From positions 1-56,356 of the IMG/VR virus record IMGVR_UViG_3300046534_001186: 56,356 nt of DNA; one strand, given 5' to 3'. Source of the DNA: a virus. The translations under genes were made by a program, and so were the position numbers. The notes beneath the pieces are model-generated. The model did no database searches and was not told the DNA's origin. It worked only from the letters and a program-made list of their open reading frames with translations. Positions 1 through 56,356 of this stretch are shown here, piece after piece (positions within the stretch are counted from its first letter, which is position 1; each line of letters begins with the position of its first letter).

Positions 1-2805
1 GCATGATGCAGGAGACGCTGTCGTCTGCAATTACCGCTGACTCTACACGAGAAGCGCCCGACAGACCCCAGAAAGCTGCAGCCCCACTAACCGCGAGCCA
101 GCTAGCTATATACAATCAGATCGCTCACCACTTAGGCCAGCCCGAACTAAGGCACGTCAACAATGAGAGCGCGCTCAGGCTAGCGATCGACGCCCAGTAT
201 GAGCTGGCCACAGATCACCTACTAGAGAAGATCTCACCTAAGTTTGCTACTGAGACAGCCACGCTAGCGGATGCCGACGACAGTGCGGTTCATGGGTTTG
301 ATAACGTATTCACGATCCCGACTAACATGGTCACGCTCTCAGGCGTGTGGTCGGACGAGAACCTAGATTTTCCTGTTCTGAGGTACCTGCACGAAGACAC
401 CCAGATCTTTGTGGACGCGTTCGATCCAATTTACATACGCTACGTTAAGAAAGAAGTTGCCGAGACATCGTGGACGCCCACGTTCAAGCAGGCGCTAGCC
501 GCGCACATTGCTACGCGGCTATCGGGTGCGTTCGCTGCAGAAAGACTAGAGTACCTGTCCGGCATGATGCAGGAGACGCTGTCGTCTGCAATTACCGCTG
601 ACTCTACACGAGAAGCGCCCGACAGACCCCAGAAAGCTGCAGCCCCACTAACCGCGAGCCAGCTAGCTATATACAATCAGATCGCTCATCATTTAGGCCA
701 GCCTGAACTAAGGCACGTCAACAATGAGAGCGCGCTCAGGCTAGCGATCGACGCCCAGTATGGGCTGGCTACGGATCACCTACTAGAGAAGATCTCACCC
801 AAGTTTGCCACTGAGACCGCCACGCTAGCGGACGCGGCGGACAGTACCGTGCACGGGTTCGACAATGTATTCACGATCCCGACTAACATGGTCACGCTCT
901 TAGGCGTGTGGTCGGACGAGAACCTAGATTTTCCTGTTCTGAGATACCTACACGAAGACACCCAGATCTTCGTGGACGCGTTCGATCCCATCTATATACG
1001 CTACGTTAAGAAAGAAGTTGCCGAGACAGCGTGGACGCCTACGTTCAAGCAGGCGCTAGCCGCGCACATTGCTACACGGCTATCGGGTGCGTTCGCTGCA
1101 GAAAGACTAGAGTACCTGTCCGGCATGATGCAGGAGACGCTGTCGTCTGCGATCACCGCTGACTCCACACGAGAAGCGCCCGACAGGCCTCAGAAAGCCG
1201 CAGCTCCGTTAACCGCGAGCCAGCTAGCTATATACAATCAGATCGCTCATCACTTAGGCCAGCCCGAACTAAGGCACGTCAACAATGAAAGCGCGCTCAG
1301 GTTAGCGATCGACGCCCAGTATGAGCTGGCCACAGACCACCTATTGGAAAAGATCTCACCTAAGTTTGCCACTGAGACAGCCACGCTAGCGGACGCGGCG
1401 GACAGTGCGGTTCATGGGTTTGATAACGTATTTACGATCCCGACTAACATGGTCACACTTCTAGGCGTGTGGTCGGACGAAAATCTAGACTTTCCCGTTC
1501 TGAGGTACTTACACGAAGACACAGAGATCTTCGTGGACGCGTTCGACCCCATCTACATACGCTACGTCAAGAAAGAAGTAGCCGAGACAGCGTGGACGCC
1601 TACGTTCAAGCAGGCGCTAGCCGCGCACATTGCTACACGGCTATCGGGTGCGTTCGCTGCAGAAAGACTAGAGTACCTGTCCGGCATGATGCAGGAGACG
1701 CTGTCGTCTGCGATCACCGCTGACTCCACACGAGAAGCGCCCGACAGGCCTCAGAAAGCTGCAGCCCCACTAACCGCGAGCCAGCTAGTTATTTACAATC
1801 AGATCGCTCATCACTTAGGCCAGCCCGAACTAAGGCACGTCAACAATGAAAGCGCGCTCAGGTTAGCGATCGACGCCCAGTACGATCTGGCCACCGACTA
1901 TCTGCTGGAAAAGATCTCACCCAGGTTTGCTACCGAGACAACTACGCTAGCCGACGCCGGCGACAGTGCCGTGCACGCGTTCGATAACGTGTTCACGACC
2001 CCTGCCAACATGGTCACACTCTTAGGCGTGTGGTCGGACGAGAACCTAGACTTTCCCGTTCTGCGATATTTGCACGAAGACACAGAGATCTTTGTAGACG
2101 CGTTCGATCCCATCTATATACGCTACATCAAGAATGAAGTGGTCGAGACGGCGTGGACGCCTACGTTCAAGCAGGCGCTAGCCGCGTACATTGCTACACG
2201 GCTATCGGGTGCGTTCGCTGCAGAAAGACTAGAGTACCTGTCCGGCATGATGCAGGAGACGCTGTCGTCTGCGATCACCGCTGACTCTACCCGGGAAGCG
2301 CCGGTCAGGCCTCAGAAAGCCGCAGCGCCTTTGTCTGCGGAAAAGCTGGCTATATACAACCAGATCGCCCAGTCACTCGGCCAGAAAGAGCTGCGCCACG
2401 TTAACGACGAAAGTGAGCTGCGGCTAGCTATCGACAGTCACTACGCGATCATCAGAGATCAGCTACTCGAAACCATTAAGCCAAGATTTGCCACGACATT
2501 CGCTGTGCTCACAGACTCAGCCGACAGCTCCGTGCACGCTTTCGATAACGTGTTCACGCTGCCTACCGGCCTAGTCACGCTAGTCGGGGTGTTCTCTGAC
2601 ATCGAGCTAGACCAGCCGGTGACAAGATACCTGCACGAAGACACTGAGCTGTACGTTGCTAACTACCCGACTGTCTACTTAAGGTACATTCAGAACGAAA
2701 TCGCAGAAAGCGCATGGACGGCCACCTACAAACTGGCTTTGTCCGCTAAAATAGCTGCTCGCTTGGCGCCAAGGTTTGCGTTAAAGAATGAAGACCCGTC
2801 GAGCC
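1..2805 (+). repeat. 561-bp in-frame tandem repeat, five units
   Basis: The string GCATGATGCAGGAGACGCTG recurs at 1, 562, 1123, 1684 and 2245, giving an exact 561-bp (187-codon) period. Units 1 to 4 differ mostly by scattered synonymous changes. The fifth keeps the junction but has diverged downstream, for example YNQIAQSLGQKELRH. High identity in the middle with divergence outside points to recent amplification or gene conversion. Confidence 0.97.
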
Positions 2806-3545
2806 CCAGCTACGCCTCTGCAGTCAAGTACTTAATGGCTTCTTTTGAGAACGAAGTCGTACGTGCCATGCAGGACGCCATGGTGGCAGACTCTATGATA
2901 GAGCCCCAGACGCGGCCAATAAAGGCCACTAGGGTTCTAGACGACGAGTACAGGGCTCTCTACAACAAAGCACTACAGATCCTCGGTCTCCCTCAACTGA
3001 CCAGCAACACCGACGAGTCGGCGCGCAAGGTGGCGCTCGACTACGCCATAGACAATAAAGCAGTCGAAACCGTGTTCGAGTTAATCTCGTGGGGGTTCCT
3101 GTACAAGCGTTTAAAACTCAGTGCCAGCGTATCGGAGATCCCGAGCTTCGGGTTTCAGTACGCGTTCGATGTGCCGGCGGATTTCATTCGGATAGATAGC
3201 GTCTCAGCCGACGAGTACTTCCGGCACCCTCAGGATTACACCAGAGAGGGCGACTTCTTCTACGCAGATGTGAAGGACCTGTACATTAGATACCTCTCAA
3301 ACGCTCAGGTAACCACCCCCGCCGTGTGGCCCGTCTATATTCACAATCTTGTTGCGGCGGAGCTGGCTCGCAACTGCTCAGGCGTGCTAGACGCCGACAG
3401 AGACAACGCTCGCATAATGTACCAAGAGTACAAAGATGAGGCCTACAACACTGACGCTCAGCGTAACCCACCTCAGGTCATAACCACCGGCAGTTGGGTC
3501 GGATCTAGAGCCAGTGGAACAACCCGACGCAACGGAAGGCCGTAG
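1..3545 (+). CDS. Tail tubular protein A, C-terminal part of a tandem-repeat form (partial at left edge)
   Basis: This is the end of a T7 gp11-type tail tubular protein A, which forms the ring between portal and nozzle. The frame is open through position 1 and continues, via the genome junction, the gene that starts at 54301. Five tandem copies of a gp11-like domain with an exact 187-residue period start at positions 1, 562, 1123, 1684 and 2245. Each copy carries YNQIAHHLGQPELRHV, HGFDNVFTIPTNMV, RYLHEDT and YIRYVKKEV or a close variant. A sixth, divergent domain (YNKALQILGLPQL, then IPSFGFQYAFDVPADF and YIRYLSNAQ) ends in SWVGSRASGTTRRNGRP, a normal-looking gp11 C-terminus. Typical gp11 proteins are about 200 residues, so this fusion is highly unusual. 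The next gene, tail tubular protein B, follows after 2 bp. Family assignment is confident; the total copy number is not known. Confidence 0.85.
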   Translation, partial: MMQETLSSAITADSTREAPDRPQKAAAPLTASQLAIYNQIAHHLGQPELRHVNNESALRLAIDAQYELATDHLLEKISPKFATETATLADADDSAVHGFDNVFTIPTNMVTLSGVWSDENLDFPVLRYLHEDTQIFVDAFDPIYIRYVKKEVAETSWTPTFKQALAAHIATRLSGAFAAERLEYLSGMMQETLSSAITADSTREAPDRPQKAAAPLTASQLAIYNQIAHHLGQPELRHVNNESALRLAIDAQYGLATDHLLEKISPKFATETATLADAADSTVHGFDNVFTIPTNMVTLLGVWSDENLDFPVLRYLHEDTQIFVDAFDPIYIRYVKKEVAETAWTPTFKQALAAHIATRLSGAFAAERLEYLSGMMQETLSSAITADSTREAPDRPQKAAAPLTASQLAIYNQIAHHLGQPELRHVNNESALRLAIDAQYELATDHLLEKISPKFATETATLADAADSAVHGFDNVFTIPTNMVTLLGVWSDENLDFPVLRYLHEDTEIFVDAFDPIYIRYVKKEVAETAWTPTFKQALAAHIATRLSGAFAAERLEYLSGMMQETLSSAITADSTREAPDRPQKAAAPLTASQLVIYNQIAHHLGQPELRHVNNESALRLAIDAQYDLATDYLLEKISPRFATETTTLADAGDSAVHAFDNVFTTPANMVTLLGVWSDENLDFPVLRYLHEDTEIFVDAFDPIYIRYIKNEVVETAWTPTFKQALAAYIATRLSGAFAAERLEYLSGMMQETLSSAITADSTREAPVRPQKAAAPLSAEKLAIYNQIAQSLGQKELRHVNDESELRLAIDSHYAIIRDQLLETIKPRFATTFAVLTDSADSSVHAFDNVFTLPTGLVTLVGVFSDIELDQPVTRYLHEDTELYVANYPTVYLRYIQNEIAESAWTATYKLALSAKIAARLAPRFALKNEDPSSPSYASAVKYLMASFENEVVRAMQDAMVADSMIEPQTRPIKATRVLDDEYRALYNKALQILGLPQLTSNTDESARKVALDYAIDNKAVETVFELISWGFLYKRLKLSASVSEIPSFGFQYAFDVPADFIRIDSVSADEYFRHPQDYTREGDFFYADVKDLYIRYLSNAQVTTPAVWPVYIHNLVAAELARNCSGVLDADRDNARIMYQEYKDEAYNTDAQRNPPQVITTGSWVGSRASGTTRRNGRP

Positions 3546-3547
3546 AT

Positions 3548-6500
3548 ATGTCCCGCACTCTTTACAACAAATTCAACCGAGGCGAGGTCGATGAGAAAGT
3601 CATGGCTCGCGACGACGTTGAAAGAATAGTCAACTCAGGCTCGCTAGTGGAAAACTTTACTCCGCTTAGAGCCGGTCCGATGCAGTACCGGCCCGGCTTC
3701 GAGTTCTCAGAGGCAGCCAAGCCCAACGAGTCGTACTACCTGATCCCATTTGTGGACGACGGGGAGAACCCCACTTTTCTTGAGCTGTCCCAGAGCGCGG
3801 CTAATCCCAGCGTAGAAACAGTCAGATTTATAGTCAACGATGCAGTGGCCACGGCCACTGCCACTGACGACACGCTTGCTAACGGCAGCTTCACCGATAA
3901 CATCGGCAGCTGGACGGCAGACCATGACGGGGCCGGAGCTGCGGCGTGGGACGCGGGGGGTAGAGCGAAACTAACTGGCGCCACCGCAAACGGTGCGTGG
4001 GGAAGACTCTACCAAACCGTGACCCAGTCTGCCGGCGAGAGAAGCATCAGGGTAGTGGTGGACAGCACCCCGATCCTAGTTCAAATAGGGACTGACGGCT
4101 CTCAAAGTTCTGACATATTTCAAGACGTACTGGGCTTAGGGATACACGTGCTCACCTTTACGCCGACCGACGATTACACAATTACGCTGTCTAATGACAA
4201 GCCGTACGCGGGCTACGTGTCCTTTTGCGACCATCTGGCCGCAGGGGCGATTGAGCTGTCCGGATCCATAGTCCTAGACACCACTACCACCGCTGGCACC
4301 CTGCAGTCGATACGGTACACGCAGGTCAATGACGTGTGCTTTATCACGGACGGGGCGTACATCACGGAGAGGCGGTCGTACCCGTTCTGGCTAATTAAGC
4401 GACGCGGGCTAAAGTCTTGGAGCTTTGAACTGCCCGAGCAACTAGACGGCCCGTTCGGTCCAATTAATATCACTGGCGTCACGCTGGCTGTGACTGCCAC
4501 TACTGGTGACACCACTCTGACTGCCAGCAGCGACTTCTTTAATGACACTGCCACTGACTACCGAGACCAGTATCAGATCGCTCACGGCGAGACGGCGGGG
4601 GTGTGCGAGATAACTTCGGTCACTAATAAAACTACTGCTCTCGTAAGAGTGCTGCGTGCGTTCGGTGCCACCACGGCTACAGCCGACTGGAATAAAGGGG
4701 AGCTGGGGATCACCACTCCTGGGCCTACGGCGTCTGAGATATTCGATGGCCGTCTTTGGTTAGCGGGGGGCGCTCGGCTTTGGGGGTCAGTGTCAGACAG
4801 ATACACCTCGTTCGACACCAGTCTGGACGGCAACTCCGCTGCAGTGTCAAAAACTCTTGGATTTGGACCAGTTCAAAACGTGTCTTGGCTTAGGGGGGGA
4901 GACATCCTGCTCATGGGGCTAAGCTCCGAGGAGGTGGAGGTTAACTCCAACGCGGACCAAGACGCTCTTAACGCGAATAACGCTCGGGTACGCAGGGCCA
5001 CTAATAAAGGCTCTGCCCGAGTAAGGCCTGAGGTCGTAGACAAGGTGGTCTACTTTGTTCAACGCGGGCTAAAGAAAATATTCGCACTTAGCGGGCTCCA
5101 GGGGGAGCAAGTGTCTGCCCAAGACACCACGATCCTGCACCCCAACATCACTAGCCCGGGCGTGCAGCGTATGGTGTACTCGAGCGAGCCCGAGCCCCGC
5201 ATGTATATTTTGCTAACGGATGGCAGCCTCAGGGTATTGCTATTTGACGAGGCGGAGGATGTCATCGCTTGGTCCCGAATCACAGTGGCAGGAGGAGGAG
5301 TAATTAAAGATATCGCTGCTTCCCCTACAACTGACGAAGACGCGGTAATGATAATAGTCGAGCGTGGCGGGGTAGCGTACATCGAGCGCCTCGCCAAGTA
5401 CTCAGAGTCGCTGGGTGGGCTCTCCTCTAGGCACTACGACAGCCATGTGGCGTTCGATGCGCCGGGTGGCACCCTAACGGGACTAGCGCACCTAGACGGA
5501 GTGCTGTGCCACGTCTGGGCGGACGGAGTGGAGAGACAGACAGTGACCCCCTCGTCCGGATCGGCCACTCTCGCGCAGTCAGGGTACGCCAAAGTTGTGA
5601 TAGGCATTCGACACACCGCTAAGTGGAAAAGCAACAAGCTGTCTCGTTATGTCGATAAGTCGGTCTTAAACTACCGCAAGCGAGTCGTGCAGATGGGGCT
5701 GGTCATGAGGTCCGTTGCGCTCCGTACCTTAAAGTACGGCGCGGACGAGCAGCACCTTAGCAGTATGCCGGAAACGGACCAAGGCAGGGCTAGGGCTCCA
5801 ACTGACGAGCCCATACCTTCTATAGTTGGGACAATCGTGGGTGCGACGGATGGAGCTATCAGCGTCCAAGAGATGCGGCTATTCGCTGGCACTGACAAGA
5901 CGTACCTAGTGGCTGCGTGTGACACCCTTGTGTCCGCCCCTAGCGCGCAGAGAATGCAGTTCTTGGCGTACTTAGACGGGTACATGTATAACGTGGGCGG
6001 CACTGACGTCAGTAATGGGAACCTCAAGGAGTTGTGGCGGTACGAGGTAGCCTCGGGTGCATACGACCAAATGGCCCCCGCCCCGAACATAGCAGTCGAG
6101 CACTCCGTGTGCGCCGGCGAAGGTAAGTTCATGGTGATGTCAGCGAGCGGCGGGTTTCAAGTGTACAACGTCTCGACCGACGCGTGGCTCGCATCCCCCG
6201 CCCAGCCGACTGCCGCTAGGAAAGAGGCAGCACTTGCCTACTACGATGGCAAGGTCTACTACTACGGAGGTAACAACGGGGGAGCGTCGAGCAACACTTG
6301 GGGGATATACGATGTGGGCGCCGACAGCTGGGACGAGACCGCGTATAGCGGCAGCCCCGAAACTAAAAGATCCCATTGCGCGGCAGCTCCTCAGTCGGGT
6401 GTCGGCGCAGGCAAAATCTATTTTTTTGGGGGACTCACTGGGGCCACCACTGACACTCGCAAGATGGAGATATACGACATTGGATCCAACACCTTCGGGA

Positions 6501-7918
6501 CTGCAATCGACGCCACTATTCCGACTAAGGCGTACGGCAAACTAGAAGCCACTGACGACGGAGAGTTGTACCAATGGGGCGGAGGTCCTCGCGTTGGCGC
6601 AGGGGATGCTTTGGTGTGGAAATTTAATATCACTGCGGGCACTTGGAGCGTAGTTAACGACGGCACAGGGGTCCGCCCTTTGATTAGTAGCTACCAGTTC
6701 GGGCTGGCGTTCGACCCAATCAACGGGGACCTCTACAAAAACGGGGGGTTGTCTATCGAATACATGAGCTCCATTAACCCCGACGGCAATCCTAACGGGT
6801 GGACCAACGACCTGTGGAAGTACAGCATCTCTACAAATTTGTGGACCGAACTTAAAAAAGAGGGGGAGCTAGCCCCTATATCTGGGGCCATCCGGATTGC
6901 GGACGTAACAGACCCTGCGGCGATGGTGTCGCTCTCTGCTTTAAACATTAGCTCAGGCACGGACGACTGCTTGGGGTACGGGGTCGTGACTGACCAAGGG
7001 TACGCCTACCTGAGAACTCGCGAGCACGACGACAGCACGCTCAACCGAGGGCTGGCCGTAGTCAACATACTGGATCCCTCCAATCCCACACAAGAGGCGT
7101 ACCTTGCCGGCTCCGTGCTCTCTGACGCGGGGAAGTGTATTGCTAAGCAAGGGGGCTTCCTATTCTTGGTGTCGTTAGTGACTGACGGGGTATTGGAAGT
7201 GGTAAAGGTAGACCCTCCCAGTGCTCCGGTACTAGAGGCGGTGACGCTGGACCTGGTTACCGTGTCCTCGAATGCTAACCCCGACTCAATTGCGATTAAC
7301 CAGTACTACCTGTATGTGCCTTGGGAAGGGAATCTGCATATCGTAGACATATCAGACCCTCGCAACATTTCGCTGAGCTCTAGGTTCAGCCTTCCAGTGG
7401 CAGCGGCTTCGCAGTGCCAGGTGGAGCGGAGCACGCTGTATGTGCTTGACGTTGTGGCGGGGACCGTGCTGGCGTACGATGTGGCCGACCCAGTCGCCCC
7501 AGTGCTGATAGGATTTATAACTGACACGGCGCTGGTGGGGGCTACAGACTTCATAGCGACCTCGCCTTGGCTCTACGTTTCGACGGCCACCACGGTGGTG
7601 GTGTTAGATTTCAGGGACCCCAGCGTTCCCCTAAAGTTTGCCGCGTATGCAGGTTTTACGGATTTGAACACTTTGACCATGGCGACCCCTAATGTATTAT
7701 TCGGGGGCAGCTCTACAGGAAAGGGGACCGTGTACGCAGCAGACCAAAGGTCGTGGGCGTATGTGGACTACGACGAGATGAGCTTTGCGTTCGACGGAAC
7801 GTACGACACGGACTCCAGAGTGCTTCTACAGGCCACGGGACCCGCCACTATAACCGCATTAACTTTAGAGATTGAAGATGTTGATCATGCGACCAATGGT
7901 AGCGAAAGATCTAACTGA
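3548..7918 (+). CDS. Tail tubular protein B (gp12-like nozzle) with inserted beta-propeller repeats
   Basis: The N-terminus (LYNKFNRGEVDEKVMARDDV, then a G-S-L-V-E-N-F segment and YRPGFEF) is the signature of podovirus tail tubular protein B, the nozzle protein that docks on gp11. The family is usually about 800 residues; this one is 1456. Residues to about 740 look like the ordinary nozzle, including KSNKLSRYVDKSVLNYRKR. Residues about 745-1100 contain Kelch-like repeats (YNVGGTDVSNGN, VYYYGGNNGG, IYFFGGLTG, LYQWGGG). Residues about 1120-1405 contain LVIVD-like repeats (LAVVNILDPSNP, LHIVDISDPRN, VLAYDVADPVAP, VVVLDFRDPSVP). The nozzle resumes at DEMSFAFDGTYDTDSR and ends with a typical ITALTLEIED. 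The insert is probably an exposed adhesin or receptor-binding module; that role is inferred. Confidence 0.85.
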   Translation: MSRTLYNKFNRGEVDEKVMARDDVERIVNSGSLVENFTPLRAGPMQYRPGFEFSEAAKPNESYYLIPFVDDGENPTFLELSQSAANPSVETVRFIVNDAVATATATDDTLANGSFTDNIGSWTADHDGAGAAAWDAGGRAKLTGATANGAWGRLYQTVTQSAGERSIRVVVDSTPILVQIGTDGSQSSDIFQDVLGLGIHVLTFTPTDDYTITLSNDKPYAGYVSFCDHLAAGAIELSGSIVLDTTTTAGTLQSIRYTQVNDVCFITDGAYITERRSYPFWLIKRRGLKSWSFELPEQLDGPFGPINITGVTLAVTATTGDTTLTASSDFFNDTATDYRDQYQIAHGETAGVCEITSVTNKTTALVRVLRAFGATTATADWNKGELGITTPGPTASEIFDGRLWLAGGARLWGSVSDRYTSFDTSLDGNSAAVSKTLGFGPVQNVSWLRGGDILLMGLSSEEVEVNSNADQDALNANNARVRRATNKGSARVRPEVVDKVVYFVQRGLKKIFALSGLQGEQVSAQDTTILHPNITSPGVQRMVYSSEPEPRMYILLTDGSLRVLLFDEAEDVIAWSRITVAGGGVIKDIAASPTTDEDAVMIIVERGGVAYIERLAKYSESLGGLSSRHYDSHVAFDAPGGTLTGLAHLDGVLCHVWADGVERQTVTPSSGSATLAQSGYAKVVIGIRHTAKWKSNKLSRYVDKSVLNYRKRVVQMGLVMRSVALRTLKYGADEQHLSSMPETDQGRARAPTDEPIPSIVGTIVGATDGAISVQEMRLFAGTDKTYLVAACDTLVSAPSAQRMQFLAYLDGYMYNVGGTDVSNGNLKELWRYEVASGAYDQMAPAPNIAVEHSVCAGEGKFMVMSASGGFQVYNVSTDAWLASPAQPTAARKEAALAYYDGKVYYYGGNNGGASSNTWGIYDVGADSWDETAYSGSPETKRSHCAAAPQSGVGAGKIYFFGGLTGATTDTRKMEIYDIGSNTFGTAIDATIPTKAYGKLEATDDGELYQWGGGPRVGAGDALVWKFNITAGTWSVVNDGTGVRPLISSYQFGLAFDPINGDLYKNGGLSIEYMSSINPDGNPNGWTNDLWKYSISTNLWTELKKEGELAPISGAIRIADVTDPAAMVSLSALNISSGTDDCLGYGVVTDQGYAYLRTREHDDSTLNRGLAVVNILDPSNPTQEAYLAGSVLSDAGKCIAKQGGFLFLVSLVTDGVLEVVKVDPPSAPVLEAVTLDLVTVSSNANPDSIAINQYYLYVPWEGNLHIVDISDPRNISLSSRFSLPVAAASQCQVERSTLYVLDVVAGTVLAYDVADPVAPVLIGFITDTALVGATDFIATSPWLYVSTATTVVVLDFRDPSVPLKFAAYAGFTDLNTLTMATPNVLFGGSSTGKGTVYAADQRSWAYVDYDEMSFAFDGTYDTDSRVLLQATGPATITALTLEIEDVDHATNGSERSN

Positions 7919-8246
7919 TCTTGAGCTACCCACCTTTGGTAGAACAATACGAGGCCAAGTAGCCGAGGTAGATGGTAAAACTGTGGCGGCCACAGGAGTG
8001 CTGCACACCTCTCCTTTCTACGCGTTTGCGCACATAACCCCTGCAATGAGGGACCACCCGCGCGCGATAGTTAGAGTAATCCAAGGGTTTGAAGAATTTT
8101 TAACAATGTACTACGGCACGGTGTACGCGATCGCCGATGTGAACGAGAATAATGCCCCCGCCGTGCTGGAAAGAGCAGGCTTCAAGCATTACCAAACTAG
8201 CTTAGAAGGGGAGGTGTACCGATGGCAGCAGCCGCAATACCACTAG
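7878..8246 (+). CDS. GNAT-fold internal-virion-like protein
   Basis: This is a small protein of about 122 residues that looks like a GNAT acyltransferase fold. It starts MLIMRPMVAKDLTDL, has a central strand segment (VAATGVLHTSPFYAF) and ends with NAPAVLERAGFKHYQ, the usual GNAT C-terminal pattern. Small GNAT-like proteins are common between the nozzle gene and the internal virion genes of podoviruses, the position of T7 gp13. I do not see a convincing acetyl-CoA P-loop, so catalysis is uncertain. It overlaps the end of tail tubular protein B by 41 bases in another frame. Starts at 7872 (TTG), 7878 and 7887 are all possible; 7878 was chosen because MLI-MRP resembles family starts. Confidence 0.65.
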   Translation: MLIMRPMVAKDLTDLELPTFGRTIRGQVAEVDGKTVAATGVLHTSPFYAFAHITPAMRDHPRAIVRVIQGFEEFLTMYYGTVYAIADVNENNAPAVLERAGFKHYQTSLEGEVYRWQQPQYH

Positions 8247-8803
8247 CCACGACCGCATTCAGCGTGGCCAGTAGTGTGTCCAAGGGACGCGCTGCTAGAA
8301 AAGCGGCGGACTCCGAGGCAGCTCAGATATCGGACAACGCTCGACGGGCCAGAGAAGAGGGCCAGTCCCGAGCGGATGAGATTCGCAGGCAAACTAACCG
8401 GCAGATGTCTGACGCGCAGGCGATCCAAGGCGGGTCCGGTTTCTCTGCCAGTGACGCCCAAGCGCTAAAGCAGATTGGGGACATCTCCGGTGCTGGAAAA
8501 TACAACGAGTTAGCTCAGCTATACCAAGCCGACAGTCAAGCGACGGGGATGGAGCGTCAGGCTCGCGAAACTAAGAAAGCAGGGAGACGGGCTCAGCGTT
8601 CGGCGTACCTTGGCGCGGTGTCCACTGCATTCTCGGGAGGCTCTAAAATTAAAGATGGCTTCAACGCGTTCAAAGAGTCGAGAGTCAACCGGGGCATGGG
8701 CGTGCCAGTTGTCCAGTCCGTGCCTTCGTTTAGATCCAGTTCCGGCACCACTTCGTTCGGGGCAGGCCCTAGGGGCGGCAGTATCGGCAGGAGGGCGTAT
8801 TAA
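8222..8803 (+). CDS. Internal virion protein (gp14-like position)
   Basis: This 193-residue protein is alanine- and charge-rich. The N-terminal segment (AAAIPLATTAFSVASSV) could be membrane-active. A helical, probably coiled region rich in A, R, E and Q follows, then a Ser/Gly/Arg-rich tail (SSSGTTSFGAGPRGGSIGRR). Position and composition match the gp14-type internal virion (ejection) proteins of T7-like phages, which line the tail channel during DNA entry. It starts inside the preceding gene and its stop (TAATG) overlaps the next start, so the genes are probably translationally coupled. The assignment rests mainly on synteny. Confidence 0.6.
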   Translation: MAAAAIPLATTAFSVASSVSKGRAARKAADSEAAQISDNARRAREEGQSRADEIRRQTNRQMSDAQAIQGGSGFSASDAQALKQIGDISGAGKYNELAQLYQADSQATGMERQARETKKAGRRAQRSAYLGAVSTAFSGGSKIKDGFNAFKESRVNRGMGVPVVQSVPSFRSSSGTTSFGAGPRGGSIGRRAY

Positions 8804-10455
8804 TGCCCCAGATCCCTCGCGGCGCAGATATAAACAGACAGATCGGGTCTGGCCAGCAATCGGTCACTAGGCAAGACACGAGAGACGCGGGCGTGGGCAC
8901 GGCGCTGATCGCCGGCCAGCTAGAGCAAGTGGCTGACAATCGCAGCAGATACCAGCTGGCCCAAGCCAAAACCTCGTTTCTCACAGCTAAAGTTAAGCAG
9001 GACAACGCGTACAACAACGACGAGGATTATGCTTCTATCCCCACTCGGTACGAGAACACTATGCGTAGCGCGATAAGCGACGCGTCGCAGCTGATAGATG
9101 ACTCTCGAGTCCGAGCGATGTTCCAAGACGACTCGGAGCTGCAGTCCCTTAAAGGGTTTGAGCGGATTAGCTCTTTCGCTCGGGGTGTCGAGACTGACTA
9201 CCAGCGGGCCTACGTGAGCGACGGCCTTAAGAAGATTAGGGAGTCCGCACTCACCGGCGACGTGAGCGACTCTATGGCGGCGGCCAGCGAGCTAGTGGAT
9301 AGCGCAGTCGCCATGAACTATCTGTCCGCCGAGGAAGGCGAGTCGGCAATATCCGCGTGGACGGACGACACCTTGGTCTCTAAAATCAAGATGATGGAGC
9401 CGGAGGAACGGGTAAACTCGCTCAACCAAGAGTGGGCGAGCAGCATACCCTCAGATCTTAGGGTAGGGCTGCAGCGCGAGTCGGACGCCATGCTGCTAGA
9501 TTCGCGCGCGATGGGATTTGTGGACGAGCTGATGATCCAAGGCAAGGGCGACGAATACAGCATGGGCCAGATAAACTTAATCCCCGACCCAGATTTGAGG
9601 GCCGCAGCGGAAAGCAGGTACAAGACTGAGATAGGCACGCGCCGGACCCTATCCGCAGAAAACGACACTGACGACATGAACCAGTATTACGCGATGCTCC
9701 GAGACCCAGCTAACGCTAGCGCGGGACCCGGCGAGAGATTCACGTACGACAGTATCCCAGAGGACGTTCGCAACCAGTTCTCGGCAAACACTGTGGCATC
9801 TCTTCGAGCAGCAGAGGCTCAAGGCGTATCTGCCACAGCGCCTCGGACAGACTACCTGGTGCAGCAAGCACTGCACGACGCGGCACGGCTCGCTGACCGA
9901 AGTAAGGACTATACTCAGTTTCGCGAGCTGCTTAACTTAAGTCGTGGCTCACTGAGCGCGGGAGATAACAACCGGTGGTCCGAAGTGGCGTCTGCTGGGG
10001 TCGAGGGGCTAGACCCCGTGGTGGAGTCTTACCTAAACGATCAGCAGTACGTGATCGCTAGGCTCACGGATCAGCTAGGATCGGTCAAGCCTTCTGACAG
10101 AGGCAGAAAAGAAGAGGTTAACGACTTGGTCCTGAGATGGGACACACACCGCAATAACTACCAGAACTCAAACAAAGGCGAGGTCCCTAGCCCCGCGATG
10201 AGACAAGATTTTATGGACATTTTTCTCGAAGAAAGAGCTTTCAAAAAGCCGGCGCTGTTCGGGTGGATGGAGACCAATGTAAGGTCTGACTTTGTAAGCA
10301 TGAGTCCGGGCGACAAGAGCGCGTTCCTCGACACCCTACAGGCGTCAGACGAGGGTCGATTCAGCGCGGTGCTTAACCTCATGGGGGTGGAGAAGCTACA
10401 AGACATCGACGAGGCAGACTACGGCGACATCCTCACCCTGTGGGAGACTAAATAG
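8803..10455 (+). CDS. Internal virion protein (gp15-like position)
   Basis: This is a 550-residue, almost entirely helical and strongly charged protein with no membrane segment and no enzyme motif I recognise. It starts MPQIPRGADINRQIGSG, a phrase resembling starts of gp15-like internal core proteins in other podoviruses. It lies between the gp14-like and giant gp16-like genes, with one-base stop/start overlaps on both sides. The expected role is as a component of the internal core that is ejected into the host envelope ahead of the DNA. That role comes from gene order, not from motifs. Confidence 0.6.
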   Translation: MPQIPRGADINRQIGSGQQSVTRQDTRDAGVGTALIAGQLEQVADNRSRYQLAQAKTSFLTAKVKQDNAYNNDEDYASIPTRYENTMRSAISDASQLIDDSRVRAMFQDDSELQSLKGFERISSFARGVETDYQRAYVSDGLKKIRESALTGDVSDSMAAASELVDSAVAMNYLSAEEGESAISAWTDDTLVSKIKMMEPEERVNSLNQEWASSIPSDLRVGLQRESDAMLLDSRAMGFVDELMIQGKGDEYSMGQINLIPDPDLRAAAESRYKTEIGTRRTLSAENDTDDMNQYYAMLRDPANASAGPGERFTYDSIPEDVRNQFSANTVASLRAAEAQGVSATAPRTDYLVQQALHDAARLADRSKDYTQFRELLNLSRGSLSAGDNNRWSEVASAGVEGLDPVVESYLNDQQYVIARLTDQLGSVKPSDRGRKEEVNDLVLRWDTHRNNYQNSNKGEVPSPAMRQDFMDIFLEERAFKKPALFGWMETNVRSDFVSMSPGDKSAFLDTLQASDEGRFSAVLNLMGVEKLQDIDEADYGDILTLWETK

Positions 10456-13400
10456 TGCCAATAACACCGGACCAGATTAGGCAGATGAAGCAGTTTGACA
10501 CCGACCGAGAGGCGGAGAACCTGCAGTCCAAGCTCAATGCGAGCATAGGCCGAGACCCCAGCAAAGACGCCGAGGTGTTGACCCTCAGTAACGAGACCCA
10601 GCTGCCGTTCGATGTGGTCGAAAGGAGGCTTCCCGAGATCCGCAAGCGCGGGCAGTCAGACCCGTACGACGCCAAGGGGCTGATAGCTAGCCACCCGCGC
10701 ACCGCGCAGTATTTGTCCTCGGGCCGCAATGCGTTGGCAGCTGCTCAAGACATCCCAGCGATGCGAGACCTCGAGGACGAACTGTGGGGCAAACGGAAAG
10801 GCACCCCGTTCTTGAAGAACACAGTGCTCGCCATGGGCGAGAGAACTAATGACCTCACTGGTAACCTTGTCGAGCTAGTGGGTAACCTCTATTCGGAGGT
10901 GTCGGCGTTCGACCCCACGATTGAGTTCGGCGAGGATGGAATGTCGTTTAACTTTATCGACGACTCTCCCCGAGACCCGAACGCGTTCCAGCGGGTAGGC
11001 AAAGCTGTCTCAGAAGGCAGCTTAGGGTACGTGCCCACCTTCACTTGGGAGAATTTGAAAGGCGACTTATCCGTGGCCAACTTGGCGGGGTACGTTGTGG
11101 AGACCGGCGCGCAGTCCATGGTGGACATGGCCGCGATGCTCACCACCATGCCGGCGTACCTAGCCAGCCGCACCGAGGAGATAGCTGAGAGCCGCGTAGA
11201 GAACATCGAGGGCCGAGATAACGTGACTCTGGCGGATCTAGCCGCGTCTGTGCCAACGGCGGTGCTAGTCAGCCTTATAGACCGGTTCTCTGCAAAAGGG
11301 ATACTGGGCCTAGCCGACGACGTACCTGTCGGCACGGGGTTTGGCTTCGCAGCTAAAGAAGTCGGGAAGAAAGGGGTTCTCGAGGGCGGCACCGAGTTTA
11401 TCCAAGAACAAATTGAATACGCGGGCGAAGTACTGGGCACGGACGTAGACTTCGACGCAATGGTCTCGCTCGATCGAGGCCTCGCGGGGGCGGTAGCGGG
11501 AGGCCCAATGGGCGCGACTATACGCACTCTGTCTCTGCCAGCTAACGCGCTTGCGGCTAGGGCTGAGAAAGAAGTATCGGTTCGAGTGGAAAGTGCGGTC
11601 GAGCAGGTGTCAATTGCTAACATAATTACGAAAATTAAAGGCATGAAGCTGTCGCAGTCAGCGCCCGCCGAGCAGCGCAAGTTCCTAGAAGGGCTGGACG
11701 GGGACCACCAACTCTACGTGACGCCCGAGGAGGTCTTGGCGGCTGCGGAGGAGGGGCTGCCTGTGCCTAAGGCGATGCTCGACCAGGCTACGAACAACCC
11801 GAGCACGGATGTGACTATCAAGGTCTCAGAGTTCGGCGCCGACGTGGTGTCTAACGAGCAGCTACTGGCTCGGCTAGAGACTCACATGAAGATGTCGCCT
11901 AACAGTATGACCCGCGCCGAGATGGACGCTAAGGACTCTTCTAAGATCGGGGACATGATGGCCCGCGCCAAGCAGGACTCAGAGCTAAGATCCGAAGCAG
12001 ACGCTATCCATGCGAGTGTGACGGACCAGCTCGTGGCGACTAAGCGCATGACTCGCGCCCAAGCGGCCAAGCAGGCCCAGCTGATACCAGCCTACGTGAC
12101 CACATCGGTCGAGAGGCTCAGAGAACGCGGCATAGACATCTCGGTGACTGAGATGTACGAGAAGATGAATTTTACCGTCGAGGCTGCTACGGCGCCCACG
12201 ACGAGGAAGTCCGGCCCCGAAGTATTGGCGCAATCGCAAGCCGAGGGCTATGAGGGCACCGACCCCGGGGAAGCCCAAGAGTGGGTGGACGGCGTTGCTA
12301 AGTTCGGGGCCGAGGGTATGACTACTGAGGCCCGCATGTCCCGTGCAGCAGAGATGGGGTTTGATGCTGATACTGTTTACTACCACAAGTCAAAGAATGA
12401 CTTTTCAGAATTTTCTAGGGATGTTGAATCTGGGTGGACGAATGATAGCAAAACAAATGGGATTTACTTTGCCAGCGACCCTTATTATGCAGGCATGTAT
12501 CCTGGAACTACTGTTTACCCTACATATTTAAAGAAGGGAGCAAGGATTAAAGACGTTAGCTCTAACTTGGAGCTATCAGACCAGCACAAAGAAACCAGAA
12601 AGGCTGAACAAGACGGATTTACGGCTGTAAGAATTACAGACAATTCTTTGGGTGAGTTTATTGTTTTTGACCCTTCCCAGATACGCTCAGTAAACGCAGC
12701 GTTTGACCCGGACGCATCTAGCTCGCCCAACATTCTGGCGCAAGGCCCCAACTCCGGGGACGGACAGACGTTAAAACAATCCGTAGACTTGAACGAGATC
12801 ACCGACAGCATGCAGGAGCTGGACCTGACGGTGCCGTTAGATAAACAGGGCGTGGATCCGAAGATAATCGCGCGTATTGAGAAACATGTAGGCGAGGATA
12901 TGCTGGCTGTGCTGGTCGAAAATGCCAACGCTGACATCGCGGACCTTACCGGTAGCGAGCTACACCAATTCATGGCGCGGATCTTGTCCGAGGGGTCGTT
13001 ACCCTACTACACGGATTCTGTGGGGGACCCCGACATCGATGCTGTCCGATACCTGCGCCGCATGGGCCTGTTCGTTGCAGCACGGGACGTATCCGACGAC
13101 GCAGCACTGTACCAAGAGGGGGAGAGCGGACCTACGGTGAAGGGCGAGCTGGAGTTCTTCTCGGACGACTCTCGCATAATTAAGCTGTTTGAGACATCCG
13201 ACGAGTCCACATTCCTACACGAGGCGGCTCACCTGTTCCTTGAGACAGAGAAACAGCTTGCCGCAGAGTTTGGGTTAGGCGAGAACCAGCAGTCGATCCT
13301 AGACTTCTTGGAGCTAGACTCGTTTGACAGCATTCCCGTAGAAAAGCACGAGCTGTTTGCTCGCACATTCGAGCAGTACCTGCGGACCGGTGACGCCCCA

Positions 13401-16400
13401 TCCCCGACCCTGCGCGACGCCTTTGTGGAGTTCGCGCGCTGGTTGTCTCGCGTGTACCAGTCGGCCCTAGCGCTGAACGCCCCACTCACTGACGAGGCCA
13501 AGGGGATGTTTGATCGGCTGCTAGCTACCCAGAAAGAGATCGAAGACTCCAAGACTGAGCCAGTGTGGGCGCAGTTCTTTAAGGACATAAAGTCGGCAGG
13601 CATGACCGAGGCCCAGTGGGCGAAGTACCAGGCCCAGGTTAAGAGAAAGTCCGAGAGAGCAGAAGGCTCGCTGTACGACAAATTGACCAAGCAGTACATG
13701 AGCCGGCGCACGACCGAGTGGAACCAAGAGAGGAAGCCATTGGTCGAGATGGCCATGGAGCGGCTCGAGGACTCACCAATCTACGGCGCCATCAAAGCGA
13801 TGAGGGAAGTGCCGCTGGACAGCGAGGCGCTTAAACCGTTTCTAGCGGGTAACCCTAAAGCTGCGGGTAGATTCATAGCGCTGCGCAAGGCTGACGGCTC
13901 GGGGATGGACCCCCGGCTGTACGTGGAGCAGTTCGGGTTTGAGTCTGTGGAGGCCATGGTCAACGCGATTACGAACGCGCCGGCTCTCAAGGTCGCGGCG
14001 ACCGCCGAGGCACAGCGTTTGATGATCAAGAAGTACGGCGACATCTTAAATGACGGCACGCTGGAGAAAGAAGTCAGGGACTCCCTACACAACGCCGAGC
14101 AAGCTAAGCTGCTGCAGATGGAGCTAGCTGCTATGGCTAGAAGGCGCCGGACCAAGGAGCCCCTAGACCTCAAGGCCCTGCGCTCTGACGCTAAAAAGAT
14201 CATAAGCCAGATGAGAGCTGCCGACATCCGCCCCGACAAGTTCTACAGATCCGAGGTTAGGGCAGCTGTCGCAGCTGGCAAAGCCAAGACCGCCGAAGAA
14301 GCGTACCAAGCCAAACTCCAGCAGCTGGCTAACCACTACCTGTACAAGGAGGCGCTGGCCGCTAGGCGAAACGCGGCCAAGTACCGCAAGCACATGTTTG
14401 GGGTGCTCAACCGTACCTATCGCACCAGCGAGGTGGCTAAAGAATACGTGCAGGAGATGAAGCAGCTCGTGCGCATGTACAACATGAAGACCCCCGACGA
14501 GAGGGATGCTGTAGCAGCTAAGTTCTTCACGTTCATGTCAGGCCAGCTCGAGGCGGGCGTGCCCATCGATCTCAAAGACCACAACTTGATATTGCTCGAT
14601 CACCGTAATCGCCTAGGGGGGTCTATCGATTTTAGCATGCCACTGGTGTCTGACTTGACGATGGACCAGCTGCGCTCGGCGTATGAGCAGCTAGTGCACC
14701 TCCGGCACATGGGGGGCGTAGAGGCTCAGAAAGAGAAAGCCGAACTAGTCGAGAAACGGCAGACATTAGTTGACGCGCTGCAAACGAAGATCTCTAAGGC
14801 CGCGAATAAGCGTCAGTACAAAACCGAGAAACAGCTAGAACGCGCGTCGGCCCCAAAGTCCTTGTTCTACAAACTGCCTTCTCTGCGCAACCTGATACGC
14901 GACCTAGACAACGGGGACGCAGGCGCGTTCGCCAAGCTACTGTGGACGCCCATCTACACCGCCGAGAACAAGAAGCTGTCGATCCATAAGGAGTGGTACG
15001 ACGAGCTTAACAACTTAATGACAGGTCCAGACGGTAAAGAGTTTGACCTCTCTTCGATTAACGACAATAAGGAGAGCCGCGTGACCATCCCAGGCACCGG
15101 TCTCTCCATGACAGCGCGAGAGCGCGTGATGCTGGCGTTGTACTGGGGCGAAGAGTACAGCCGCGACGCTGTGATCGATGGCTACCGAAAAGCCCCCACC
15201 GGCGAGATGGAACTAGACGAGGAGGGCAACTCCACTAAGATCAAAAAGAAGGGTGAGAAGACCGTCTCCGTCGAGAATGTAGAGGAGATGTTAGAAAATC
15301 TAACCGACCAGCAGATCGAAATTGTTAACAGGATCTGGCAATTCCACGACTATATCTCCGCCCCTCTGTTTGAGTCTGAGTACAAGCGGGGCGGCGTGGC
15401 GCCTGAGAAGATCCCAGCTGTCCCGTTCGAGATCAGGGGCAAGCCGATGAGAGGAGGGCACATGCGCCTGTACTACCACGGCCAGCCGACGATGGAACTC
15501 GCCGCAGAAGCTACGCTAATCTCAACTAATAACGTGACCCCGTCTAAGCACGGCTCTGTTTACGAGCGACTCGGATCTGGCGGAAAGAAAGTCAGCATGA
15601 ACATGGACAACATCTTCCGCAATATCACTGAGGCGATCCACAAGGTGGCCTACACTGACGCGGCTAGAGAGCTTAATCAGATTTACGCCCACCGCTCGAC
15701 CCGCGAGGCTATCACTGACGCTATGGGCCAAGGGTTCGAGCAGGCGCTGTTCGAAAACATCAGGGGGCTGGTGACGGACATGAAGGAGCCCCAAGGTGAC
15801 AAGTACATCGCCGCTGCGTCTCGCTGGCTGAGAACGTCAGCGTCGAGCATGTACCTGTCCTTTGGCGTTCGTAACATTGTGCAGCAGTTCGGCACGATCA
15901 TAACTGCAGTAGACGAGCTACCGGGCGCGAGCTACGCGGTCGCGGTGGCTGAGTTCGCTTCCGACTGGGATGGCAACACCGCGAAGGTTAATGAGCTGTC
16001 CCCCCAGATGGCGTCAAGGGATGTGAACCTCAACCGAGAGCACTCCGAGATGCTAGCCCGTGTGGACACAGGCACTAGGTTCGAGAAGTATGTGCAGGTG
16101 GCGAACCGGTACGGATTCAAGCCCCACGTGTTCATCGATGGCATGATCGCCTACCCCCTGTGGCTCAAGGTGTACAACAACGCTATCGAGCAGCACGGCG
16201 ACTTGGTCAGAGCGGCGTCTGAGGCGGACGTGTCCGTGGCGGAGACAGTGGGATCGGGGCTCGACATCAACATCGGCAAGTTCTTTAGATCCAACGAGAG
16301 CGAGTTCATTAAGCTCATGGGCCTGTTCGGGTCATGGTTTAACGGGGTAATATTTCAGAGGGCGTACAAGTCCACTGAGGGCGGGTCCAAGGTGGTCAGC

Positions 16401-16877
16401 ACCAAGGCGGCTAGGCAGCTAATCGCAGTTCCGTTTGCGCTAGCGGCGGCCACGCAGTGGCTAGTAGCTGACTTCCCAGACGAAGACGACGAGGAGGGGC
16501 TGCTGTCTTGGTCCGCGAGAACGTACCTGGGGTTTATGTCAGGCACGATCCCGATGTCGGGGATGTTCGTGTCGGAGATGAGAGGGTTTGGCGCCCAGTC
16601 CATGACCACATCAGTCGCGGGCAAACTGGCGCAGGGACTCACTCTGCCGGGGCGAGCGTTCGGAGAAGACTCAGAAATGACCGCCTCCGAGGGGCTCTAC
16701 GAGTTGCTCACTATCACTGGAACGGTCATGCCGGTGCCGGGGCTAGGCAACGTGACGAGGATGCTGCAGTACTATAATTCTCGTCAAGATGGGAACGAAG
16801 ACGAGATTGAGGATATACTAGGCTGGACGCAGGAGACCTACCAGGCTCTAGTGGAAGGCTCGGATAAAAATCGGTAA
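10455..16877 (+). CDS. Giant internal virion / polyvalent ejection protein with ART-like and HExxH domains
   Basis: This 2140-residue protein occupies the position of T7 gp16 (ejected core protein) and starts with GTG overlapping the previous stop. Visible parts: residues about 630-755 resemble the ADP-ribosyltransferase domain of phage polyvalent proteins (VYYHKSKNDFSEF, NGIYFASDPYYAGMYP, VYPTYLKKGARI, FIVFDPSQIRSVNAAFDP). Residues about 915-1020 resemble a polyvalent-protein zincin (STFLHEAAHLFLE with an HEAAH motif, then HELFARTFEQYLRTGDAP and FVEFARWLSRVYQ). Long charged helices follow, and a hydrophobic segment lies near residue 1990 (VPFALAAATQWLV). The ART part is markedly AT-richer than its flanks. 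The protein is probably injected with the DNA, so both domains could act on host targets early. Enzyme activity is not shown by the sequence. Confidence 0.75.
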   Translation: MPITPDQIRQMKQFDTDREAENLQSKLNASIGRDPSKDAEVLTLSNETQLPFDVVERRLPEIRKRGQSDPYDAKGLIASHPRTAQYLSSGRNALAAAQDIPAMRDLEDELWGKRKGTPFLKNTVLAMGERTNDLTGNLVELVGNLYSEVSAFDPTIEFGEDGMSFNFIDDSPRDPNAFQRVGKAVSEGSLGYVPTFTWENLKGDLSVANLAGYVVETGAQSMVDMAAMLTTMPAYLASRTEEIAESRVENIEGRDNVTLADLAASVPTAVLVSLIDRFSAKGILGLADDVPVGTGFGFAAKEVGKKGVLEGGTEFIQEQIEYAGEVLGTDVDFDAMVSLDRGLAGAVAGGPMGATIRTLSLPANALAARAEKEVSVRVESAVEQVSIANIITKIKGMKLSQSAPAEQRKFLEGLDGDHQLYVTPEEVLAAAEEGLPVPKAMLDQATNNPSTDVTIKVSEFGADVVSNEQLLARLETHMKMSPNSMTRAEMDAKDSSKIGDMMARAKQDSELRSEADAIHASVTDQLVATKRMTRAQAAKQAQLIPAYVTTSVERLRERGIDISVTEMYEKMNFTVEAATAPTTRKSGPEVLAQSQAEGYEGTDPGEAQEWVDGVAKFGAEGMTTEARMSRAAEMGFDADTVYYHKSKNDFSEFSRDVESGWTNDSKTNGIYFASDPYYAGMYPGTTVYPTYLKKGARIKDVSSNLELSDQHKETRKAEQDGFTAVRITDNSLGEFIVFDPSQIRSVNAAFDPDASSSPNILAQGPNSGDGQTLKQSVDLNEITDSMQELDLTVPLDKQGVDPKIIARIEKHVGEDMLAVLVENANADIADLTGSELHQFMARILSEGSLPYYTDSVGDPDIDAVRYLRRMGLFVAARDVSDDAALYQEGESGPTVKGELEFFSDDSRIIKLFETSDESTFLHEAAHLFLETEKQLAAEFGLGENQQSILDFLELDSFDSIPVEKHELFARTFEQYLRTGDAPSPTLRDAFVEFARWLSRVYQSALALNAPLTDEAKGMFDRLLATQKEIEDSKTEPVWAQFFKDIKSAGMTEAQWAKYQAQVKRKSERAEGSLYDKLTKQYMSRRTTEWNQERKPLVEMAMERLEDSPIYGAIKAMREVPLDSEALKPFLAGNPKAAGRFIALRKADGSGMDPRLYVEQFGFESVEAMVNAITNAPALKVAATAEAQRLMIKKYGDILNDGTLEKEVRDSLHNAEQAKLLQMELAAMARRRRTKEPLDLKALRSDAKKIISQMRAADIRPDKFYRSEVRAAVAAGKAKTAEEAYQAKLQQLANHYLYKEALAARRNAAKYRKHMFGVLNRTYRTSEVAKEYVQEMKQLVRMYNMKTPDERDAVAAKFFTFMSGQLEAGVPIDLKDHNLILLDHRNRLGGSIDFSMPLVSDLTMDQLRSAYEQLVHLRHMGGVEAQKEKAELVEKRQTLVDALQTKISKAANKRQYKTEKQLERASAPKSLFYKLPSLRNLIRDLDNGDAGAFAKLLWTPIYTAENKKLSIHKEWYDELNNLMTGPDGKEFDLSSINDNKESRVTIPGTGLSMTARERVMLALYWGEEYSRDAVIDGYRKAPTGEMELDEEGNSTKIKKKGEKTVSVENVEEMLENLTDQQIEIVNRIWQFHDYISAPLFESEYKRGGVAPEKIPAVPFEIRGKPMRGGHMRLYYHGQPTMELAAEATLISTNNVTPSKHGSVYERLGSGGKKVSMNMDNIFRNITEAIHKVAYTDAARELNQIYAHRSTREAITDAMGQGFEQALFENIRGLVTDMKEPQGDKYIAAASRWLRTSASSMYLSFGVRNIVQQFGTIITAVDELPGASYAVAVAEFASDWDGNTAKVNELSPQMASRDVNLNREHSEMLARVDTGTRFEKYVQVANRYGFKPHVFIDGMIAYPLWLKVYNNAIEQHGDLVRAASEADVSVAETVGSGLDINIGKFFRSNESEFIKLMGLFGSWFNGVIFQRAYKSTEGGSKVVSTKAARQLIAVPFALAAATQWLVADFPDEDDEEGLLSWSARTYLGFMSGTIPMSGMFVSEMRGFGAQSMTTSVAGKLAQGLTLPGRAFGEDSEMTASEGLYELLTITGTVMPVPGLGNVTRMLQYYNSRQDGNEDEIEDILGWTQETYQALVEGSDKNR

Positions 16878-16891
16878 CTAGGAGAACGATC

Positions 16892-17188
16892 ATGGCAATA
16901 GAAATTAGCGTGACAGGAACAACCATCACGTCGCTGGGAATTGTGGACGCGAGCAAGAAAGGCATGGCCATTCTCGTACGGGCGGCCAGCGATTTGGACG
17001 GCGGGACAATTACTATAAGCACCCGCCCGTCGGGGAACACTGGCGTACGGGAGGTATTGTCCACAGCTTTGGACGGGGCCGACCCCACAACAGCGTCCGC
17101 GACGTTCACGGTAGGGTCTATGATGGAGGTGTTCGCTACTCAGTCCGGCGCCAGCTCTACCGTAGTATACATCGTCTCTCAGTACTAG
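16892..17188 (+). CDS. Small virion-associated protein, unknown
   Basis: This 98-residue protein is rich in Thr, Ser, Val and Gly and looks all-beta (TGTTITSLGIVD, GGTITISTRPSG, TASATFTVGSMMEVF). It has a clear Shine-Dalgarno (CTAGGAGAAC) before ATG. It sits between the last internal virion gene and the tail fibre gene, so a tail-fibre connector or small decoration role is plausible. I recognise no family. Confidence 0.55.
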   Translation: MAIEISVTGTTITSLGIVDASKKGMAILVRAASDLDGGTITISTRPSGNTGVREVLSTALDGADPTTASATFTVGSMMEVFATQSGASSTVVYIVSQY

Positions 17189-17197
17189 GAGCCTCTC

Positions 17198-18769
17198 ATG
17201 GTGAACATCCGAAGGACATTAGGGGCGGTACAGTCCAGCGTAGTTGGGGTGATCTCCGACTGGCAGCAACCTAACTTCCAGGCGTCACTGCTTGCAGCAC
17301 GCTACTTCCTTCCCTTCGATCCTGTGCTTAACAGCTACGGAAAACTTGCCGCAGCTTGGACGCCAGCGGGTGATTTTAAAGTCGAGATAAACTTTTCATG
17401 TACTAGTGGCTCTGGTGGTTACGTATTTTTTGACTATAGTCCCAATGGTCTTCTCTTTTGGGTTAGGGACGGAATACTTCAAGCGTATGTGGGAAATGGG
17501 TCCAGTTGGGTAATTTCGGAATTTAACGGTGTCTCCACCGTGACAGACGGAAAGTGGCGCAAAGCTGGACTTAGTAAAGTCGGTAGCTTATATACTATTT
17601 TTCTTGACGATGTAATAGAAAGCACAGTAACGAACGCCGCCGCAGTCACCCCCTACGTCAGCGAAGTAGGCAGAAGAAGCACCGGCTTTAATTACTTCCC
17701 CGGCGTACTAGCAAACCCCAAACTAACCGACCTAGACACGCCCGCGAACAGCCTAGAATTTAAGCTAAACAAAGCGACTGGCGAATACGAGCTGCCCGTT
17801 GGCAATGTGACCGGTAGTGAGTTAGTGACTAATAGCGTTGATCTTGTTAACACAACGGGGTGGACTTCGGCGCGAGGATATTCGACTCTATCGGTAGCGG
17901 CGGGAAACCTAAGAGTAACCGCAGACTCGACAACTACAATGGGCGGTTCTCATGGGATTCCGACTGAGGTTGGTGCGACTTATGAGTACAAATATACTTT
18001 TATTGAAGGGACAGCAACAGGCGCGGACGTCAGGATTCGATACGGTACGACTTCCAACCTAAATGCGGATCAAGATACATTACTGACGGAAAGTGGCTCG
18101 GGAACCGTAATTTTTGTTGCTACAAGCACGACCATGTATGTAGGCACTATTAGTACAGGGCATACGGCAGGCCAATACCACGAACTGGCTTTAACCTCGG
18201 TCAAAAAAGTAACCAGCGTCCTACTGTACAACAACATTCCCGAAGCCAGCAGATTCCAAGCGGGGCTTGTCGGGCGGGACTGGGTGGCTACAAATGAACA
18301 GTTTGAAAACGGTGATTTTGCCAGCAGTAGCGGGTGGACGTTGGGAAGCGGGGCAACAATCACAAATGGACAATTAGTTCTAGTTTCATCATCAGCTGAT
18401 AATTACAGACCTACCGCTGATGGGGTGGTGTTCCCCGAAGGGATACCTTTCTTGGTTTCTGTATCAGTATCCAGTTATGTTTCTGGCGATTTTGATTATC
18501 AGTTGGGTCTACCGAGCGATACGGCCTCGCACTTACTCGATGTAAATGCAAATGGAATTTCAAAAGGTGTCCGCATAGTGACTTCAGACTCAACCAATAG
18601 GCCAAATATATCTACTAGTGGGGATGCCTTTACCGGAAATATTGACTACATATCAGGTAAACGCATCCTAGAAGCGCCACCACTGCCAATAGCCTTGTTT
18701 ACTTTAAGTGGTATAATGACGTGCGATGGCACAATATCTTGTTCAGAAATAATACCTTGTGGAGATTGA
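17198..18769 (+). CDS. Tail fibre / receptor-binding protein with LamG-like and carbohydrate-binding-like modules
   Basis: This 523-residue protein is probably the distal adhesin. Residues about 30-190 resemble a concanavalin/LamG-type jelly roll (FKVEINFSC, DGKWRKAGLSKVGSLYTIFL). Two later segments have a 'W-aromatic, then G-x-L-x-V' layout seen in carbohydrate-binding modules (VNTTGWTSARGYSTLSVAAG and NGDFASSSGWTLGSG, each followed by long beta-rich stretches). The end is Cys-rich for this genome (IMTCDGTISCSEIIPCGD). Base composition changes abruptly inside the gene: AT-rich blocks near 17380-17640, 17820-18130 and 18290-18770 alternate with GC-rich ones. This suggests modular exchange of receptor-binding domains. 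Fibre identity is inferred from position and composition. Confidence 0.65.
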   Translation: MVNIRRTLGAVQSSVVGVISDWQQPNFQASLLAARYFLPFDPVLNSYGKLAAAWTPAGDFKVEINFSCTSGSGGYVFFDYSPNGLLFWVRDGILQAYVGNGSSWVISEFNGVSTVTDGKWRKAGLSKVGSLYTIFLDDVIESTVTNAAAVTPYVSEVGRRSTGFNYFPGVLANPKLTDLDTPANSLEFKLNKATGEYELPVGNVTGSELVTNSVDLVNTTGWTSARGYSTLSVAAGNLRVTADSTTTMGGSHGIPTEVGATYEYKYTFIEGTATGADVRIRYGTTSNLNADQDTLLTESGSGTVIFVATSTTMYVGTISTGHTAGQYHELALTSVKKVTSVLLYNNIPEASRFQAGLVGRDWVATNEQFENGDFASSSGWTLGSGATITNGQLVLVSSSADNYRPTADGVVFPEGIPFLVSVSVSSYVSGDFDYQLGLPSDTASHLLDVNANGISKGVRIVTSDSTNRPNISTSGDAFTGNIDYISGKRILEAPPLPIALFTLSGIMTCDGTISCSEIIPCGD

Positions 18770-18772
18770 ATA

Positions 18773-19339
18773 ATGGCAATTGCAAATGCAACATGTGGCG
18801 TAACTATAGGTTCAGAACTTGTGGCCATAGTTAACGCAATAAAAACGGTAGCAGAGAGGGCCACCACTACTTATTGGTTCGATGCAAACGATGCCGCAAC
18901 AGCGTCTTCGCCCATAGCTCATAGCGCCAACTCAACTACTACTTTTTTAACCAATGACGGAGCTGGTTCCAGCACTACGTCCTATAACCCTGATTCAAAA
19001 GCGGCGTTGTGGAACACAGCTACAAACAAGTTTGATTTTAGTAGCTTAAAAACTGGTGATACTGTCGAATTTAGAATTGACGTAAACATAGCAAACGCGG
19101 CGGCGCAGGAGATTAATCTAGTCATGGACCTTGCTGAAGGCAGCGGTAATGAGTATAGCTTAAACGTCAACCATACTTATTTTAAAACGGCCTCGTCAGG
19201 CGATCAGATTACCGCGATGTTTCGCGTGTACATGGGCGATGAAGATACTAGAACAGGGACGGCAAGGTTTAGGCTTACGTCAATTGCAGCAACTACTGTA
19301 GTTGTTAATGGCTGGTTTTACCAGATTACGTCGGTTTAA
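18773..19339 (+). CDS. Putative tail fibre tip or fibre-associated beta protein
   Basis: This 188-residue protein begins 3 bases after the fibre gene and shares its AT-rich composition. The N-terminus is helical (GSELVAIVNAIKTVAERATTT). The rest looks like a jelly-roll domain (DFSSLKTGDTVEFRIDVNI, EINLVMDLAEGSGNEY, FRVYMGDEDTRTGTARF). That pattern is common in small fibre-tip or receptor-binding head proteins. No specific family is recognised. Its atypical base use suggests it was acquired together with the end of the preceding fibre gene. Confidence 0.55.
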   Translation: MAIANATCGVTIGSELVAIVNAIKTVAERATTTYWFDANDAATASSPIAHSANSTTTFLTNDGAGSSTTSYNPDSKAALWNTATNKFDFSSLKTGDTVEFRIDVNIANAAAQEINLVMDLAEGSGNEYSLNVNHTYFKTASSGDQITAMFRVYMGDEDTRTGTARFRLTSIAATTVVVNGWFYQITSV

Positions 19340-19356
19340 TAAAAAGGCTAAATCTA

Positions 19357-19698
19357 ATGTATTACGCTTATCACCTTGGTTTTATACCCTTGCAGCTAAC
19401 GGCCCTATACCCCCGTCACGCAGTGTATGGGGGGCTGGCCGTATTCGGTGAGTCTATTGAAGCACTGACGGGCGTCACGCTCGCCCCCGAAGAGATCGAC
19501 AGCTATACCTACTTAGCCCAGTTAGCCGACGAGGCGGACCACGAGCACGCGCGCACTGCCGCTAACAAATCGCTGCGGGAGGCACTGCAGATAGCTCTGG
19601 CGGCACCCGACAGCAGAGAGATCCGTGTCAATAGCCAGCAAGCCCACTTGCTGCGCGACGACTGGCTCTCCGCACAACCAGACGAACAGCGAGTGTAA
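19357..19698 (+). CDS. Unknown protein between fibre and holin genes
   Basis: This 113-residue protein starts MYYAYHLGFIPLQLTALYP. It has an acidic helical middle (PEEIDSYTYLAQLADEADHE) and a charged C-terminus. No signal peptide, membrane segment or known motif is visible. It ends 2 bases before the holin gene, so it is probably co-expressed with lysis or late tail genes. GC content returns to genome average here after the AT-rich fibre genes. Confidence 0.6.
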   Translation: MYYAYHLGFIPLQLTALYPRHAVYGGLAVFGESIEALTGVTLAPEEIDSYTYLAQLADEADHEHARTAANKSLREALQIALAAPDSREIRVNSQQAHLLRDDWLSAQPDEQRV

Positions 19699-19700
19699 CT

Positions 19701-20135
19701 ATGACAATTGGAATAGATGCGGTTCTCAACATAGGCGGTAAGGTCATCGATAGATTGTGGCCGGACCCTGCCGAGCGCGACAAAGCTAAGCTCCGGCTGG
19801 TGGAGCTGCAGCAGAAAGGCGAGCTGGCGGATCTGAACGCGGATCTCGAACGCAGCCTCGCGCAGATTCGGGTTAACGAGAAGCAGGCCGAGAGTGGCTC
19901 GATATTCGTGTCGGGCGCCCGCCCTTTTATAATGTGGGTGTGCGGATTCGCGCTCGCCTACGCCACAATCATTCAACCCGTACTGGCGTTTGTTATTGTG
20001 CTAACGATGGACGCACCGCCCGAGCTGCCCGCAGTGGACACGAGCTTGCTATACCCCGTGCTCATGGGACTTCTCGGTCTCGGAACTATGCGCACCGTCG
20101 AGAAAAAACAAGGTGTGGCTAGGTCCGCACTCTAG
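19701..20135 (+). CDS. Holin, 3TM family-like
   Basis: This 144-residue membrane protein resembles the phage '3TM holin' family. A charged helical N-terminal half (ERDKAKLRLVELQQKGELAD) is followed by GARPFIMWVCGFALAYATII and further hydrophobic segments, near residues 75-105 and 112-128. The GARPFI-W motif before the first membrane helix is typical. It would permeabilise the inner membrane to release the endolysin. It is the last + strand gene of the late operon. Its last 17 bases overlap, tail to tail, the HExxH gene on the other strand. Confidence 0.8.
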   Translation: MTIGIDAVLNIGGKVIDRLWPDPAERDKAKLRLVELQQKGELADLNADLERSLAQIRVNEKQAESGSIFVSGARPFIMWVCGFALAYATIIQPVLAFVIVLTMDAPPELPAVDTSLLYPVLMGLLGLGTMRTVEKKQGVARSAL

Positions 20136-20481
20136 GCCAGTCCGCGTGGGCTACCTCTCGATCCCACGTGCTGCGCCCTGACTGTATGCCTCGGGCGTGA
20201 CACTTCTCGTGGGTCACAGTATCCATACGACTCTGCTCGTCCATGCCTTGGAATATAAAGACATCGAAGTCCTGAGTGAGGTATCCGTGCGACTTGGTCC
20301 TAGTGACCTCTTGGATCTCTTGCCACGGCACGTAATTTATGGACCGGATATACGGCTCCGGCTCGTCCGACCACGGGCAGATCAGCCACTGCTCGACTTT
20401 AACGCCGGGCATCGTCACGACCCCGGTGGCCAGCAGCACGGCCAGTATGATTGCGATCAATAAAGCTATTAGTTTTCCCAT
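20119..20481 (-). CDS. Membrane-anchored protein with HExxH motif, lysis region
   Basis: This 120-residue protein has a strongly hydrophobic N-terminal anchor (LIALLIAIILAVLLATGVV) after MGK. The periplasm-like remainder carries DTVTHEKCHARGI, a match to the zincin HExxH motif (HEKCH). No obvious third zinc ligand can be assigned from sequence alone. Directly downstream of the endolysin on the same strand, it may be an envelope protease or another lysis accessory, such as a spanin-like role; both are inference. Start ATG overlaps the endolysin stop region. Confidence 0.65.
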   Translation of the reverse strand: MGKLIALLIAIILAVLLATGVVTMPGVKVEQWLICPWSDEPEPYIRSINYVPWQEIQEVTRTKSHGYLTQDFDVFIFQGMDEQSRMDTVTHEKCHARGIQSGRSTWDREVAHADWPRVRT

Positions 20482-20882
20482 TACTCGTACTCACTCTCGT
20501 CAAGTTGTATGTGTGGTAGATCTCGAAAGTTTGGCCACAGGCCGCCCCACCATAGTTTAATGCCCATCTCTCCCGCAGCGACCAGGTACGCCCCCGCTAC
20601 AATAGCATAGCTCACGGGGTCGTTGTTCGGCCCGTCGATCCACGGAGCTGGGTCGATCGCCGCCCCCAGCTGGTGCTTGCTGACGTGGATCACCCCGTCC
20701 TTTTGGCTGTCCCCGTTTTCGAATAGTACGCGCTGGAACGCTGTCGTGCGGAGCCCGCCGCCGCGCCCTATCCCGAAGTCGATCGGGCTTATCTCTAAGG
20801 CCCGGTAGCTAACGCGGATCAATTTCTCCCGCACGCCGACCATGCGATTCACGGAGTTGTCGCTAAATTCAAAGTTGTGCAT
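20481..20882 (-). CDS. Endolysin, M15-type peptidoglycan peptidase
   Basis: This 133-residue protein matches the M15 (VanY / L-alanyl-D-glutamate endopeptidase) phage endolysin pattern. The zinc-site motif S-x-H-x-x-G-x-A-x-D is present as SKHQLGAAID near residues 68-77. A late W-x-x-L-W-x-x-F-x-D-L-P-H segment (LWPNFRDLPHIQL) supplies the second His. Length is normal for this class. It would cleave peptide crosslinks of peptidoglycan after holin opening. It has a strong Shine-Dalgarno (AGGAGG) and no signal peptide. It is encoded opposite to the holin, so the two lysis genes belong to different transcription units. Confidence 0.85.
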   Translation of the reverse strand: MHNFEFSDNSVNRMVGVREKLIRVSYRALEISPIDFGIGRGGGLRTTAFQRVLFENGDSQKDGVIHVSKHQLGAAIDPAPWIDGPNNDPVSYAIVAGAYLVAAGEMGIKLWWGGLWPNFRDLPHIQLDESEYE

Positions 20883-20900
20883 GTCAGTGCCTCCTATTGG

Positions 20901-21023
20901 CTAAATCCAAGCAATATCTATGTGTGAAACAACCCAGAGAAGCCCCTCAATAATAAGCCACCCACCAATCGCACATATAATGCCAAAAAATAGTAGAAAT
21001 CCCTCAAAATTGAAATTGAACAT
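20901..21023 (-). CDS. 40-residue membrane peptide upstream of endolysin
   Basis: This short reading frame starts MFNFNFEGF and is almost wholly hydrophobic over residues 9-35 (LLFFGIICAIGGWLIIEGLL, then WVVSHIDIAWI). It ends 18 bases before the endolysin start, and the endolysin ribosome-binding site follows its stop directly. A single membrane span next to an endolysin suggests an antiholin, pinholin-like or other lysis accessory. The ribosome-binding site is weak (AAGAAAGA), so expression is uncertain. Confidence 0.55.
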   Translation of the reverse strand: MFNFNFEGFLLFFGIICAIGGWLIIEGLLWVVSHIDIAWI

Positions 21024-21076
21024 TCTTTCTTTCTTGCCTCGTTAATAGTGCGAGGCCTTTCGACCCCGCGGTTAGA

Positions 21077-21115
21077 TTACTTACCGTACCCTGTGCCTTT
21101 GCCTTTGCGTGGCAT
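21077..21115 (-). CDS. 12-residue basic micro-ORF (MPRKGKGTGYGK)
   Basis: A consensus-like Shine-Dalgarno AAGGAG sits 8 bases before ATG, and the frame reads MPRKGKGTGYGK then stop. The very good initiation signal on such a short basic peptide suggests a real peptide or a translated leader for the lysis genes downstream. Function unknown. Confidence 0.35.
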   Translation of the reverse strand: MPRKGKGTGYGK

Positions 21116-21159
21116 AGTTGTAGCTCCTTAGCGGGGCGACTCGGGGGCGCGCCTGTACC

Positions 21160-21390
21160 CTACTTCTCGTCTTCTCGGCCCATCTGGAGGAACCGGTTGC
21201 AGCTGTCGATGGCTTCGCATACGTCCTGGTTGCGGTCTTTGACGCCACGGCCTCCCGCCGCTAGTAGCTTCTTAACTGCGTGGGCGAGACACGGGTCCGT
21301 CACTTCGTACAACGACAGCACTCGGTATACGTCAAGTATCTCTAGGTGCCCAACGTCTTTGTAATAATGAGCATGCGGATCAGCAGGCAT
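21160..21390 (-). CDS. DUF3310-like small protein
   Basis: This protein of about 76 residues starts MPADPHAHYYKDVGHLEILD and continues LAHAVKKLLAAGGRGVKDRN with QDVCEAIDSCNRFL. It fits the DUF3310 pattern common in phage replication regions: an H-Y start, an E-x-x-D helix, then a 'K-K-x-x-R-G-x-K-D-x-x-x-D' helix pair. The start at 21390 is preceded by TAGGAGATGTACC. It follows the primase-helicase gene by 10 bases. Biochemical function is not established. Confidence 0.6.
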   Translation of the reverse strand: MPADPHAHYYKDVGHLEILDVYRVLSLYEVTDPCLAHAVKKLLAAGGRGVKDRNQDVCEAIDSCNRFLQMGREDEK

Positions 21391-21400
21391 GGTACATCTC

Positions 21401-23842
21401 CTATCTAGGGGGTTGAGCGGATTGGTCCATAAACACCTCGCCGCCGGGGGTGTAGCCTTGGGCTTTCTCATACGAAACTTTGACTAGTGTGGGGTCCTTC
21501 ATGTTCAGCGCGAGGTGGTCGGCGGACACGTACAGTCGGGTCTTGCCCCCCTCTGCTTTCACGGAGCTGGACGTGCGGCCTCCGACTAGGGCTGGGTGAG
21601 GGATGTACCCCAGCGACTCCAGCATAGGTTTGACGCTAATGGTACTGATCGGCATGCGCCTCATGTCGAGCAGGTCTCTTAGCTTCATTGAGGAGACCCA
21701 CCCTCCCATGAAACCCGGTAGCTCTGACTCGATAGCCTCGACGATCTCTTTCTCTTGGTTGGTCTTGCTGATCTCTATGGCCTCGGCGGTGCTCGACGTA
21801 GCCGGCGCTTGAGATAAAGTGGCGGGGTTAAACTCCGAGGGGATCTCGAACCGGTGCAGCCAGTGGTTCATGATCTCGAACCCCTGCTCCTCGTTGAGCC
21901 ACCGGTGCAGCTGAGCCCAGTACGCGTTGTCCATGCCCCACTTGACCAAGTCGTTCTTAGTCTGCTGAGCGGTGTAGAAAATACAGTAGCGGCGACTGTC
22001 GGCTGTCTGAGGCACGTCTGACTTGTCGTTGCACATCATTAGCCAATTAGCCGGATTGTCCACCATCTGCTGGTCTTGGCCCTTAGCTTGGACTTCGACG
22101 CGCTTGTTAGTAATCAGGGGCTTGATCGTGTTGAGCAGTCCGCCTCCGCCGACCTTGCGCTCCATGTGCATCTCTTCCGCTCGGATAAACAAATTGCCTA
22201 CCAGCCAACTGTTAAACTTCCCGCCACTAGCGGCGAGCTGACCGGCGTCCGGCCTATGTGTGTACTTCTCACCCACTCCAAATTCGATCACATCGGCGAC
22301 CGTGCTCTTGCCGTTGCCCTCGCCTCCCTGCAGAACTACGCAGTACTGAAACTTGTGACCGGGGTACTGGACGAACGCCGCCATGTACGACATGACTATC
22401 GCGCGGTCTCTTGGCTCGGGCAGCATCTTTTCCAGCAAGTGGATTAGCGGGGAGGGGTCACCTGGGACCTGCGCGTTTGAGATGGGGGAGTACGTGTTGA
22501 TGTAGCTGCGGCCCTCCCGTTGGAAGATCTCTCTGCCAGCGAGCTGGGGGCGAAACGCCCTGTCGTCTACTTTAGGAAAGTCCCATGCATTGGAATTTGT
22601 GAACACCACCCACGCATCTTTAGAAGTCTTTCGCGCCTGTGCGTCTAACTCGAACATGCGGTTTCCGTACTTGGCGTTGAACCTCGGACGGTCTAAGAAG
22701 TCGCCGTTGGGTGTCAGTATCTTATTAATCGAGACTATGTACACGCACCCCTTAAAGAACTCGACCTGCTCCTCGATGCTGAGGTAGGGGCTACCGGTCA
22801 TTGCCACAGGCACCATGCTCATGGAGAAGCTGGGGGCTTCTACCGGTCCTGAGGGCAGCGGTGGTGCGGTGCCAGGGTCGGGGGTGTCAGGGTTAGTCGT
22901 GGGAGGGGTGGGCTTGCCATTAGAGTTGTAGAATTGAGTCTGTCTGGACGCCGCGACTTGGATAGTCCTCGGGATGTAGTAGCCTTCTCGGTTGTCCCAC
23001 TTCTCTCTGCGTAGCGCGGAGGTATACATGATCCGCCGCATGCGCTCCATGTCATTGCCGGTCCAGAACGCAAGGTGCTGGGCCATCGAGGCGTCGGCTG
23101 AGCTGCGGTCGTAGGTGTCTCCCGACACACTAGGGAACGCGTGGGTTAGCTTGGACTCGTTGCCCTCGAATAGGTCACGAAAAGTGGCTTTAGTTCCGAA
23201 CACACTTCCCGCGCTGTTGGTGCCCATGGCTTTGCCGACTAAGATGTCGTCGTCTTGGGGGCCGTGCCAGTCTTCGTGAGGTCCCTCGGACCACTCTCCG
23301 ATGTCGTCGTGATTGCTAGGGGGAAAGTACTGGCCGACAATGAAGGGCAGCGTGGCCGTGCAGTCGTGCCGCACATCGCCTTGAGCCTGAGACCCAGTCA
23401 GCATCACGAACCTGCCCTCGGTATAAAGCTCGAGGTGCTCTGAGATGTTCTTGCACCCGTGATCTATCTGCTGTTTGTTCGTACCGATTATGTGCAAGCC
23501 TTGGCCCGACTGCGACACCTCTACCGCCGCGCCTTCCATAGACCTCATCAAGTGAAGGGCTACCTCAGTGGGCTGGCCTGTCTCAGTGAAGCACCCATCG
23601 AGATCCAAAAAGAAGAAGGGGTCGTCTGGGGTGAAAACAAAACCCAGTTTTATCGTGTCAGTCAGCAGGGGCTGCAGCTCGTCAAAGGTCGCCCGAGTGC
23701 TGGGGTCTTGCACGTTGCCCATTGTCATTGTTCGGTAATCGAGCGGGAGCTTGACCGTCTTGCCGTCACGGGAGGCAAGCTGGCAGACAATAAATTGCCT
23801 GTAGCTCCCCAGACCGACTAGTGCTCTGGGTAGGTGTTGCAT
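21401..23842 (-). CDS. Primase-helicase (PrimPol-like N-terminus, SF3/D5-type ATPase)
   Basis: This 813-residue replication protein has an N-terminal part resembling prim-pol primases: FFFLDLDGC near residue 85 gives the acidic metal site, with SQSGQGLHIIG and HLELYTEGRFVMLTG downstream. The C-terminal half has a Walker A, LQGGEGNGKSTVAD (about residues 500-515), and follow-on SF3 features (NLFIRAEEMHMERK, NWLMMCNDKSDVP). This matches phage/plasmid D5- or P4-type primase-helicases. A Pro-rich linker (residues about 310-335) separates the halves. It likely opens and primes the replication fork for the family A polymerase encoded at 32011-34269. Confidence 0.85.
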   Translation of the reverse strand: MQHLPRALVGLGSYRQFIVCQLASRDGKTVKLPLDYRTMTMGNVQDPSTRATFDELQPLLTDTIKLGFVFTPDDPFFFLDLDGCFTETGQPTEVALHLMRSMEGAAVEVSQSGQGLHIIGTNKQQIDHGCKNISEHLELYTEGRFVMLTGSQAQGDVRHDCTATLPFIVGQYFPPSNHDDIGEWSEGPHEDWHGPQDDDILVGKAMGTNSAGSVFGTKATFRDLFEGNESKLTHAFPSVSGDTYDRSSADASMAQHLAFWTGNDMERMRRIMYTSALRREKWDNREGYYIPRTIQVAASRQTQFYNSNGKPTPPTTNPDTPDPGTAPPLPSGPVEAPSFSMSMVPVAMTGSPYLSIEEQVEFFKGCVYIVSINKILTPNGDFLDRPRFNAKYGNRMFELDAQARKTSKDAWVVFTNSNAWDFPKVDDRAFRPQLAGREIFQREGRSYINTYSPISNAQVPGDPSPLIHLLEKMLPEPRDRAIVMSYMAAFVQYPGHKFQYCVVLQGGEGNGKSTVADVIEFGVGEKYTHRPDAGQLAASGGKFNSWLVGNLFIRAEEMHMERKVGGGGLLNTIKPLITNKRVEVQAKGQDQQMVDNPANWLMMCNDKSDVPQTADSRRYCIFYTAQQTKNDLVKWGMDNAYWAQLHRWLNEEQGFEIMNHWLHRFEIPSEFNPATLSQAPATSSTAEAIEISKTNQEKEIVEAIESELPGFMGGWVSSMKLRDLLDMRRMPISTISVKPMLESLGYIPHPALVGGRTSSSVKAEGGKTRLYVSADHLALNMKDPTLVKVSYEKAQGYTPGGEVFMDQSAQPPR

Positions 23843-23845
23843 TGA

Positions 23846-24160
23846 TTATCCTGTTATGCCAGCTATGTGCTCAGCGGCCAGAAGTATGTCTCCTGGGGCC
23901 ATCATCTTCTTGTATTCTTTGAATGACACCATCAGCGCTAGGGCCTCAGCGTCTTGCCGGCGCATGGCACGCATGACGAGAGCGGTGCGAAGGCCCTCCA
24001 TGGTGCCGTAGTGCACGTTAATAGATCCAGTGGCGCAGTCAGCTTTAAGAGCGATCAGACTTCGAGTCGTCTGCTCGAGCCCTTTGTCCTTCATGACAGC
24101 TGTCGCGGCTTCTAGTATCCGGAGCTTTAACTGCTCGGGGAGTAGGGGTCTGTGTGGCAT
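23846..24160 (-). CDS. Small TetR-like DNA-binding protein
   Basis: About 104 residues. The N-terminal half reads like a TetR helix-turn-helix: LKLRILEAATAVMKDKGLEQ, T-T-R-S-L-I-A-L-K-A-D-C, then TGSINVHYGTMEGLRTALV, matching the IY-x-HF-x-x-x-E-x-L region. The usual ligand-binding C-terminal domain is nearly absent (TetR proteins are about 200 residues). This is either a minimal DNA-binding protein or a regulator with a different dimerisation mode. It lies just upstream of the primase-helicase (3-base gap) and downstream of a promoter at 24250-24279. Start chosen at the ATG with AGGAAA 6 bases upstream. Confidence 0.6.
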   Translation of the reverse strand: MPHRPLLPEQLKLRILEAATAVMKDKGLEQTTRSLIALKADCATGSINVHYGTMEGLRTALVMRAMRRQDAEALALMVSFKEYKKMMAPGDILLAAEHIAGITG

Positions 24161-24249
24161 TGCGGTTTCCTCGTTGATTGAATAATCACCAGCCCCTCCC
24201 CACTTGCGAAAGCGGGAGTTGGGTTGCACCCAAGCCGATGTAGCGGAAG

Positions 24250-24279
24250 AGTGTAGTGCATGTCTGACAGGATCGTCAA
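24250..24279 (-). promoter_or_regulatory. Sigma70-like promoter for the tetR-like/primase block
   Basis: On the minus strand TTGACG is followed, after 18 bases, by TACACT. The spacer contains CTGTCA. The same -35, -10 and CTGTCA combination occurs at 36515-36543. The region between 24161 and 24249 contains no other gene I can support. Confidence 0.55.
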
Positions 24280-24753
24280 CTAAAGAGTGCCGACGGAGTT
24301 TGCAAAACCCCCGTCTCCGCCCAGTGACAGCACCAGCTCAAGGAACTTAGCCTGCGCAGCTTCGCGATCGGTGCCCGCGTAGGACCACCCGCCGCGCTTG
24401 ACCTCTCGGGCTACGAACTGCCCTATGGTGCTGCCGACCATCGCCTGTGTGATCTTCACTGGGCGCAGGCCGATGAGGTCGGAGGACTTGATCCTTCTGT
24501 TCATCTTCTGGCTGTCGTTAGCTAGTCCGAACCGAATCGGATTCCCCTTATCGTCAAAGGCTAGCCCCACATTGTTACGCCACAGCACCATGCCTTTGTC
24601 CGCAGCCTCAACTCTGATCTGCGCTTGTACCGCAGCCTCAGGACCCTTGGCGGTGCTGGTATCGGTGAGGGTGCCTCTTATCAGCATCTGCCTAAGCTCA
24701 AGCATGCCCACCTCTGGCACGCCCCAGCGGTGCATCCACTCCTCGATAGTCAA
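24280..24753 (-). CDS. VRR-NUC domain nuclease
   Basis: This 157-residue protein has a VRR-NUC (PD-(D/E)XK-like) core in its last 110 residues: KGMVLWRNNVGLAF, IRFGLANDSQ, KSSDLIGLRPV and then FVAREVKRGGWSYAGT with the E-x-K catalytic pair, ending ALGG-type GDGGFA. Stand-alone VRR-NUC proteins are frequent in phages and are thought to process branched DNA intermediates. The N-terminus (EEWMHRWGVPEVGMLELRQM) is an extra helical segment. It overlaps the upstream membrane-protein gene by 4 bases, so they are coupled. Confidence 0.8.
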   Translation of the reverse strand: MTIEEWMHRWGVPEVGMLELRQMLIRGTLTDTSTAKGPEAAVQAQIRVEAADKGMVLWRNNVGLAFDDKGNPIRFGLANDSQKMNRRIKSSDLIGLRPVKITQAMVGSTIGQFVAREVKRGGWSYAGTDREAAQAKFLELVLSLGGDGGFANSVGTL

Positions 24754-24977
24754 GGGAGCACCATGAACACGACGAGCACATTGATCACTAGCGATAACAT
24801 CAACATGAGCGCGAACTCGTCTCTTGTTTTTCTTAGCTTAAGCACGGCGTCCCTTCGATCTAAAAGCTCTCTCTCGCATTGCTGGACCATGCCTTCCATC
24901 TCCATGTCTCTATCTTCGAAGGGCATTAGCTCTCTTCGGGATAGCACACGTCTCACTCGTTGCTCTACATTATTCAA
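24750..24977 (-). CDS. Small membrane protein with coiled N-terminus
   Basis: This 75-residue protein has a charged helical first half (VEQRVRRVLSRRELMPFEDR) and one C-terminal membrane segment (FALMLMLSLVINVLVVFMVL). The start is TTG, embedded in the stop of the upstream gene (TTGA), and is served by the repeated AAAGGAGCAAGG ribosome-binding module. Function unknown; membrane topology suggests N-in. Confidence 0.6.
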   Translation of the reverse strand: MNNVEQRVRRVLSRRELMPFEDRDMEMEGMVQQCERELLDRRDAVLKLRKTRDEFALMLMLSLVINVLVVFMVLP

Positions 24978-25339
24978 GATCCTTGCTCCTTTGCTGGTTG
25001 TTGGGCTTCAAGGGCTTTTCGGGCTAGTGCGCGAGCCACCCCAATGTCTAAAGTTTCGGATATATCCACTAGAATCTCTCTGATTACGATCACGCTATCA
25101 GCAGACTCAAGCTCGACTAGGCGCTGCTCTAATGCCTCTACCTTGTGTTCTGTTTTTATAATGTCTTCTTGAAGCGGGTTATTTACTGCTGCCCAGTAAT
25201 TAGCAAACCAGCCAGTCATTAATGCTGGGTCTATATCTTCTATCTTCCAGTTGTTTTCTTTCATTGCTTCATCAAAGGCAAGCGCCCAGTCTCTAGCGTT
25301 TGCGCTTCTTGTTTTTGTTAACTTCTCTAATATGCTCAA
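24974..25339 (-). CDS. Unknown, helical/coiled-coil protein ending in KEQGS
   Basis: This 121-residue, mostly helical protein (EDIIKTEHKVEALEQRLVEL) starts with TTG overlapping the upstream stop. Its last residues AKEQGS are encoded by the ribosome-binding module of the following gene (CAAAGGAGCAAGG read as K-E-Q-G). Composition is AT-richer than in the replication enzymes nearby. No family recognised. Confidence 0.55.
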   Translation of the reverse strand: MSILEKLTKTRSANARDWALAFDEAMKENNWKIEDIDPALMTGWFANYWAAVNNPLQEDIIKTEHKVEALEQRLVELESADSVIVIREILVDISETLDIGVARALARKALEAQQPAKEQGS

Positions 25340-25662
25340 GATCCTTGCTCCTTTGTTGGCAGCTCTAAAGTCTGCTCATCATCGTTTGGCCTAATTCCCA
25401 TAGGCTCTAAATTGATTGCCATGCGTTTTAATATGTTAGCAATCACGCAGTCGGGCGCAACATCGTCACCCCAGTCATCCCCATCGATGCTGAGAGCGTT
25501 CATTAGATAGCCAAGGCCATCGCTGATAGTCTCGCAAGCATCATCATAGGTGGGCTGATCTCTAAGCAGTTTTAGCTTTCCTTGAAGCTCGGCTATCTGC
25601 TTATCAAGCCCGCGTATGTGGTCCTCTAGCTTTTTCTCACGTACTTCATCAAAACAACTCAC
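25336..25662 (-). CDS. Unknown acidic protein ending in KEQGS
   Basis: This 108-residue protein has a coiled N-terminus (HIRGLDKQIAELQGKLKLLR) followed by an acidic segment (SIDGDDWGDDVAPDCVI). The GTG start overlaps the upstream stop. The C-terminal TKEQGS is again the translated ribosome-binding module. Function unknown. Confidence 0.55.
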   Translation of the reverse strand: MSCFDEVREKKLEDHIRGLDKQIAELQGKLKLLRDQPTYDDACETISDGLGYLMNALSIDGDDWGDDVAPDCVIANILKRMAINLEPMGIRPNDDEQTLELPTKEQGS

Positions 25663-25994
25663 GATCTTTGCCCCTTTGCTGGCTGGGGGAAAGCGTACGT
25701 GGCCGCATGAAGCGCGGCGTCCACGGCTATGTATCGCGAAGGTATCCCCTTCTCCTCACAAAAGCGGGCCTCAAGGCGCTCCACGAAGGACACGAGCAGA
25801 GACTGCGATTGGAACGTGATCCTGTGGTGCTCGACGTAGTTGCCTATGTGCTTAAGCTCTAATTCGAGCGTGTCACAATTCGGGCGGCGTACTACGTGCG
25901 CGCGGGCGGTGTACATGGGTACTCCGTTAAGTTTTACCGTGCAGCTCGCGAACGATAGCGCGGCAGCAGTTATGAACGTGCGTCTATTTATCAT
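25659..25994 (-). CDS. Exported protein with Tat-like / lipoprotein-like signal
   Basis: This 111-residue protein begins MINRRTFITAAALSFASC: twin arginines (RRTFI), a short hydrophobic core and a Cys in a lipobox-like F-A-S-C context. This resembles a Tat-type or lipoprotein signal peptide. The mature part (about 90 residues) is mixed alpha/beta with LVSFVERLEARFCEEKGIPS. Start ATG overlaps the upstream TGA. Phage lipoproteins are often superinfection-exclusion or envelope proteins; here that is only a suggestion. The lipobox is not canonical (F at -3). Confidence 0.55.
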   Translation of the reverse strand: MINRRTFITAAALSFASCTVKLNGVPMYTARAHVVRRPNCDTLELELKHIGNYVEHHRITFQSQSLLVSFVERLEARFCEEKGIPSRYIAVDAALHAATYAFPQPAKGQRS

Positions 25995-26170
25995 GTGTCC
26001 TCCGGGTTAACCATGCCTAGTGACTTTCTCTTATCGGCAATCATCATGTTTAAGAATTTAATCTGCAGATCCCACGTACCGCGATCATGCCGGTCCGCTG
26101 ATCGCTCTTTTTGTAGGATAGCGTTGGCCCGCCTGGACTCAAGCTCCGGCAGCGTGTCGTTAAGTGCCAT
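25991..26170 (-). CDS. Unknown small helical protein
   Basis: This 59-residue, highly charged helical protein starts MALNDTLPELESRRANAIL. The start ATG at 26170 follows the repeated module CCAAAGGAGCAAGACG. Its stop overlaps the start of the signal-peptide gene. No motif recognised. Confidence 0.5.
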   Translation of the reverse strand: MALNDTLPELESRRANAILQKERSADRHDRGTWDLQIKFLNMMIADKRKSLGMVNPEDT

Positions 26171-26573
26171 CGTCTTGCTCCTTTGGTTGTTGTTGCTGGC
26201 AAAGAAGGTCGGCAAGTTTTATTGCCATACCTTCACTAGGGACCTTAATTACCAAGTCGCCTTCCTTCAATTGATCTAAAGGCCCTGCAATAGCGGGTGA
26301 AACTTTTTCGCCTATAACTCCAGCCTTTGGAGCCTTGCTAATGAATACCGCAGGCTGGCCTTCGTAAAGTCCCGTGTCTACGATTAGCTCCCCTTTACCT
26401 ATCTCGATTACATGGTTCATCTGTCCTTGCTCCTTTGGTGGTTGATGACGCTTCTTCCAATTCTCTTTTTCTTGTTCGGTTTTCGCTTCATGGAAGATAG
26501 AGTCATACCCGTTTAGGAAAACCCATGTGTCGCAAACCACTAGCGCAGATAGTAGTATGCAAAATCCGATCAC
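26160..26573 (-). CDS. Membrane-anchored protein, apparent in-frame fusion of two small genes
   Basis: Residues 1-22 are hydrophobic (FCILLSALVVCDTWVFL), then a charged stretch reaches QPPKEQGQ. That stretch corresponds to the place where neighbouring genes end in KEQGS-stop, but here the stop is missing. The frame continues into MNHVIEIGKGELIVDTG, a beta-rich domain. A good ribosome-binding site (AAAGGAGCAAGGACAG) and ATG at 26420 allow the second part to be made separately as an 86-residue protein (26160-26420). Start of the long form is GTG overlapping the upstream stop. Function unknown. Confidence 0.5.
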   Translation of the reverse strand: MIGFCILLSALVVCDTWVFLNGYDSIFHEAKTEQEKENWKKRHQPPKEQGQMNHVIEIGKGELIVDTGLYEGQPAVFISKAPKAGVIGEKVSPAIAGPLDQLKEGDLVIKVPSEGMAIKLADLLCQQQQPKEQDDGT

Positions 26574-27154
26574 GAGCCTTGCCCCTTTGCTGGCAGCTTT
26601 GAGAGGGCTTGCTTGAGTTCGCCAAATAACTTTGTCGCGCCGTCAGGGTCTGCGTAAACAGACTCGCCTTTGTCCAATACCGCCAGCAGGGATTCAGCGC
26701 ACTCTCGGCTAATGGACACGCTATCTTTAGCGCAAAAACCGCAATTGTTGGCGTCCTCAAAATCATGCCCTTTTACTTGGCAGAACACTTTGCTATCGCT
26801 GGATGAGGCCATGCGGTCAAGCCTCTCTCTTTCGCTACTAAGCATCTTCCCTGCTACTCCGTTACATACTATGTGATCGTTGCGATCGGCGCCCGTGGTG
26901 CTCTTAGCGATAGCATCCTGAATTCTTATTGCAGCTAGTCGGTAGCGGCCTGTTAGAAATTCCCCTTCTAGCTCAGTAACTTTCTCTGCTATTAGACCGA
27001 GGAACAGGGTTGCGTCTGTTTCCGTTATAACCACCCCTTCCAGCGGCACAGCGGTAAGTGGCCTCATCGCCTCGTCGCACGCGCAATCTGGCTTCGGTAT
27101 CTGGTACTTAGTGCACCAAAGGTTCGTGTCGTCTTTGCAGCTGTGGTTACTCAT
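26570..27154 (-). CDS. Unknown Cys-containing protein ending in KGQGS
   Basis: This 194-residue protein has Cys/His pairs that could bind metal (CTKYQIPKPDCAC near the N-terminus and FCQVKGHDFEDANNCGFC near residue 130). The C-terminal AKGQGS is encoded by the next gene's ribosome-binding module. The ATG start is 6 bases downstream of the stop of the zinc-ribbon gene. No family recognised. Confidence 0.55.
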   Translation of the reverse strand: MSNHSCKDDTNLWCTKYQIPKPDCACDEAMRPLTAVPLEGVVITETDATLFLGLIAEKVTELEGEFLTGRYRLAAIRIQDAIAKSTTGADRNDHIVCNGVAGKMLSSERERLDRMASSSDSKVFCQVKGHDFEDANNCGFCAKDSVSISRECAESLLAVLDKGESVYADPDGATKLFGELKQALSKLPAKGQGS

Positions 27155-27160
27155 AGCTTC

Positions 27161-27337
27161 TTACCTCAGTTTCCGTGAATGTTTGCACGACGCGCACATG
27201 CGCTCGTGTCGCTCTTTAAGTGTGCCGGTCTCGCACAGGGGGCAGTTCCGCGAGGGGATCTGGTCGAACAGCTCCGCGAACTGAGCGCGGGATAGTTGGT
27301 CGAGCGTGCCTGTGGGCTTGTCGTCGGGTCCAGTCAC
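27161..27337 (-). CDS. Small zinc-ribbon protein
   Basis: This 58-residue protein has two CxxC pairs: NCPLCETGTLKERHERMCAS then C (C-P-L-C and C-A-S-C). They form a classical zinc ribbon preceded by an acidic N-terminal half (TLDQLSRAQFAELFDQ). The start is GTG overlapping the helicase stop (TAGTG), with AGGAGG upstream, so it is coupled to the helicase. It may be a helicase partner or nucleic-acid-binding adaptor; this is inference from coupling and fold. Confidence 0.65.
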   Translation of the reverse strand: MTGPDDKPTGTLDQLSRAQFAELFDQIPSRNCPLCETGTLKERHERMCASCKHSRKLR

Positions 27338-28989
27338 TAGAATCCTCCTATGTCTCGGTTAATACGGTCAGCCAGAATAGCCGCGTCCGCTTTGCTTAAG
27401 GTCTGGGCAGAGATCACATCGATCCCAAACTTGTGATAGAAGCGTCGCTGCGCCTCTCGATCGTCGTAGCCGGACAGGTTCGCCGTGGCGCCCCACCAGC
27501 TCATCGAAGTCCTGAGCACTCGCTGCATGTTGCCTCGAGCTGTGAACATCTTGCGCACGTTGCCAGCCACTGCTGGGGGTGAGCCCGAGGCGAGCATCCG
27601 CTTCTCCATAACGTCTGGAGGCGTGTCGATCTTGGCGATCTCCCCTCTGAGCTGAGCAAGTATCTCGGGAGATATCTCGAACACGTCGCCGTCCACGAAC
27701 TCAGGCTGGCCTCTCTCGTCAGGCTTAGGGTAGTTGCCGCAGTACGGGCACTTGACTAGCACCCGATGGTATGGCTGGGTGCACTCCTCACAGTAGCGGA
27801 GGGGGATCGAATCCTCGTCCTCTGACATGCGGGGGTTCTTCTCTTTAGCATCAAGACTCCAGATCCGAGGGGCGTCCGGCAGCTTGTGCCGCACCACGTT
27901 ACCCACGTGATCGATAATGACTGCGAACAATTTGCCCTCAAGTATCCGCAGGGCTCTGCCGAATTGTTGGCAGTACAGGCCGTAGCTCTCGGTCGGCCTA
28001 GCGAAGATCACGCACTCTATGCCCGGGCAGTCGAACCCCTCGCCCAGCAGGTCCACGTTGATAACTATCTTTATGTCGCCGCGCTCAAACTTATCGAGCA
28101 CATCGGCTCGGGCCTCGTTGCTGCTCTCTGAACTTACGACCGCTGCATCGAACCCTGCCGCCGTGTACTTCATCCGCATGTTGGCGGCGGTCTCTAGATC
28201 CGTGGCGAAGACCACCGTGCGCTTGCCGTTACAAAACTTGCGGTAGCTCTCGACCACATCTCCCACGATCATCGAGTTCTTAGAAGCAGCCTTGAGCTTG
28301 GCGGGAGAGTAATCTCCCCCTGCCGACACATCATCCTCGGTGAGAGGCATGTACGTGAGGGGGGCATAGATCTTGTACTCGCAGAGATACCCGCGCCGTA
28401 TCAGCTCGCGCATTGTAGGGCCTTCGACTAACGCGTCGTACACCCCGTGCGTGTCCCGCCCTAGCCCTTTGCCATCTGCTCGGCATGGCGTGGCTGTGAC
28501 CCCGAGCCCCTTGGAGTTAGGGAACAGCGCGGCAACTTTGCCCCACTTATTATCCTCAAGCAGGTGGTGGCCCTCGTCTATTATCCACAGCCCGATCTGG
28601 TGTCTGAACCTCTCTACCTCAGTGCTGCGCCCTGGGGCTCGCAGCGTGTCTACACTGGCCACGATGGTGCGAGCGTTGGAGCTAACCATGTGGGTGCCGA
28701 GCTTTAACCTCTGCCTGCTGATGCAGTACTTGATCATAGCAGGAGGGCCGAAGACTTGGTGCGGGACGCCGTCCGCCGCTAGGGCCATAGCTATCTGCCC
28801 CACTAATTCTTTACGGTGCGCGATACATATAGTGTTCCCTTGGTCCCACGCTTTAGTGATGCCGGACATGACCACAGTCTTACCGCCGCCTGTTGGCGCC
28901 ACTGCACATACGTTCTGAGCACCCCGATCCCACTCCGTGTGGATGCCGTTGTGGAGGTTCTGTTGGTAGTCTCTGTACTTCATTTTCAT
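27337..28989 (-). CDS. SF2 DEAD/DEAH-type helicase
   Basis: This 550-residue superfamily 2 helicase has a Walker A (VAPTGGGKTVVMSG, residues about 29-42), motif II DEGH (WIIDEGHHLLED, about 135-146), motif III-like VTATPCRADGKG, and C-terminal helicase motifs (VVFATDLETAANM, INVDLLGEGFDCPG, QQFGRALRI). A four-Cys zinc site (YCEECTQ then KCPYCGN, residues about 395-415) follows. This is the layout of phage SSL2/UvsW-like helicases acting on replication and recombination intermediates. It is the first gene of the leftward operon, just inside the divergent promoter at 28997-29039. Confidence 0.88.
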   Translation of the reverse strand: MKMKYRDYQQNLHNGIHTEWDRGAQNVCAVAPTGGGKTVVMSGITKAWDQGNTICIAHRKELVGQIAMALAADGVPHQVFGPPAMIKYCISRQRLKLGTHMVSSNARTIVASVDTLRAPGRSTEVERFRHQIGLWIIDEGHHLLEDNKWGKVAALFPNSKGLGVTATPCRADGKGLGRDTHGVYDALVEGPTMRELIRRGYLCEYKIYAPLTYMPLTEDDVSAGGDYSPAKLKAASKNSMIVGDVVESYRKFCNGKRTVVFATDLETAANMRMKYTAAGFDAAVVSSESSNEARADVLDKFERGDIKIVINVDLLGEGFDCPGIECVIFARPTESYGLYCQQFGRALRILEGKLFAVIIDHVGNVVRHKLPDAPRIWSLDAKEKNPRMSEDEDSIPLRYCEECTQPYHRVLVKCPYCGNYPKPDERGQPEFVDGDVFEISPEILAQLRGEIAKIDTPPDVMEKRMLASGSPPAVAGNVRKMFTARGNMQRVLRTSMSWWGATANLSGYDDREAQRRFYHKFGIDVISAQTLSKADAAILADRINRDIGGF

Positions 28990-28996
28990 CTCATGT

Positions 28997-29039
28997 TTGA
29001 CCGGACCGCCATTCTGGATTACTATGGCGCTCCGGTCAA
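28997..29039. promoter_or_regulatory. Divergent promoters sharing a 14-bp inverted repeat operator
   Basis: TTGACCGGACCGCC (28997-29010) and GGCGCTCCGGTCAA (29026-29039) are inverted repeats matching at 13 of 14 positions. Each contains a TTGACC -35 box. Rightward: TTGACC, 17 bases, TACTAT. Leftward: TTGACC, 17 bases, CAGAAT. The two promoters therefore overlap face to face and should be co-regulated. The same TTGACCGGACCG element is at 42461-42474, upstream of the radC-like gene. Confidence 0.65.
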
Positions 29040-29064
29040 TAATTAATTAATTAGGAGCTACACA

Positions 29065-29868
29065 ATGCAAGCGAACATAACTATTAATCTTAGCGACGAG
29101 GACACCAATAACGGCATGACTGTCAATGACGCCGTTAGCAAACTGTTCCCCTCAACGCCTTCACCGACCAAGGTAGCCGTAACGGGATTGCCCGCAGCAG
29201 CTGCTGACCCCTACCCTGCTGTCGCGGACGCGGTGCGCAATCAGCTTCCTGCCTCCGATGATCTCGGAGCAGAGGACACCTCCCCCGAGGAGGGAGCGGA
29301 GACCACTTTAGCGCAGGACGTGGCCACCGCCGAGCAAGCGATGGGCACGACTCTAGAGCTAGACTCCGAGCGTGTGCCATGGAGTGCTAAAATCCACAGT
29401 AGCAACCGAAAGATGTACGCTAGCGGTCCTAACAAGGGCAGATGGATATGGAAGAAAGGCTCGGACGAAGCTGAGCGCGAAGCAATCGCTACGGAGCTGG
29501 CGGCACAGGTGGCCAGCGCTGCGCCCACTACACCCTTGGCTGAGGGTAACGCCAGCACCGCTCAAACTGCTCCCGCCGGAACCGTTCCCCCTGCGTTGGG
29601 GTACACCCCTCCAGGTGGACAAGCCGCAGCTGGCACCACTCCCCCCGGACTGGGTGCGACTACTGTCACGCCGCCTGTGGACGGGGCTTTGCCGGGGAAT
29701 TGGCCTGACTTCTTAAAGTCACTGGCCCCTGCGGGTAAGACATACGCAGACGTCGATGGGTTCTTGCCTCAGTTCGGCATGACATCGGTGTCCGAACTGT
29801 CTGAGGACACCCAGAAGCTAGCGCGAGATCAAATCGCAACCGCTCTTGGCCTAAGGTCGCAAGCCTGA
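29065..29868 (+). CDS. Phage replication-region protein with Pro/Ala-rich linker
   Basis: This 267-residue protein contains, near residues 100-130, VPWSAKIHSSNRKMYASG followed by GRWIWKKGSD. This short motif is common in uncharacterised phage proteins found beside DUF2800/DUF2815 genes. Most of the rest is low-complexity Ala/Pro/Thr/Gly sequence (residues about 155-225), then a small C-terminal helical domain (VSELSEDTQKLARDQIATAL). First gene of the rightward replication operon; the stop overlaps the next start (TGATG). Function unknown. Confidence 0.6.
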   Translation: MQANITINLSDEDTNNGMTVNDAVSKLFPSTPSPTKVAVTGLPAAAADPYPAVADAVRNQLPASDDLGAEDTSPEEGAETTLAQDVATAEQAMGTTLELDSERVPWSAKIHSSNRKMYASGPNKGRWIWKKGSDEAEREAIATELAAQVASAAPTTPLAEGNASTAQTAPAGTVPPALGYTPPGGQAAAGTTPPGLGATTVTPPVDGALPGNWPDFLKSLAPAGKTYADVDGFLPQFGMTSVSELSEDTQKLARDQIATALGLRSQA

Positions 29869-31028
29869 TGCCCTCCGCATTCTGCAGACCATCGGCATCG
29901 GCCCAGTGGCTCTACTGTCACGGTGCGCCGATGATGCAAGCTATGATCCCGACCGTCGATACGCCCGAAGCCATCGAGGGCAGGGCGGCTCACTGGGTGG
30001 CGGAGAATCTATTAGGCGACTGCGTCTTGGGGTTCTCGGCCATCATAGACGCACAGCAGTACGTGGGTCAGACCGACCCCGACGGCACTGTGATCACTAG
30101 TGACATGGCCGAGGGCGCGTTGATGTACGCGGAAGAAGTTTCCTGCGTACTGTCTCCCGCGCTAGGCTGGTCGTCGCTACAGGTCGAGGGTCACGTGTAC
30201 ACCCCGATCCACTCTGAGGTCAACGGCACGCCTGACGCTTTCTGGTATAACCCGAAAATCAAGACCCTCTACATCTGGGACTTTAAGTACGGGCACGGGG
30301 ATGTGGCGGCGTTCGAGAACACTCAACTGCTTTGTTACTTCTCGGGGATCATGCAGGTCTACGACCTCTCAGACCTAGAGGTCACGGTGGTATTCATGGT
30401 GGTTCAGCCTCGATGCTACACCCCCAATGGACCCGTTAAGGAGTGGACTGTCCCTGCGGTCGAGGTTAGAGGTCACATCAATCGGCTGACTTCCGCAGCC
30501 GCCGAGTCTGTGAAGCCCGGTGCGAAGACTAGCTCGGGCAACCACTGCCGGAACTGCGAAGCGAGGTACGTGTGTGAGTCCTCTCGCCAAGCTGCCGTTG
30601 ATGGGGTGTCATACCAAAACATGGCGGCACCTGTCCCCCTCACTGACGAGGCACTCTCAATCGAGCTGCTGATCATTCGGGACTGCATGAAAAACTTGAA
30701 GTACCGCGAGTCAGCCCTAGCCGCTGACGCGGACTACAGGATCATGGGTGGCGCCAAGCTACACGGACTTAAGCGAGAGTCAGTCACTGGCCACCGCAAG
30801 TTCAATGCGGACCCTGAGATCCTCAGGCTGCTCGCCCCTGCCGGTGTTGACCTGGTAGACACGCCGAAGGCGGTGACCCCGTCCGAAGCTGAGCGCCGGC
30901 TAAAGAAAGCAGGCCTAAGTGTATCCCAGACAGCGCAGCTGCTGTCCGGAACGATCGATCGACCCTCTTCCGGAACTAGGGTTGTGCAAGACAAGGGCGT
31001 GGACGCCCGAAGAATCTTTTCTAAATAA
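29868..31028 (+). CDS. DUF2800 family, Cas4/RecB-like exonuclease
   Basis: This 386-residue protein matches phage DUF2800 proteins, which have a PD-(D/E)XK nuclease core. It has E-x-x-A (AIEGRAAHWVAENLL near residue 36), GTPDAFWYNP and LYIWDFKYGHGDV (D and E/D-x-K site, about residues 118-145), then Cys residues CRNCEARYVCES (about 225-237) that may be part of an Fe-S cluster as in AddB/Cas4. It probably acts as the recombination or end-processing nuclease with the DUF2815 protein encoded next. Overlaps the upstream stop. Confidence 0.82.
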   Translation: MPSAFCRPSASAQWLYCHGAPMMQAMIPTVDTPEAIEGRAAHWVAENLLGDCVLGFSAIIDAQQYVGQTDPDGTVITSDMAEGALMYAEEVSCVLSPALGWSSLQVEGHVYTPIHSEVNGTPDAFWYNPKIKTLYIWDFKYGHGDVAAFENTQLLCYFSGIMQVYDLSDLEVTVVFMVVQPRCYTPNGPVKEWTVPAVEVRGHINRLTSAAAESVKPGAKTSSGNHCRNCEARYVCESSRQAAVDGVSYQNMAAPVPLTDEALSIELLIIRDCMKNLKYRESALAADADYRIMGGAKLHGLKRESVTGHRKFNADPEILRLLAPAGVDLVDTPKAVTPSEAERRLKKAGLSVSQTAQLLSGTIDRPSSGTRVVQDKGVDARRIFSK

Positions 31029-31045
31029 CTGGAGCAAAAAGCATC

Positions 31046-32011
31046 ATGGCTACAAATATATTAACACCAGTAGGCCGCTTGGTCGGGGGCTCGTTATCTA
31101 ACCCCCAGACTGAGGACTACTACGGGGCGCCCCTCACCTACAAGAAGGGCGCCAATGTGGGCCAGCCGAGAGTCGAGTACTTCATCGCGCTGGCAGTCTC
31201 TAAGAATGAGCCTGGCGCCAACGAGCTGTTCGCCGTTATGAATCAAGAGGCGCAGACCGGCTTTCACAACAACGAGAGCCAGCGTGCGGACTTCGCGTGG
31301 AAGTTCCTAGACGGCGATGTTGCTGTCGATAAGAACCAGAAGCCGTACAGCTTGCGTGAAGGTTACGCAGGTCACTACGTGTTCCGGTTCACAACGGGAT
31401 TCGCACCTAGCTGCTTCGCGAACAACGGCACCGGCCAGATCAATGAGATCCCTGCCGAGGAAGTCAAGACTGGGTACTTCGTCAGAGTGTCTGGCTCCAT
31501 AGCCGCCAACGGGGACTCGGGCAAGCCCGGTCTGTACATGAATCTCAACATGGTAGAGCGCGTGGGCTACGGTGAAGAGATCCGCACTGGCCCTAACCCC
31601 AACGACGTGTTCGGACAGCAAGCCCAGTTGCCACAAGGGGCCTCGAGTACACCGTCGGCACCTCAAGGCCAGTTCGAGCACATGGCTCAGAACCAGCAGC
31701 CGCAGGGCAACCAGTACCCGCAGGGCAACCAGCAGCCGCAGGGCAACCAGTACCCGCAGGGCAACCAGCAGCCGCAGGGCAACCAGCAGCCGCAGGGCAA
31801 CCAGCAGCCTCAAGGTAACCAGCAGCCGCAGGGCAACCAGCAGCCTCAAGGTAACCAGCAGCCGCAGGGCAACCAGCAGCCGCAGGCTATGCAGCAGCCG
31901 CAGGGCAACCAGCAGCCGCAGGCTATGCAGGGTATGCAGGGTATGCAGGGCAACCAGAACGGCGTGCCGACTCAGCCTAATCAAAACTTTAATCAGCCTC
32001 CTAGCTACTAA
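31046..32011 (+). CDS. DUF2815 ssDNA-binding-like protein with long Gln/Pro repeat tail
   Basis: Residues 1-190 fit DUF2815 (TPVGRLVGGSLSNPQTEDYY, then GQPRVEYFIALAV, VSGSIAANGDSGKPGLYMNL), predicted single-stranded DNA-binding proteins of the OB-fold type. Residues about 215-305 are a repetitive tail with period six (N-Q-Q-P-Q-G, about 14 units). It ends QPPSY, in place of the acidic tip of bacterial SSB. The stop overlaps the DNA polymerase start (TAATG). It probably coats ssDNA for the polymerase. The disordered repeat tail is unusual for this family. Confidence 0.8.
   Translation: MATNILTPVGRLVGGSLSNPQTEDYYGAPLTYKKGANVGQPRVEYFIALAVSKNEPGANELFAVMNQEAQTGFHNNESQRADFAWKFLDGDVAVDKNQKPYSLREGYAGHYVFRFTTGFAPSCFANNGTGQINEIPAEEVKTGYFVRVSGSIAANGDSGKPGLYMNLNMVERVGYGEEIRTGPNPNDVFGQQAQLPQGASSTPSAPQGQFEHMAQNQQPQGNQYPQGNQQPQGNQYPQGNQQPQGNQQPQGNQQPQGNQQPQGNQQPQGNQQPQGNQQPQAMQQPQGNQQPQAMQGMQGMQGNQNGVPTQPNQNFNQPPSY
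31695..31950 (+). repeat. 18-bp in-frame repeats encoding (N-Q-Q/Y-P-Q-G)n
   Basis: About 14 copies of AACCAGCAGCCGCAGGGC or close variants lie within the DUF2815 gene. Variant units have TAC (Tyr), CCTCAAGGT, or GCTATG in place of GGCAAC. The variety of synonymous forms suggests stepwise slippage or unequal recombination. Confidence 0.95.
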
Positions 32012-34269
32012 TGGAAGCGGGAACCAAAATACCGGTGGGGCTGTCGTTCGCGACGGTCCTCCCGGATCTCGATTTCGAGACCTATTCCGAGGCCGGTTGT
32101 GTGTGGCGTGAAGGCACCCGCAAGTGGATCTCAATATCAGGGGCGGGCAAAAAGAAGGGCATAAGTGAGGTCGGCGCACCCGCGTACGCTGAGCACGACA
32201 GCACGGAGATCCTGTCTCTCTCGTACAACTTGAAGAGAAGCGCCGGACCTAAACTGTGGACACCCGGCATGCCTCCCCCAGAAGACCTGTTCAACCACCT
32301 AGCAGACGGCGGGTTGCTTGAAGCTCACAACTCTGGGTTCGAGTACTACGTCTGGTTCTATGTCGCCTACCTTAAGATGGGATGGCCCATGATCCCTCTC
32401 AGGCAGTTGCGGTGCAGCATGGCCAAGGCTAGGTCGTTTAGCTACCCCGCCAAGCTAGCCATAATTTCAGAAGTCATAGGTGACCAGGTCAAAGATGTGG
32501 CCAAGGGCAAGAGCGTGATCACCCGCTACTGTATCCCCCGAAACCCCACCAAAGCTGACGACCGCTTGCGGATAAGACCCTCCGAAGAGAGCCGAGGCGT
32601 CGAGCTGTTTGAGTACAACCTGCAGGACATCGAGGCAGAGAGCAGCGTTTCGGCAGCATGCCCCGACCTGTCCGAAGAGGAGCTGGCGAACTGGCTGCTC
32701 GATCAAGAGATAAACACTCGCGGCGTGCAGATCGACACGACCTCAGTCGCCGCGCTCAGTGCGATCGTTGACGAGGGCCGCGAGCACTACGACCAAGAGA
32801 TGTGCTTGGCCACAGGAGGCAAGGTGGCCACTACATCGAAGGCCAAAGACCTGCTCGAGTGGCTCCAAGCCAAGGGAATCCCGATTCTCAATTTGGAAGA
32901 GGACTCTCTGGCTAAAATTTTGGAAGGAAACTGGGCGGATCCCGTCGATCAGGTGGTCAAGCTACGGATGTCCGCGTCGAGCGCGGGGGTGAAGAAGCTC
33001 CAAGCTATGATCAAGCGAGTAAACTCCGATGGCCGCATGCGGGATCAGTTCGTGTTCTACCGCGCGATCACAGGTCGGTTCAGCTCTGAGGGGTTGCAGC
33101 TGCAGAATCTCAAGTCGAGTGGGCCGTCGATGGGGGTCAGTCGTTGCTGTGGGTTCTACTTCCCTCTCGCCCAGCACATGTTCTGCCCAGTGTGCGCAGT
33201 CATGGACCCTCTCGGTGACGCCGTTGAGTGGAGCGGCGAGGTCATGGACAAGTGCATCGAGCTGCTCGTTACCTGCGACTTTGAGCTAGGCCGCCACTAC
33301 CTTGGCGCAGAACTATTTGAAACCATAGCGGCATCGATGCGAGGAATGATAGTCGCAGGGCCGGAGAAAGAACTGATCTGCTCTGACTACTCAGCGATCG
33401 AAGCGGTCACACTGTCTATGCTTTCGGGGGAGCAGTGGCGGATCGACGTGTTCCGCACGCACGGCAAGATATACGAGATGTGCGCGAGCAAGCTAACCGG
33501 CATCGACTTCGACGAGATCGTTAACTACAAGGGGTCTCACCCAGTGCGCAAGCCGTTCGGCAAAGTGCCCGAGCTGGCCTCAGGGTATCAGGGGTGGATA
33601 GGCGCGTGGCTAGCTTTTGGCGCCGATAAGTATATGAGCGAGGACAAAATTAAAGAGAGCATCCTGCAATGGCGCGCTGACTCTCCGATGATAGTAGAGC
33701 TTTGGGGCGGCCAGTACCGTGAGCGCACGCCAGGCTCGTGGACATTCGATTGGGAGTTGCATGGCCTTGAGGGCACCGCTATCAAAGCCGTGCTAGATCC
33801 GGGCAACTGGCACACTTATCGATTGCTTAGCTATGGGGTGCTGAACGACGTGCTCTACTGCCGGCTACCGAGCGGGCGGTGCTTGGCCTATCACAAGCCG
33901 AGGCTAAGGCAGGGCGCTGACCGGCGCTCAGGCAACCCTCAGTACGTGCTCAGCCACATGGTCAACAACTCGAACCCTAAGAAGGGCAGGACTGGGTGGA
34001 TCGAGGTGGACACCTACGGGGGCATGCTGACCGAGAACGCGAACCAAGCTGTGGCTAGGGACCTGCAGTGTAATGGGATGCGCAAGGTCACCGCCGCTGG
34101 CTACCCGATCGTGGCGCACGTGCACGATGAGATCATAGCGGAAGTACCGAGAGGCACCGGCTCTGTGCCTCACTTTGAACAGAAGATGATGGAGATGCCC
34201 CCGTGGGCACACGACTGGCCTATTCGGGCAGCAGGTGGGTGGCGCGGTCAACGATATAGGAAGGAGTAA
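32011..34269 (+). CDS. DNA polymerase, family A
   Basis: This is a 752-residue replicative polymerase. The N-terminal 3'-5' exonuclease has LDFETYSEAG (motif Exo I, about residue 20) and further acidic exo residues. Polymerase motif A is ICSDYSAIEAVTLSMLSGE (about 455-475) and motif C is VAHVHDEIIAEVP (about 705-717). Between the primer-binding segment (LQLQNLKSSGPSMG) and motif A lies an insertion with a possible zinc site: RCCGFYFPL, then FCPVC. Many phage family A enzymes lack this. It overlaps the upstream gene by one base. Its 3' end contains the first copy of the ribosome-binding sequence repeated downstream. Confidence 0.9.
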   Translation: MEAGTKIPVGLSFATVLPDLDFETYSEAGCVWREGTRKWISISGAGKKKGISEVGAPAYAEHDSTEILSLSYNLKRSAGPKLWTPGMPPPEDLFNHLADGGLLEAHNSGFEYYVWFYVAYLKMGWPMIPLRQLRCSMAKARSFSYPAKLAIISEVIGDQVKDVAKGKSVITRYCIPRNPTKADDRLRIRPSEESRGVELFEYNLQDIEAESSVSAACPDLSEEELANWLLDQEINTRGVQIDTTSVAALSAIVDEGREHYDQEMCLATGGKVATTSKAKDLLEWLQAKGIPILNLEEDSLAKILEGNWADPVDQVVKLRMSASSAGVKKLQAMIKRVNSDGRMRDQFVFYRAITGRFSSEGLQLQNLKSSGPSMGVSRCCGFYFPLAQHMFCPVCAVMDPLGDAVEWSGEVMDKCIELLVTCDFELGRHYLGAELFETIAASMRGMIVAGPEKELICSDYSAIEAVTLSMLSGEQWRIDVFRTHGKIYEMCASKLTGIDFDEIVNYKGSHPVRKPFGKVPELASGYQGWIGAWLAFGADKYMSEDKIKESILQWRADSPMIVELWGGQYRERTPGSWTFDWELHGLEGTAIKAVLDPGNWHTYRLLSYGVLNDVLYCRLPSGRCLAYHKPRLRQGADRRSGNPQYVLSHMVNNSNPKKGRTGWIEVDTYGGMLTENANQAVARDLQCNGMRKVTAAGYPIVAHVHDEIIAEVPRGTGSVPHFEQKMMEMPPWAHDWPIRAAGGWRGQRYRKE
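34237..34267 (+). repeat. Copy 1 (partial) of a repeated ribosome-binding module, inside polA 3' end
   Basis: The string GGGTGGCGCGGTCAACGATA plus TAGGAAGGAGT is coding here (polymerase C-terminus GGWRGQRYRKE) and provides the ribosome-binding site of the MazG-like gene. It recurs intergenically at 34876-34924 and 36162-36210. Confidence 0.9.
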
Positions 34270-34272
34270 ATT

Positions 34273-34875
34273 GTGGGAAAACTGACATTTGACCAGCTGC
34301 GCGCGGCCAACCGCGAGCGTATACCCCAATTTAAGAACTGTCACGGGGCGCAAGCTCACTCCTCAGAAGACGGCTCCGATTGGTCAGCCGCGCAGTGGTT
34401 GCAGGCGCTCGTCGGAGAGGTGGGGGAGCTGTGCGAGGCGCGGGTGTCGTTTGAGGAAAAGTGGACGGATACCGCGACCCAATATGAGGCGCGGGTGAAA
34501 GACATGGGAGACGAAGCTGCCGACGTGCAGTCCTACCTAGACATAGCTGCCACGCGGATGCTGGACGTCACCTGGTATCAAGAGGGGCACCCCCAGCCCG
34601 CGCTCTTGCTGGTTAAGATTATGGCGGACCTAGGGGCGTACGCCAACGCCCGTAAAAAGTGTGATCGAGGGGACTACACTCAGGAGGAGTTTCTCAGTGT
34701 TGCAAGAGCCAAGCTGCAGTTCGTGAGTGACAGCGTTTCAGAGCTGTATACGGCGTGCGAGTTCGAGGACAAGGTGCAAGTCTTGCCCCACCCGCACGGG
34801 ATCGATCTCGGAGAGGCTACCGTCTCTAAGTTTAACGAGGTGTCGCGTCGGATCGACTGCGATATAAAGCTATAA
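34273..34875 (+). CDS. MazG-like NTP pyrophosphohydrolase
   Basis: This 200-residue protein has the MazG/dUTPase-like helical core: DWSAAQWLQALVGEVGELCE (E-x-x-E) followed by DMGDEAADVQSYLDIAA (E-x-x-D). The acidic metal-binding residues are in place. Such phage enzymes hydrolyse nucleoside triphosphates, (p)ppGpp or damaged nucleotides. The extra C-terminal about 90 residues are helical and not part of the minimal MazG domain. It starts with GTG after AGGAAGGAG. It sits among replication genes, consistent with a nucleotide-pool role. Confidence 0.8.
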   Translation: MGKLTFDQLRAANRERIPQFKNCHGAQAHSSEDGSDWSAAQWLQALVGEVGELCEARVSFEEKWTDTATQYEARVKDMGDEAADVQSYLDIAATRMLDVTWYQEGHPQPALLLVKIMADLGAYANARKKCDRGDYTQEEFLSVARAKLQFVSDSVSELYTACEFEDKVQVLPHPHGIDLGEATVSKFNEVSRRIDCDIKL

Positions 34876-34924
34876 CCAACCACGCGCCACATCGGGTGGC
34901 GCGGTCAACGATATAGGAAGGAGT
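34876..34924 (+). repeat. Copy 2 of hairpin plus ribosome-binding module
   Basis: This 49-bp block comprises CGCGCCAC, a loop ATCGG, then GTGGCGCG (8-bp perfect stem), followed by GTCAACGATATAGGAAGGAG. It matches 36162-36210. The right part matches the end of polA. It supplies the ribosome-binding site of the P-loop gene. Confidence 0.9.
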
Positions 34925-34929
34925 AATTT

Positions 34930-35541
34930 ATGCTACCAAGAGTAATAGTAATATCCGGGTCCCAAGGGTCCGGTAAGTCCGTTACCGCCCTCGCGCTGGC
35001 CTCGGAGGCGGGGTCATACAACTGCGTTACGATGGCGGATTTGCGGGCGGGGCCGTTCGCTGTAGCCGGCGCGCTAGTGGGGTCTCCCGAGACGCTAATC
35101 GTGGATGAATGTGGCCTCCATTACAATGACAAGGCGTTTATGAAGCAACTACGCGCGCAAGAGGTGATGTGTGTGCAGTCGCGGGGCGAGAACCCTGTTA
35201 CCGTGCCGCGACCCCGCCTTATATTCATCGTGGCCGCCTCTGCTACCCCTGCAATGTCGGATCTGCTCACCGCCGATACTCTCGTGGTGCACATGACGGA
35301 GTCGGTGCCGACGCTCGACAAAGAGCCGATGCAAGTCGGGGACGAGGTCATCGTCCACGACAGATACCGATTCGCTAAACCTTTGCTCGGGGTCATTACA
35401 GGGACGGACGGGATCTCGCACGAAGGGGTGCGCGTAGAGCTAAAGCAAAGCAACAACCCGAATTGGCCCGTAGGTGCGGAAGTGTTAGTGAGCACTCACC
35501 AGCTGACCCCCGCCCCCGCAAAGACGGAGTGTGCCGAGTGA
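34930..35541 (+). CDS. P-loop NTPase, unknown role
   Basis: This 203-residue protein has a clear Walker A at the N-terminus (VIVISGSQGSGKSVTALAL, residues 5-23) and a Walker B-like TLIVDECGLHYN (about 55-67). A middle RPRLIFIVAASATPAMSDLL resembles sensor regions of small ATPases or kinases. The C-terminal 60 residues read like a beta-barrel (EPMQVGDEVIVHDRYRF, VRVELKQSN). It is not a recognisable nucleotide kinase. Stop overlaps the next start (TGATG). Confidence 0.65.
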   Translation: MLPRVIVISGSQGSGKSVTALALASEAGSYNCVTMADLRAGPFAVAGALVGSPETLIVDECGLHYNDKAFMKQLRAQEVMCVQSRGENPVTVPRPRLIFIVAASATPAMSDLLTADTLVVHMTESVPTLDKEPMQVGDEVIVHDRYRFAKPLLGVITGTDGISHEGVRVELKQSNNPNWPVGAEVLVSTHQLTPAPAKTECAE

Positions 35542-36158
35542 TGGCCTCCAAAGGTTTTGCCAAAACTGTGGTGGAGTACTTGGCGCAAGAGACAGTTAAG
35601 GTGCCTGCGTCGATTGGCCTCCACGGGGACACCCCGCGCGAGGACTACGTTAGCAAAGTTGACGGGTCGTACGTCGGGCTCGTTGGTTTTAGCGAAAAGG
35701 AGAAGGACAGCATTATCCAGTTCTGGATAGACCACGAGGTTACTCTGCTCCAAGGCGCAGGGTGCAAAGTGGCAAGAATAGGCTTTAGCGAGCGGGAACA
35801 GAAGTGGTACGGGTGGTCCCACCGCGCGATCTTCGGGTTTGGCGTGGGCAGCGAAGTCACCAAGGAATCCTCAGGTCACATGCCTCGCAACAAAGAGGAG
35901 TTCATGGAAGCGCAGCTCAGGTTCTGGGAGGACGATCTTCACGTGGGCACGAGAGCCGTGGAGGGCGTGGAGGGTTCGGAGAAGGGGGTTCGCGTGGCGT
36001 GGGAGTACTCGGAGGAGACCCCCAACCTTAAACTCCGTGGCACAACGGGTGGCCACTTCTCGCCCTACCCTGAGGAGTGGGGCAGGGGCGAGTGGACCGC
36101 CACCACACTTATGGAGGCCCGTGAGATGGCCATCGACTTTGCCGAGAGTGTGGGTTAG
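35541..36158 (+). CDS. Unknown protein
   Basis: This protein of about 205 residues starts MASKGFAKTVVEYLAQE. It has FGFGVGSEVTKESSGHMPRN in the middle and TATTLMEAREMAIDFAE at the C-terminus. No known domain is recognised. The 5' end (GAGTGTGCCGAGTGAT followed by a K-x-FAK start) is nearly duplicated at 36207-36245, where it begins the next gene. This points to a local duplication of the start region. Confidence 0.55.
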   Translation: MASKGFAKTVVEYLAQETVKVPASIGLHGDTPREDYVSKVDGSYVGLVGFSEKEKDSIIQFWIDHEVTLLQGAGCKVARIGFSEREQKWYGWSHRAIFGFGVGSEVTKESSGHMPRNKEEFMEAQLRFWEDDLHVGTRAVEGVEGSEKGVRVAWEYSEETPNLKLRGTTGGHFSPYPEEWGRGEWTATTLMEAREMAIDFAESVG

Positions 36159-36161
36159 TAA

Positions 36162-36210
36162 CCAACCACGCGCCACATCGGGTGGCGCGGTCAACGATAT
36201 AGGAAGGAGT
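36162..36210 (+). repeat. Copy 3 of hairpin plus ribosome-binding module
   Basis: A 49-bp copy of 34876-34924 with the same 8-bp stem and AGGAAGGAG. It supplies the ribosome-binding site of the gene at 36218. Confidence 0.9.
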
Positions 36211-36217
36211 GTGCCGA

Positions 36218-36493
36218 GTGATAACCCCCAAAGATTTTGCTAAGGTATTCCATCTGCCGGAACTGGGACAGGTGGTTGTGTTTAAGCCGGAGGATGGCGA
36301 GGGCGACCACGAGGGTAGTGTGGTTCTCGCCATTTACGCGAGCCCCCCGCACCTGGGCCTCTGCTCCGTGAAGCTGTGCTACGAGGAATGGGATCTAGCC
36401 GAAGAGAAATTCGCCGCCATGGACGAGGACCTTGTAAAGGTGGCGTGTGAAGGCGTCCTCTCGTTTAGCAAGCGTATCGACGCGGACCTGTGA
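36218..36493 (+). CDS. Unknown small acidic protein
   Basis: This protein of about 91 residues starts GTG-ATA (MITPKDFAKVFHLPE). GTG at 36218 was preferred over GTG at 36209 because AGGAAGGAG ends at 36209, giving about 8 bases of spacing; the longer start lies inside the ribosome-binding site. The N-terminal K-x-FAK resembles that of the preceding gene, but the rest does not align. No domain recognised. Confidence 0.55.
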   Translation: MITPKDFAKVFHLPELGQVVVFKPEDGEGDHEGSVVLAIYASPPHLGLCSVKLCYEEWDLAEEKFAAMDEDLVKVACEGVLSFSKRIDADL

Positions 36494-36514
36494 GTGTTGG
36501 TTAGTAACTAGCGC

Positions 36515-36543
36515 TTGACGCAGCTGTCATAGTCCCCTACACT
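36515..36543 (+). promoter_or_regulatory. Sigma70-like promoter
   Basis: TTGACG, 17 bases, TACACT, upstream of the coiled-coil gene. The spacer includes CTGTCA. The -10 overlaps a small UUCG-type hairpin (CTACAC, TTCGT, GTGTAG) at 36537-36553. Similar to the promoter at 24250-24279. Confidence 0.65.
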
Positions 36544-36580
36544 TCGTGTGTAGTTAAATTCAATCCAACTTGAGAAACCT

Positions 36581-37198
36581 ATGAAGATATTAGACCTATT
36601 TAGACGAGCCCCCGTTGCTGTCAGCTCCCCAGACGTGCTGGCAGATTACGACGACGTGCTAGAGAGCTACCGGCGCACGCAAGATAAAAACGAGGCTCGG
36701 ATCATCGCTATGCGCGAGAAGATTGTTGATCTAGAGGGTGTCGAGGAGCGCGTGTCGGCATCGATTGTGGAGATGAAGCGCGAGTGCGACCAGCGGCTCT
36801 ACGATTCCCAGTTACAGAGCACTAGATCCGAGAAGCTCGCAAAGCTCAACGCGGAGGATGCAGTCACCGAAGCCAAGCGAGCTGTGACCGAGGAGCTGCG
36901 CGAGGCTAAAGAGAGCCTAGCCGAAGTCAAGTCCTCTCACACGATCGCTCAGCGGGAGATAGAGCAGATGGTCACAATGGATGCCGAGCGCAGCAAGCTA
37001 GAGCTGGACAAAAAGATTGTCGAGCTAGAGAAGGTGCAGCACGCGGCCATTCAAAGTGTCCGCGACGAGTACCACGAGAAGCTCGAAGCCATTCAGACCA
37101 AGCAGATAGACGATGGCGACAAAAGGTTCGAGGCTATTCTCGCGCGCTTGCCTAACACTAAAGTCAAGCTGGAAGGCAGGCTCACTAATGGCGAATAG
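36581..37198 (+). CDS. Coiled-coil protein
   Basis: This 205-residue protein is predicted to be a nearly continuous coiled coil (residues about 30-190), very rich in E, K, R, A and L (DAVTEAKRAVTEELREAKES). A short Pro-containing N-terminus precedes it. First gene after the promoter at 36515. No enzyme motif; possibly a scaffold or binding protein. Its 3' end overlaps the next gene by 11 bases. Confidence 0.6.
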   Translation: MKILDLFRRAPVAVSSPDVLADYDDVLESYRRTQDKNEARIIAMREKIVDLEGVEERVSASIVEMKRECDQRLYDSQLQSTRSEKLAKLNAEDAVTEAKRAVTEELREAKESLAEVKSSHTIAQREIEQMVTMDAERSKLELDKKIVELEKVQHAAIQSVRDEYHEKLEAIQTKQIDDGDKRFEAILARLPNTKVKLEGRLTNGE

Positions 37199-38054
37199 TA
37201 GGAGAGCGGCGGAGGTGGTCGGTGAGCTGATGCTCAAGATGGAGCGAGAGGGGTTCGAGTTTTCAAGGAACGACGACAGAGACCGAGTGGTGGTCTCTTA
37301 TCGTCACGGAAGTGTACCTCTGCGAAGGGAGACGAGCGGTCGCGATCTGGAAAGTACCAAGGGGCTCCGCGACCTCCAACAGATTCGGAGAGAGATGTTT
37401 GTCTACATTAACGCAGCAATCATGAACGCCAACACCGCACCCCCCACCACCGCACCCCCCACCCCCGCTGCCTCGCGTAAGCGAAAGGCCGAGCTTGAGA
37501 TGATGATGCGGGCGGACTCTTGGCACGACAAGCCCGAGCTGCACAAGGAGTACATGGCCGTGGTCACAAAGCTCGAAACGCTAGACCGGAACAATCAGGC
37601 CGAGGGGCGCGCAGCGCGTGAGGTTGTGGGCGGCTGGACTAAGTGCAGCTACGACCATAAGAAAATTTTGATATCACCAAGGCGCCACGGGAAGACCACT
37701 GCGCTGGAGCAGATCCAAAAAGATCTCATGGCACAGCTTGCAGCCGAGGGGAAGACCGCTGCGCTGGGGCTCACATCCGAGCAGGTGTCGGGGTTCGAGT
37801 GCTTGACGGGCCATCGCTCACGTAGGCCCGAGTCGCACCTAGGGCCTGGAAGAGTGCCCCCAGCTCCTGGGGATTGGATTGGTCCGCTTCTTCGCTCTTA
37901 CCAAGAGGAGGCGCCCGCCGAGAAGCGCAAGTTCCTAGAAGGCCGGTGGCGGGAGCCGTCTGTGCTCCTAGATCTAGAGCAACGCACCGAGGAGTGGCTG
38001 CGACCGGCGCGTGAGAAAATTAAAGCAATTATCCCAAATTGGAGGACCGCATGA
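37188..38054 (+). CDS. Unknown protein with GKT motif
   Basis: This protein of about 288 residues starts MANSRRAAEVVGELML, overlapping the end of the coiled-coil gene. A Pro/Thr-rich linker (37425-37475) precedes a helical domain. A Walker A-like segment without the usual Gly spacing (ILISPRRHGKTTALEQIQ, about residues 160-177) lies in the second half. No Walker B is obvious, so this may be a degenerate P-loop. The end overlaps the next start (ATGA). Confidence 0.55.
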   Translation: MANSRRAAEVVGELMLKMEREGFEFSRNDDRDRVVVSYRHGSVPLRRETSGRDLESTKGLRDLQQIRREMFVYINAAIMNANTAPPTTAPPTPAASRKRKAELEMMMRADSWHDKPELHKEYMAVVTKLETLDRNNQAEGRAAREVVGGWTKCSYDHKKILISPRRHGKTTALEQIQKDLMAQLAAEGKTAALGLTSEQVSGFECLTGHRSRRPESHLGPGRVPPAPGDWIGPLLRSYQEEAPAEKRKFLEGRWREPSVLLDLEQRTEEWLRPAREKIKAIIPNWRTA

Positions 38055-38368
38055 AGGCTGCACAATTCACAAAGTTTTCACCGTTTACTGTTGCTGTGAA
38101 AGGTAAGATCCGAGAGCTGCGACTGCAAGCCGGTTACAGCATGAACAAGGGTGCGCGCATGATCTTAGTCACGCGTAAGATGTTAGAGGACATCGAAACC
38201 GTCCGCAATTATGGATGTCACATCGATCTTGAGATACTAGGGAAGATCTGTGTGGCCTACAACACGAGCCCCAGCTTCCTGTTCGAAGGTATGCCCGAGA
38301 CCTCGGCGTCCGTAGTCTTTGAGCGCCCGCGCAGGCGAGTCGGGTCCAAGCCCGCAAATTCTAAGTAA
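38051..38368 (+). CDS. Putative HTH (XRE-like) regulator
   Basis: This 105-residue protein has a Cro/CI-like layout: AVKGKIRELRLQAGYSM, then VTRKMLEDIETVRNYG, then HIDLEILGKICVAYNTSPSF. That is five helices with the 'L-x-x-I-x-x-A-Y-x-x-S-P-x-x-L' end typical of XRE domains. The C-terminal tail is basic (RPRRRVGSKPANSK). Start ATG at 38051 follows GGAGG. No lysogeny genes accompany it, so it may tune early/late timing. The recognition helix is atypical, hence the moderate confidence. Confidence 0.55.
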   Translation: MKAAQFTKFSPFTVAVKGKIRELRLQAGYSMNKGARMILVTRKMLEDIETVRNYGCHIDLEILGKICVAYNTSPSFLFEGMPETSASVVFERPRRRVGSKPANSK

Positions 38369-38398
38369 CCGTGGGCGCTAGCCCACCACGAGGCAACA

Positions 38399-38731
38399 AT
38401 GACCGACGAAGAAGAGAAGGCACCCCCGACCGCGATTGAGCGGGTCGAGGAGTGGCTGTACAGCGAAGAAGTAGATCCTCCCATAGGGAGCATAGAGTCA
38501 GTGATAGCGAAGGCCCGTAAGGCTGACGCGCACGCGGCCCTAGTTTACCAAGTGATGGGCTGGATGTGCGCTGAGATTGCCACGAGGCACAACATACCGA
38601 TGGATATGGATCGGCTGCTACGAGAAGCGCAGAAGCAGTTCGACATGCCCGTGGTGTTTGTGGCATCTAAGGAAGCGACCGAGCTGGAGGAGCGATCGAA
38701 CATTATTCTTCCGCCTGGACTAGTACACTAA
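38399..38731 (+). CDS. Unknown protein, last gene of rightward replication operon
   Basis: This 110-residue acidic helical protein (TAIERVEEWLYSEEVDPP, MDMDRLLREAQKQFDMPVVF) has no recognised motif. It ends 4 bases before a strong hairpin at 38736-38751, which marks the end of the operon. Confidence 0.6.
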   Translation: MTDEEEKAPPTAIERVEEWLYSEEVDPPIGSIESVIAKARKADAHAALVYQVMGWMCAEIATRHNIPMDMDRLLREAQKQFDMPVVFVASKEATELEERSNIILPPGLVH

Positions 38732-38735
38732 AAAA

Positions 38736-38751
38736 GGGGCCGCAAGGCCCC
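38736..38751. terminator. Bidirectional hairpin terminator, strongest for leftward transcription
   Basis: GGGGCC, GCAA loop, GGCCCC. Read on the minus strand, the stem is followed by TTTTTT (from AAAAAA at 38730-38735), a good intrinsic terminator for the leftward accessory operon. Read on the + strand, it is followed only by CCATTT. Leftward transcripts reaching it would run antisense across the gene at 38957-39271. Confidence 0.7.
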
Positions 38752-38890
38752 CCATTTCCATCTTAAGCGCCACCGGCAGACGGACCGGAGAAGAAGGCGA
38801 ACCTAGGCCTCGGCTTGCACATCTAGGGTGACCCCACGTCGCCCCCGCATGTGCCAGACCATTACTTATATACGCGTCCTCCCTACCTGA

Positions 38891-38920
38891 TTGCAAGTCC
38901 CCCGTTTCCAGTGCCATAAT
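38891..38920 (+). promoter_or_regulatory. Sigma70-like promoter
   Basis: TTGCAA, 18 bases, CATAAT, 36 bases before ATG 38957. It would drive the single small membrane-protein gene 38957-39271. The rest of 38752-38890 has no gene I can support. Confidence 0.55.
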
Positions 38921-38956
38921 GCGGCCACTACCTACCCATTCACGGAGCAGTACCGC

Positions 38957-39271
38957 ATGGCCGCACCCGAGTTGAACAGCCTTTGGTTAAAATCAGACGA
39001 GCACGGCAAAGAGATAAGTAAGTTGCACACTCTGTCCTCCGTGAACAAAGCACTACTGGAGCAGCTGGCGCAAGAGTTTCGCACCGCAACAGCAGACCAG
39101 AATCGGGCTACGGCCACTTTACAGAAGTCATTGGATAGTTACGGGGGGAGGGTTGACGCAGTCTTAGAAAGTCACTACGAGCAGAAAGGGGCAGCCCGCA
39201 TGATCAAAATAGGCCTCGGCATATTCATCAGTGCGGGCTGCCTGTGGGTCGCTGTCTCTAATATGAGTTAA
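38957..39271 (+). CDS. Small tail-anchored membrane protein
   Basis: This 104-residue protein has a helical, probably coiled N-terminal part (HTLSSVNKALLEQLAQEFRT) and a C-terminal membrane segment (IGLGIFISAGCLWVAV). It is convergent with the leftward operon, overlapping the coiled-coil gene on the other strand by 14 bases. It has its own promoter (38891-38920). Tail-anchored topology could suit membrane exclusion or lysis control, but no family is recognised. Confidence 0.55.
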   Translation: MAAPELNSLWLKSDEHGKEISKLHTLSSVNKALLEQLAQEFRTATADQNRATATLQKSLDSYGGRVDAVLESHYEQKGAARMIKIGLGIFISAGCLWVAVSNMS

Positions 39272-39656
39272 CGCTGCCCGGCAGGACGTAGGGTCCGTAC
39301 GCGCCTGTTTCCTTAGCATCAAAATACGGAGCGTTGTCGGCTTGATTGGCCCTAGCGATGTATCCCTCTAGATATCCGATCCGCTTAAGCACGGCCCTGA
39401 CCTCCGCCTCCGCGTGCTCTGTCTTAGTCACTTGCCTGATCAGCTTACTGGTTTCCTCGTTGGCCCTCGACTTTTCAACTCGTAGAAGCAGTTTCAACTC
39501 TTCGACCTTTTCGCCTGCGTCGGTTGCCACGTCCCCCATCAAAATCGATTTGTTTTCAAACTGCTGCGCTTTCTCCAGGCTGGCCTCCGTTAGCGCGTTT
39601 TGGGCCTTTAGCTCTGCGACCAGGTCGGACATAGTCTTGGCTTTTCTAGTAGTCAT
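39258..39656 (-). CDS. Coiled-coil protein, last gene of accessory operon
   Basis: This 132-residue protein is mostly helical and charged (KVEELKLLLRVEKSRANEET, EHAEAEVRAVLKRIGYLEGY). It starts MTTRKAKTM after a TTTGGAGAATG ribosome-binding site. Its end overlaps the convergent + gene by 14 bases. Function unknown. Confidence 0.55.
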   Translation of the reverse strand: MTTRKAKTMSDLVAELKAQNALTEASLEKAQQFENKSILMGDVATDAGEKVEELKLLLRVEKSRANEETSKLIRQVTKTEHAEAEVRAVLKRIGYLEGYIARANQADNAPYFDAKETGAYGPYVLPGSVNSY

Positions 39657-39659
39657 GGT

Positions 39660-39875
39660 TCATTCTCCAAAGTTTTCAGATTTAATAGTTAAGCCTTTAT
39701 CGGCTAGCTTTTTTTCGTACTTGTCGGCTTGCGCTTCGCTGCTAAACTTGCGGAAGTCGAGACTACAGTGCGGGAACTGGCAACCGAACTTCGTGCACAC
39801 GTAGGGTGAGCACTCCGTCTCAGTTGAGGCGATCAAGGTGTGGTGCCTAAGGTAGTCCGCCCGTTTAATTGCCAC
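39660..39875 (-). CDS. Small Cys-rich protein, probable zinc binder
   Basis: This 71-residue protein has a cluster C-x5-C-x3-C-x5-C (CSPYVCTKFGC then FPHC), with His residues nearby (RHHTL) that could bind zinc. It starts with GTG, overlapping the end of csrA in another frame (csrA ends GGTGGCAATTAA), so its translation is probably coupled to csrA. Function unknown. Confidence 0.55.
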   Translation of the reverse strand: MAIKRADYLRHHTLIASTETECSPYVCTKFGCQFPHCSLDFRKFSSEAQADKYEKKLADKGLTIKSENFGE

Positions 39876-40044
39876 CGACCAGCTCCCCGCGCACCACGTT
39901 GATGTGTTTAGGCGCCTCGATGCCGACCCTAACCTGACCCCCGTCCACTTTGCGTATTACCACGGTCACCACGGTGCCTGTGTCTTGGTCAGTCAGTATC
40001 AAGGTGTCTTGAGTTTCTTTAGCCCTACGCGTCAGGAAAAGCAT
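39865..40044 (-). CDS. csrA: CsrA/RsmA-family RNA-binding translational regulator
   Basis: This 59-residue protein starts MLFLTRRAKETQDTL and ends with QVRVGIEAPKHINVVRGEL, an unmistakable CsrA core. The two RNA-contacting arginines of CsrA are kept: R6, and R52 corresponding to R44 of the E. coli protein. Compared with E. coli CsrA, there are about 8 extra residues between the first strand and the Q-V-R-V-G strand, and a short C-terminus. CsrA dimers bind A-N-GGA sites in mRNA leaders and usually block ribosome loading. The upstream genes of this operon carry UACARGGA sites at their ribosome-binding sites. The gene overlaps its upstream neighbour by 20 bases. Its own leader has UACAGGAG, one purine short of consensus. 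Confidence 0.88.
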   Translation of the reverse strand: MLFLTRRAKETQDTLILTDQDTGTVVTVVIRKVDGGQVRVGIEAPKHINVVRGELVGGN

Positions 40045-40354
40045 TGGGCGCTCCTGTAGACACTTTCTCTAGTTGTAGGCGCGAGATCACAGCGACTAGC
40101 CTGCCCTGCGGATCTAGCACGTCCACCCAGCTGTCAGCGGGGCCTTCCATCAAGCCCTCGATCTCCGACACCTGCTCGAGTGTGAGCCCCAACGCAGTGT
40201 GGGATACGACTTGGCCCTGCCCGCACGACATGTTGGTGTGCCGGTACGTAGCGGCCAAGTACGCGCTCGCCAGCGACCTGATGGCCTCAAGCAGTGACTT
40301 GTAGTAAGTCGCCTCGTCCGTAACCAGCATCGTGATTTTGTAAAAACTACCCAT
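40025..40354 (-). CDS. Unknown protein upstream of csrA
   Basis: This 109-residue protein (MGSFYKITMLVTDEATYY, then LEQVSEIEGLMEGPADSWVD) has no known domain. The end overlaps the csrA start by 20 bases, implying translational coupling. Its leader (40355-40427) contains a hairpin (ATACC with CCTC ... GAGG, GGTAT around 40395-40416) and AATACAGGAGTACGTTATG. The final ACGTTATG matches the start of the repeated leaders further upstream. Confidence 0.6.
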   Translation of the reverse strand: MGSFYKITMLVTDEATYYKSLLEAIRSLASAYLAATYRHTNMSCGQGQVVSHTALGLTLEQVSEIEGLMEGPADSWVDVLDPQGRLVAVISRLQLEKVSTGAPNAFPDA

Positions 40355-40427
40355 AACGTACTCCTGTATTCGCGGCTAAATTACCACGGCAATACCTCCC
40401 TCCCGAGGGGTATCACCCTATTAACTT

Positions 40428-40613
40428 TTAGCCAATCATTTCGACCAGAATTTGTGTCGCAGCTTTAAGGCACACCGCATCGAGGTCCGTGCCCGTCATG
40501 TAAAACCCGTCCGCGTCACTTAGCGGGTCGGCTACCGAGTGGCTCCCGTCCGCGTTCGATACGACCGCGTAGCCGTGGTTAACTAATATTTTGTAAGAGG
40601 TGGTAGTTGTCAT
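40428..40613 (-). CDS. Unknown small protein
   Basis: This 61-residue protein starts MTTTTSYKILVNHGYAVV and continues DADGFYMTGTDLDAVCLKAA. It looks like a small alpha/beta protein. The ATG at 40613 follows GAGGAGACAGACCA; the last ten bases before and including ATG (CAGACCAATG) are the same as in the next gene upstream, suggesting leader duplication. Function unknown. Confidence 0.55.
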   Translation of the reverse strand: MTTTTSYKILVNHGYAVVSNADGSHSVADPLSDADGFYMTGTDLDAVCLKAATQILVEMIG

Positions 40614-40639
40614 TGGTCTGTCTCCTCGGTTCGCGCCCA

Positions 40640-40819
40640 CTATATGCACAGTTCCAGCAGTGGCCCCGAACCCTCTTTATTTGTTATCGCAAGCTCTACA
40701 GCTCCCCATACTTCCCCGTCGTCGTTGACTATGTTTATCGGGGCTTCCTCTAAATCGACTCCATCCATTTTGAGCATGGTTAGTGCGTCGATTAGCTCTT
40801 GAAGTGATGTAACTCTCAT
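40640..40819 (-). CDS. Unknown 59-residue protein
   Basis: The frame reads MRVTSLQELIDALTMLKMDG, then D-G-E-V-W-G-A-V-E-L-A-I, ending LLELCI. It looks like a compact alpha/beta protein. Start ATG overlaps the stop of the upstream gene. The ribosome-binding site is GGAGGAAACAGACC. Supported by good initiation signals and gene packing; no family recognised. Confidence 0.55.
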   Translation of the reverse strand: MRVTSLQELIDALTMLKMDGVDLEEAPINIVNDDGEVWGAVELAITNKEGSGPLLELCI

Positions 40820-41022
40820 TGGTCTGTTTCCTCCAGCGTGTAGCCCGCTGCTGCTATGTAGTCACGCGCGCTTTGCTCCGCATCGTCCGCCGCGTCCGGG
40901 CCGTAGCTCGGGTCACTGGCGTCCGGGAAAGTGTCTTGCCAGCCCAGCGCCTCAGCTTCGCTTAAAATGTCACCGAAACCGTCAACTTTGATCGGCTCCT
41001 TTTGGGGGGTAGTCGTTGTCAT
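40816..41022 (-). CDS. Unknown acidic protein, leader copy A
   Basis: This 68-residue, very acidic protein (SEAEALGWQDTFPDASDPSY, DAADDAEQSARDYIAAAGY) starts MTTTTPQKEP. It is translated from the repeated leader at 41023-41103 with TACAAGGA 7 bases before ATG. The strongly acidic nature recalls DNA-mimic or inhibitor proteins of phages, but nothing specific supports that. Confidence 0.6.
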   Translation of the reverse strand: MTTTTPQKEPIKVDGFGDILSEAEALGWQDTFPDASDPSYGPDAADDAEQSARDYIAAAGYTLEETDQ

Positions 41023-41103
41023 AACGTGGTCCTTGTAGTTAACGATAGAAAGCCTATCAGCAGTACCGCTCGTGGTGAGCGATACTGAGTTAGGCTCTCG
41101 GCT
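41023..41103 (-). promoter_or_regulatory. Repeated leader copy A with CsrA-type site
   Basis: Minus strand: hairpin 1 arms CAGTATCGCTC and GAGCGGTACTG with 5-base loop ACCAC; hairpin 2 GATAG, GCTTT, CTATC; then TACAAGGA (41030-41037) as ribosome-binding site and CsrA consensus core; then CCACGTT-ATG. It lies exactly between the stop of one gene and the start of the next. Confidence 0.85.
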
Positions 41104-41670
41104 TTATGAGTAGGTCACACTGTGCGCTAGCCCGCGTGAAATTTTGTTATCTCGCTCGAGACCGTCAACAAAATCAACGTATGCCGAGCGCGTGGTTGCG
41201 TTCTGCTTGTTCTGATTACCGTCAATAACTGTCAGGCCCGTTTCGCTAGCGTACTGTCGAAAGGCGCTGTTAACTTGGTCCGCGTCCTCTATTGGCCACG
41301 ATGGGGTATCGGCCTCGCAGAATATCGCCCCACTCTCTCCTGAGGCCACCGCCAATCTTGTAAAAACCGTTGCATACGTGTTGGCGTATAGCTCCGGTCG
41401 GTCCCAGTATCCTACCCCGTGCCCGTTTCGGGTCAGCCAATAGTCGTGCCCGGCTTGCGCTGGGCTCGCTTTGCAGCGCGACAGCCTCCCCGCGATAAGA
41501 TCATAAAAAGCGGTGCACTCGATCGCGCACTTTCGCGCGTAGTCTTCATCTAGCTCCGCGCCGTGCTCGGGCTGGTCCGTGTCCCCACATTCTGTGAAGT
41601 TGATAGCCTCTATATAGCCGTTAATGAACTCCACTTCTTGCGCGTTTAACTCGATAGATTCAATGGTCAT
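41104..41670 (-). CDS. Unknown conserved phage-type protein, leader copy B
   Basis: This protein of about 188 residues starts MTIESIELNAQEVEFINGY. A central CAIECTAFYDLIAGRLSRC followed by AGHDYWLTRNGHGVGYWDRP is a motif I associate with a widespread uncharacterised phage/plasmid protein family. The upstream frame is open through the leader but the true start is ATG 41670, after TACAGGGA. Function unknown. Confidence 0.6.
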   Translation of the reverse strand: MTIESIELNAQEVEFINGYIEAINFTECGDTDQPEHGAELDEDYARKCAIECTAFYDLIAGRLSRCKASPAQAGHDYWLTRNGHGVGYWDRPELYANTYATVFTRLAVASGESGAIFCEADTPSWPIEDADQVNSAFRQYASETGLTVIDGNQNKQNATTRSAYVDFVDGLERDNKISRGLAHSVTYS

Positions 41671-41755
41671 AGCGTTGTGCTCCCTGTAGTTTAGCGATAG
41701 AAAATCTATCAGCAGTACCACTCACCACGAGCGGTACTGAGTTAGACTCTCGGCT
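41671..41755 (-). promoter_or_regulatory. Repeated leader copy B with CsrA-type site (TACAGGGA)
   Basis: Hairpin 1 arms CAGTACCGCTC and GAGTGGTACTG with loop GTGGT, the reverse complement of the loop in copies A, F and G. Hairpin 2 is GATAGA, TTT, TCTATC. The CsrA-type core at 41681-41688 reads TACAGGGA: an A-to-G change at the purine position of TACARGGA, so the consensus is kept. Confidence 0.85.
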
Positions 41756-42421
41756 TTAGATAAGGCCCTTTGCCGCGAACGACATCGAATTGCCTCCACC
41801 CACTATTATGTGGTCCAGCACTTGGACCTCGATAGCTTTCAGGGAGTTAATTAGCTTATTAGTAATGGCGAGATCCGCGCGAGACTCGACCACAATGCCG
41901 CTGGGGTGATTGTGGTATATGACCACGGCGGCGGCGTTGCACTTTAGCGCCGCTTTGACCACCTCGCGCGGGTATACCATTGCGCTGCTTATGGTGCCCG
42001 AGCTGATTACCTGCCGCTCGATAAGTCGGTGTTGGCTGTCCAGCATGAGCATGCCGAACTCCTCATGGTCAAGCTCGCCAACTGATAGCGCCAGCCAGTT
42101 CTTAACCTGTGAGTCGCTGGTGCCGATAAACTCGTGCTCGCACCGTTTCCGTAGTATGTCTATCGCGTGCGCGATGATGCTGTCCTCGTCTTGTGGGCTA
42201 GCGGGGGAGTCGATCACATAGTCGGGGGCCGGTCCGCTGCTCAGTTGGCCCTCGGTCATGATGGCCGCGATCTGCTCCACTTGATGCCTTGAGCAATTCA
42301 GAAAATTAGTCGGCAACTCGCGATCGGACGCCGACAGTCTAATAGTGAATCCGGTTCGCTCGGTGGTGCCTTCTAGCAGCCTTTGAAATTGATTGTTTAC
42401 ATAGCTGGTTTTAGTAGTCAT
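41756..42421 (-). CDS. RadC-like JAB domain protein
   Basis: This 221-residue protein has a C-terminal half that is a RadC-type JAB/MPN domain: LIERQVISSGTISSAMVYPR, KCNAAAVVIYHNHPSG (the H-x-H-P-S-G metal motif) and VLDHIIVGGGNSMSFAAKG. The upstream residues (CEHEFIGTSDSQVKNWLAL) replace the usual helix-hairpin-helix part. Such truncated RadC-like proteins are common on phages and plasmids near anti-defence genes; their role is not settled. It has its own promoter (42447-42474) and an independent ATACAAGGA site in front of ATG. Confidence 0.8.
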   Translation of the reverse strand: MTTKTSYVNNQFQRLLEGTTERTGFTIRLSASDRELPTNFLNCSRHQVEQIAAIMTEGQLSSGPAPDYVIDSPASPQDEDSIIAHAIDILRKRCEHEFIGTSDSQVKNWLALSVGELDHEEFGMLMLDSQHRLIERQVISSGTISSAMVYPREVVKAALKCNAAAVVIYHNHPSGIVVESRADLAITNKLINSLKAIEVQVLDHIIVGGGNSMSFAAKGLI

Positions 42422-42503
42422 AACAGTTTCCTTGTATTGAATTAGTAGTATATCAGGTTTGCCGGTCCGGTCAATTTGTCTCGTGACGCCCTCCAGGTGC
42501 CCG
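42422..42503 (-). promoter_or_regulatory. Promoter-operator and CsrA-type site in front of radC-like gene
   Basis: Minus strand: TTGACC (42474-42469), 16 bases, TATACT (42452-42447). The -35 lies in TTGACCGGACCGGC, the same element as the divergent promoter at 28997-29039. Downstream, ATACAAGGA precedes ATG by 7 bases (TACAAGGA, 42429-42436); this segment is not part of the repeated leader. The remaining bases up to leader copy C look like a remnant of a lost gene start. Confidence 0.65.
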
Positions 42504-42578
42504 TTTCCTTGTAGTTAACGATAGAAAATCTATCAGCAGTACCACTCGCGGTGAGCGATACTGGGTTAGACTCTCGGA
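42504..42578 (-). promoter_or_regulatory. Repeated leader copy C, now without its own gene
   Basis: Arms CAGTATCGCTC and GAGTGGTACTG with loop ACCGC; hairpin 2 GATAGA, TTT, TCTATC; TACAAGGA at 42506-42513. The expected ATG does not follow. AAACGGGCACCTGG comes next, leading into the radC promoter. Confidence 0.8.
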
Positions 42579-43151
42579 CTAGTGCCCGTTATTAATTCCC
42601 GTTTGATACATCGGATCACCGGCCCACGGGCGCGCGTTGGAATAGCTGGTTAACGAGAACCCGTGTTCGTTAATTATCTTGTGGAAACTTTCGCCCGTCT
42701 CGAGGTTAGGGTCTGCGACCACGTGATCATTACCGCAGCTGTCCGTGCGTTCGACAGTGCCCGCCACTTCAATCAACGTGAAGCGCATCCCACTGCGCGC
42801 GAGCACCTTATAGAAGTCTATGTTGGTCTGTTCATACCCCCACGAGGAGTAGAACAGATCCCCGACTTTAGTATTTTCGGCCATCGCTTGCCGCGCCTGT
42901 TTAACTTCGTCTATTTTATTCTGGTCGTATCGGCTGTCCCCTTTCAGGCCATCAAAAAACCGGTCGATAGAGATCTGCCGCTGCTCCTCATTGCCATAAT
43001 AATAGCGCATCGATGGCTTCTGAGCTTTGCCCCTAAAGGCGAGTAGGGAGGGTTTCCCGTTGGCGTTGGTGCTGGTGTAAACTTCTGCGGTTAGGCCCTC
43101 TCGCGTGATGAGTCGGGCACCCGTGGGGATGTAGTCTTGTCTTTTTAGCAT
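42579..43151 (-). CDS. Unknown conserved phage/plasmid-type protein, leader copy D
   Basis: This protein of about 190 residues starts MLKRQDYIPTGARLITREG. A central KVGDLFYSSWGYEQTNIDFY resembles a motif of uncharacterised proteins on plasmids and phages. The middle helix (DQNKIDEVKQARQAMAENT) is charged. An upstream in-frame extension through the leader was rejected in favour of ATG 43151, 7 bases after TACAAGGA. Function unknown. Confidence 0.6.
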   Translation of the reverse strand: MLKRQDYIPTGARLITREGLTAEVYTSTNANGKPSLLAFRGKAQKPSMRYYYGNEEQRQISIDRFFDGLKGDSRYDQNKIDEVKQARQAMAENTKVGDLFYSSWGYEQTNIDFYKVLARSGMRFTLIEVAGTVERTDSCGNDHVVADPNLETGESFHKIINEHGFSLTSYSNARPWAGDPMYQTGINNGH

Positions 43152-43232
43152 AACGTGGTCCTTGTAGTTGGTGATAGAAAGCCTATCAGCAGTACCACTC
43201 ACCACGAGCGATACTGAGTTAGACTCTCGGGG
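43152..43232 (-). promoter_or_regulatory. Repeated leader copy D with CsrA-type site
   Basis: Arms CAGTATCGCTC and GAGTGGTACTG with loop GTGGT (inverted core as in copy B); hairpin 2 TGATAG, GCTTT, CTATCA; TACAAGGA at 43159-43166; CCACGTT-ATG. Confidence 0.85.
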
Positions 43233-43757
43233 CTATAGCTGCTGATCCTTAATTGAGAGCGCGACCGCTTCACACAACGGGAGTGAATTAAGCACGACAC
43301 CAACCGCCCCCCAGCTCGGCGGATATTCTCCCCCCGCGATAGCCTTTAGCAGGTGGTCCCGTGCCTTGGCAGATAGCGCCCGCGTCTGCCAGATCCCGCC
43401 CGTGTCGGTTTTGGTCCACAGCACGCGCTTAGCTAACAGCCTCTTTACGTCTCTCTCTTGTAGCCACGCCACGAGTAATCCGTCTATTACATTATCAATC
43501 GATTCCCTGTATCTGAACGGCTCGTTGTGGGTGCCTGACATCTCCGCGACAATATCCGGCAGCGTGTCGATATACTCTTGAATCTTTTGGCGCATCGTGC
43601 GCAAGTTAAACTCGACATCGGTGCAGCCCCCGTGCCCGCTATTTGCTGCGGACCCCACGCGCACGCCATCAAAATACACTGTGCACTCGAAACAATTGGT
43701 TTCCTGCGAGGCGAACTGTGCGTGCTTAACATTCTTAATGCTTAGTCTGCTGGTCAT
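43233..43757 (-). CDS. Unknown protein, leader copy E
   Basis: This 174-residue protein begins MTSRLSIKNVKHAQFASQET. A short beta start (FECTVYFDGVRVGSAANSGH, then GGCTDVEF) is followed by a helical region (LLVAWLQERDVKRLLAKRVL). The 'F-x-V-Y-x-D-G-x-x-x-G-x-x-x-N-x-G-x-G-G' start occurs in other mobile-element proteins of unknown function. No enzyme motif. Confidence 0.6.
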   Translation of the reverse strand: MTSRLSIKNVKHAQFASQETNCFECTVYFDGVRVGSAANSGHGGCTDVEFNLRTMRQKIQEYIDTLPDIVAEMSGTHNEPFRYRESIDNVIDGLLVAWLQERDVKRLLAKRVLWTKTDTGGIWQTRALSAKARDHLLKAIAGGEYPPSWGAVGVVLNSLPLCEAVALSIKDQQL

Positions 43758-43834
43758 AACGTGATCCTTGTAGTTAATGATAGAAAGCCTATCAGCAGTA
43801 CCACTCGCGGTGAGCGATACTGAGTTAGACTCTC
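43758..43834 (-). promoter_or_regulatory. Repeated leader copy E with CsrA-type site
   Basis: Arms CAGTATCGCTC and GAGTGGTACTG with loop ACCGC; hairpin 2 TGATAG, GCTTT, CTATCA; TACAAGGAT at 43764-43772, the best extended match to UACARGGAU; then CACGTT-ATG. Confidence 0.85.
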
Positions 43835-44446
43835 TTAAACGCGAGTCGGCATTATTACGAACTCGCCTAGCGGGCCTTTCCCGCGTGCGCTGTCGTTCGG
43901 TGTCGCCCCCACTAGCATAGTGACCGGCCCCCCATTAGCGACTTTATCGAGTAGGATCTTTTGGAAGTGGGCGGGACCGATTTTAACTAATGGGGAGCTT
44001 TTACCGTGCAGATCCCTATCGATAACTTGGACTGTGAGCGGGTCCACTACCACGCTGTCTCGGTTTCGCGTGGGGATCACACGGTTAATATCAGGATAGA
44101 CGAACGAGCACTCCACGGGATCACCTGTTTTGGGGTGATAGTATCCGGCGGGCTTATCTGTCGGCGCCCAGCCTAGAATATGACCATCTGTCGCGCGCAT
44201 GTGGGTGCCATCGCTGTGCAAGTATCGAAGAAAAGAACGCACGTCCTTGTCATTAGCAACAAATCGGGCGAGCCATTGTTCGGCCGTCTTTGCTTTTGCT
44301 GGGGCGGAGGGGGCAAAGTGGAGCAGTAGTGCTAGCTTTTCGCTTTCTAGGATGGTTCCACCTGCTGCGATACCGCGCGCGATAGCGTACGCGTCCTTTC
44401 TGTTTGCTGCCTTTGTACCTTCTGGGATGTTAATTAAAGGGGTCAT
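43835..44446 (-). CDS. Sliding-clamp-like (DnaN-domain-like) protein, tentative
   Basis: This 203-residue protein contains the sequence order SFLRYLHSDGTHMRATDGHI, then LGWAPTDKPAGYYHP, then FVYPDINRVIPTRNRD. It resembles one region of the bacterial beta clamp (A-T-D-G-H-R-L followed by F-P-D/Y-x-x-V-I-P). A full clamp is about 370 residues with three domains, so this would be a shortened relative or mimic. The N-terminus (AYAIARGIAAGGTILESEKL) is helical. If real, it could bind or mimic replication clamps; an unrelated fold is possible. Leader copy F precedes it. Confidence 0.5.
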   Translation of the reverse strand: MTPLINIPEGTKAANRKDAYAIARGIAAGGTILESEKLALLLHFAPSAPAKAKTAEQWLARFVANDKDVRSFLRYLHSDGTHMRATDGHILGWAPTDKPAGYYHPKTGDPVECSFVYPDINRVIPTRNRDSVVVDPLTVQVIDRDLHGKSSPLVKIGPAHFQKILLDKVANGGPVTMLVGATPNDSARGKGPLGEFVIMPTRV

Positions 44447-44523
44447 AACGTGGTCCTTGTAGTTGGTGATAGAAAGCCTATCAGCAGTACCACTCGTGGT
44501 GAGCGATACTGAGTTAGACTCTC
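44447..44523 (-). promoter_or_regulatory. Repeated leader copy F with CsrA-type site
   Basis: Arms CAGTATCGCTC and GAGTGGTACTG with loop ACCAC; hairpin 2 TGATAG, GCTTT, CTATCA; TACAAGGA at 44454-44461; CCACGTT-ATG. Confidence 0.85.
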
Positions 44524-44766
44524 TTAGCTGCTAGCTGGTGCGCTCTCGATCACAAAGTAATACCCGCAGAATACAGGGAATGTGTCTCCCACTTCGCCTA
44601 GACCTATTTTGCGGAGCATTTCCATAGCTTCTGCGGTCTGCTCCTCGGTGTAGCCCCCGCCGCAAGTTCGTAGGCATAGATCTGCCACTTGTGAGTCGGT
44701 CGCCGCGTGGGTGGCCATCCATCCCGTTTTAGTTAGCCTAATAGATGTAGGGGCTAGGCTGCTCAT
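44524..44766 (-). CDS. Unknown small protein
   Basis: This 80-residue protein starts MSSLAPTSIRLTKTGWMATH. A helix (EEQTAEAMEMLRKIGLGEVG) follows, then a hydrophobic end. It begins in the stop of the preceding gene (TAATG), so it is coupled and has no leader of its own. No family recognised. Confidence 0.55.
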   Translation of the reverse strand: MSSLAPTSIRLTKTGWMATHAATDSQVADLCLRTCGGGYTEEQTAEAMEMLRKIGLGEVGDTFPVFCGYYFVIESAPASS

Positions 44767-44996
44767 TACACCACCTTCTTAATTGACTGAATGATCAGTT
44801 TGCCATAGTGAGTGCCTAGCATTGCTTCGACTTCTTGCCCGTCAAAGTTTGTGACGCCGTACCCTTCTGAGCTATCGACCGCTGTTTTGGCCTCGTACCC
44901 GTCCAGCTCCACCAGATAGCGGGGGTTGCCATTCTCGGAGCTGGGCTCTCGCTGTATTACAGTCAAGATCCCTGTGTGGCGTGTGGCGTTTTTCAT
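44766..44996 (-). CDS. Unknown small beta-rich protein, leader copy G
   Basis: This 76-residue protein starts MKNATRHTGILTVIQREPSS. It looks beta-rich (YLVELDGYEAKTAVDSSEGY). The frame is open upstream through the leader, but ATG 44996 has TACAAGGA 7 bases before it. No family recognised. Confidence 0.55.
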   Translation of the reverse strand: MKNATRHTGILTVIQREPSSENGNPRYLVELDGYEAKTAVDSSEGYGVTNFDGQEVEAMLGTHYGKLIIQSIKKVV

Positions 44997-45074
44997 AACG
45001 TGGTCCTTGTAGTTTAGCGATAGAAAATCTACCAGCAGTACCACTCGTGGTGAGCGATACTGAGTTAGTCTCTC
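44997..45074 (-). promoter_or_regulatory. Repeated leader copy G with CsrA-type site
   Basis: Arms CAGTATCGCTC and GAGTGGTACTG with loop ACCAC; hairpin 2 GGTAGA, TTT, TCTATC, where an A-to-G change still pairs as G-U in the minus-strand RNA; TACAAGGA at 45004-45011; CCACGTT-ATG. Confidence 0.85.
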
Positions 45075-45242
45075 TTAGCTGCTGGCCTTTAGATCTGCTG
45101 CTATTGTGGACCGCAGGAAGTTAACAGCGCGTTGACTGCCAGCGCTGCGCACCATCGACTCTAACTGTGCGCGGTACGCAGCAGTATTGCCTAGTGCTAG
45201 GTGTTGCCGTGCCATCGCGATCTGACGTGTGTACATCTTCAT
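45075..45242 (-). CDS. Unknown small basic helical protein
   Basis: This 55-residue protein starts MKMYTRQIAMARQHLALGNT and continues MVRSAGSQRAVNFLRSTIA. It is helical and basic. The start lies 2 bases after the stop of the upstream gene. Function unknown. Confidence 0.5.
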   Translation of the reverse strand: MKMYTRQIAMARQHLALGNTAAYRAQLESMVRSAGSQRAVNFLRSTIAADLKASS

Positions 45243-45244
45243 AG

Positions 45245-45418
45245 CTATAGCACCTGCGCGCGGACGGCGATTGTATAGCCTAGGGTCTTGATACTTTCTA
45301 GCGTGGCCCGTGTGAGAGTAGATGTACCCGCTATTTCGCAGAATACTCGTGATCTCTTGCACTCGGGGTAGATAAGCTCGCGCCCGTAGTTGCTCTTAAT
45401 GCTTACTAGTAATTCCAT
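45245..45418 (-). CDS. Small conserved mobile-element protein, first gene of accessory operon
   Basis: This 57-residue protein starts MELLVSIKSNYGRELIYPEC, followed by FCEIAGTSTLTRATLESIKT and LGYTI. This 'K-S-N-Y-G-R-E-L-I-Y-P' / 'G-T-x-T-L-T' pattern is common in short uncharacterised proteins of plasmids and phages. The start ATG is preceded by CTACAAGGAGC, a CsrA-type core outside the repeated leaders. It lies about 50 bases downstream of the promoter at 45468-45496. Confidence 0.6.
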   Translation of the reverse strand: MELLVSIKSNYGRELIYPECKRSRVFCEIAGTSTLTRATLESIKTLGYTIAVRAQVL

Positions 45419-45427
45419 CTTAACCGC

Positions 45428-45435
45428 TCCTTGTA
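45428..45435 (-). promoter_or_regulatory. CsrA-type site (TACAAGGA) before the first gene of the operon
   Basis: Minus-strand TACAAGGAGCGGTTAAG then ATG at 45418. The flanks are unlike the repeated leaders, so this is an independent occurrence of the UACARGGA core at the ribosome-binding site. Confidence 0.65.
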
Positions 45436-45467
45436 GGTGGCGCGCTGTGTTGCGAGCCAATACGCAG

Positions 45468-45496
45468 ACATTACGCCCTATTGACTCCTTGGTCAA
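45468..45496 (-). promoter_or_regulatory. Sigma70-like promoter of the leftward accessory operon
   Basis: Minus strand TTGACC (45496-45491), 17 bases, TAATGT (45473-45468). The -35 forms part of a small palindrome TTGACTCCTTGGTCAA (45481-45496), a possible operator. Confidence 0.55.
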
Positions 45497-45512
45497 GCAC
45501 TTAGAGCCACTA

Positions 45513-45858
45513 GGCCCGAATAAACTCTGCCTTTACTCGGGCCTAGCATTCGGGCCACCTATATCTTGTTGATATCTAAAGAGAATCCGTAAAAGTGGCC
45601 CGAAGGCCCGAATAAACGCACTCTCAATCCCACACAGCTGGCACAGCTAGTGCTGCTGCTGGTGCTGGTGCGCGCTGCTGCGCTGCGCTGCTGGTGGTGC
45701 TGCGCAGCAGCGCTTGGTTTTGTTGATGGGTGGTTTTGGCTCTAATGGTGGCCTTTATGCCTCTTTATACCCCTACTAGACTAATAAGGGTATATAAAAG
45801 AAGGGGTTAGGGGCCTCGGGTCTTGTGGCCCGAATAGGTGGCCCGAATGGGCCCGAAT
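45513..45858. repeat. GGCCCGAAT iteron-like motifs
   Basis: Exact GGCCCGAAT at 45513, 45605, 45827, 45840 and 45850; the inverse ATTCGGGCC at 45548; near-copy GGCCCGAAG at 45597. They cluster in the gene-free region between the leftward accessory operon and terS, with an AT-rich patch (45760-45805, including TATATAAAAG) between them. The arrangement is compatible with a replication origin or a regulator-binding array. Confidence 0.7.
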
Positions 45859-46205
45859 GAGAATAGAGGGGTATCGGGCCGACCCCCTGTGGTTTACACG
45901 CGCTGCTGCGTGTTGCTGCGTCCTGCTGCTGGTGCTGGGGGAGCGCTAAGCACGCAGGGGGTCTTAAAACGTGGGGCTGCTGCGCGTGCGTGCTGCTGCG
46001 CTGCTATCAATAGCCTGTGGTTGCTGCGCGCTGCTGCTGGTGCTGGTGCTGCTGGTGCTGCTGGTGCTGCTGGTGCTGCGCTGCTGGTGCTGCGCGCTGC
46101 GCTGCCATCAATAACTTGTGGTTGCTGCGGGTGCGTGCTGCGCTGCGGGATCTGCTGCGGGTGCGTGCTGCTGCGCTGCGCTGCGGGATTTGCTGCGCGC
46201 TGAGG
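45640..46205. repeat. Gene-free CTG/GCTGGTG-rich low-complexity array
   Basis: Dense GCTGCTG, GCTGGTG and TGCTGCG repeats. About ten GCTGGTG heptamers all point the same way, and one is a full GCTGGTGG (45690-45697). A longer direct repeat, GCTGCYATCAATARCYTGTG plus GTTGCTGCG, occurs at about 45999 and 46101. The open frames here are low-complexity and lack ribosome-binding sites, so I do not call genes. Confidence 0.75.
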
Positions 46206-46254
46206 CTCAATGCTCTACAGGCCACGGCGCGCCTGGGCTCAGCACCCGCCGTTT

Positions 46255-46578
46255 TGACGGGCACCCCCCGCTCAAAGGGGGGCCGGCCGATCGCTGTACG
46301 CCCCCTTATACCCGAAGGAACACTCCACGACTTAAAGTTGGCTGCAGCAGCGCGTAGCAGCGGACCGCCTTCCCTGCACACAAAACCGAGCGCATACTTA
46401 AATTTTTCAACAAGAGGCTCTCATTAGGGGGGCGAACGACATGTGTGCAACGGGGAAAGTAAGTGCTACACTCAGCGCTCGGGAGGGTTTAATTGTGTTA
46501 CACCTAACCGAGTTAAGTATTGTCTTTACGACCAGACTTCCTTAGGGGCTCGCCCCCTAGGGCTTTTTAGAGGTTAGT
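46255..46578. other. Leader region before terS
   Basis: Contains a strong CCCCCC, GCTCAAA, GGGGGG hairpin near 46266-46284; a possible -10 TACACT at 46467-46472 without a good -35; a second weak candidate around TTGTGT at 46493; and the terminator-like hairpin described separately. No gene seen. Confidence 0.45.
46540..46568 (+). terminator. Terminator/attenuator hairpin immediately before terS
   Basis: CCTTAGGGG, CTCGC loop, CCCCTAGGG (nine pairs, one T-G), followed by CTTTTT. It lies only about 10 bases before the terS start, and the terS ribosome-binding site AGAGG directly follows the T-run. Late transcription from upstream would have to pass it, so it may act as an attenuator. Confidence 0.65.
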
Positions 46579-46962
46579 ATGACCATCAATAAGTCCAGAG
46601 CCTTTGGTAAGAAAATTTTCGAATGCAAGGAGGAGCTTGAGCTGCTCGCTAACGAATATTTCCTTGAAGCGATAAAAGACAAAAGGCCGTTCACTCTGCC
46701 GGGTCTCGCTCTAGCGCTTGGGTTTTCGTCTACAGGAACGCTGCTAGACTACCGCAAGGGTGAAGGGTACGAAGAGTTCCACGAGGTAGCGAATATCGCA
46801 GCCCTCAGGGTGGAGCAGTTCACGGCAGAACAGTGCTATAACAAAGGCGTTAACGTGGCGGGTCCAGTATTCATGCTGAAGAACATGGGTTACACGGACA
46901 AGCCAGGTGGGCCGGACAACAACGTCCACATCAAGATCGAAGGACTTGCAGCTAAACTATAA
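46579..46962 (+). CDS. terS: Terminase small subunit
   Basis: This 127-residue protein has the TerS layout: an N-terminal DNA-binding helical part (PFTLPGLALALGFSSTGTLL, a helix-turn-helix), a helical middle (VEQFTAEQCYNKGVNVAGPV), and FMLKNMGYTDKPGGPDNNV, a phrase typical of small terminases, then a beta end. It recognises phage DNA for packaging, and pac sites often lie near or within this gene. It heads the late operon, preceded by the attenuator hairpin. Confidence 0.85.
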   Translation: MTINKSRAFGKKIFECKEELELLANEYFLEAIKDKRPFTLPGLALALGFSSTGTLLDYRKGEGYEEFHEVANIAALRVEQFTAEQCYNKGVNVAGPVFMLKNMGYTDKPGGPDNNVHIKIEGLAAKL

Positions 46963-46979
46963 CCAGCAGGAGACCCCAC

Positions 46980-47189
46980 ATGTTCAAATTACTCACTAAG
47001 ATCCGCAGCGCCGCAAAGACCAAGCTAGCCGCACGTAAAGCTCGCTCGGCCAAGGCGACGCACCGTCGAGAAAACTCTTTGAAGAACCAGAAGCACCGGC
47101 GGTCCGCCCCTCGTGCTCGCAATCCCCGTCACATGCTACACAAGAATCAGCGCACCGGCCCGTGCATAGTGAGTCGTCATGCAAATTGA
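46980..47189 (+). CDS. Small, very basic protein
   Basis: This 69-residue protein is about one-third Lys/Arg (RSAAKTKLAARKARSAKATH, then RRENSLKNQKHRRSAPRAR). It probably binds nucleic acid or aids packaging. A good ribosome-binding site (CAGGAG) precedes ATG. It overlaps the next gene by 11 bases. No family recognised. Confidence 0.5.
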   Translation: MFKLLTKIRSAAKTKLAARKARSAKATHRRENSLKNQKHRRSAPRARNPRHMLHKNQRTGPCIVSRHAN

Positions 47190-47379
47190 GAATCCTAAAG
47201 CAGATGTGCTCGAAGTCCGAGTTGATACTCGCGGTGAGAAAAGCACCACGGTGTACGTCTTGATCCAACCCGAAGGCGGCGTGGCGCACTGGCGCAGCAG
47301 GTCTGCGAAGGGCACGCTGGAGCAGGTAGACCTCGACGTAGAGGACGTCCTCGAGTGGGAAAAAAGAGGCCCCTCTTGA
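47179..47379 (+). CDS. Unknown small protein between terminase subunits
   Basis: This 66-residue beta-rich protein (VLEVRVDTRGEKSTTVYVLI) has an acidic C-terminal helix (LEQVDLDVEDVLEWEKRG). It overlaps the terL start. Small proteins at this place are common in podoviruses and uncharacterised. Confidence 0.55.
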   Translation: MQIENPKADVLEVRVDTRGEKSTTVYVLIQPEGGVAHWRSRSAKGTLEQVDLDVEDVLEWEKRGPS

Positions 47380-48794
47380 ACGTAGGCGTCCTAGATTCTC
47401 CTCCTAAAAAATTTCGGCATACGCCGGCGCAGACTCAGCTCCAGCATGTGATGGTGAGCGACGCGTCGGATATAGGGGCCGGCGGTGGGTCACGTAGCGG
47501 CAAGACGTTCGAGTTCTGTTTTGCCGTAGCCACCAGAGCACTGAAAGCACCAAACTCACGGCACGCGATCTTGCGATTCCGGCAGAACGCTGTCACCAAA
47601 GCCATCGTTAACGACACGTGGCCTAAGATGATGGGGTTGTGCTATCCCGGGCTCTACAATGAAAACCATCTTAATAAGACCTTGGGGTACTACGAGTTCC
47701 CGAACGGCGCTCAGGTATGGTTCGGGGGGCTAGACGACAAAGAGCGCGTCGAGGCCATCTTGGGTAACGAGTACGCGACCATGTATTTCAATGAGTGTTC
47801 ACAGATCCCGTGGACCTCAGTAGACACCGCACTGTCTCGCCTCGCTCAGGTGTGCCCCGGACTGACCCTTAAAGCCTATTTTGACTTTAACCCGCCCTCA
47901 AAGCGGCACTGGACGTATCTGTATTTTGTTGAGCGGATGGATCCGACGACCCGAATTAAATTACTAAGGCCAGAAAATATCGCGTTCTTGTACATGAACC
48001 CCATGGACAACGAGGAGAACCTTGATCCTAAGTACCTCGAGCGACTGAACGCGATGTCGCCTAAGAATCGAAAACGATTTTTCCTTGGCCAGTTCTCAGA
48101 CGAGAACAGCGACGCCTTATTCTCCGAAGAAAATTTTGATGCCCATCGCACGCTTGGTGGCGACGAGAGTCCGCTGCCGGACATGGTGCGGATTACTGTA
48201 AACGTAGACCCTATGGGGATGGCGGATGATGATGAAGACACTCGCTCTGATGAGATTGGTATCACAGTCACCGGCCTCGGAACTGATGGCCGAGGGTACT
48301 TACTTGAAGATCTGTCGGGACATTACGGCCCCAGCATTTGGTCCAAGATTGTTGGCGATGCCTTCAAGAGGCATCTCGCAGATACGGTCGTCGCTGAATC
48401 AAACTACGGCGGCGGCATGGTTAAATTCACGATCGAGGCGGGCAACACCGACGGGGAGAACATCCCAGTCAAGCTCGTCACGGCCACGAGAGGCAAAGTC
48501 GTACGCGCAGAGCCGATAGCCACGCTGTACGAACGGGGCAAGATCTCGCACTACGGGTACTACCCCGAGATCGAAGAACAGTTCTGCGATTTCTACGCCG
48601 ACGGCTACCACGGACCCCATTCCCCTGACAGAGCAGACTCCGCTGTGTTTGGGTGGACTGAGCTGTTCCCGGGGCTAGTTAGGAGCGAGGCAGACACCAA
48701 GTGGCAAGTGCCGGCGGTAATCGCCAACACAAACAACGCCAGCCAGTACAGCAACAGAGGAACGCCGGGACTACCAGCAAAGCAGAGAAGGTGA
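47355..48794 (+). CDS. terL: Terminase large subunit
   Basis: This is the 479-residue packaging motor. The ATPase has Walker A GAGGGSRSGKTFEF (about residues 43-56), an adenine/coupling region with RFRQNAVTKAI, and Walker B-like ATMYFNECSQIP (about 145-156). The C-terminal RNase H-like nuclease has VNVDPMGM (about 281-288) and further acidic residues (RSDEIGIT, RADSAVFGW). Length is normal. The frame opens at GTG 47355; TTG 47376, with AGAGG 7 bases before it, is an alternative start. It acts with TerS and the portal. Confidence 0.9.
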   Translation: MGKKRPLLNVGVLDSPPKKFRHTPAQTQLQHVMVSDASDIGAGGGSRSGKTFEFCFAVATRALKAPNSRHAILRFRQNAVTKAIVNDTWPKMMGLCYPGLYNENHLNKTLGYYEFPNGAQVWFGGLDDKERVEAILGNEYATMYFNECSQIPWTSVDTALSRLAQVCPGLTLKAYFDFNPPSKRHWTYLYFVERMDPTTRIKLLRPENIAFLYMNPMDNEENLDPKYLERLNAMSPKNRKRFFLGQFSDENSDALFSEENFDAHRTLGGDESPLPDMVRITVNVDPMGMADDDEDTRSDEIGITVTGLGTDGRGYLLEDLSGHYGPSIWSKIVGDAFKRHLADTVVAESNYGGGMVKFTIEAGNTDGENIPVKLVTATRGKVVRAEPIATLYERGKISHYGYYPEIEEQFCDFYADGYHGPHSPDRADSAVFGWTELFPGLVRSEADTKWQVPAVIANTNNASQYSNRGTPGLPAKQRR

Positions 48795-48837
48795 TACTCT
48801 GCGACTTTAGGCCCCGCTCAAACTAGAGGACTTACCG

Positions 48838-49146
48838 ATGTCAACTATCTTTTCGGACACGACCTGTACCGTCAAACGCCAGCGCGGGCGAGCCCCCGGT
48901 GTCGCGTATGAGGTAACCTCCCCGAAGTACTCGAACCGGTTGTTCGTAGACTTTGCCCGCGTCTCCGAAGACGGGATGCTCGCTATCTTGTTAGACCGAG
49001 CTGAGAAAGAGGACGCTAAGGCGGAGACCAAAGCCACGTCCGCCAGAGTCACCCTGATTAAGAAATTAAAGTCAGGCAACGATCTTCGAGGTAGAGGCAA
49101 AGCGAAGCCTAAGGGTGAGGAGAGTACCGATGTCAAGTCTATTTAA
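48838..49146 (+). CDS. Unknown small structural-region protein
   Basis: This 102-residue protein starts MSTIFSDTTCTVKRQRGRAP. It has a beta-rich first half and a highly charged C-terminus (KKLKSGNDLRGRGKAKPKGE). It lies between terL and portal, where podoviruses often encode small tail or head assembly factors. It overlaps the next gene. No family recognised. Confidence 0.5.
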   Translation: MSTIFSDTTCTVKRQRGRAPGVAYEVTSPKYSNRLFVDFARVSEDGMLAILLDRAEKEDAKAETKATSARVTLIKKLKSGNDLRGRGKAKPKGEESTDVKSI

Positions 49147-49357
49147 ATCTAAAAAACCCAGAGCACCTACCGCCATGACGCAGGCCCCTGCCGAAGAACC
49201 AAAAGCTCCAACCGAGGCCGAGGTGGCAGAAGAATCTCGAAAAGTGCAGCGAGCGGGTAGAACATCGTCTCGTCGCGGCACAAGCTCATTAGAAACCATG
49301 CTGCGCTCTAGAGGGGGCTCCAGCTCCACTGCTAGCAGCAGCGGCAAACTGGGGTAG
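49130..49357 (+). CDS. Small Ser/Ala/Arg-rich virion-assembly-like protein
   Basis: This 75-residue disordered protein starts MSSLFKSKKPRAPTAMTQAP and ends SSLETMLRSRGGSSSTASSS. Composition and position resemble the short Arg/Ser-rich tail-assembly proteins (T7 gp7.3 type) before the portal gene; no clear homology can be claimed. Start ATG 49130 follows GAGGAGAGTACCG. Confidence 0.5.
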   Translation: MSSLFKSKKPRAPTAMTQAPAEEPKAPTEAEVAEESRKVQRAGRTSSRRGTSSLETMLRSRGGSSSTASSSGKLG

Positions 49358-49360
49358 CCC

Positions 49361-50959
49361 ATGTACACCAACGGCACAATGGACTCCATAAAAGTCTGCG
49401 CGTTAGCGGACAACCTGTTCACCAAGCAAGACGGGGTCCTACCCTTGTGGCAGACTCTAGCGGAAAACTTCTATCCAGAGCGGGCCGACTTTCGTTTCGC
49501 CCGGTCTTTGGGTAACGAGATGGCGGAGGCCACAGTGGACTCGTACCCGATCTTGGCTAGGCGAGACCTAGGGAACTCTTTCCACTCCATGCTGCGAGAC
49601 GGCAATTGGTTTGAGGTTACAGCCGGCGCGGATACTCGGCTAGACCATGACGGTAAGCTGTGGCTAGAGTGGGCGACTAAACGACAGCGCAGGGCTATGG
49701 ACGATCGCAATGCTAATTTTGAAAGATCTGTTAAGAACGGGGATATGGATTTTGCTGCTTTCGGTAACACTGTACTCTCCATCGAACCTAACAAAGCACG
49801 CAACGGGATCGTTTACCGCAGTTGGCATCTACGCGACTGCGCTTGGGAAGACGACGAAAAGGGCCAAGTTGAGACGGTCGCCCGGAAGTGGAGCCCGTCG
49901 CTCCACGAGTACGTCACTACTTTCGGAATTGACAAACTCCCAGCTCGCCTACGCGAAAAGTATAAAAAAACTCCTTTTGCGACGACGCCGCTTTACCATG
50001 TGCTGATGCCCGTAGCCTTATCGGGAAACCAGCAGTACCTCGAGCAGGGATACAAGTACGCCTCTTACTTCGTGCACACTGGCGGGGAGAAGGAGTTGGT
50101 CGAAGACAAGGCTATAAACTATAAATACTACGTGGTGCCGAGATTTCAAACGATCTCAGGCAGCCCGTATGCGTACAGCCCAGCCACAATCTGTGCTCTG
50201 CCTGACGCAAGAACACTGCAGGCAATGACCTACACGCTGCTGGAAGCGGCGGAACGGTACGCCCGCCCGCCTATGGTCGCAACGCAAAAGGTAATAACCG
50301 GCGTTGTGGACTTACGCCCTAACGGCATAACTTGGGTGGACAACGCGTACGACGAACGTCTCGGCGCGGCATTGAAGTCTATAGACCAAAACAAAGGGGG
50401 ATACCCCATCGGTGCCAGCGAGCGTTCTCGCATATACGATACAATCTCCCACGCTTTCTACGGCGACACTCTGAATCTGCCTTTAGGCGACAAAGAAATG
50501 ACGGCCTTTGAAGTTCAGGAGCGCATGAAGCAATACCGACGAGCCAACTTACCTTTATTCTCTCCTATGGAGAAAGACTACAACGGCCAAGTCTGTGAGA
50601 CGACTTTTGATCTCATCATGATGATGGGCGGGTTCGGGTCGATTCAAGACATCCCCCAGTCACTGGGTGACGGCGTGGAGTTCAAGTACAAGTCCCCTCT
50701 GTCTCGAGACGAAGAGGAAGAGAAGGTGTCTCAGTTCTCCCAGACCGCCGCTCTGCTTAGAGAGGCAGCGGAGTTCGACCAGAACGCAGCGGATAACATT
50801 GATTTTGATGTGGCCGTACGCGACGCGATCGAGGGTAACAACACTCCGACCAAGTGGTTCAGGCCGCAAGAAGAGATCCAAGAGGTTCGCGAAGCTAGGA
50901 TGGCGCAGCAGGCAGCTATGCAAGCCACGGAAGCAGCGCAAGCGGGCGAGGCCGCGTGA
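49361..50959 (+). CDS. Portal protein (head-to-tail connector)
   Basis: This 532-residue protein matches the podovirus head-to-tail connecting protein family. LPLWQTLAENFYPERADFRF near the start, then TVDSYPILARRDLGNSFHSM, GNTVLSIEPNKARNGIVYRS and SGSPYAYSPATICALPDARTL are all characteristic. The C-terminus is Gln/Ala-rich. It forms the dodecameric portal ring through which DNA is packaged and to which gp11 binds. Overlaps the next gene by 4 bases. Confidence 0.9.
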   Translation: MYTNGTMDSIKVCALADNLFTKQDGVLPLWQTLAENFYPERADFRFARSLGNEMAEATVDSYPILARRDLGNSFHSMLRDGNWFEVTAGADTRLDHDGKLWLEWATKRQRRAMDDRNANFERSVKNGDMDFAAFGNTVLSIEPNKARNGIVYRSWHLRDCAWEDDEKGQVETVARKWSPSLHEYVTTFGIDKLPARLREKYKKTPFATTPLYHVLMPVALSGNQQYLEQGYKYASYFVHTGGEKELVEDKAINYKYYVVPRFQTISGSPYAYSPATICALPDARTLQAMTYTLLEAAERYARPPMVATQKVITGVVDLRPNGITWVDNAYDERLGAALKSIDQNKGGYPIGASERSRIYDTISHAFYGDTLNLPLGDKEMTAFEVQERMKQYRRANLPLFSPMEKDYNGQVCETTFDLIMMMGGFGSIQDIPQSLGDGVEFKYKSPLSRDEEEEKVSQFSQTAALLREAAEFDQNAADNIDFDVAVRDAIEGNNTPTKWFRPQEEIQEVREARMAQQAAMQATEAAQAGEAA

Positions 50960-51246
50960 GCTTAGTGCCGGAAGCATTCAAGTCGGCGTTGCTCAACGCG
51001 CAGGAGGTGTACGCGCTCCAGTCTTTAGAGGAGGGCACTGCGGACGTGTACGCTCAGCGGCTAGCGCTTAGCGCAATTTTGAACAAACTGTGCCGCGTGT
51101 ACGATCAGCACTATGTGCCAGGCGACAGAGAATCGACCACGTTTCTACTTGGAAGGGCGTACCCTGGCCAAGAAATAATTAAGCATCTAAGGATTAACCC
51201 CACACAACTTAAAGCACTCGAAGAGGCAAACAAGAATGGAAATTGA
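50956..51246 (+). CDS. Unknown protein between portal and scaffold
   Basis: This 96-residue helical protein starts with GTG overlapping the portal stop. It contains AQRLALSAILNKLCRVYDQH and GQEIIKHLRINPTQLKALEE. No known family. It overlaps the scaffold gene by 11 bases, suggesting coupled synthesis with head proteins. Confidence 0.55.
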   Translation: MSLVPEAFKSALLNAQEVYALQSLEEGTADVYAQRLALSAILNKLCRVYDQHYVPGDRESTTFLLGRAYPGQEIIKHLRINPTQLKALEEANKNGN

Positions 51247-52153
51247 AACCCCACCAGTTGAGGCACCCCCAGCAGTAGTCCCACCCGAGGGAACTCCACC
51301 GGCAGTAGTCCCACCCGAGGGAACTCCACCGGCAGTAGTCCCACCCGAGGGAACACCTTGGTATCACACCGATGCAGACGATTGGCGAGAGCAGATCGCA
51401 GGCAAAGACGAGACCAAGCTGAACTTATTGAAGCGAGTCACCGACCCATCCCAGCTGTTCGACAATTATTTTGAGGGTCAAAAAACTCTCAGTCAGCGGG
51501 TGGAGGCAGCAGCAGAGACGTTGCCGGAGAATCCTACGGACGAGCAGCTGCAGGCTTACCGTGAGAAAAACGGCGTGCCTAACGAGGCAACAGGATACGA
51601 GCTTAAGCTCTCGGACGGATTAGTGCTCAGTGACGAGGACCGCGCTGAGTTTCAGCCCGTCTTCGAAGTCATGCACGGGATGAACCTCCCCTCCGACCAG
51701 GTCAGCGCCGTCACCGACAGTTGGCTAAAAGCTCAGAACGGCATTGTGGCCAAAGAGGAAGCCCGCGACAGCGTGGATGCGGCGGACTGTACCAAAGCGC
51801 TGCAGGACGCATGGAAAGGCGACTTCGAAACAAACAAAGGCTTGATCAATGGGATGATCTCGTCTCACCTTCCCGAGGATTCAGTTGACGCGTTCATGAA
51901 TGCCCGACTGTCAGATGGCACTGCGCTGTTTAACAACCCTGGGATAGTAGCGGCCTTGAGTAACATGGCTAGGACCATCAACCCTGCGGCCACGTTAGTG
52001 CCGTCAGGCAAAGACGCGCTGACTAGTTTAGCTACGCGTCGTGCCGAGCTAGAGGGCCAGATGGGAGACGACGACTGGCATAAGAACGCCGCCGGCCAAA
52101 AAGAGTACCAAGAGATAGTAACGGCGCAGGAAGTATTCTCTTCTAGACAGTAG
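51236..52153 (+). CDS. Scaffolding protein
   Basis: This 305-residue acidic helical protein lies directly upstream of the major capsid gene, the standard scaffold position. After a Pro-rich repeat (three copies of P-P-A-V-V-P-P-E-G-T), it shows YHTDADDWREQIAGKDETKL, LFDNYFEGQKTLSQRVE and YREKNGVPNEATGYELKL, phrases found in podovirus scaffold proteins. The C-terminal helix (YQEIVTAQEVFSSRQ) should contact capsid. Confidence 0.8.
   Translation: MEIETPPVEAPPAVVPPEGTPPAVVPPEGTPPAVVPPEGTPWYHTDADDWREQIAGKDETKLNLLKRVTDPSQLFDNYFEGQKTLSQRVEAAAETLPENPTDEQLQAYREKNGVPNEATGYELKLSDGLVLSDEDRAEFQPVFEVMHGMNLPSDQVSAVTDSWLKAQNGIVAKEEARDSVDAADCTKALQDAWKGDFETNKGLINGMISSHLPEDSVDAFMNARLSDGTALFNNPGIVAALSNMARTINPAATLVPSGKDALTSLATRRAELEGQMGDDDWHKNAAGQKEYQEIVTAQEVFSSRQ
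51262..51352 (+). repeat. 30-bp in-frame repeat in scaffold gene
   Basis: Three near-identical 30-bp copies (CCGGCAGTAGTCCCACCCGA then GGGAACTCCA) encode P-P-A-V-V-P-P-E-G-T. Confidence 0.95.
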
Positions 52154-52168
52154 CCGAGAGACGCGTCT

Positions 52169-52308
52169 ATACTACTCACAGCAATGCGTAAGACCCCGGA
52201 AGCGTACGTGCAGCCCCAGAGCCTCCTAGCGGAGGTGCTGGTCAACCTGAACGCGTAAGTGGATGGTCAACTCGGACCCGTTGATAATTGTTACTAATTT
52301 ATTAATGT
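52169..52308 (+). promoter_or_regulatory. Probable promoter region of the major capsid gene
   Basis: In the 176-base gap before the capsid gene, TTGATA (52281), 16 bases, TAATGT (52303) lies in a distinctly AT-rich stretch. An upstream TATACT (52169) also looks like a -10. The CCTCC, TAGC, GGAGG hairpin at about 52222-52235 could process or pause the scaffold mRNA. A 24-codon ATG frame (52184-52258) has no ribosome-binding site and is not called. Confidence 0.5.
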
Positions 52309-52329
52309 ATTTTCTAAGGAGACTTTGAG

Positions 52330-53160
52330 ATGTCCGAAACGGCCTTTCAGATAATGTACCGGCAGGAGATGATCGCAGGGTTCGAAAAGCGTCAATCGCT
52401 TTCTCGTAGAACCACTACCACGGCAGCCGACATAAACGGCAACCAGGCAGTGTTCCTTGTGGCAGACTCAGGCGGTGCAAGCGCGGTAACACGCGGTGTT
52501 AACGGCGACCTTCCAACGCGCCCAGACAACATGAACCAGTACTCAGCCACGTTGCAAGAATGGCACGACGTTCCTGAACGCACTAGATTCAACATCTACG
52601 CGTCTCAAGGGGACGGTCGCAAGCTCATGCAACAGACCTGTATGTCTGTTATTAATCGCAAGATTGATCAAGACATCCACACGGCATTGGGTGCAGCTAC
52701 TCAGACTTGGGGCGCAGCTTCGGCGGCCACCCTTATTCTAGTAACCATCGCTAAGACTAAGCTCGCGAATGCTTTCGCGGATATGGATGCTCCTGTCTTT
52801 GCTTTGATCACGCCAGCGTTCCACGGCTACTTGATGGGCTTGAAAGAGTTCACCAGTGCGGACTATGTCTCGCAGCCTGGCTTCGACGGCATGCCTAAAG
52901 ACAAGGCATTTTCTTGGTTTGGCGTTAACTGGATCGTTGACCCCGGACTCCCAGGCGTGGGCACAGCTTCCGCCACCTGCTTCATGTACTCCAAGAACGC
53001 GATCGGTCACGCTTGTGACACTGAGAACTTGGCGACTGCCGTCGGATACGACAGCAAGAACGACAAGTCTTGGGCTCGCTGCTCTACGTTCATGGGCAGT
53101 AAACTCTTGCAGGATTCGGGTGTGATCAAGATGCCACACAACGACTCTGCATTGTCATAA
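52330..53160 (+). CDS. Major capsid protein
   Basis: This 276-residue protein follows the scaffold gene and has a strong ribosome-binding site (AAGGAG). Starting FQIMYRQEMIAGFEKRQSLS, it continues ITVF-type strands and YASQGDGRKLMQQTCMSVIN, KTKLANAFADMDAPVFALIT, ending NLATAVGYDSKNDKSWARCS. This resembles HK97-fold capsid proteins of small podoviruses. Length is short but within range. Own promoter likely at 52281-52308; terminated after the next gene by the hairpin at 53756-53795, which would allow high-level expression. Confidence 0.82.
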   Translation: MSETAFQIMYRQEMIAGFEKRQSLSRRTTTTAADINGNQAVFLVADSGGASAVTRGVNGDLPTRPDNMNQYSATLQEWHDVPERTRFNIYASQGDGRKLMQQTCMSVINRKIDQDIHTALGAATQTWGAASAATLILVTIAKTKLANAFADMDAPVFALITPAFHGYLMGLKEFTSADYVSQPGFDGMPKDKAFSWFGVNWIVDPGLPGVGTASATCFMYSKNAIGHACDTENLATAVGYDSKNDKSWARCSTFMGSKLLQDSGVIKMPHNDSALS

Positions 53161-53177
53161 GGGGATAGATACCAGTC

Positions 53178-53738
53178 ATGGCATATATCGTAAATGAAGG
53201 ACCGGGCTTAATTGCCCAGAAAAACGGACTTACCGGCGCTGCCCTTTGGGTATACAAGTCAGTAGATTCGTTGGCACTTGTTGCCGTCGCTGGCTACTTC
53301 ACCAATGGCTACGCCCTTGGCATGAAGGTAGGCGACCAAGTCGTCGTGGTTAACACTACGACCGGCGCGAGCAAGACCGTAGCGGTGGCAGCAGTTGTCA
53401 CAGACGGTGCTGCGTCAATAGCGGGTGGAACTCAAGAGCTGTTAGCGTCGGGCGTAGTTACGCCAGGCATCCAGATCGTCGAGCTTAACCACGCGTCAAC
53501 AATTATCGCAGCAACTATTGCGTCGCTGGACCTGCACCCTGGGATCTTGATTGTTAAGAACACCAGTGGCTCGGGTACTACCGCGCACACGTTGACTGTT
53601 AGTGGGGGCACTTTTGACGGTACTAATAACACCGCCACTCTCAACGCCCCTGACGAGCTACTAATCATTCACGTGGATGGTGACGGCGTAGGAACTGTAG
53701 TCCAGAACACCGGATCTGTAGGCCTATCGTCCGTATAA
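53178..53738 (+). CDS. Probable capsid decoration / head fibre protein
   Basis: This 186-residue all-beta, small-residue-rich protein (VGDQVVVVNTTTGASKTVAV, TTAHTLTVSGGTFDGTNNTA) lies between the major capsid gene and a strong terminator. The position and beta-rich composition fit a head decoration or capsid-stabilising protein expressed in large amounts with the capsid. No specific family recognised. Confidence 0.6.
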   Translation: MAYIVNEGPGLIAQKNGLTGAALWVYKSVDSLALVAVAGYFTNGYALGMKVGDQVVVVNTTTGASKTVAVAAVVTDGAASIAGGTQELLASGVVTPGIQIVELNHASTIIAATIASLDLHPGILIVKNTSGSGTTAHTLTVSGGTFDGTNNTATLNAPDELLIIHVDGDGVGTVVQNTGSVGLSSV

Positions 53739-53755
53739 AGAGCAGCTAGGACCGG

Positions 53756-53795
53756 ACTCACCTGAGTAGCTTAGGCCAAAGGGTGAGTTTTTTTT
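53756..53795 (+). terminator. Rho-independent terminator after capsid genes
   Basis: ACTCACC (53756-53762) pairs with GGTGAGT (53782-53788), followed immediately by a run of eight T. Transcription of the following tail genes would require read-through or another promoter. Confidence 0.8.
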
Positions 53796-53811
53796 AACCA
53801 CAGGAGGCCTC

Positions 53812-54291
53812 ATGGCTGATCCAGAAGAGAACAAAACCCTAAAAACTAAGACCCCATCCGAGAGAAAAGTAGAAGCCTGTCTTAGGACAGAGTTCGGACT
53901 TCAATCTCATAAATTCAATGTGTTCAACGCGGTGCTGCCGCAGGGGACAAGCGTCAAGGACTTAGGGGACTATCGTCTCTGGAGTCACGTGGCGGGGGAC
54001 CTGACGATGTTTGACGAGATCCGCGCAGTCGATGCGGACGGCGGATGGGTAGCGGACTTGATCGTTATATACAAGTTCGGCACGCAGGTTCGATGCCAAG
54101 TTAAGCTCATTACGGAGCTGGAGGATATTGACTACGGGACTGCTATCAATATCAGCAAGTACCAAGTTAAGCAGCGCGGCATGAAGAAATGGTGTATTTT
54201 GGAAGGTGCCACGGTACTTGAAGAAAATATCCCGACACAAGAACTGGCACTAAAGCGAAGGCATGAGCTACTGGCCGCCCTAGCAAACTAG
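53812..54291 (+). CDS. Unknown protein between capsid and tail tubular genes
   Basis: This 159-residue protein starts MADPEENKTLKTKTPSERKV. Its middle (WVADLIVIYKFGTQVRCQVK) is beta-rich and its end helical (QELALKRRHELLAALAN). Its place, just before the gp11-like gene, would suit a head completion or adaptor protein, but no motif confirms that. Ribosome-binding site ACAGGAGG. Confidence 0.55.
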   Translation: MADPEENKTLKTKTPSERKVEACLRTEFGLQSHKFNVFNAVLPQGTSVKDLGDYRLWSHVAGDLTMFDEIRAVDADGGWVADLIVIYKFGTQVRCQVKLITELEDIDYGTAINISKYQVKQRGMKKWCILEGATVLEENIPTQELALKRRHELLAALAN

Positions 54292-54300
54292 GACTAAAGT

Positions 54301-56356
54301 ATGGCCGTCACCAGATTATCGCTCTATAACAATGCGCTCTATATTCTCGGTGAGCGGCGACTAGTAACTGAATTTGAGGACCGCGAGCCTCGCCGTGTTT
54401 TAGATGAGATAGCTAATCTAAACGCGTACGAGGTGGTCCTCGAACTCGTTAAGCCTAGGTTCGCAGTTACTAGCGCCAAACTTAGCAACCCCTCCGCGTC
54501 TAGCGTCCACGGGGTTGATAAGGTGTACGCTTTCGCGTGGGACTACATCTCCACCCTAGGAGAGGCAGGCCTACACGGCGCGAACGCTTCGTTCTTCTCT
54601 GACGAAAATTTTCAAAATCCAATAAATCGCTACATCATTGAGGGCCGCACGGTCGCTTGCGATGTAGAAACTAACATCTGGATGCGGTACATAAGCAAGA
54701 CCCCCGATCTGGACGTGTGGACGCCGATGTTCGGCAAGCTGGTAGCCACCTACCTAGCCAAGGAAGCTGCCAGCCGGATAAATCCTAACCGAATCGAGTA
54801 CGCGGAGCAGCAGTTCGCTCAGGCGTTAGCGATCAGCATTCAGTACGAGTCGGTTAAAGAAAACCCAATAATTCCGCAGAAAGCTGCAGCCGACTTAACC
54901 GCAGACCAGCTGGTGATATACAACCAAGTCGCCCACGCTTTAGGCAAAAACGAGTTCAGGCACGTGGCGGACGGGAGTTCGTTGCGCCTAGCCATAGACG
55001 CTCAATACGACCTAGCCCGCGACTTCCTGCTCGAGACTGTGAAGCCGAGATTCGCCACCACCTCTGTGACTCTGACAGACGCAGGGGACAGCACCTCGCA
55101 CACGTTCGATAATGTGTTCACGCTGCCCAGCGACTTCCTGACTTTAGTCTCGATACACTCTGACGAGAACTTAGACTTTCCAGTCGAGCGGTATTTGCAC
55201 GAGGACGATGAGATCTTCGTGGACGCGTCCACCCCGATCTACCTGCGCTACATCCAAAACGATGTGACGGAACCGACCTGGACTGCTACGTTCAAGCGTG
55301 CGTTGTCTGCGCACATCGCTACGAACCTGTGCCCCCTGTTCGCGAACGAGAGGGAACAGTCCGCGTTCGACCTGTTCGATAAAGCGCTTACCGCGACTAT
55401 GGAAGCGGACGCGTCCCGGGAGGTCCCTTACCGAGCCCAACAGGCTGCAGGGGTCCTCTCCACAGCCAAGCTGACAGTCTACAACCAGATCGCCCAGATG
55501 CTTGGCCAGCGCGAGTTGCGTCACGTCAACGACGAGAGCGAGCTACGGGTAGCCATTGACGCGGAGTACACGTTAGCAAGAAACTTCGTGCTAGAGGCGG
55601 TAAAACCTAGATTTGCCACCATCACTGCTGCACTCGCGGACGCCGATAACAGTGCGGTCCACGGGTTTGATAACGTATTTACGATCCCGACCGACCTGCT
55701 CTTGCTTTGCGGAATATGGTCGGACGAGAACCTAGACTTTCCCGTTCTGCGATATTTGCACGAAGACACAGAGATCTTCGTGGACGCGTTCGACCCCATA
55801 TACATACGCTACGTGCAGAGCGCTGTGGGGGAGGCGGAGTGGACAGCCACGTTCACTAAGGCCGTGGCCGCTCACATCGCGCATAACTTATCTTCTCGAT
55901 TTTCCCCAGAGCGAGAGCAAAACGCTCTTGCGGTACTAACCTCGGCCCTCGCTATCGCCGTGGAGGTAGACTCCACACGAGAAGCGCCCGACCGGCCTCA
56001 GAAAGCTGCAGCCCCGCTAACCGCGAGCCAGCTAGTTATTTACAATCAGATCGCTCATCATTTAGGCCAGCCCGAACTAAGGCACGTCAACAATGAGAGC
56101 GCGCTCAGGCTAGCGATCGACGCCCAGTATGAGCTGGCTACGGATCACCTACTGGAGAAGATCTCACCTAAGTTTGCTACTGAGACAGCCACGCTAGCGG
56201 ATGCCGACGACAGTGCGGTTCATGGGTTTGATAACGTATTTACGATCCCGACTAACATGGTCACGCTCTCAGGCGTGTGGTCGGACGAGAACCTAGATTT
56301 TCCTGTTCTGAGGTACCTGCACGAAGACACCCAGATCTTTGTGGACGCGTTCGATC
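54301..56356 (+). CDS. Tail tubular protein A, N-terminal part of tandem-repeat form (runs off right edge)
   Basis: The start, MAVTRLSLYNNALYILGERR, is a canonical gp11/tail tubular protein A N-terminus. Unit 1 (residues 1 to about 195) is a complete, diverged gp11 domain: VLELVKPRFAVTSAKL, INRYIIEGRTVACD, NIWMRYISKTPDLDVW. Unit 2 starts DLTADQLVIYNQVAHALGKN and unit 3 starts VLSTAKLTVYNQIAQMLGQR. Unit 4 starts LTASQLVIYNQIAHHLG at about 55990 and is cut by the edge. No stop occurs. The same frame continues in the gene at 1-3545 (equivalent codon phase). Together they make at least ten fused domains, near 1900 residues if only one partial unit is missing. Confidence 0.85.
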   Translation, partial: MAVTRLSLYNNALYILGERRLVTEFEDREPRRVLDEIANLNAYEVVLELVKPRFAVTSAKLSNPSASSVHGVDKVYAFAWDYISTLGEAGLHGANASFFSDENFQNPINRYIIEGRTVACDVETNIWMRYISKTPDLDVWTPMFGKLVATYLAKEAASRINPNRIEYAEQQFAQALAISIQYESVKENPIIPQKAAADLTADQLVIYNQVAHALGKNEFRHVADGSSLRLAIDAQYDLARDFLLETVKPRFATTSVTLTDAGDSTSHTFDNVFTLPSDFLTLVSIHSDENLDFPVERYLHEDDEIFVDASTPIYLRYIQNDVTEPTWTATFKRALSAHIATNLCPLFANEREQSAFDLFDKALTATMEADASREVPYRAQQAAGVLSTAKLTVYNQIAQMLGQRELRHVNDESELRVAIDAEYTLARNFVLEAVKPRFATITAALADADNSAVHGFDNVFTIPTDLLLLCGIWSDENLDFPVLRYLHEDTEIFVDAFDPIYIRYVQSAVGEAEWTATFTKAVAAHIAHNLSSRFSPEREQNALAVLTSALAIAVEVDSTREAPDRPQKAAAPLTASQLVIYNQIAHHLGQPELRHVNNESALRLAIDAQYELATDHLLEKISPKFATETATLADADDSAVHGFDNVFTIPTNMVTLSGVWSDENLDFPVLRYLHEDTQIFVDAFD
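54889..56356 (+). repeat. Tandem gp11-domain repeats, diverged left flank of the array
   Basis: Units of about 187 codons start near 54889, 55450 and 55975. The last matches positions 41-426 at about 97 percent by eye, while the bases corresponding to 1-38 differ, so it is a distinct unit and not a simple overlap of the window ends. Confidence 0.88.

Follow-up and report, generated by a model that had tools for sequence, protein, structure and literature searches.

At least ten fused copies of the gp11 adaptor unit in the tail tubular protein A of an uncultured bacterial virus

The window, by which we mean the whole stretch of DNA analyzed here, is a 56,356-base virus record classed as linear, and its gene set is near-complete for a short-tailed phage. 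The following genes have been assigned: the terminase large subunit (at 47355), the portal or head-to-tail connecting protein, which is expected to bind the adaptor (49361..50959, plus strand; PF12236), the major capsid protein (52330..53160, plus strand), an internal virion protein (at 8222), and a gp12-like nozzle protein, or tail tubular protein B, of 1456 aa with Kelch-like repeats (3548..7918, plus strand; phrog_376), as well as a primase, a helicase, an exonuclease, and a DNA polymerase. A 2140-aa protein encoded beside the ejection genes (10455-16877) has its sole match in phrog_9880 (2231 positions, unknown function). The Gp2.5-like single-strand DNA-binding protein has an unusual low-complexity tail, built from about 13 copies of an 18-nt repeat (31691-31950). 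CTG/TGC-rich repeats, including a 101-nt tandem pair, occupy positions 45651-46202, where there is no clear gene, and a perfect 30-nt tandem repeat of 2.8 copies (51272-51354) lies near the start of a 305-aa gene with a weak protease match.

The tail-collar protein of this uncultured bacterial virus (gp11, or tail tubular protein A) is one giant chain, in which a part that is single in other phages occurs at least ten times. An ORF of 685 aa at 54301-56355, open at the right edge of the window, holds 3.6 units, and an ORF of 1180 aa at 3-3545, the frame of which is open at the left edge, holds the end of one unit and six units more. We infer that these are two pieces of one gp11 gene, because in relatives the whole gene sits after the capsid gene and before the gp12 gene, and in the window these two genes are the syntenic neighbors of the pieces. 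An earlier sequence-only reading had placed the gene at 54301-56356, which covers the right-hand piece only, whereas the gene goes on at 1-3545. That reading had also held the gene to be polymeric, with about ten units, and this was borne out by the open frame, by repeated matches to phrog_394 (tail protein) in four stretches of the right-hand ORF (E 4.9e-59) and six of the left-hand ORF (E 3.4e-112), and by the self-identity of the left piece at a lag of 187 residues, which is 68% as against at most 10% in 200 shuffles. Both pieces repeat with a period of 561 nt. Taken by itself, each of the units tested has a match to phrog_394 (E 7e-14 to 1e-24), and the sequenced part of the chain amounts to 208 kDa.

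All units are encoded on the plus strand. Unit u1 (54301..54870) is of the N-terminal type, carries the start codon of the gene, and falls in the N clade of the tree described below; it is followed by the middle-type units u2 (54865..55428) and u3 (55426..55989) and by the first 123 aa of u4 (55987..56356), which is cut by the contig end. At the other end of the window, positions 1..56 hold the last 18 codons of the unit preceding u5, which is either u4 or a later, unassembled unit, and the middle-type units u5 (57..620), u6 (618..1181), u7 (1179..1742), u8 (1740..2300), and u9 (2301..2906) come next, the last of them having some 15 extra residues inserted ahead of its last helix. The array closes with u10 (2895..3545), a unit of the C-terminal type that carries the stop codon and, before it, a basic C-terminal tail that is conserved. 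The array gene is thus a multi-unit derivative of gp11 and its units are members of the gp11 family: gp11 adaptor chains consist of a single domain of about 190 aa, and here there are at least ten. With the two window ends joined by inference, the gene is flanked by those for the capsid and gp12, in a podovirus whose portal belongs to PF12236.

The two ends of the array join in frame, but not seamlessly, and 135 nt (modulo 561) of one unit are absent. If the cut unit is identical on both sides, the gene has ten units, 5736 nt, and 1911 aa; if not, one or more further periods of 561 nt must be added, and these values are therefore a minimum. Both contig ends recur exactly within the left piece: the opening 127 nt of the window reappear at 562-688, and its final 115 nt are identical to 312-426. 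Exact internal repeats at both contig ends are expected of an assembler that halts in near-identical repeats, which explains the cut. The overlap of 127 bases would fit an assembler whose largest word was 127. Scans with the u1-u4 and u5-u9 pieces, meant to find near-identical records that bridge the gap, found no relative.

Divergence among the units is uneven. Units u4-u8 share 88-97% DNA identity with one another and are the youngest copies, while u2 and u3 have only about 60-70% identity to other units. Since the differences between units are mostly synonymous (dN/dS 0.02-0.17), selection acts on every unit at the protein level, and the units cannot simply be copies made by the assembler.

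A complete gp11 fold was predicted by AlphaFold for each unit, with a mean pLDDT of 88.7 for a three-unit relative (L006) and 78 for six units of the window. The pTM values were 0.48 and 0.34, respectively, and the confidence between units was too low to fix their arrangement; the linkers between units, of about 14-17 residues, also have low model confidence. The best solved matches found by Foldseek are podovirus adaptors, namely those of LME-1, Carin-1, KP32 (TTPA), T7, and crAss001.

About 150 loci of relatives were collected by portal and capsid searches in IMG/VR. The complete and distinct gp11 genes among them include 49, 12, 3, and 1 genes with two, three, four, and five units, respectively (L160 being among the four-unit genes and L007 having the five), and these multi-unit genes occupy the same locus, with the capsid gene ahead of them and gp12 behind. 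Across a whole group of uncultured relatives, it is normal for gp11 to be fused in two to five copies. Single-unit gp11 was found in L086, in L154 and L155, which are contigs binned to bacterial genomes, and in the distant phage MW202898. The near relatives L004, L005, L011, L012, and L018 also end within the array, and their unit counts are incomplete. In L061 (3917-5012) the N and C units lie in two overlapping frames, which may be a real split or a frameshift or sequencing error, and in L116 (13032-14543) the two-unit gp11 has an extra N-terminal part of about 110 aa. The gp12 protein of the window is also long, with 1456 aa as against 866-896 aa in most two-unit relatives, and the Kelch-like repeats lie in the extra part. 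The length of gp12 was considered as a correlate of unit number and was rejected, because gp12 is enlarged in the window, L015 (1475 aa), L024 (1609 aa), and L160 (1597 aa) but has 877-961 aa in other phages with three or four units.

In a tree of 161 units, the C-terminal units form one group, and the N-terminal units a second, in which there are few intruders. The middle units are on the N side and have several origins, those of L027 and L028 lying inside the N group. Units u2-u9 of the window form one clade (99), so the long array grew within this lineage. A rooted tree with the single-unit genes as outgroups agrees with this picture, although its long branches are unsure.

We scored each region of a unit against N and C profiles, positive bits being N-like and negative bits C-like. 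The single-unit genes of the clade (L154, L155, and L086) have an N-like helix 1 and an N-like alpha1-alpha2 loop (loop, +11 to +20 bits), together with a C-like beta dock (-64 to -101 bits), a C-like last helix, and a C-type tail. In middle units the dock is N-like (89 to 132 bits) and the N-like loop is absent, since all 19 score at or below +2 bits there as against at least +10 bits in N units; the loops of the window's own middle units are mildly C-like (-2 to -8 bits). Helix 1 and the loop are nearer to the C unit than to the N unit of the same phage in only 12 of the 19. In the clearest cases the pattern is seen in DNA also: the 5' part of the L017 M3 unit is 74% identical to its own C unit and 46% to the N unit, the remainder being nearer to N or equal, and the first segment of L027 M2 is 65% identical to C and 58% to N, with the dock reversed. 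The distant single-unit gp11 of MW202898 has no mosaic. As judged from these sequence scores, a C-N mosaic in middle units and an N-C mosaic in the single-unit genes of the clade fit the two products that would be expected from unequal crossing-over inside an N-C gene, one being a gene of three units whose central unit is the C-N mosaic and the other a gene of one N-C unit. The same single-unit pattern would equally result if the clade's single-unit state were merely the ancestral one, from which N and C had each retained half.

The array is probably a single-chain, multi-ring adaptor barrel, in which the rings would be stacked along the tail axis. In T7 gp11, the alpha1-alpha2 loop binds the nozzle, and the (fibre) dock and the C-terminal helix bind the portal (PMC6702177); by these contact faces, the N units keep the nozzle face, the C units keep the portal face, and the middle units keep neither, as spacer rings should. 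Each unit is predicted to be one complete gp11 fold. Between nozzle and portal, twelve parallel chains would together make up at least ten stacked dodecameric rings, with every chain contributing a single unit to every ring. The N-terminal unit would then belong to the ring touching the gp12 nozzle, the C-terminal unit with its basic tail to the ring touching the portal, and the middle units to spacer rings. Copy number would shift by in-register unequal crossing-over between units, which would always leave both end faces intact, so that the tail could become longer or shorter by one ring at a time within one gene. In crAss001, five dodecameric rings of this fold are stacked over about 23 nm (PMC10172136), and at this spacing ten rings would measure about 45-46 nm. 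Several points speak against this model: AlphaFold does not fix the arrangement of the units, the C-likeness of helix 1 and the loop is confined to 12 of the 19 middle units and is mild in the loops of the window, the gp11 of MW202898 has no mosaic, the orientation is transferred from T7, where the dock and the C-terminal tail both face the portal, and the height of a ring would have to be bridged by a linker of only about 14-17 residues. Stacked rings in a longer tail, one of two outcomes offered by the sequence-only reading, are thus favored by the N, middle, and C unit types and the T7 faces, while the twelve-fold rings, their orientation, and the lengthening of the tail belong to a proposed geometry. 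The fuller claim, that a podovirus-type phage builds a tube of at least ten rings and about 45 nm from twelve parallel single chains, with the repeat number of one gene setting tail length and recombination changing it by one ring, we regard as evenly balanced.

Among the other explanations, the one that survives best, though we consider it unlikely, is that the chain is a polyprotein, cut in its linkers into individual ring monomers of several kinds, which would stack like those of crAss001, a phage which does use separate paralogous ring proteins. The length and low model confidence of the linkers would suit such cutting, and a match to phrog_458 (E 5.8e-8) makes the gene at 51236-52153 possibly protease-like; this match is weak and partial, however, the gene fits phrog_3742, an unknown family, better, and the fused two-unit genes are intact across nearly the whole group.

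Slightly less probable again is the other outcome of the sequence-only reading, that most of a 12-subunit ring is made covalently, several neighboring positions of one ring being supplied by one chain (2x6, 3x4, 4x3, and ideally 12x1 in the window). T7 gp11 is a 12-mer, a two-unit chain would suit a six-fold nozzle, and the ten units seen plus two missing would give twelve. Five does not divide twelve, however, and the gene of L007 is complete with five units. Moreover, the units of one flat ring would all meet both portal and nozzle, yet the N, middle, and C units differ conservedly in exactly those two faces, the two ends being separate conserved types and the middle units having neither the loop type of N nor the body type of C; we therefore disfavor the covalent ring.

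It is improbable that the end units alone build the adaptor ring, leaving the middle units either flexible or placed on the outside of the tail as a decoration such as an adhesin stalk. In favor of such a role, the linkers look flexible and the neighboring gp12 has gained Kelch-like repeats, but the middle units have the full gp11 fold and are under strong purifying selection, and stacking accounts more simply for an N-type face at one end of the chain and a C-type face at the other. That a few real units were multiplied by the assembler is hardly credible and, for about ten distinct units, already nearly refuted: the contig does break within the array, at the exact 115- and 127-nt repeats, but DNA differences between units reach 40%, at the low dN/dS given above, the reading frame is open throughout, and two to five units are found in independent contigs.

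If the stacked-ring model is true, it would be a third way to set the length of a phage tail, besides tape measures and separate ring genes, and the line between short-tailed and long-tailed phages would be blurred. Unit numbers of one to five and of at least ten would then make these phages a natural series for predicting and measuring tail length, and the series would show how a one-ring tail can turn into a multi-ring tail by ordinary recombination.

The array shares its fold, its sequence family, and its position between the capsid and gp12 genes with T7 gp11, KP32 tail tubular protein A, and the other phrog_394 adaptors, whose known members are single units of about 190 aa, whereas the array has at least ten. 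The sequence-only reading knew of no described podovirus with a polymeric gp11, and none was found here among isolates or solved structures; in the uncultured relatives, fused copies are normal. In INPHARED, no multi-unit gp11 was found in isolated phages with the protein of the window or of L010 as query; no fused gp11 array was found among solved structures, and no paper on a duplicated or fused tail tubular protein A was found among open-access papers. One candidate, phrog_9239 (741 aa), was rejected as a known multi-unit gp11, because its profile has one gp11 unit, with an Ig-like region after it, and just its first ~140 positions match. Q6RCF4 of Vibrio phage VP2, which has the same length of 741 aa, is an enlarged protein with one gp11 unit as judged by the extent of the match, an Ig-like domain annotation, and no array. 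The three-unit model is matched along its full length by two unnamed BFVD proteins, A0A516L4P3 (583 aa) and A0A516M5L4 (1139 aa), the second of which probably has about six units, judging by its length; multi-unit proteins are thus present in databases, where they have apparently passed unremarked. The multi-unit gp11 of uncultured relatives (IMG/VR L006, L007, L010, L014, L017, and L160) is found at the same locus, with N, middle, and C types in one frame, and differs from the array in having two to five units.

The tail barrel R1-R5 of crAss001 (Crassvirales; PMC10172136) is alike in that several paralogous ring domains are encoded per genome, where the array has at least ten in one gene. 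Its dodecameric gp11-type rings are stacked from portal to nozzle, with end rings specialized by position and copy variation by paralogy, whereas stacking in the array is deduced from the unit types. The rings of crAss001 come from four separate genes that are 14.9-30.6% identical, one of them used twice; here, at least ten units are fused in one gene and their count varies inside it, and the portal and capsid of the array phage are of a different lineage from those of crAss001. What is already known is thus the gp11 adaptor family and the stacked rings that crassviruses build from separate genes, and what appears to be new, as judged from the isolates, solved structures, and open-access papers searched, is a fused gp11 array of variable unit number.
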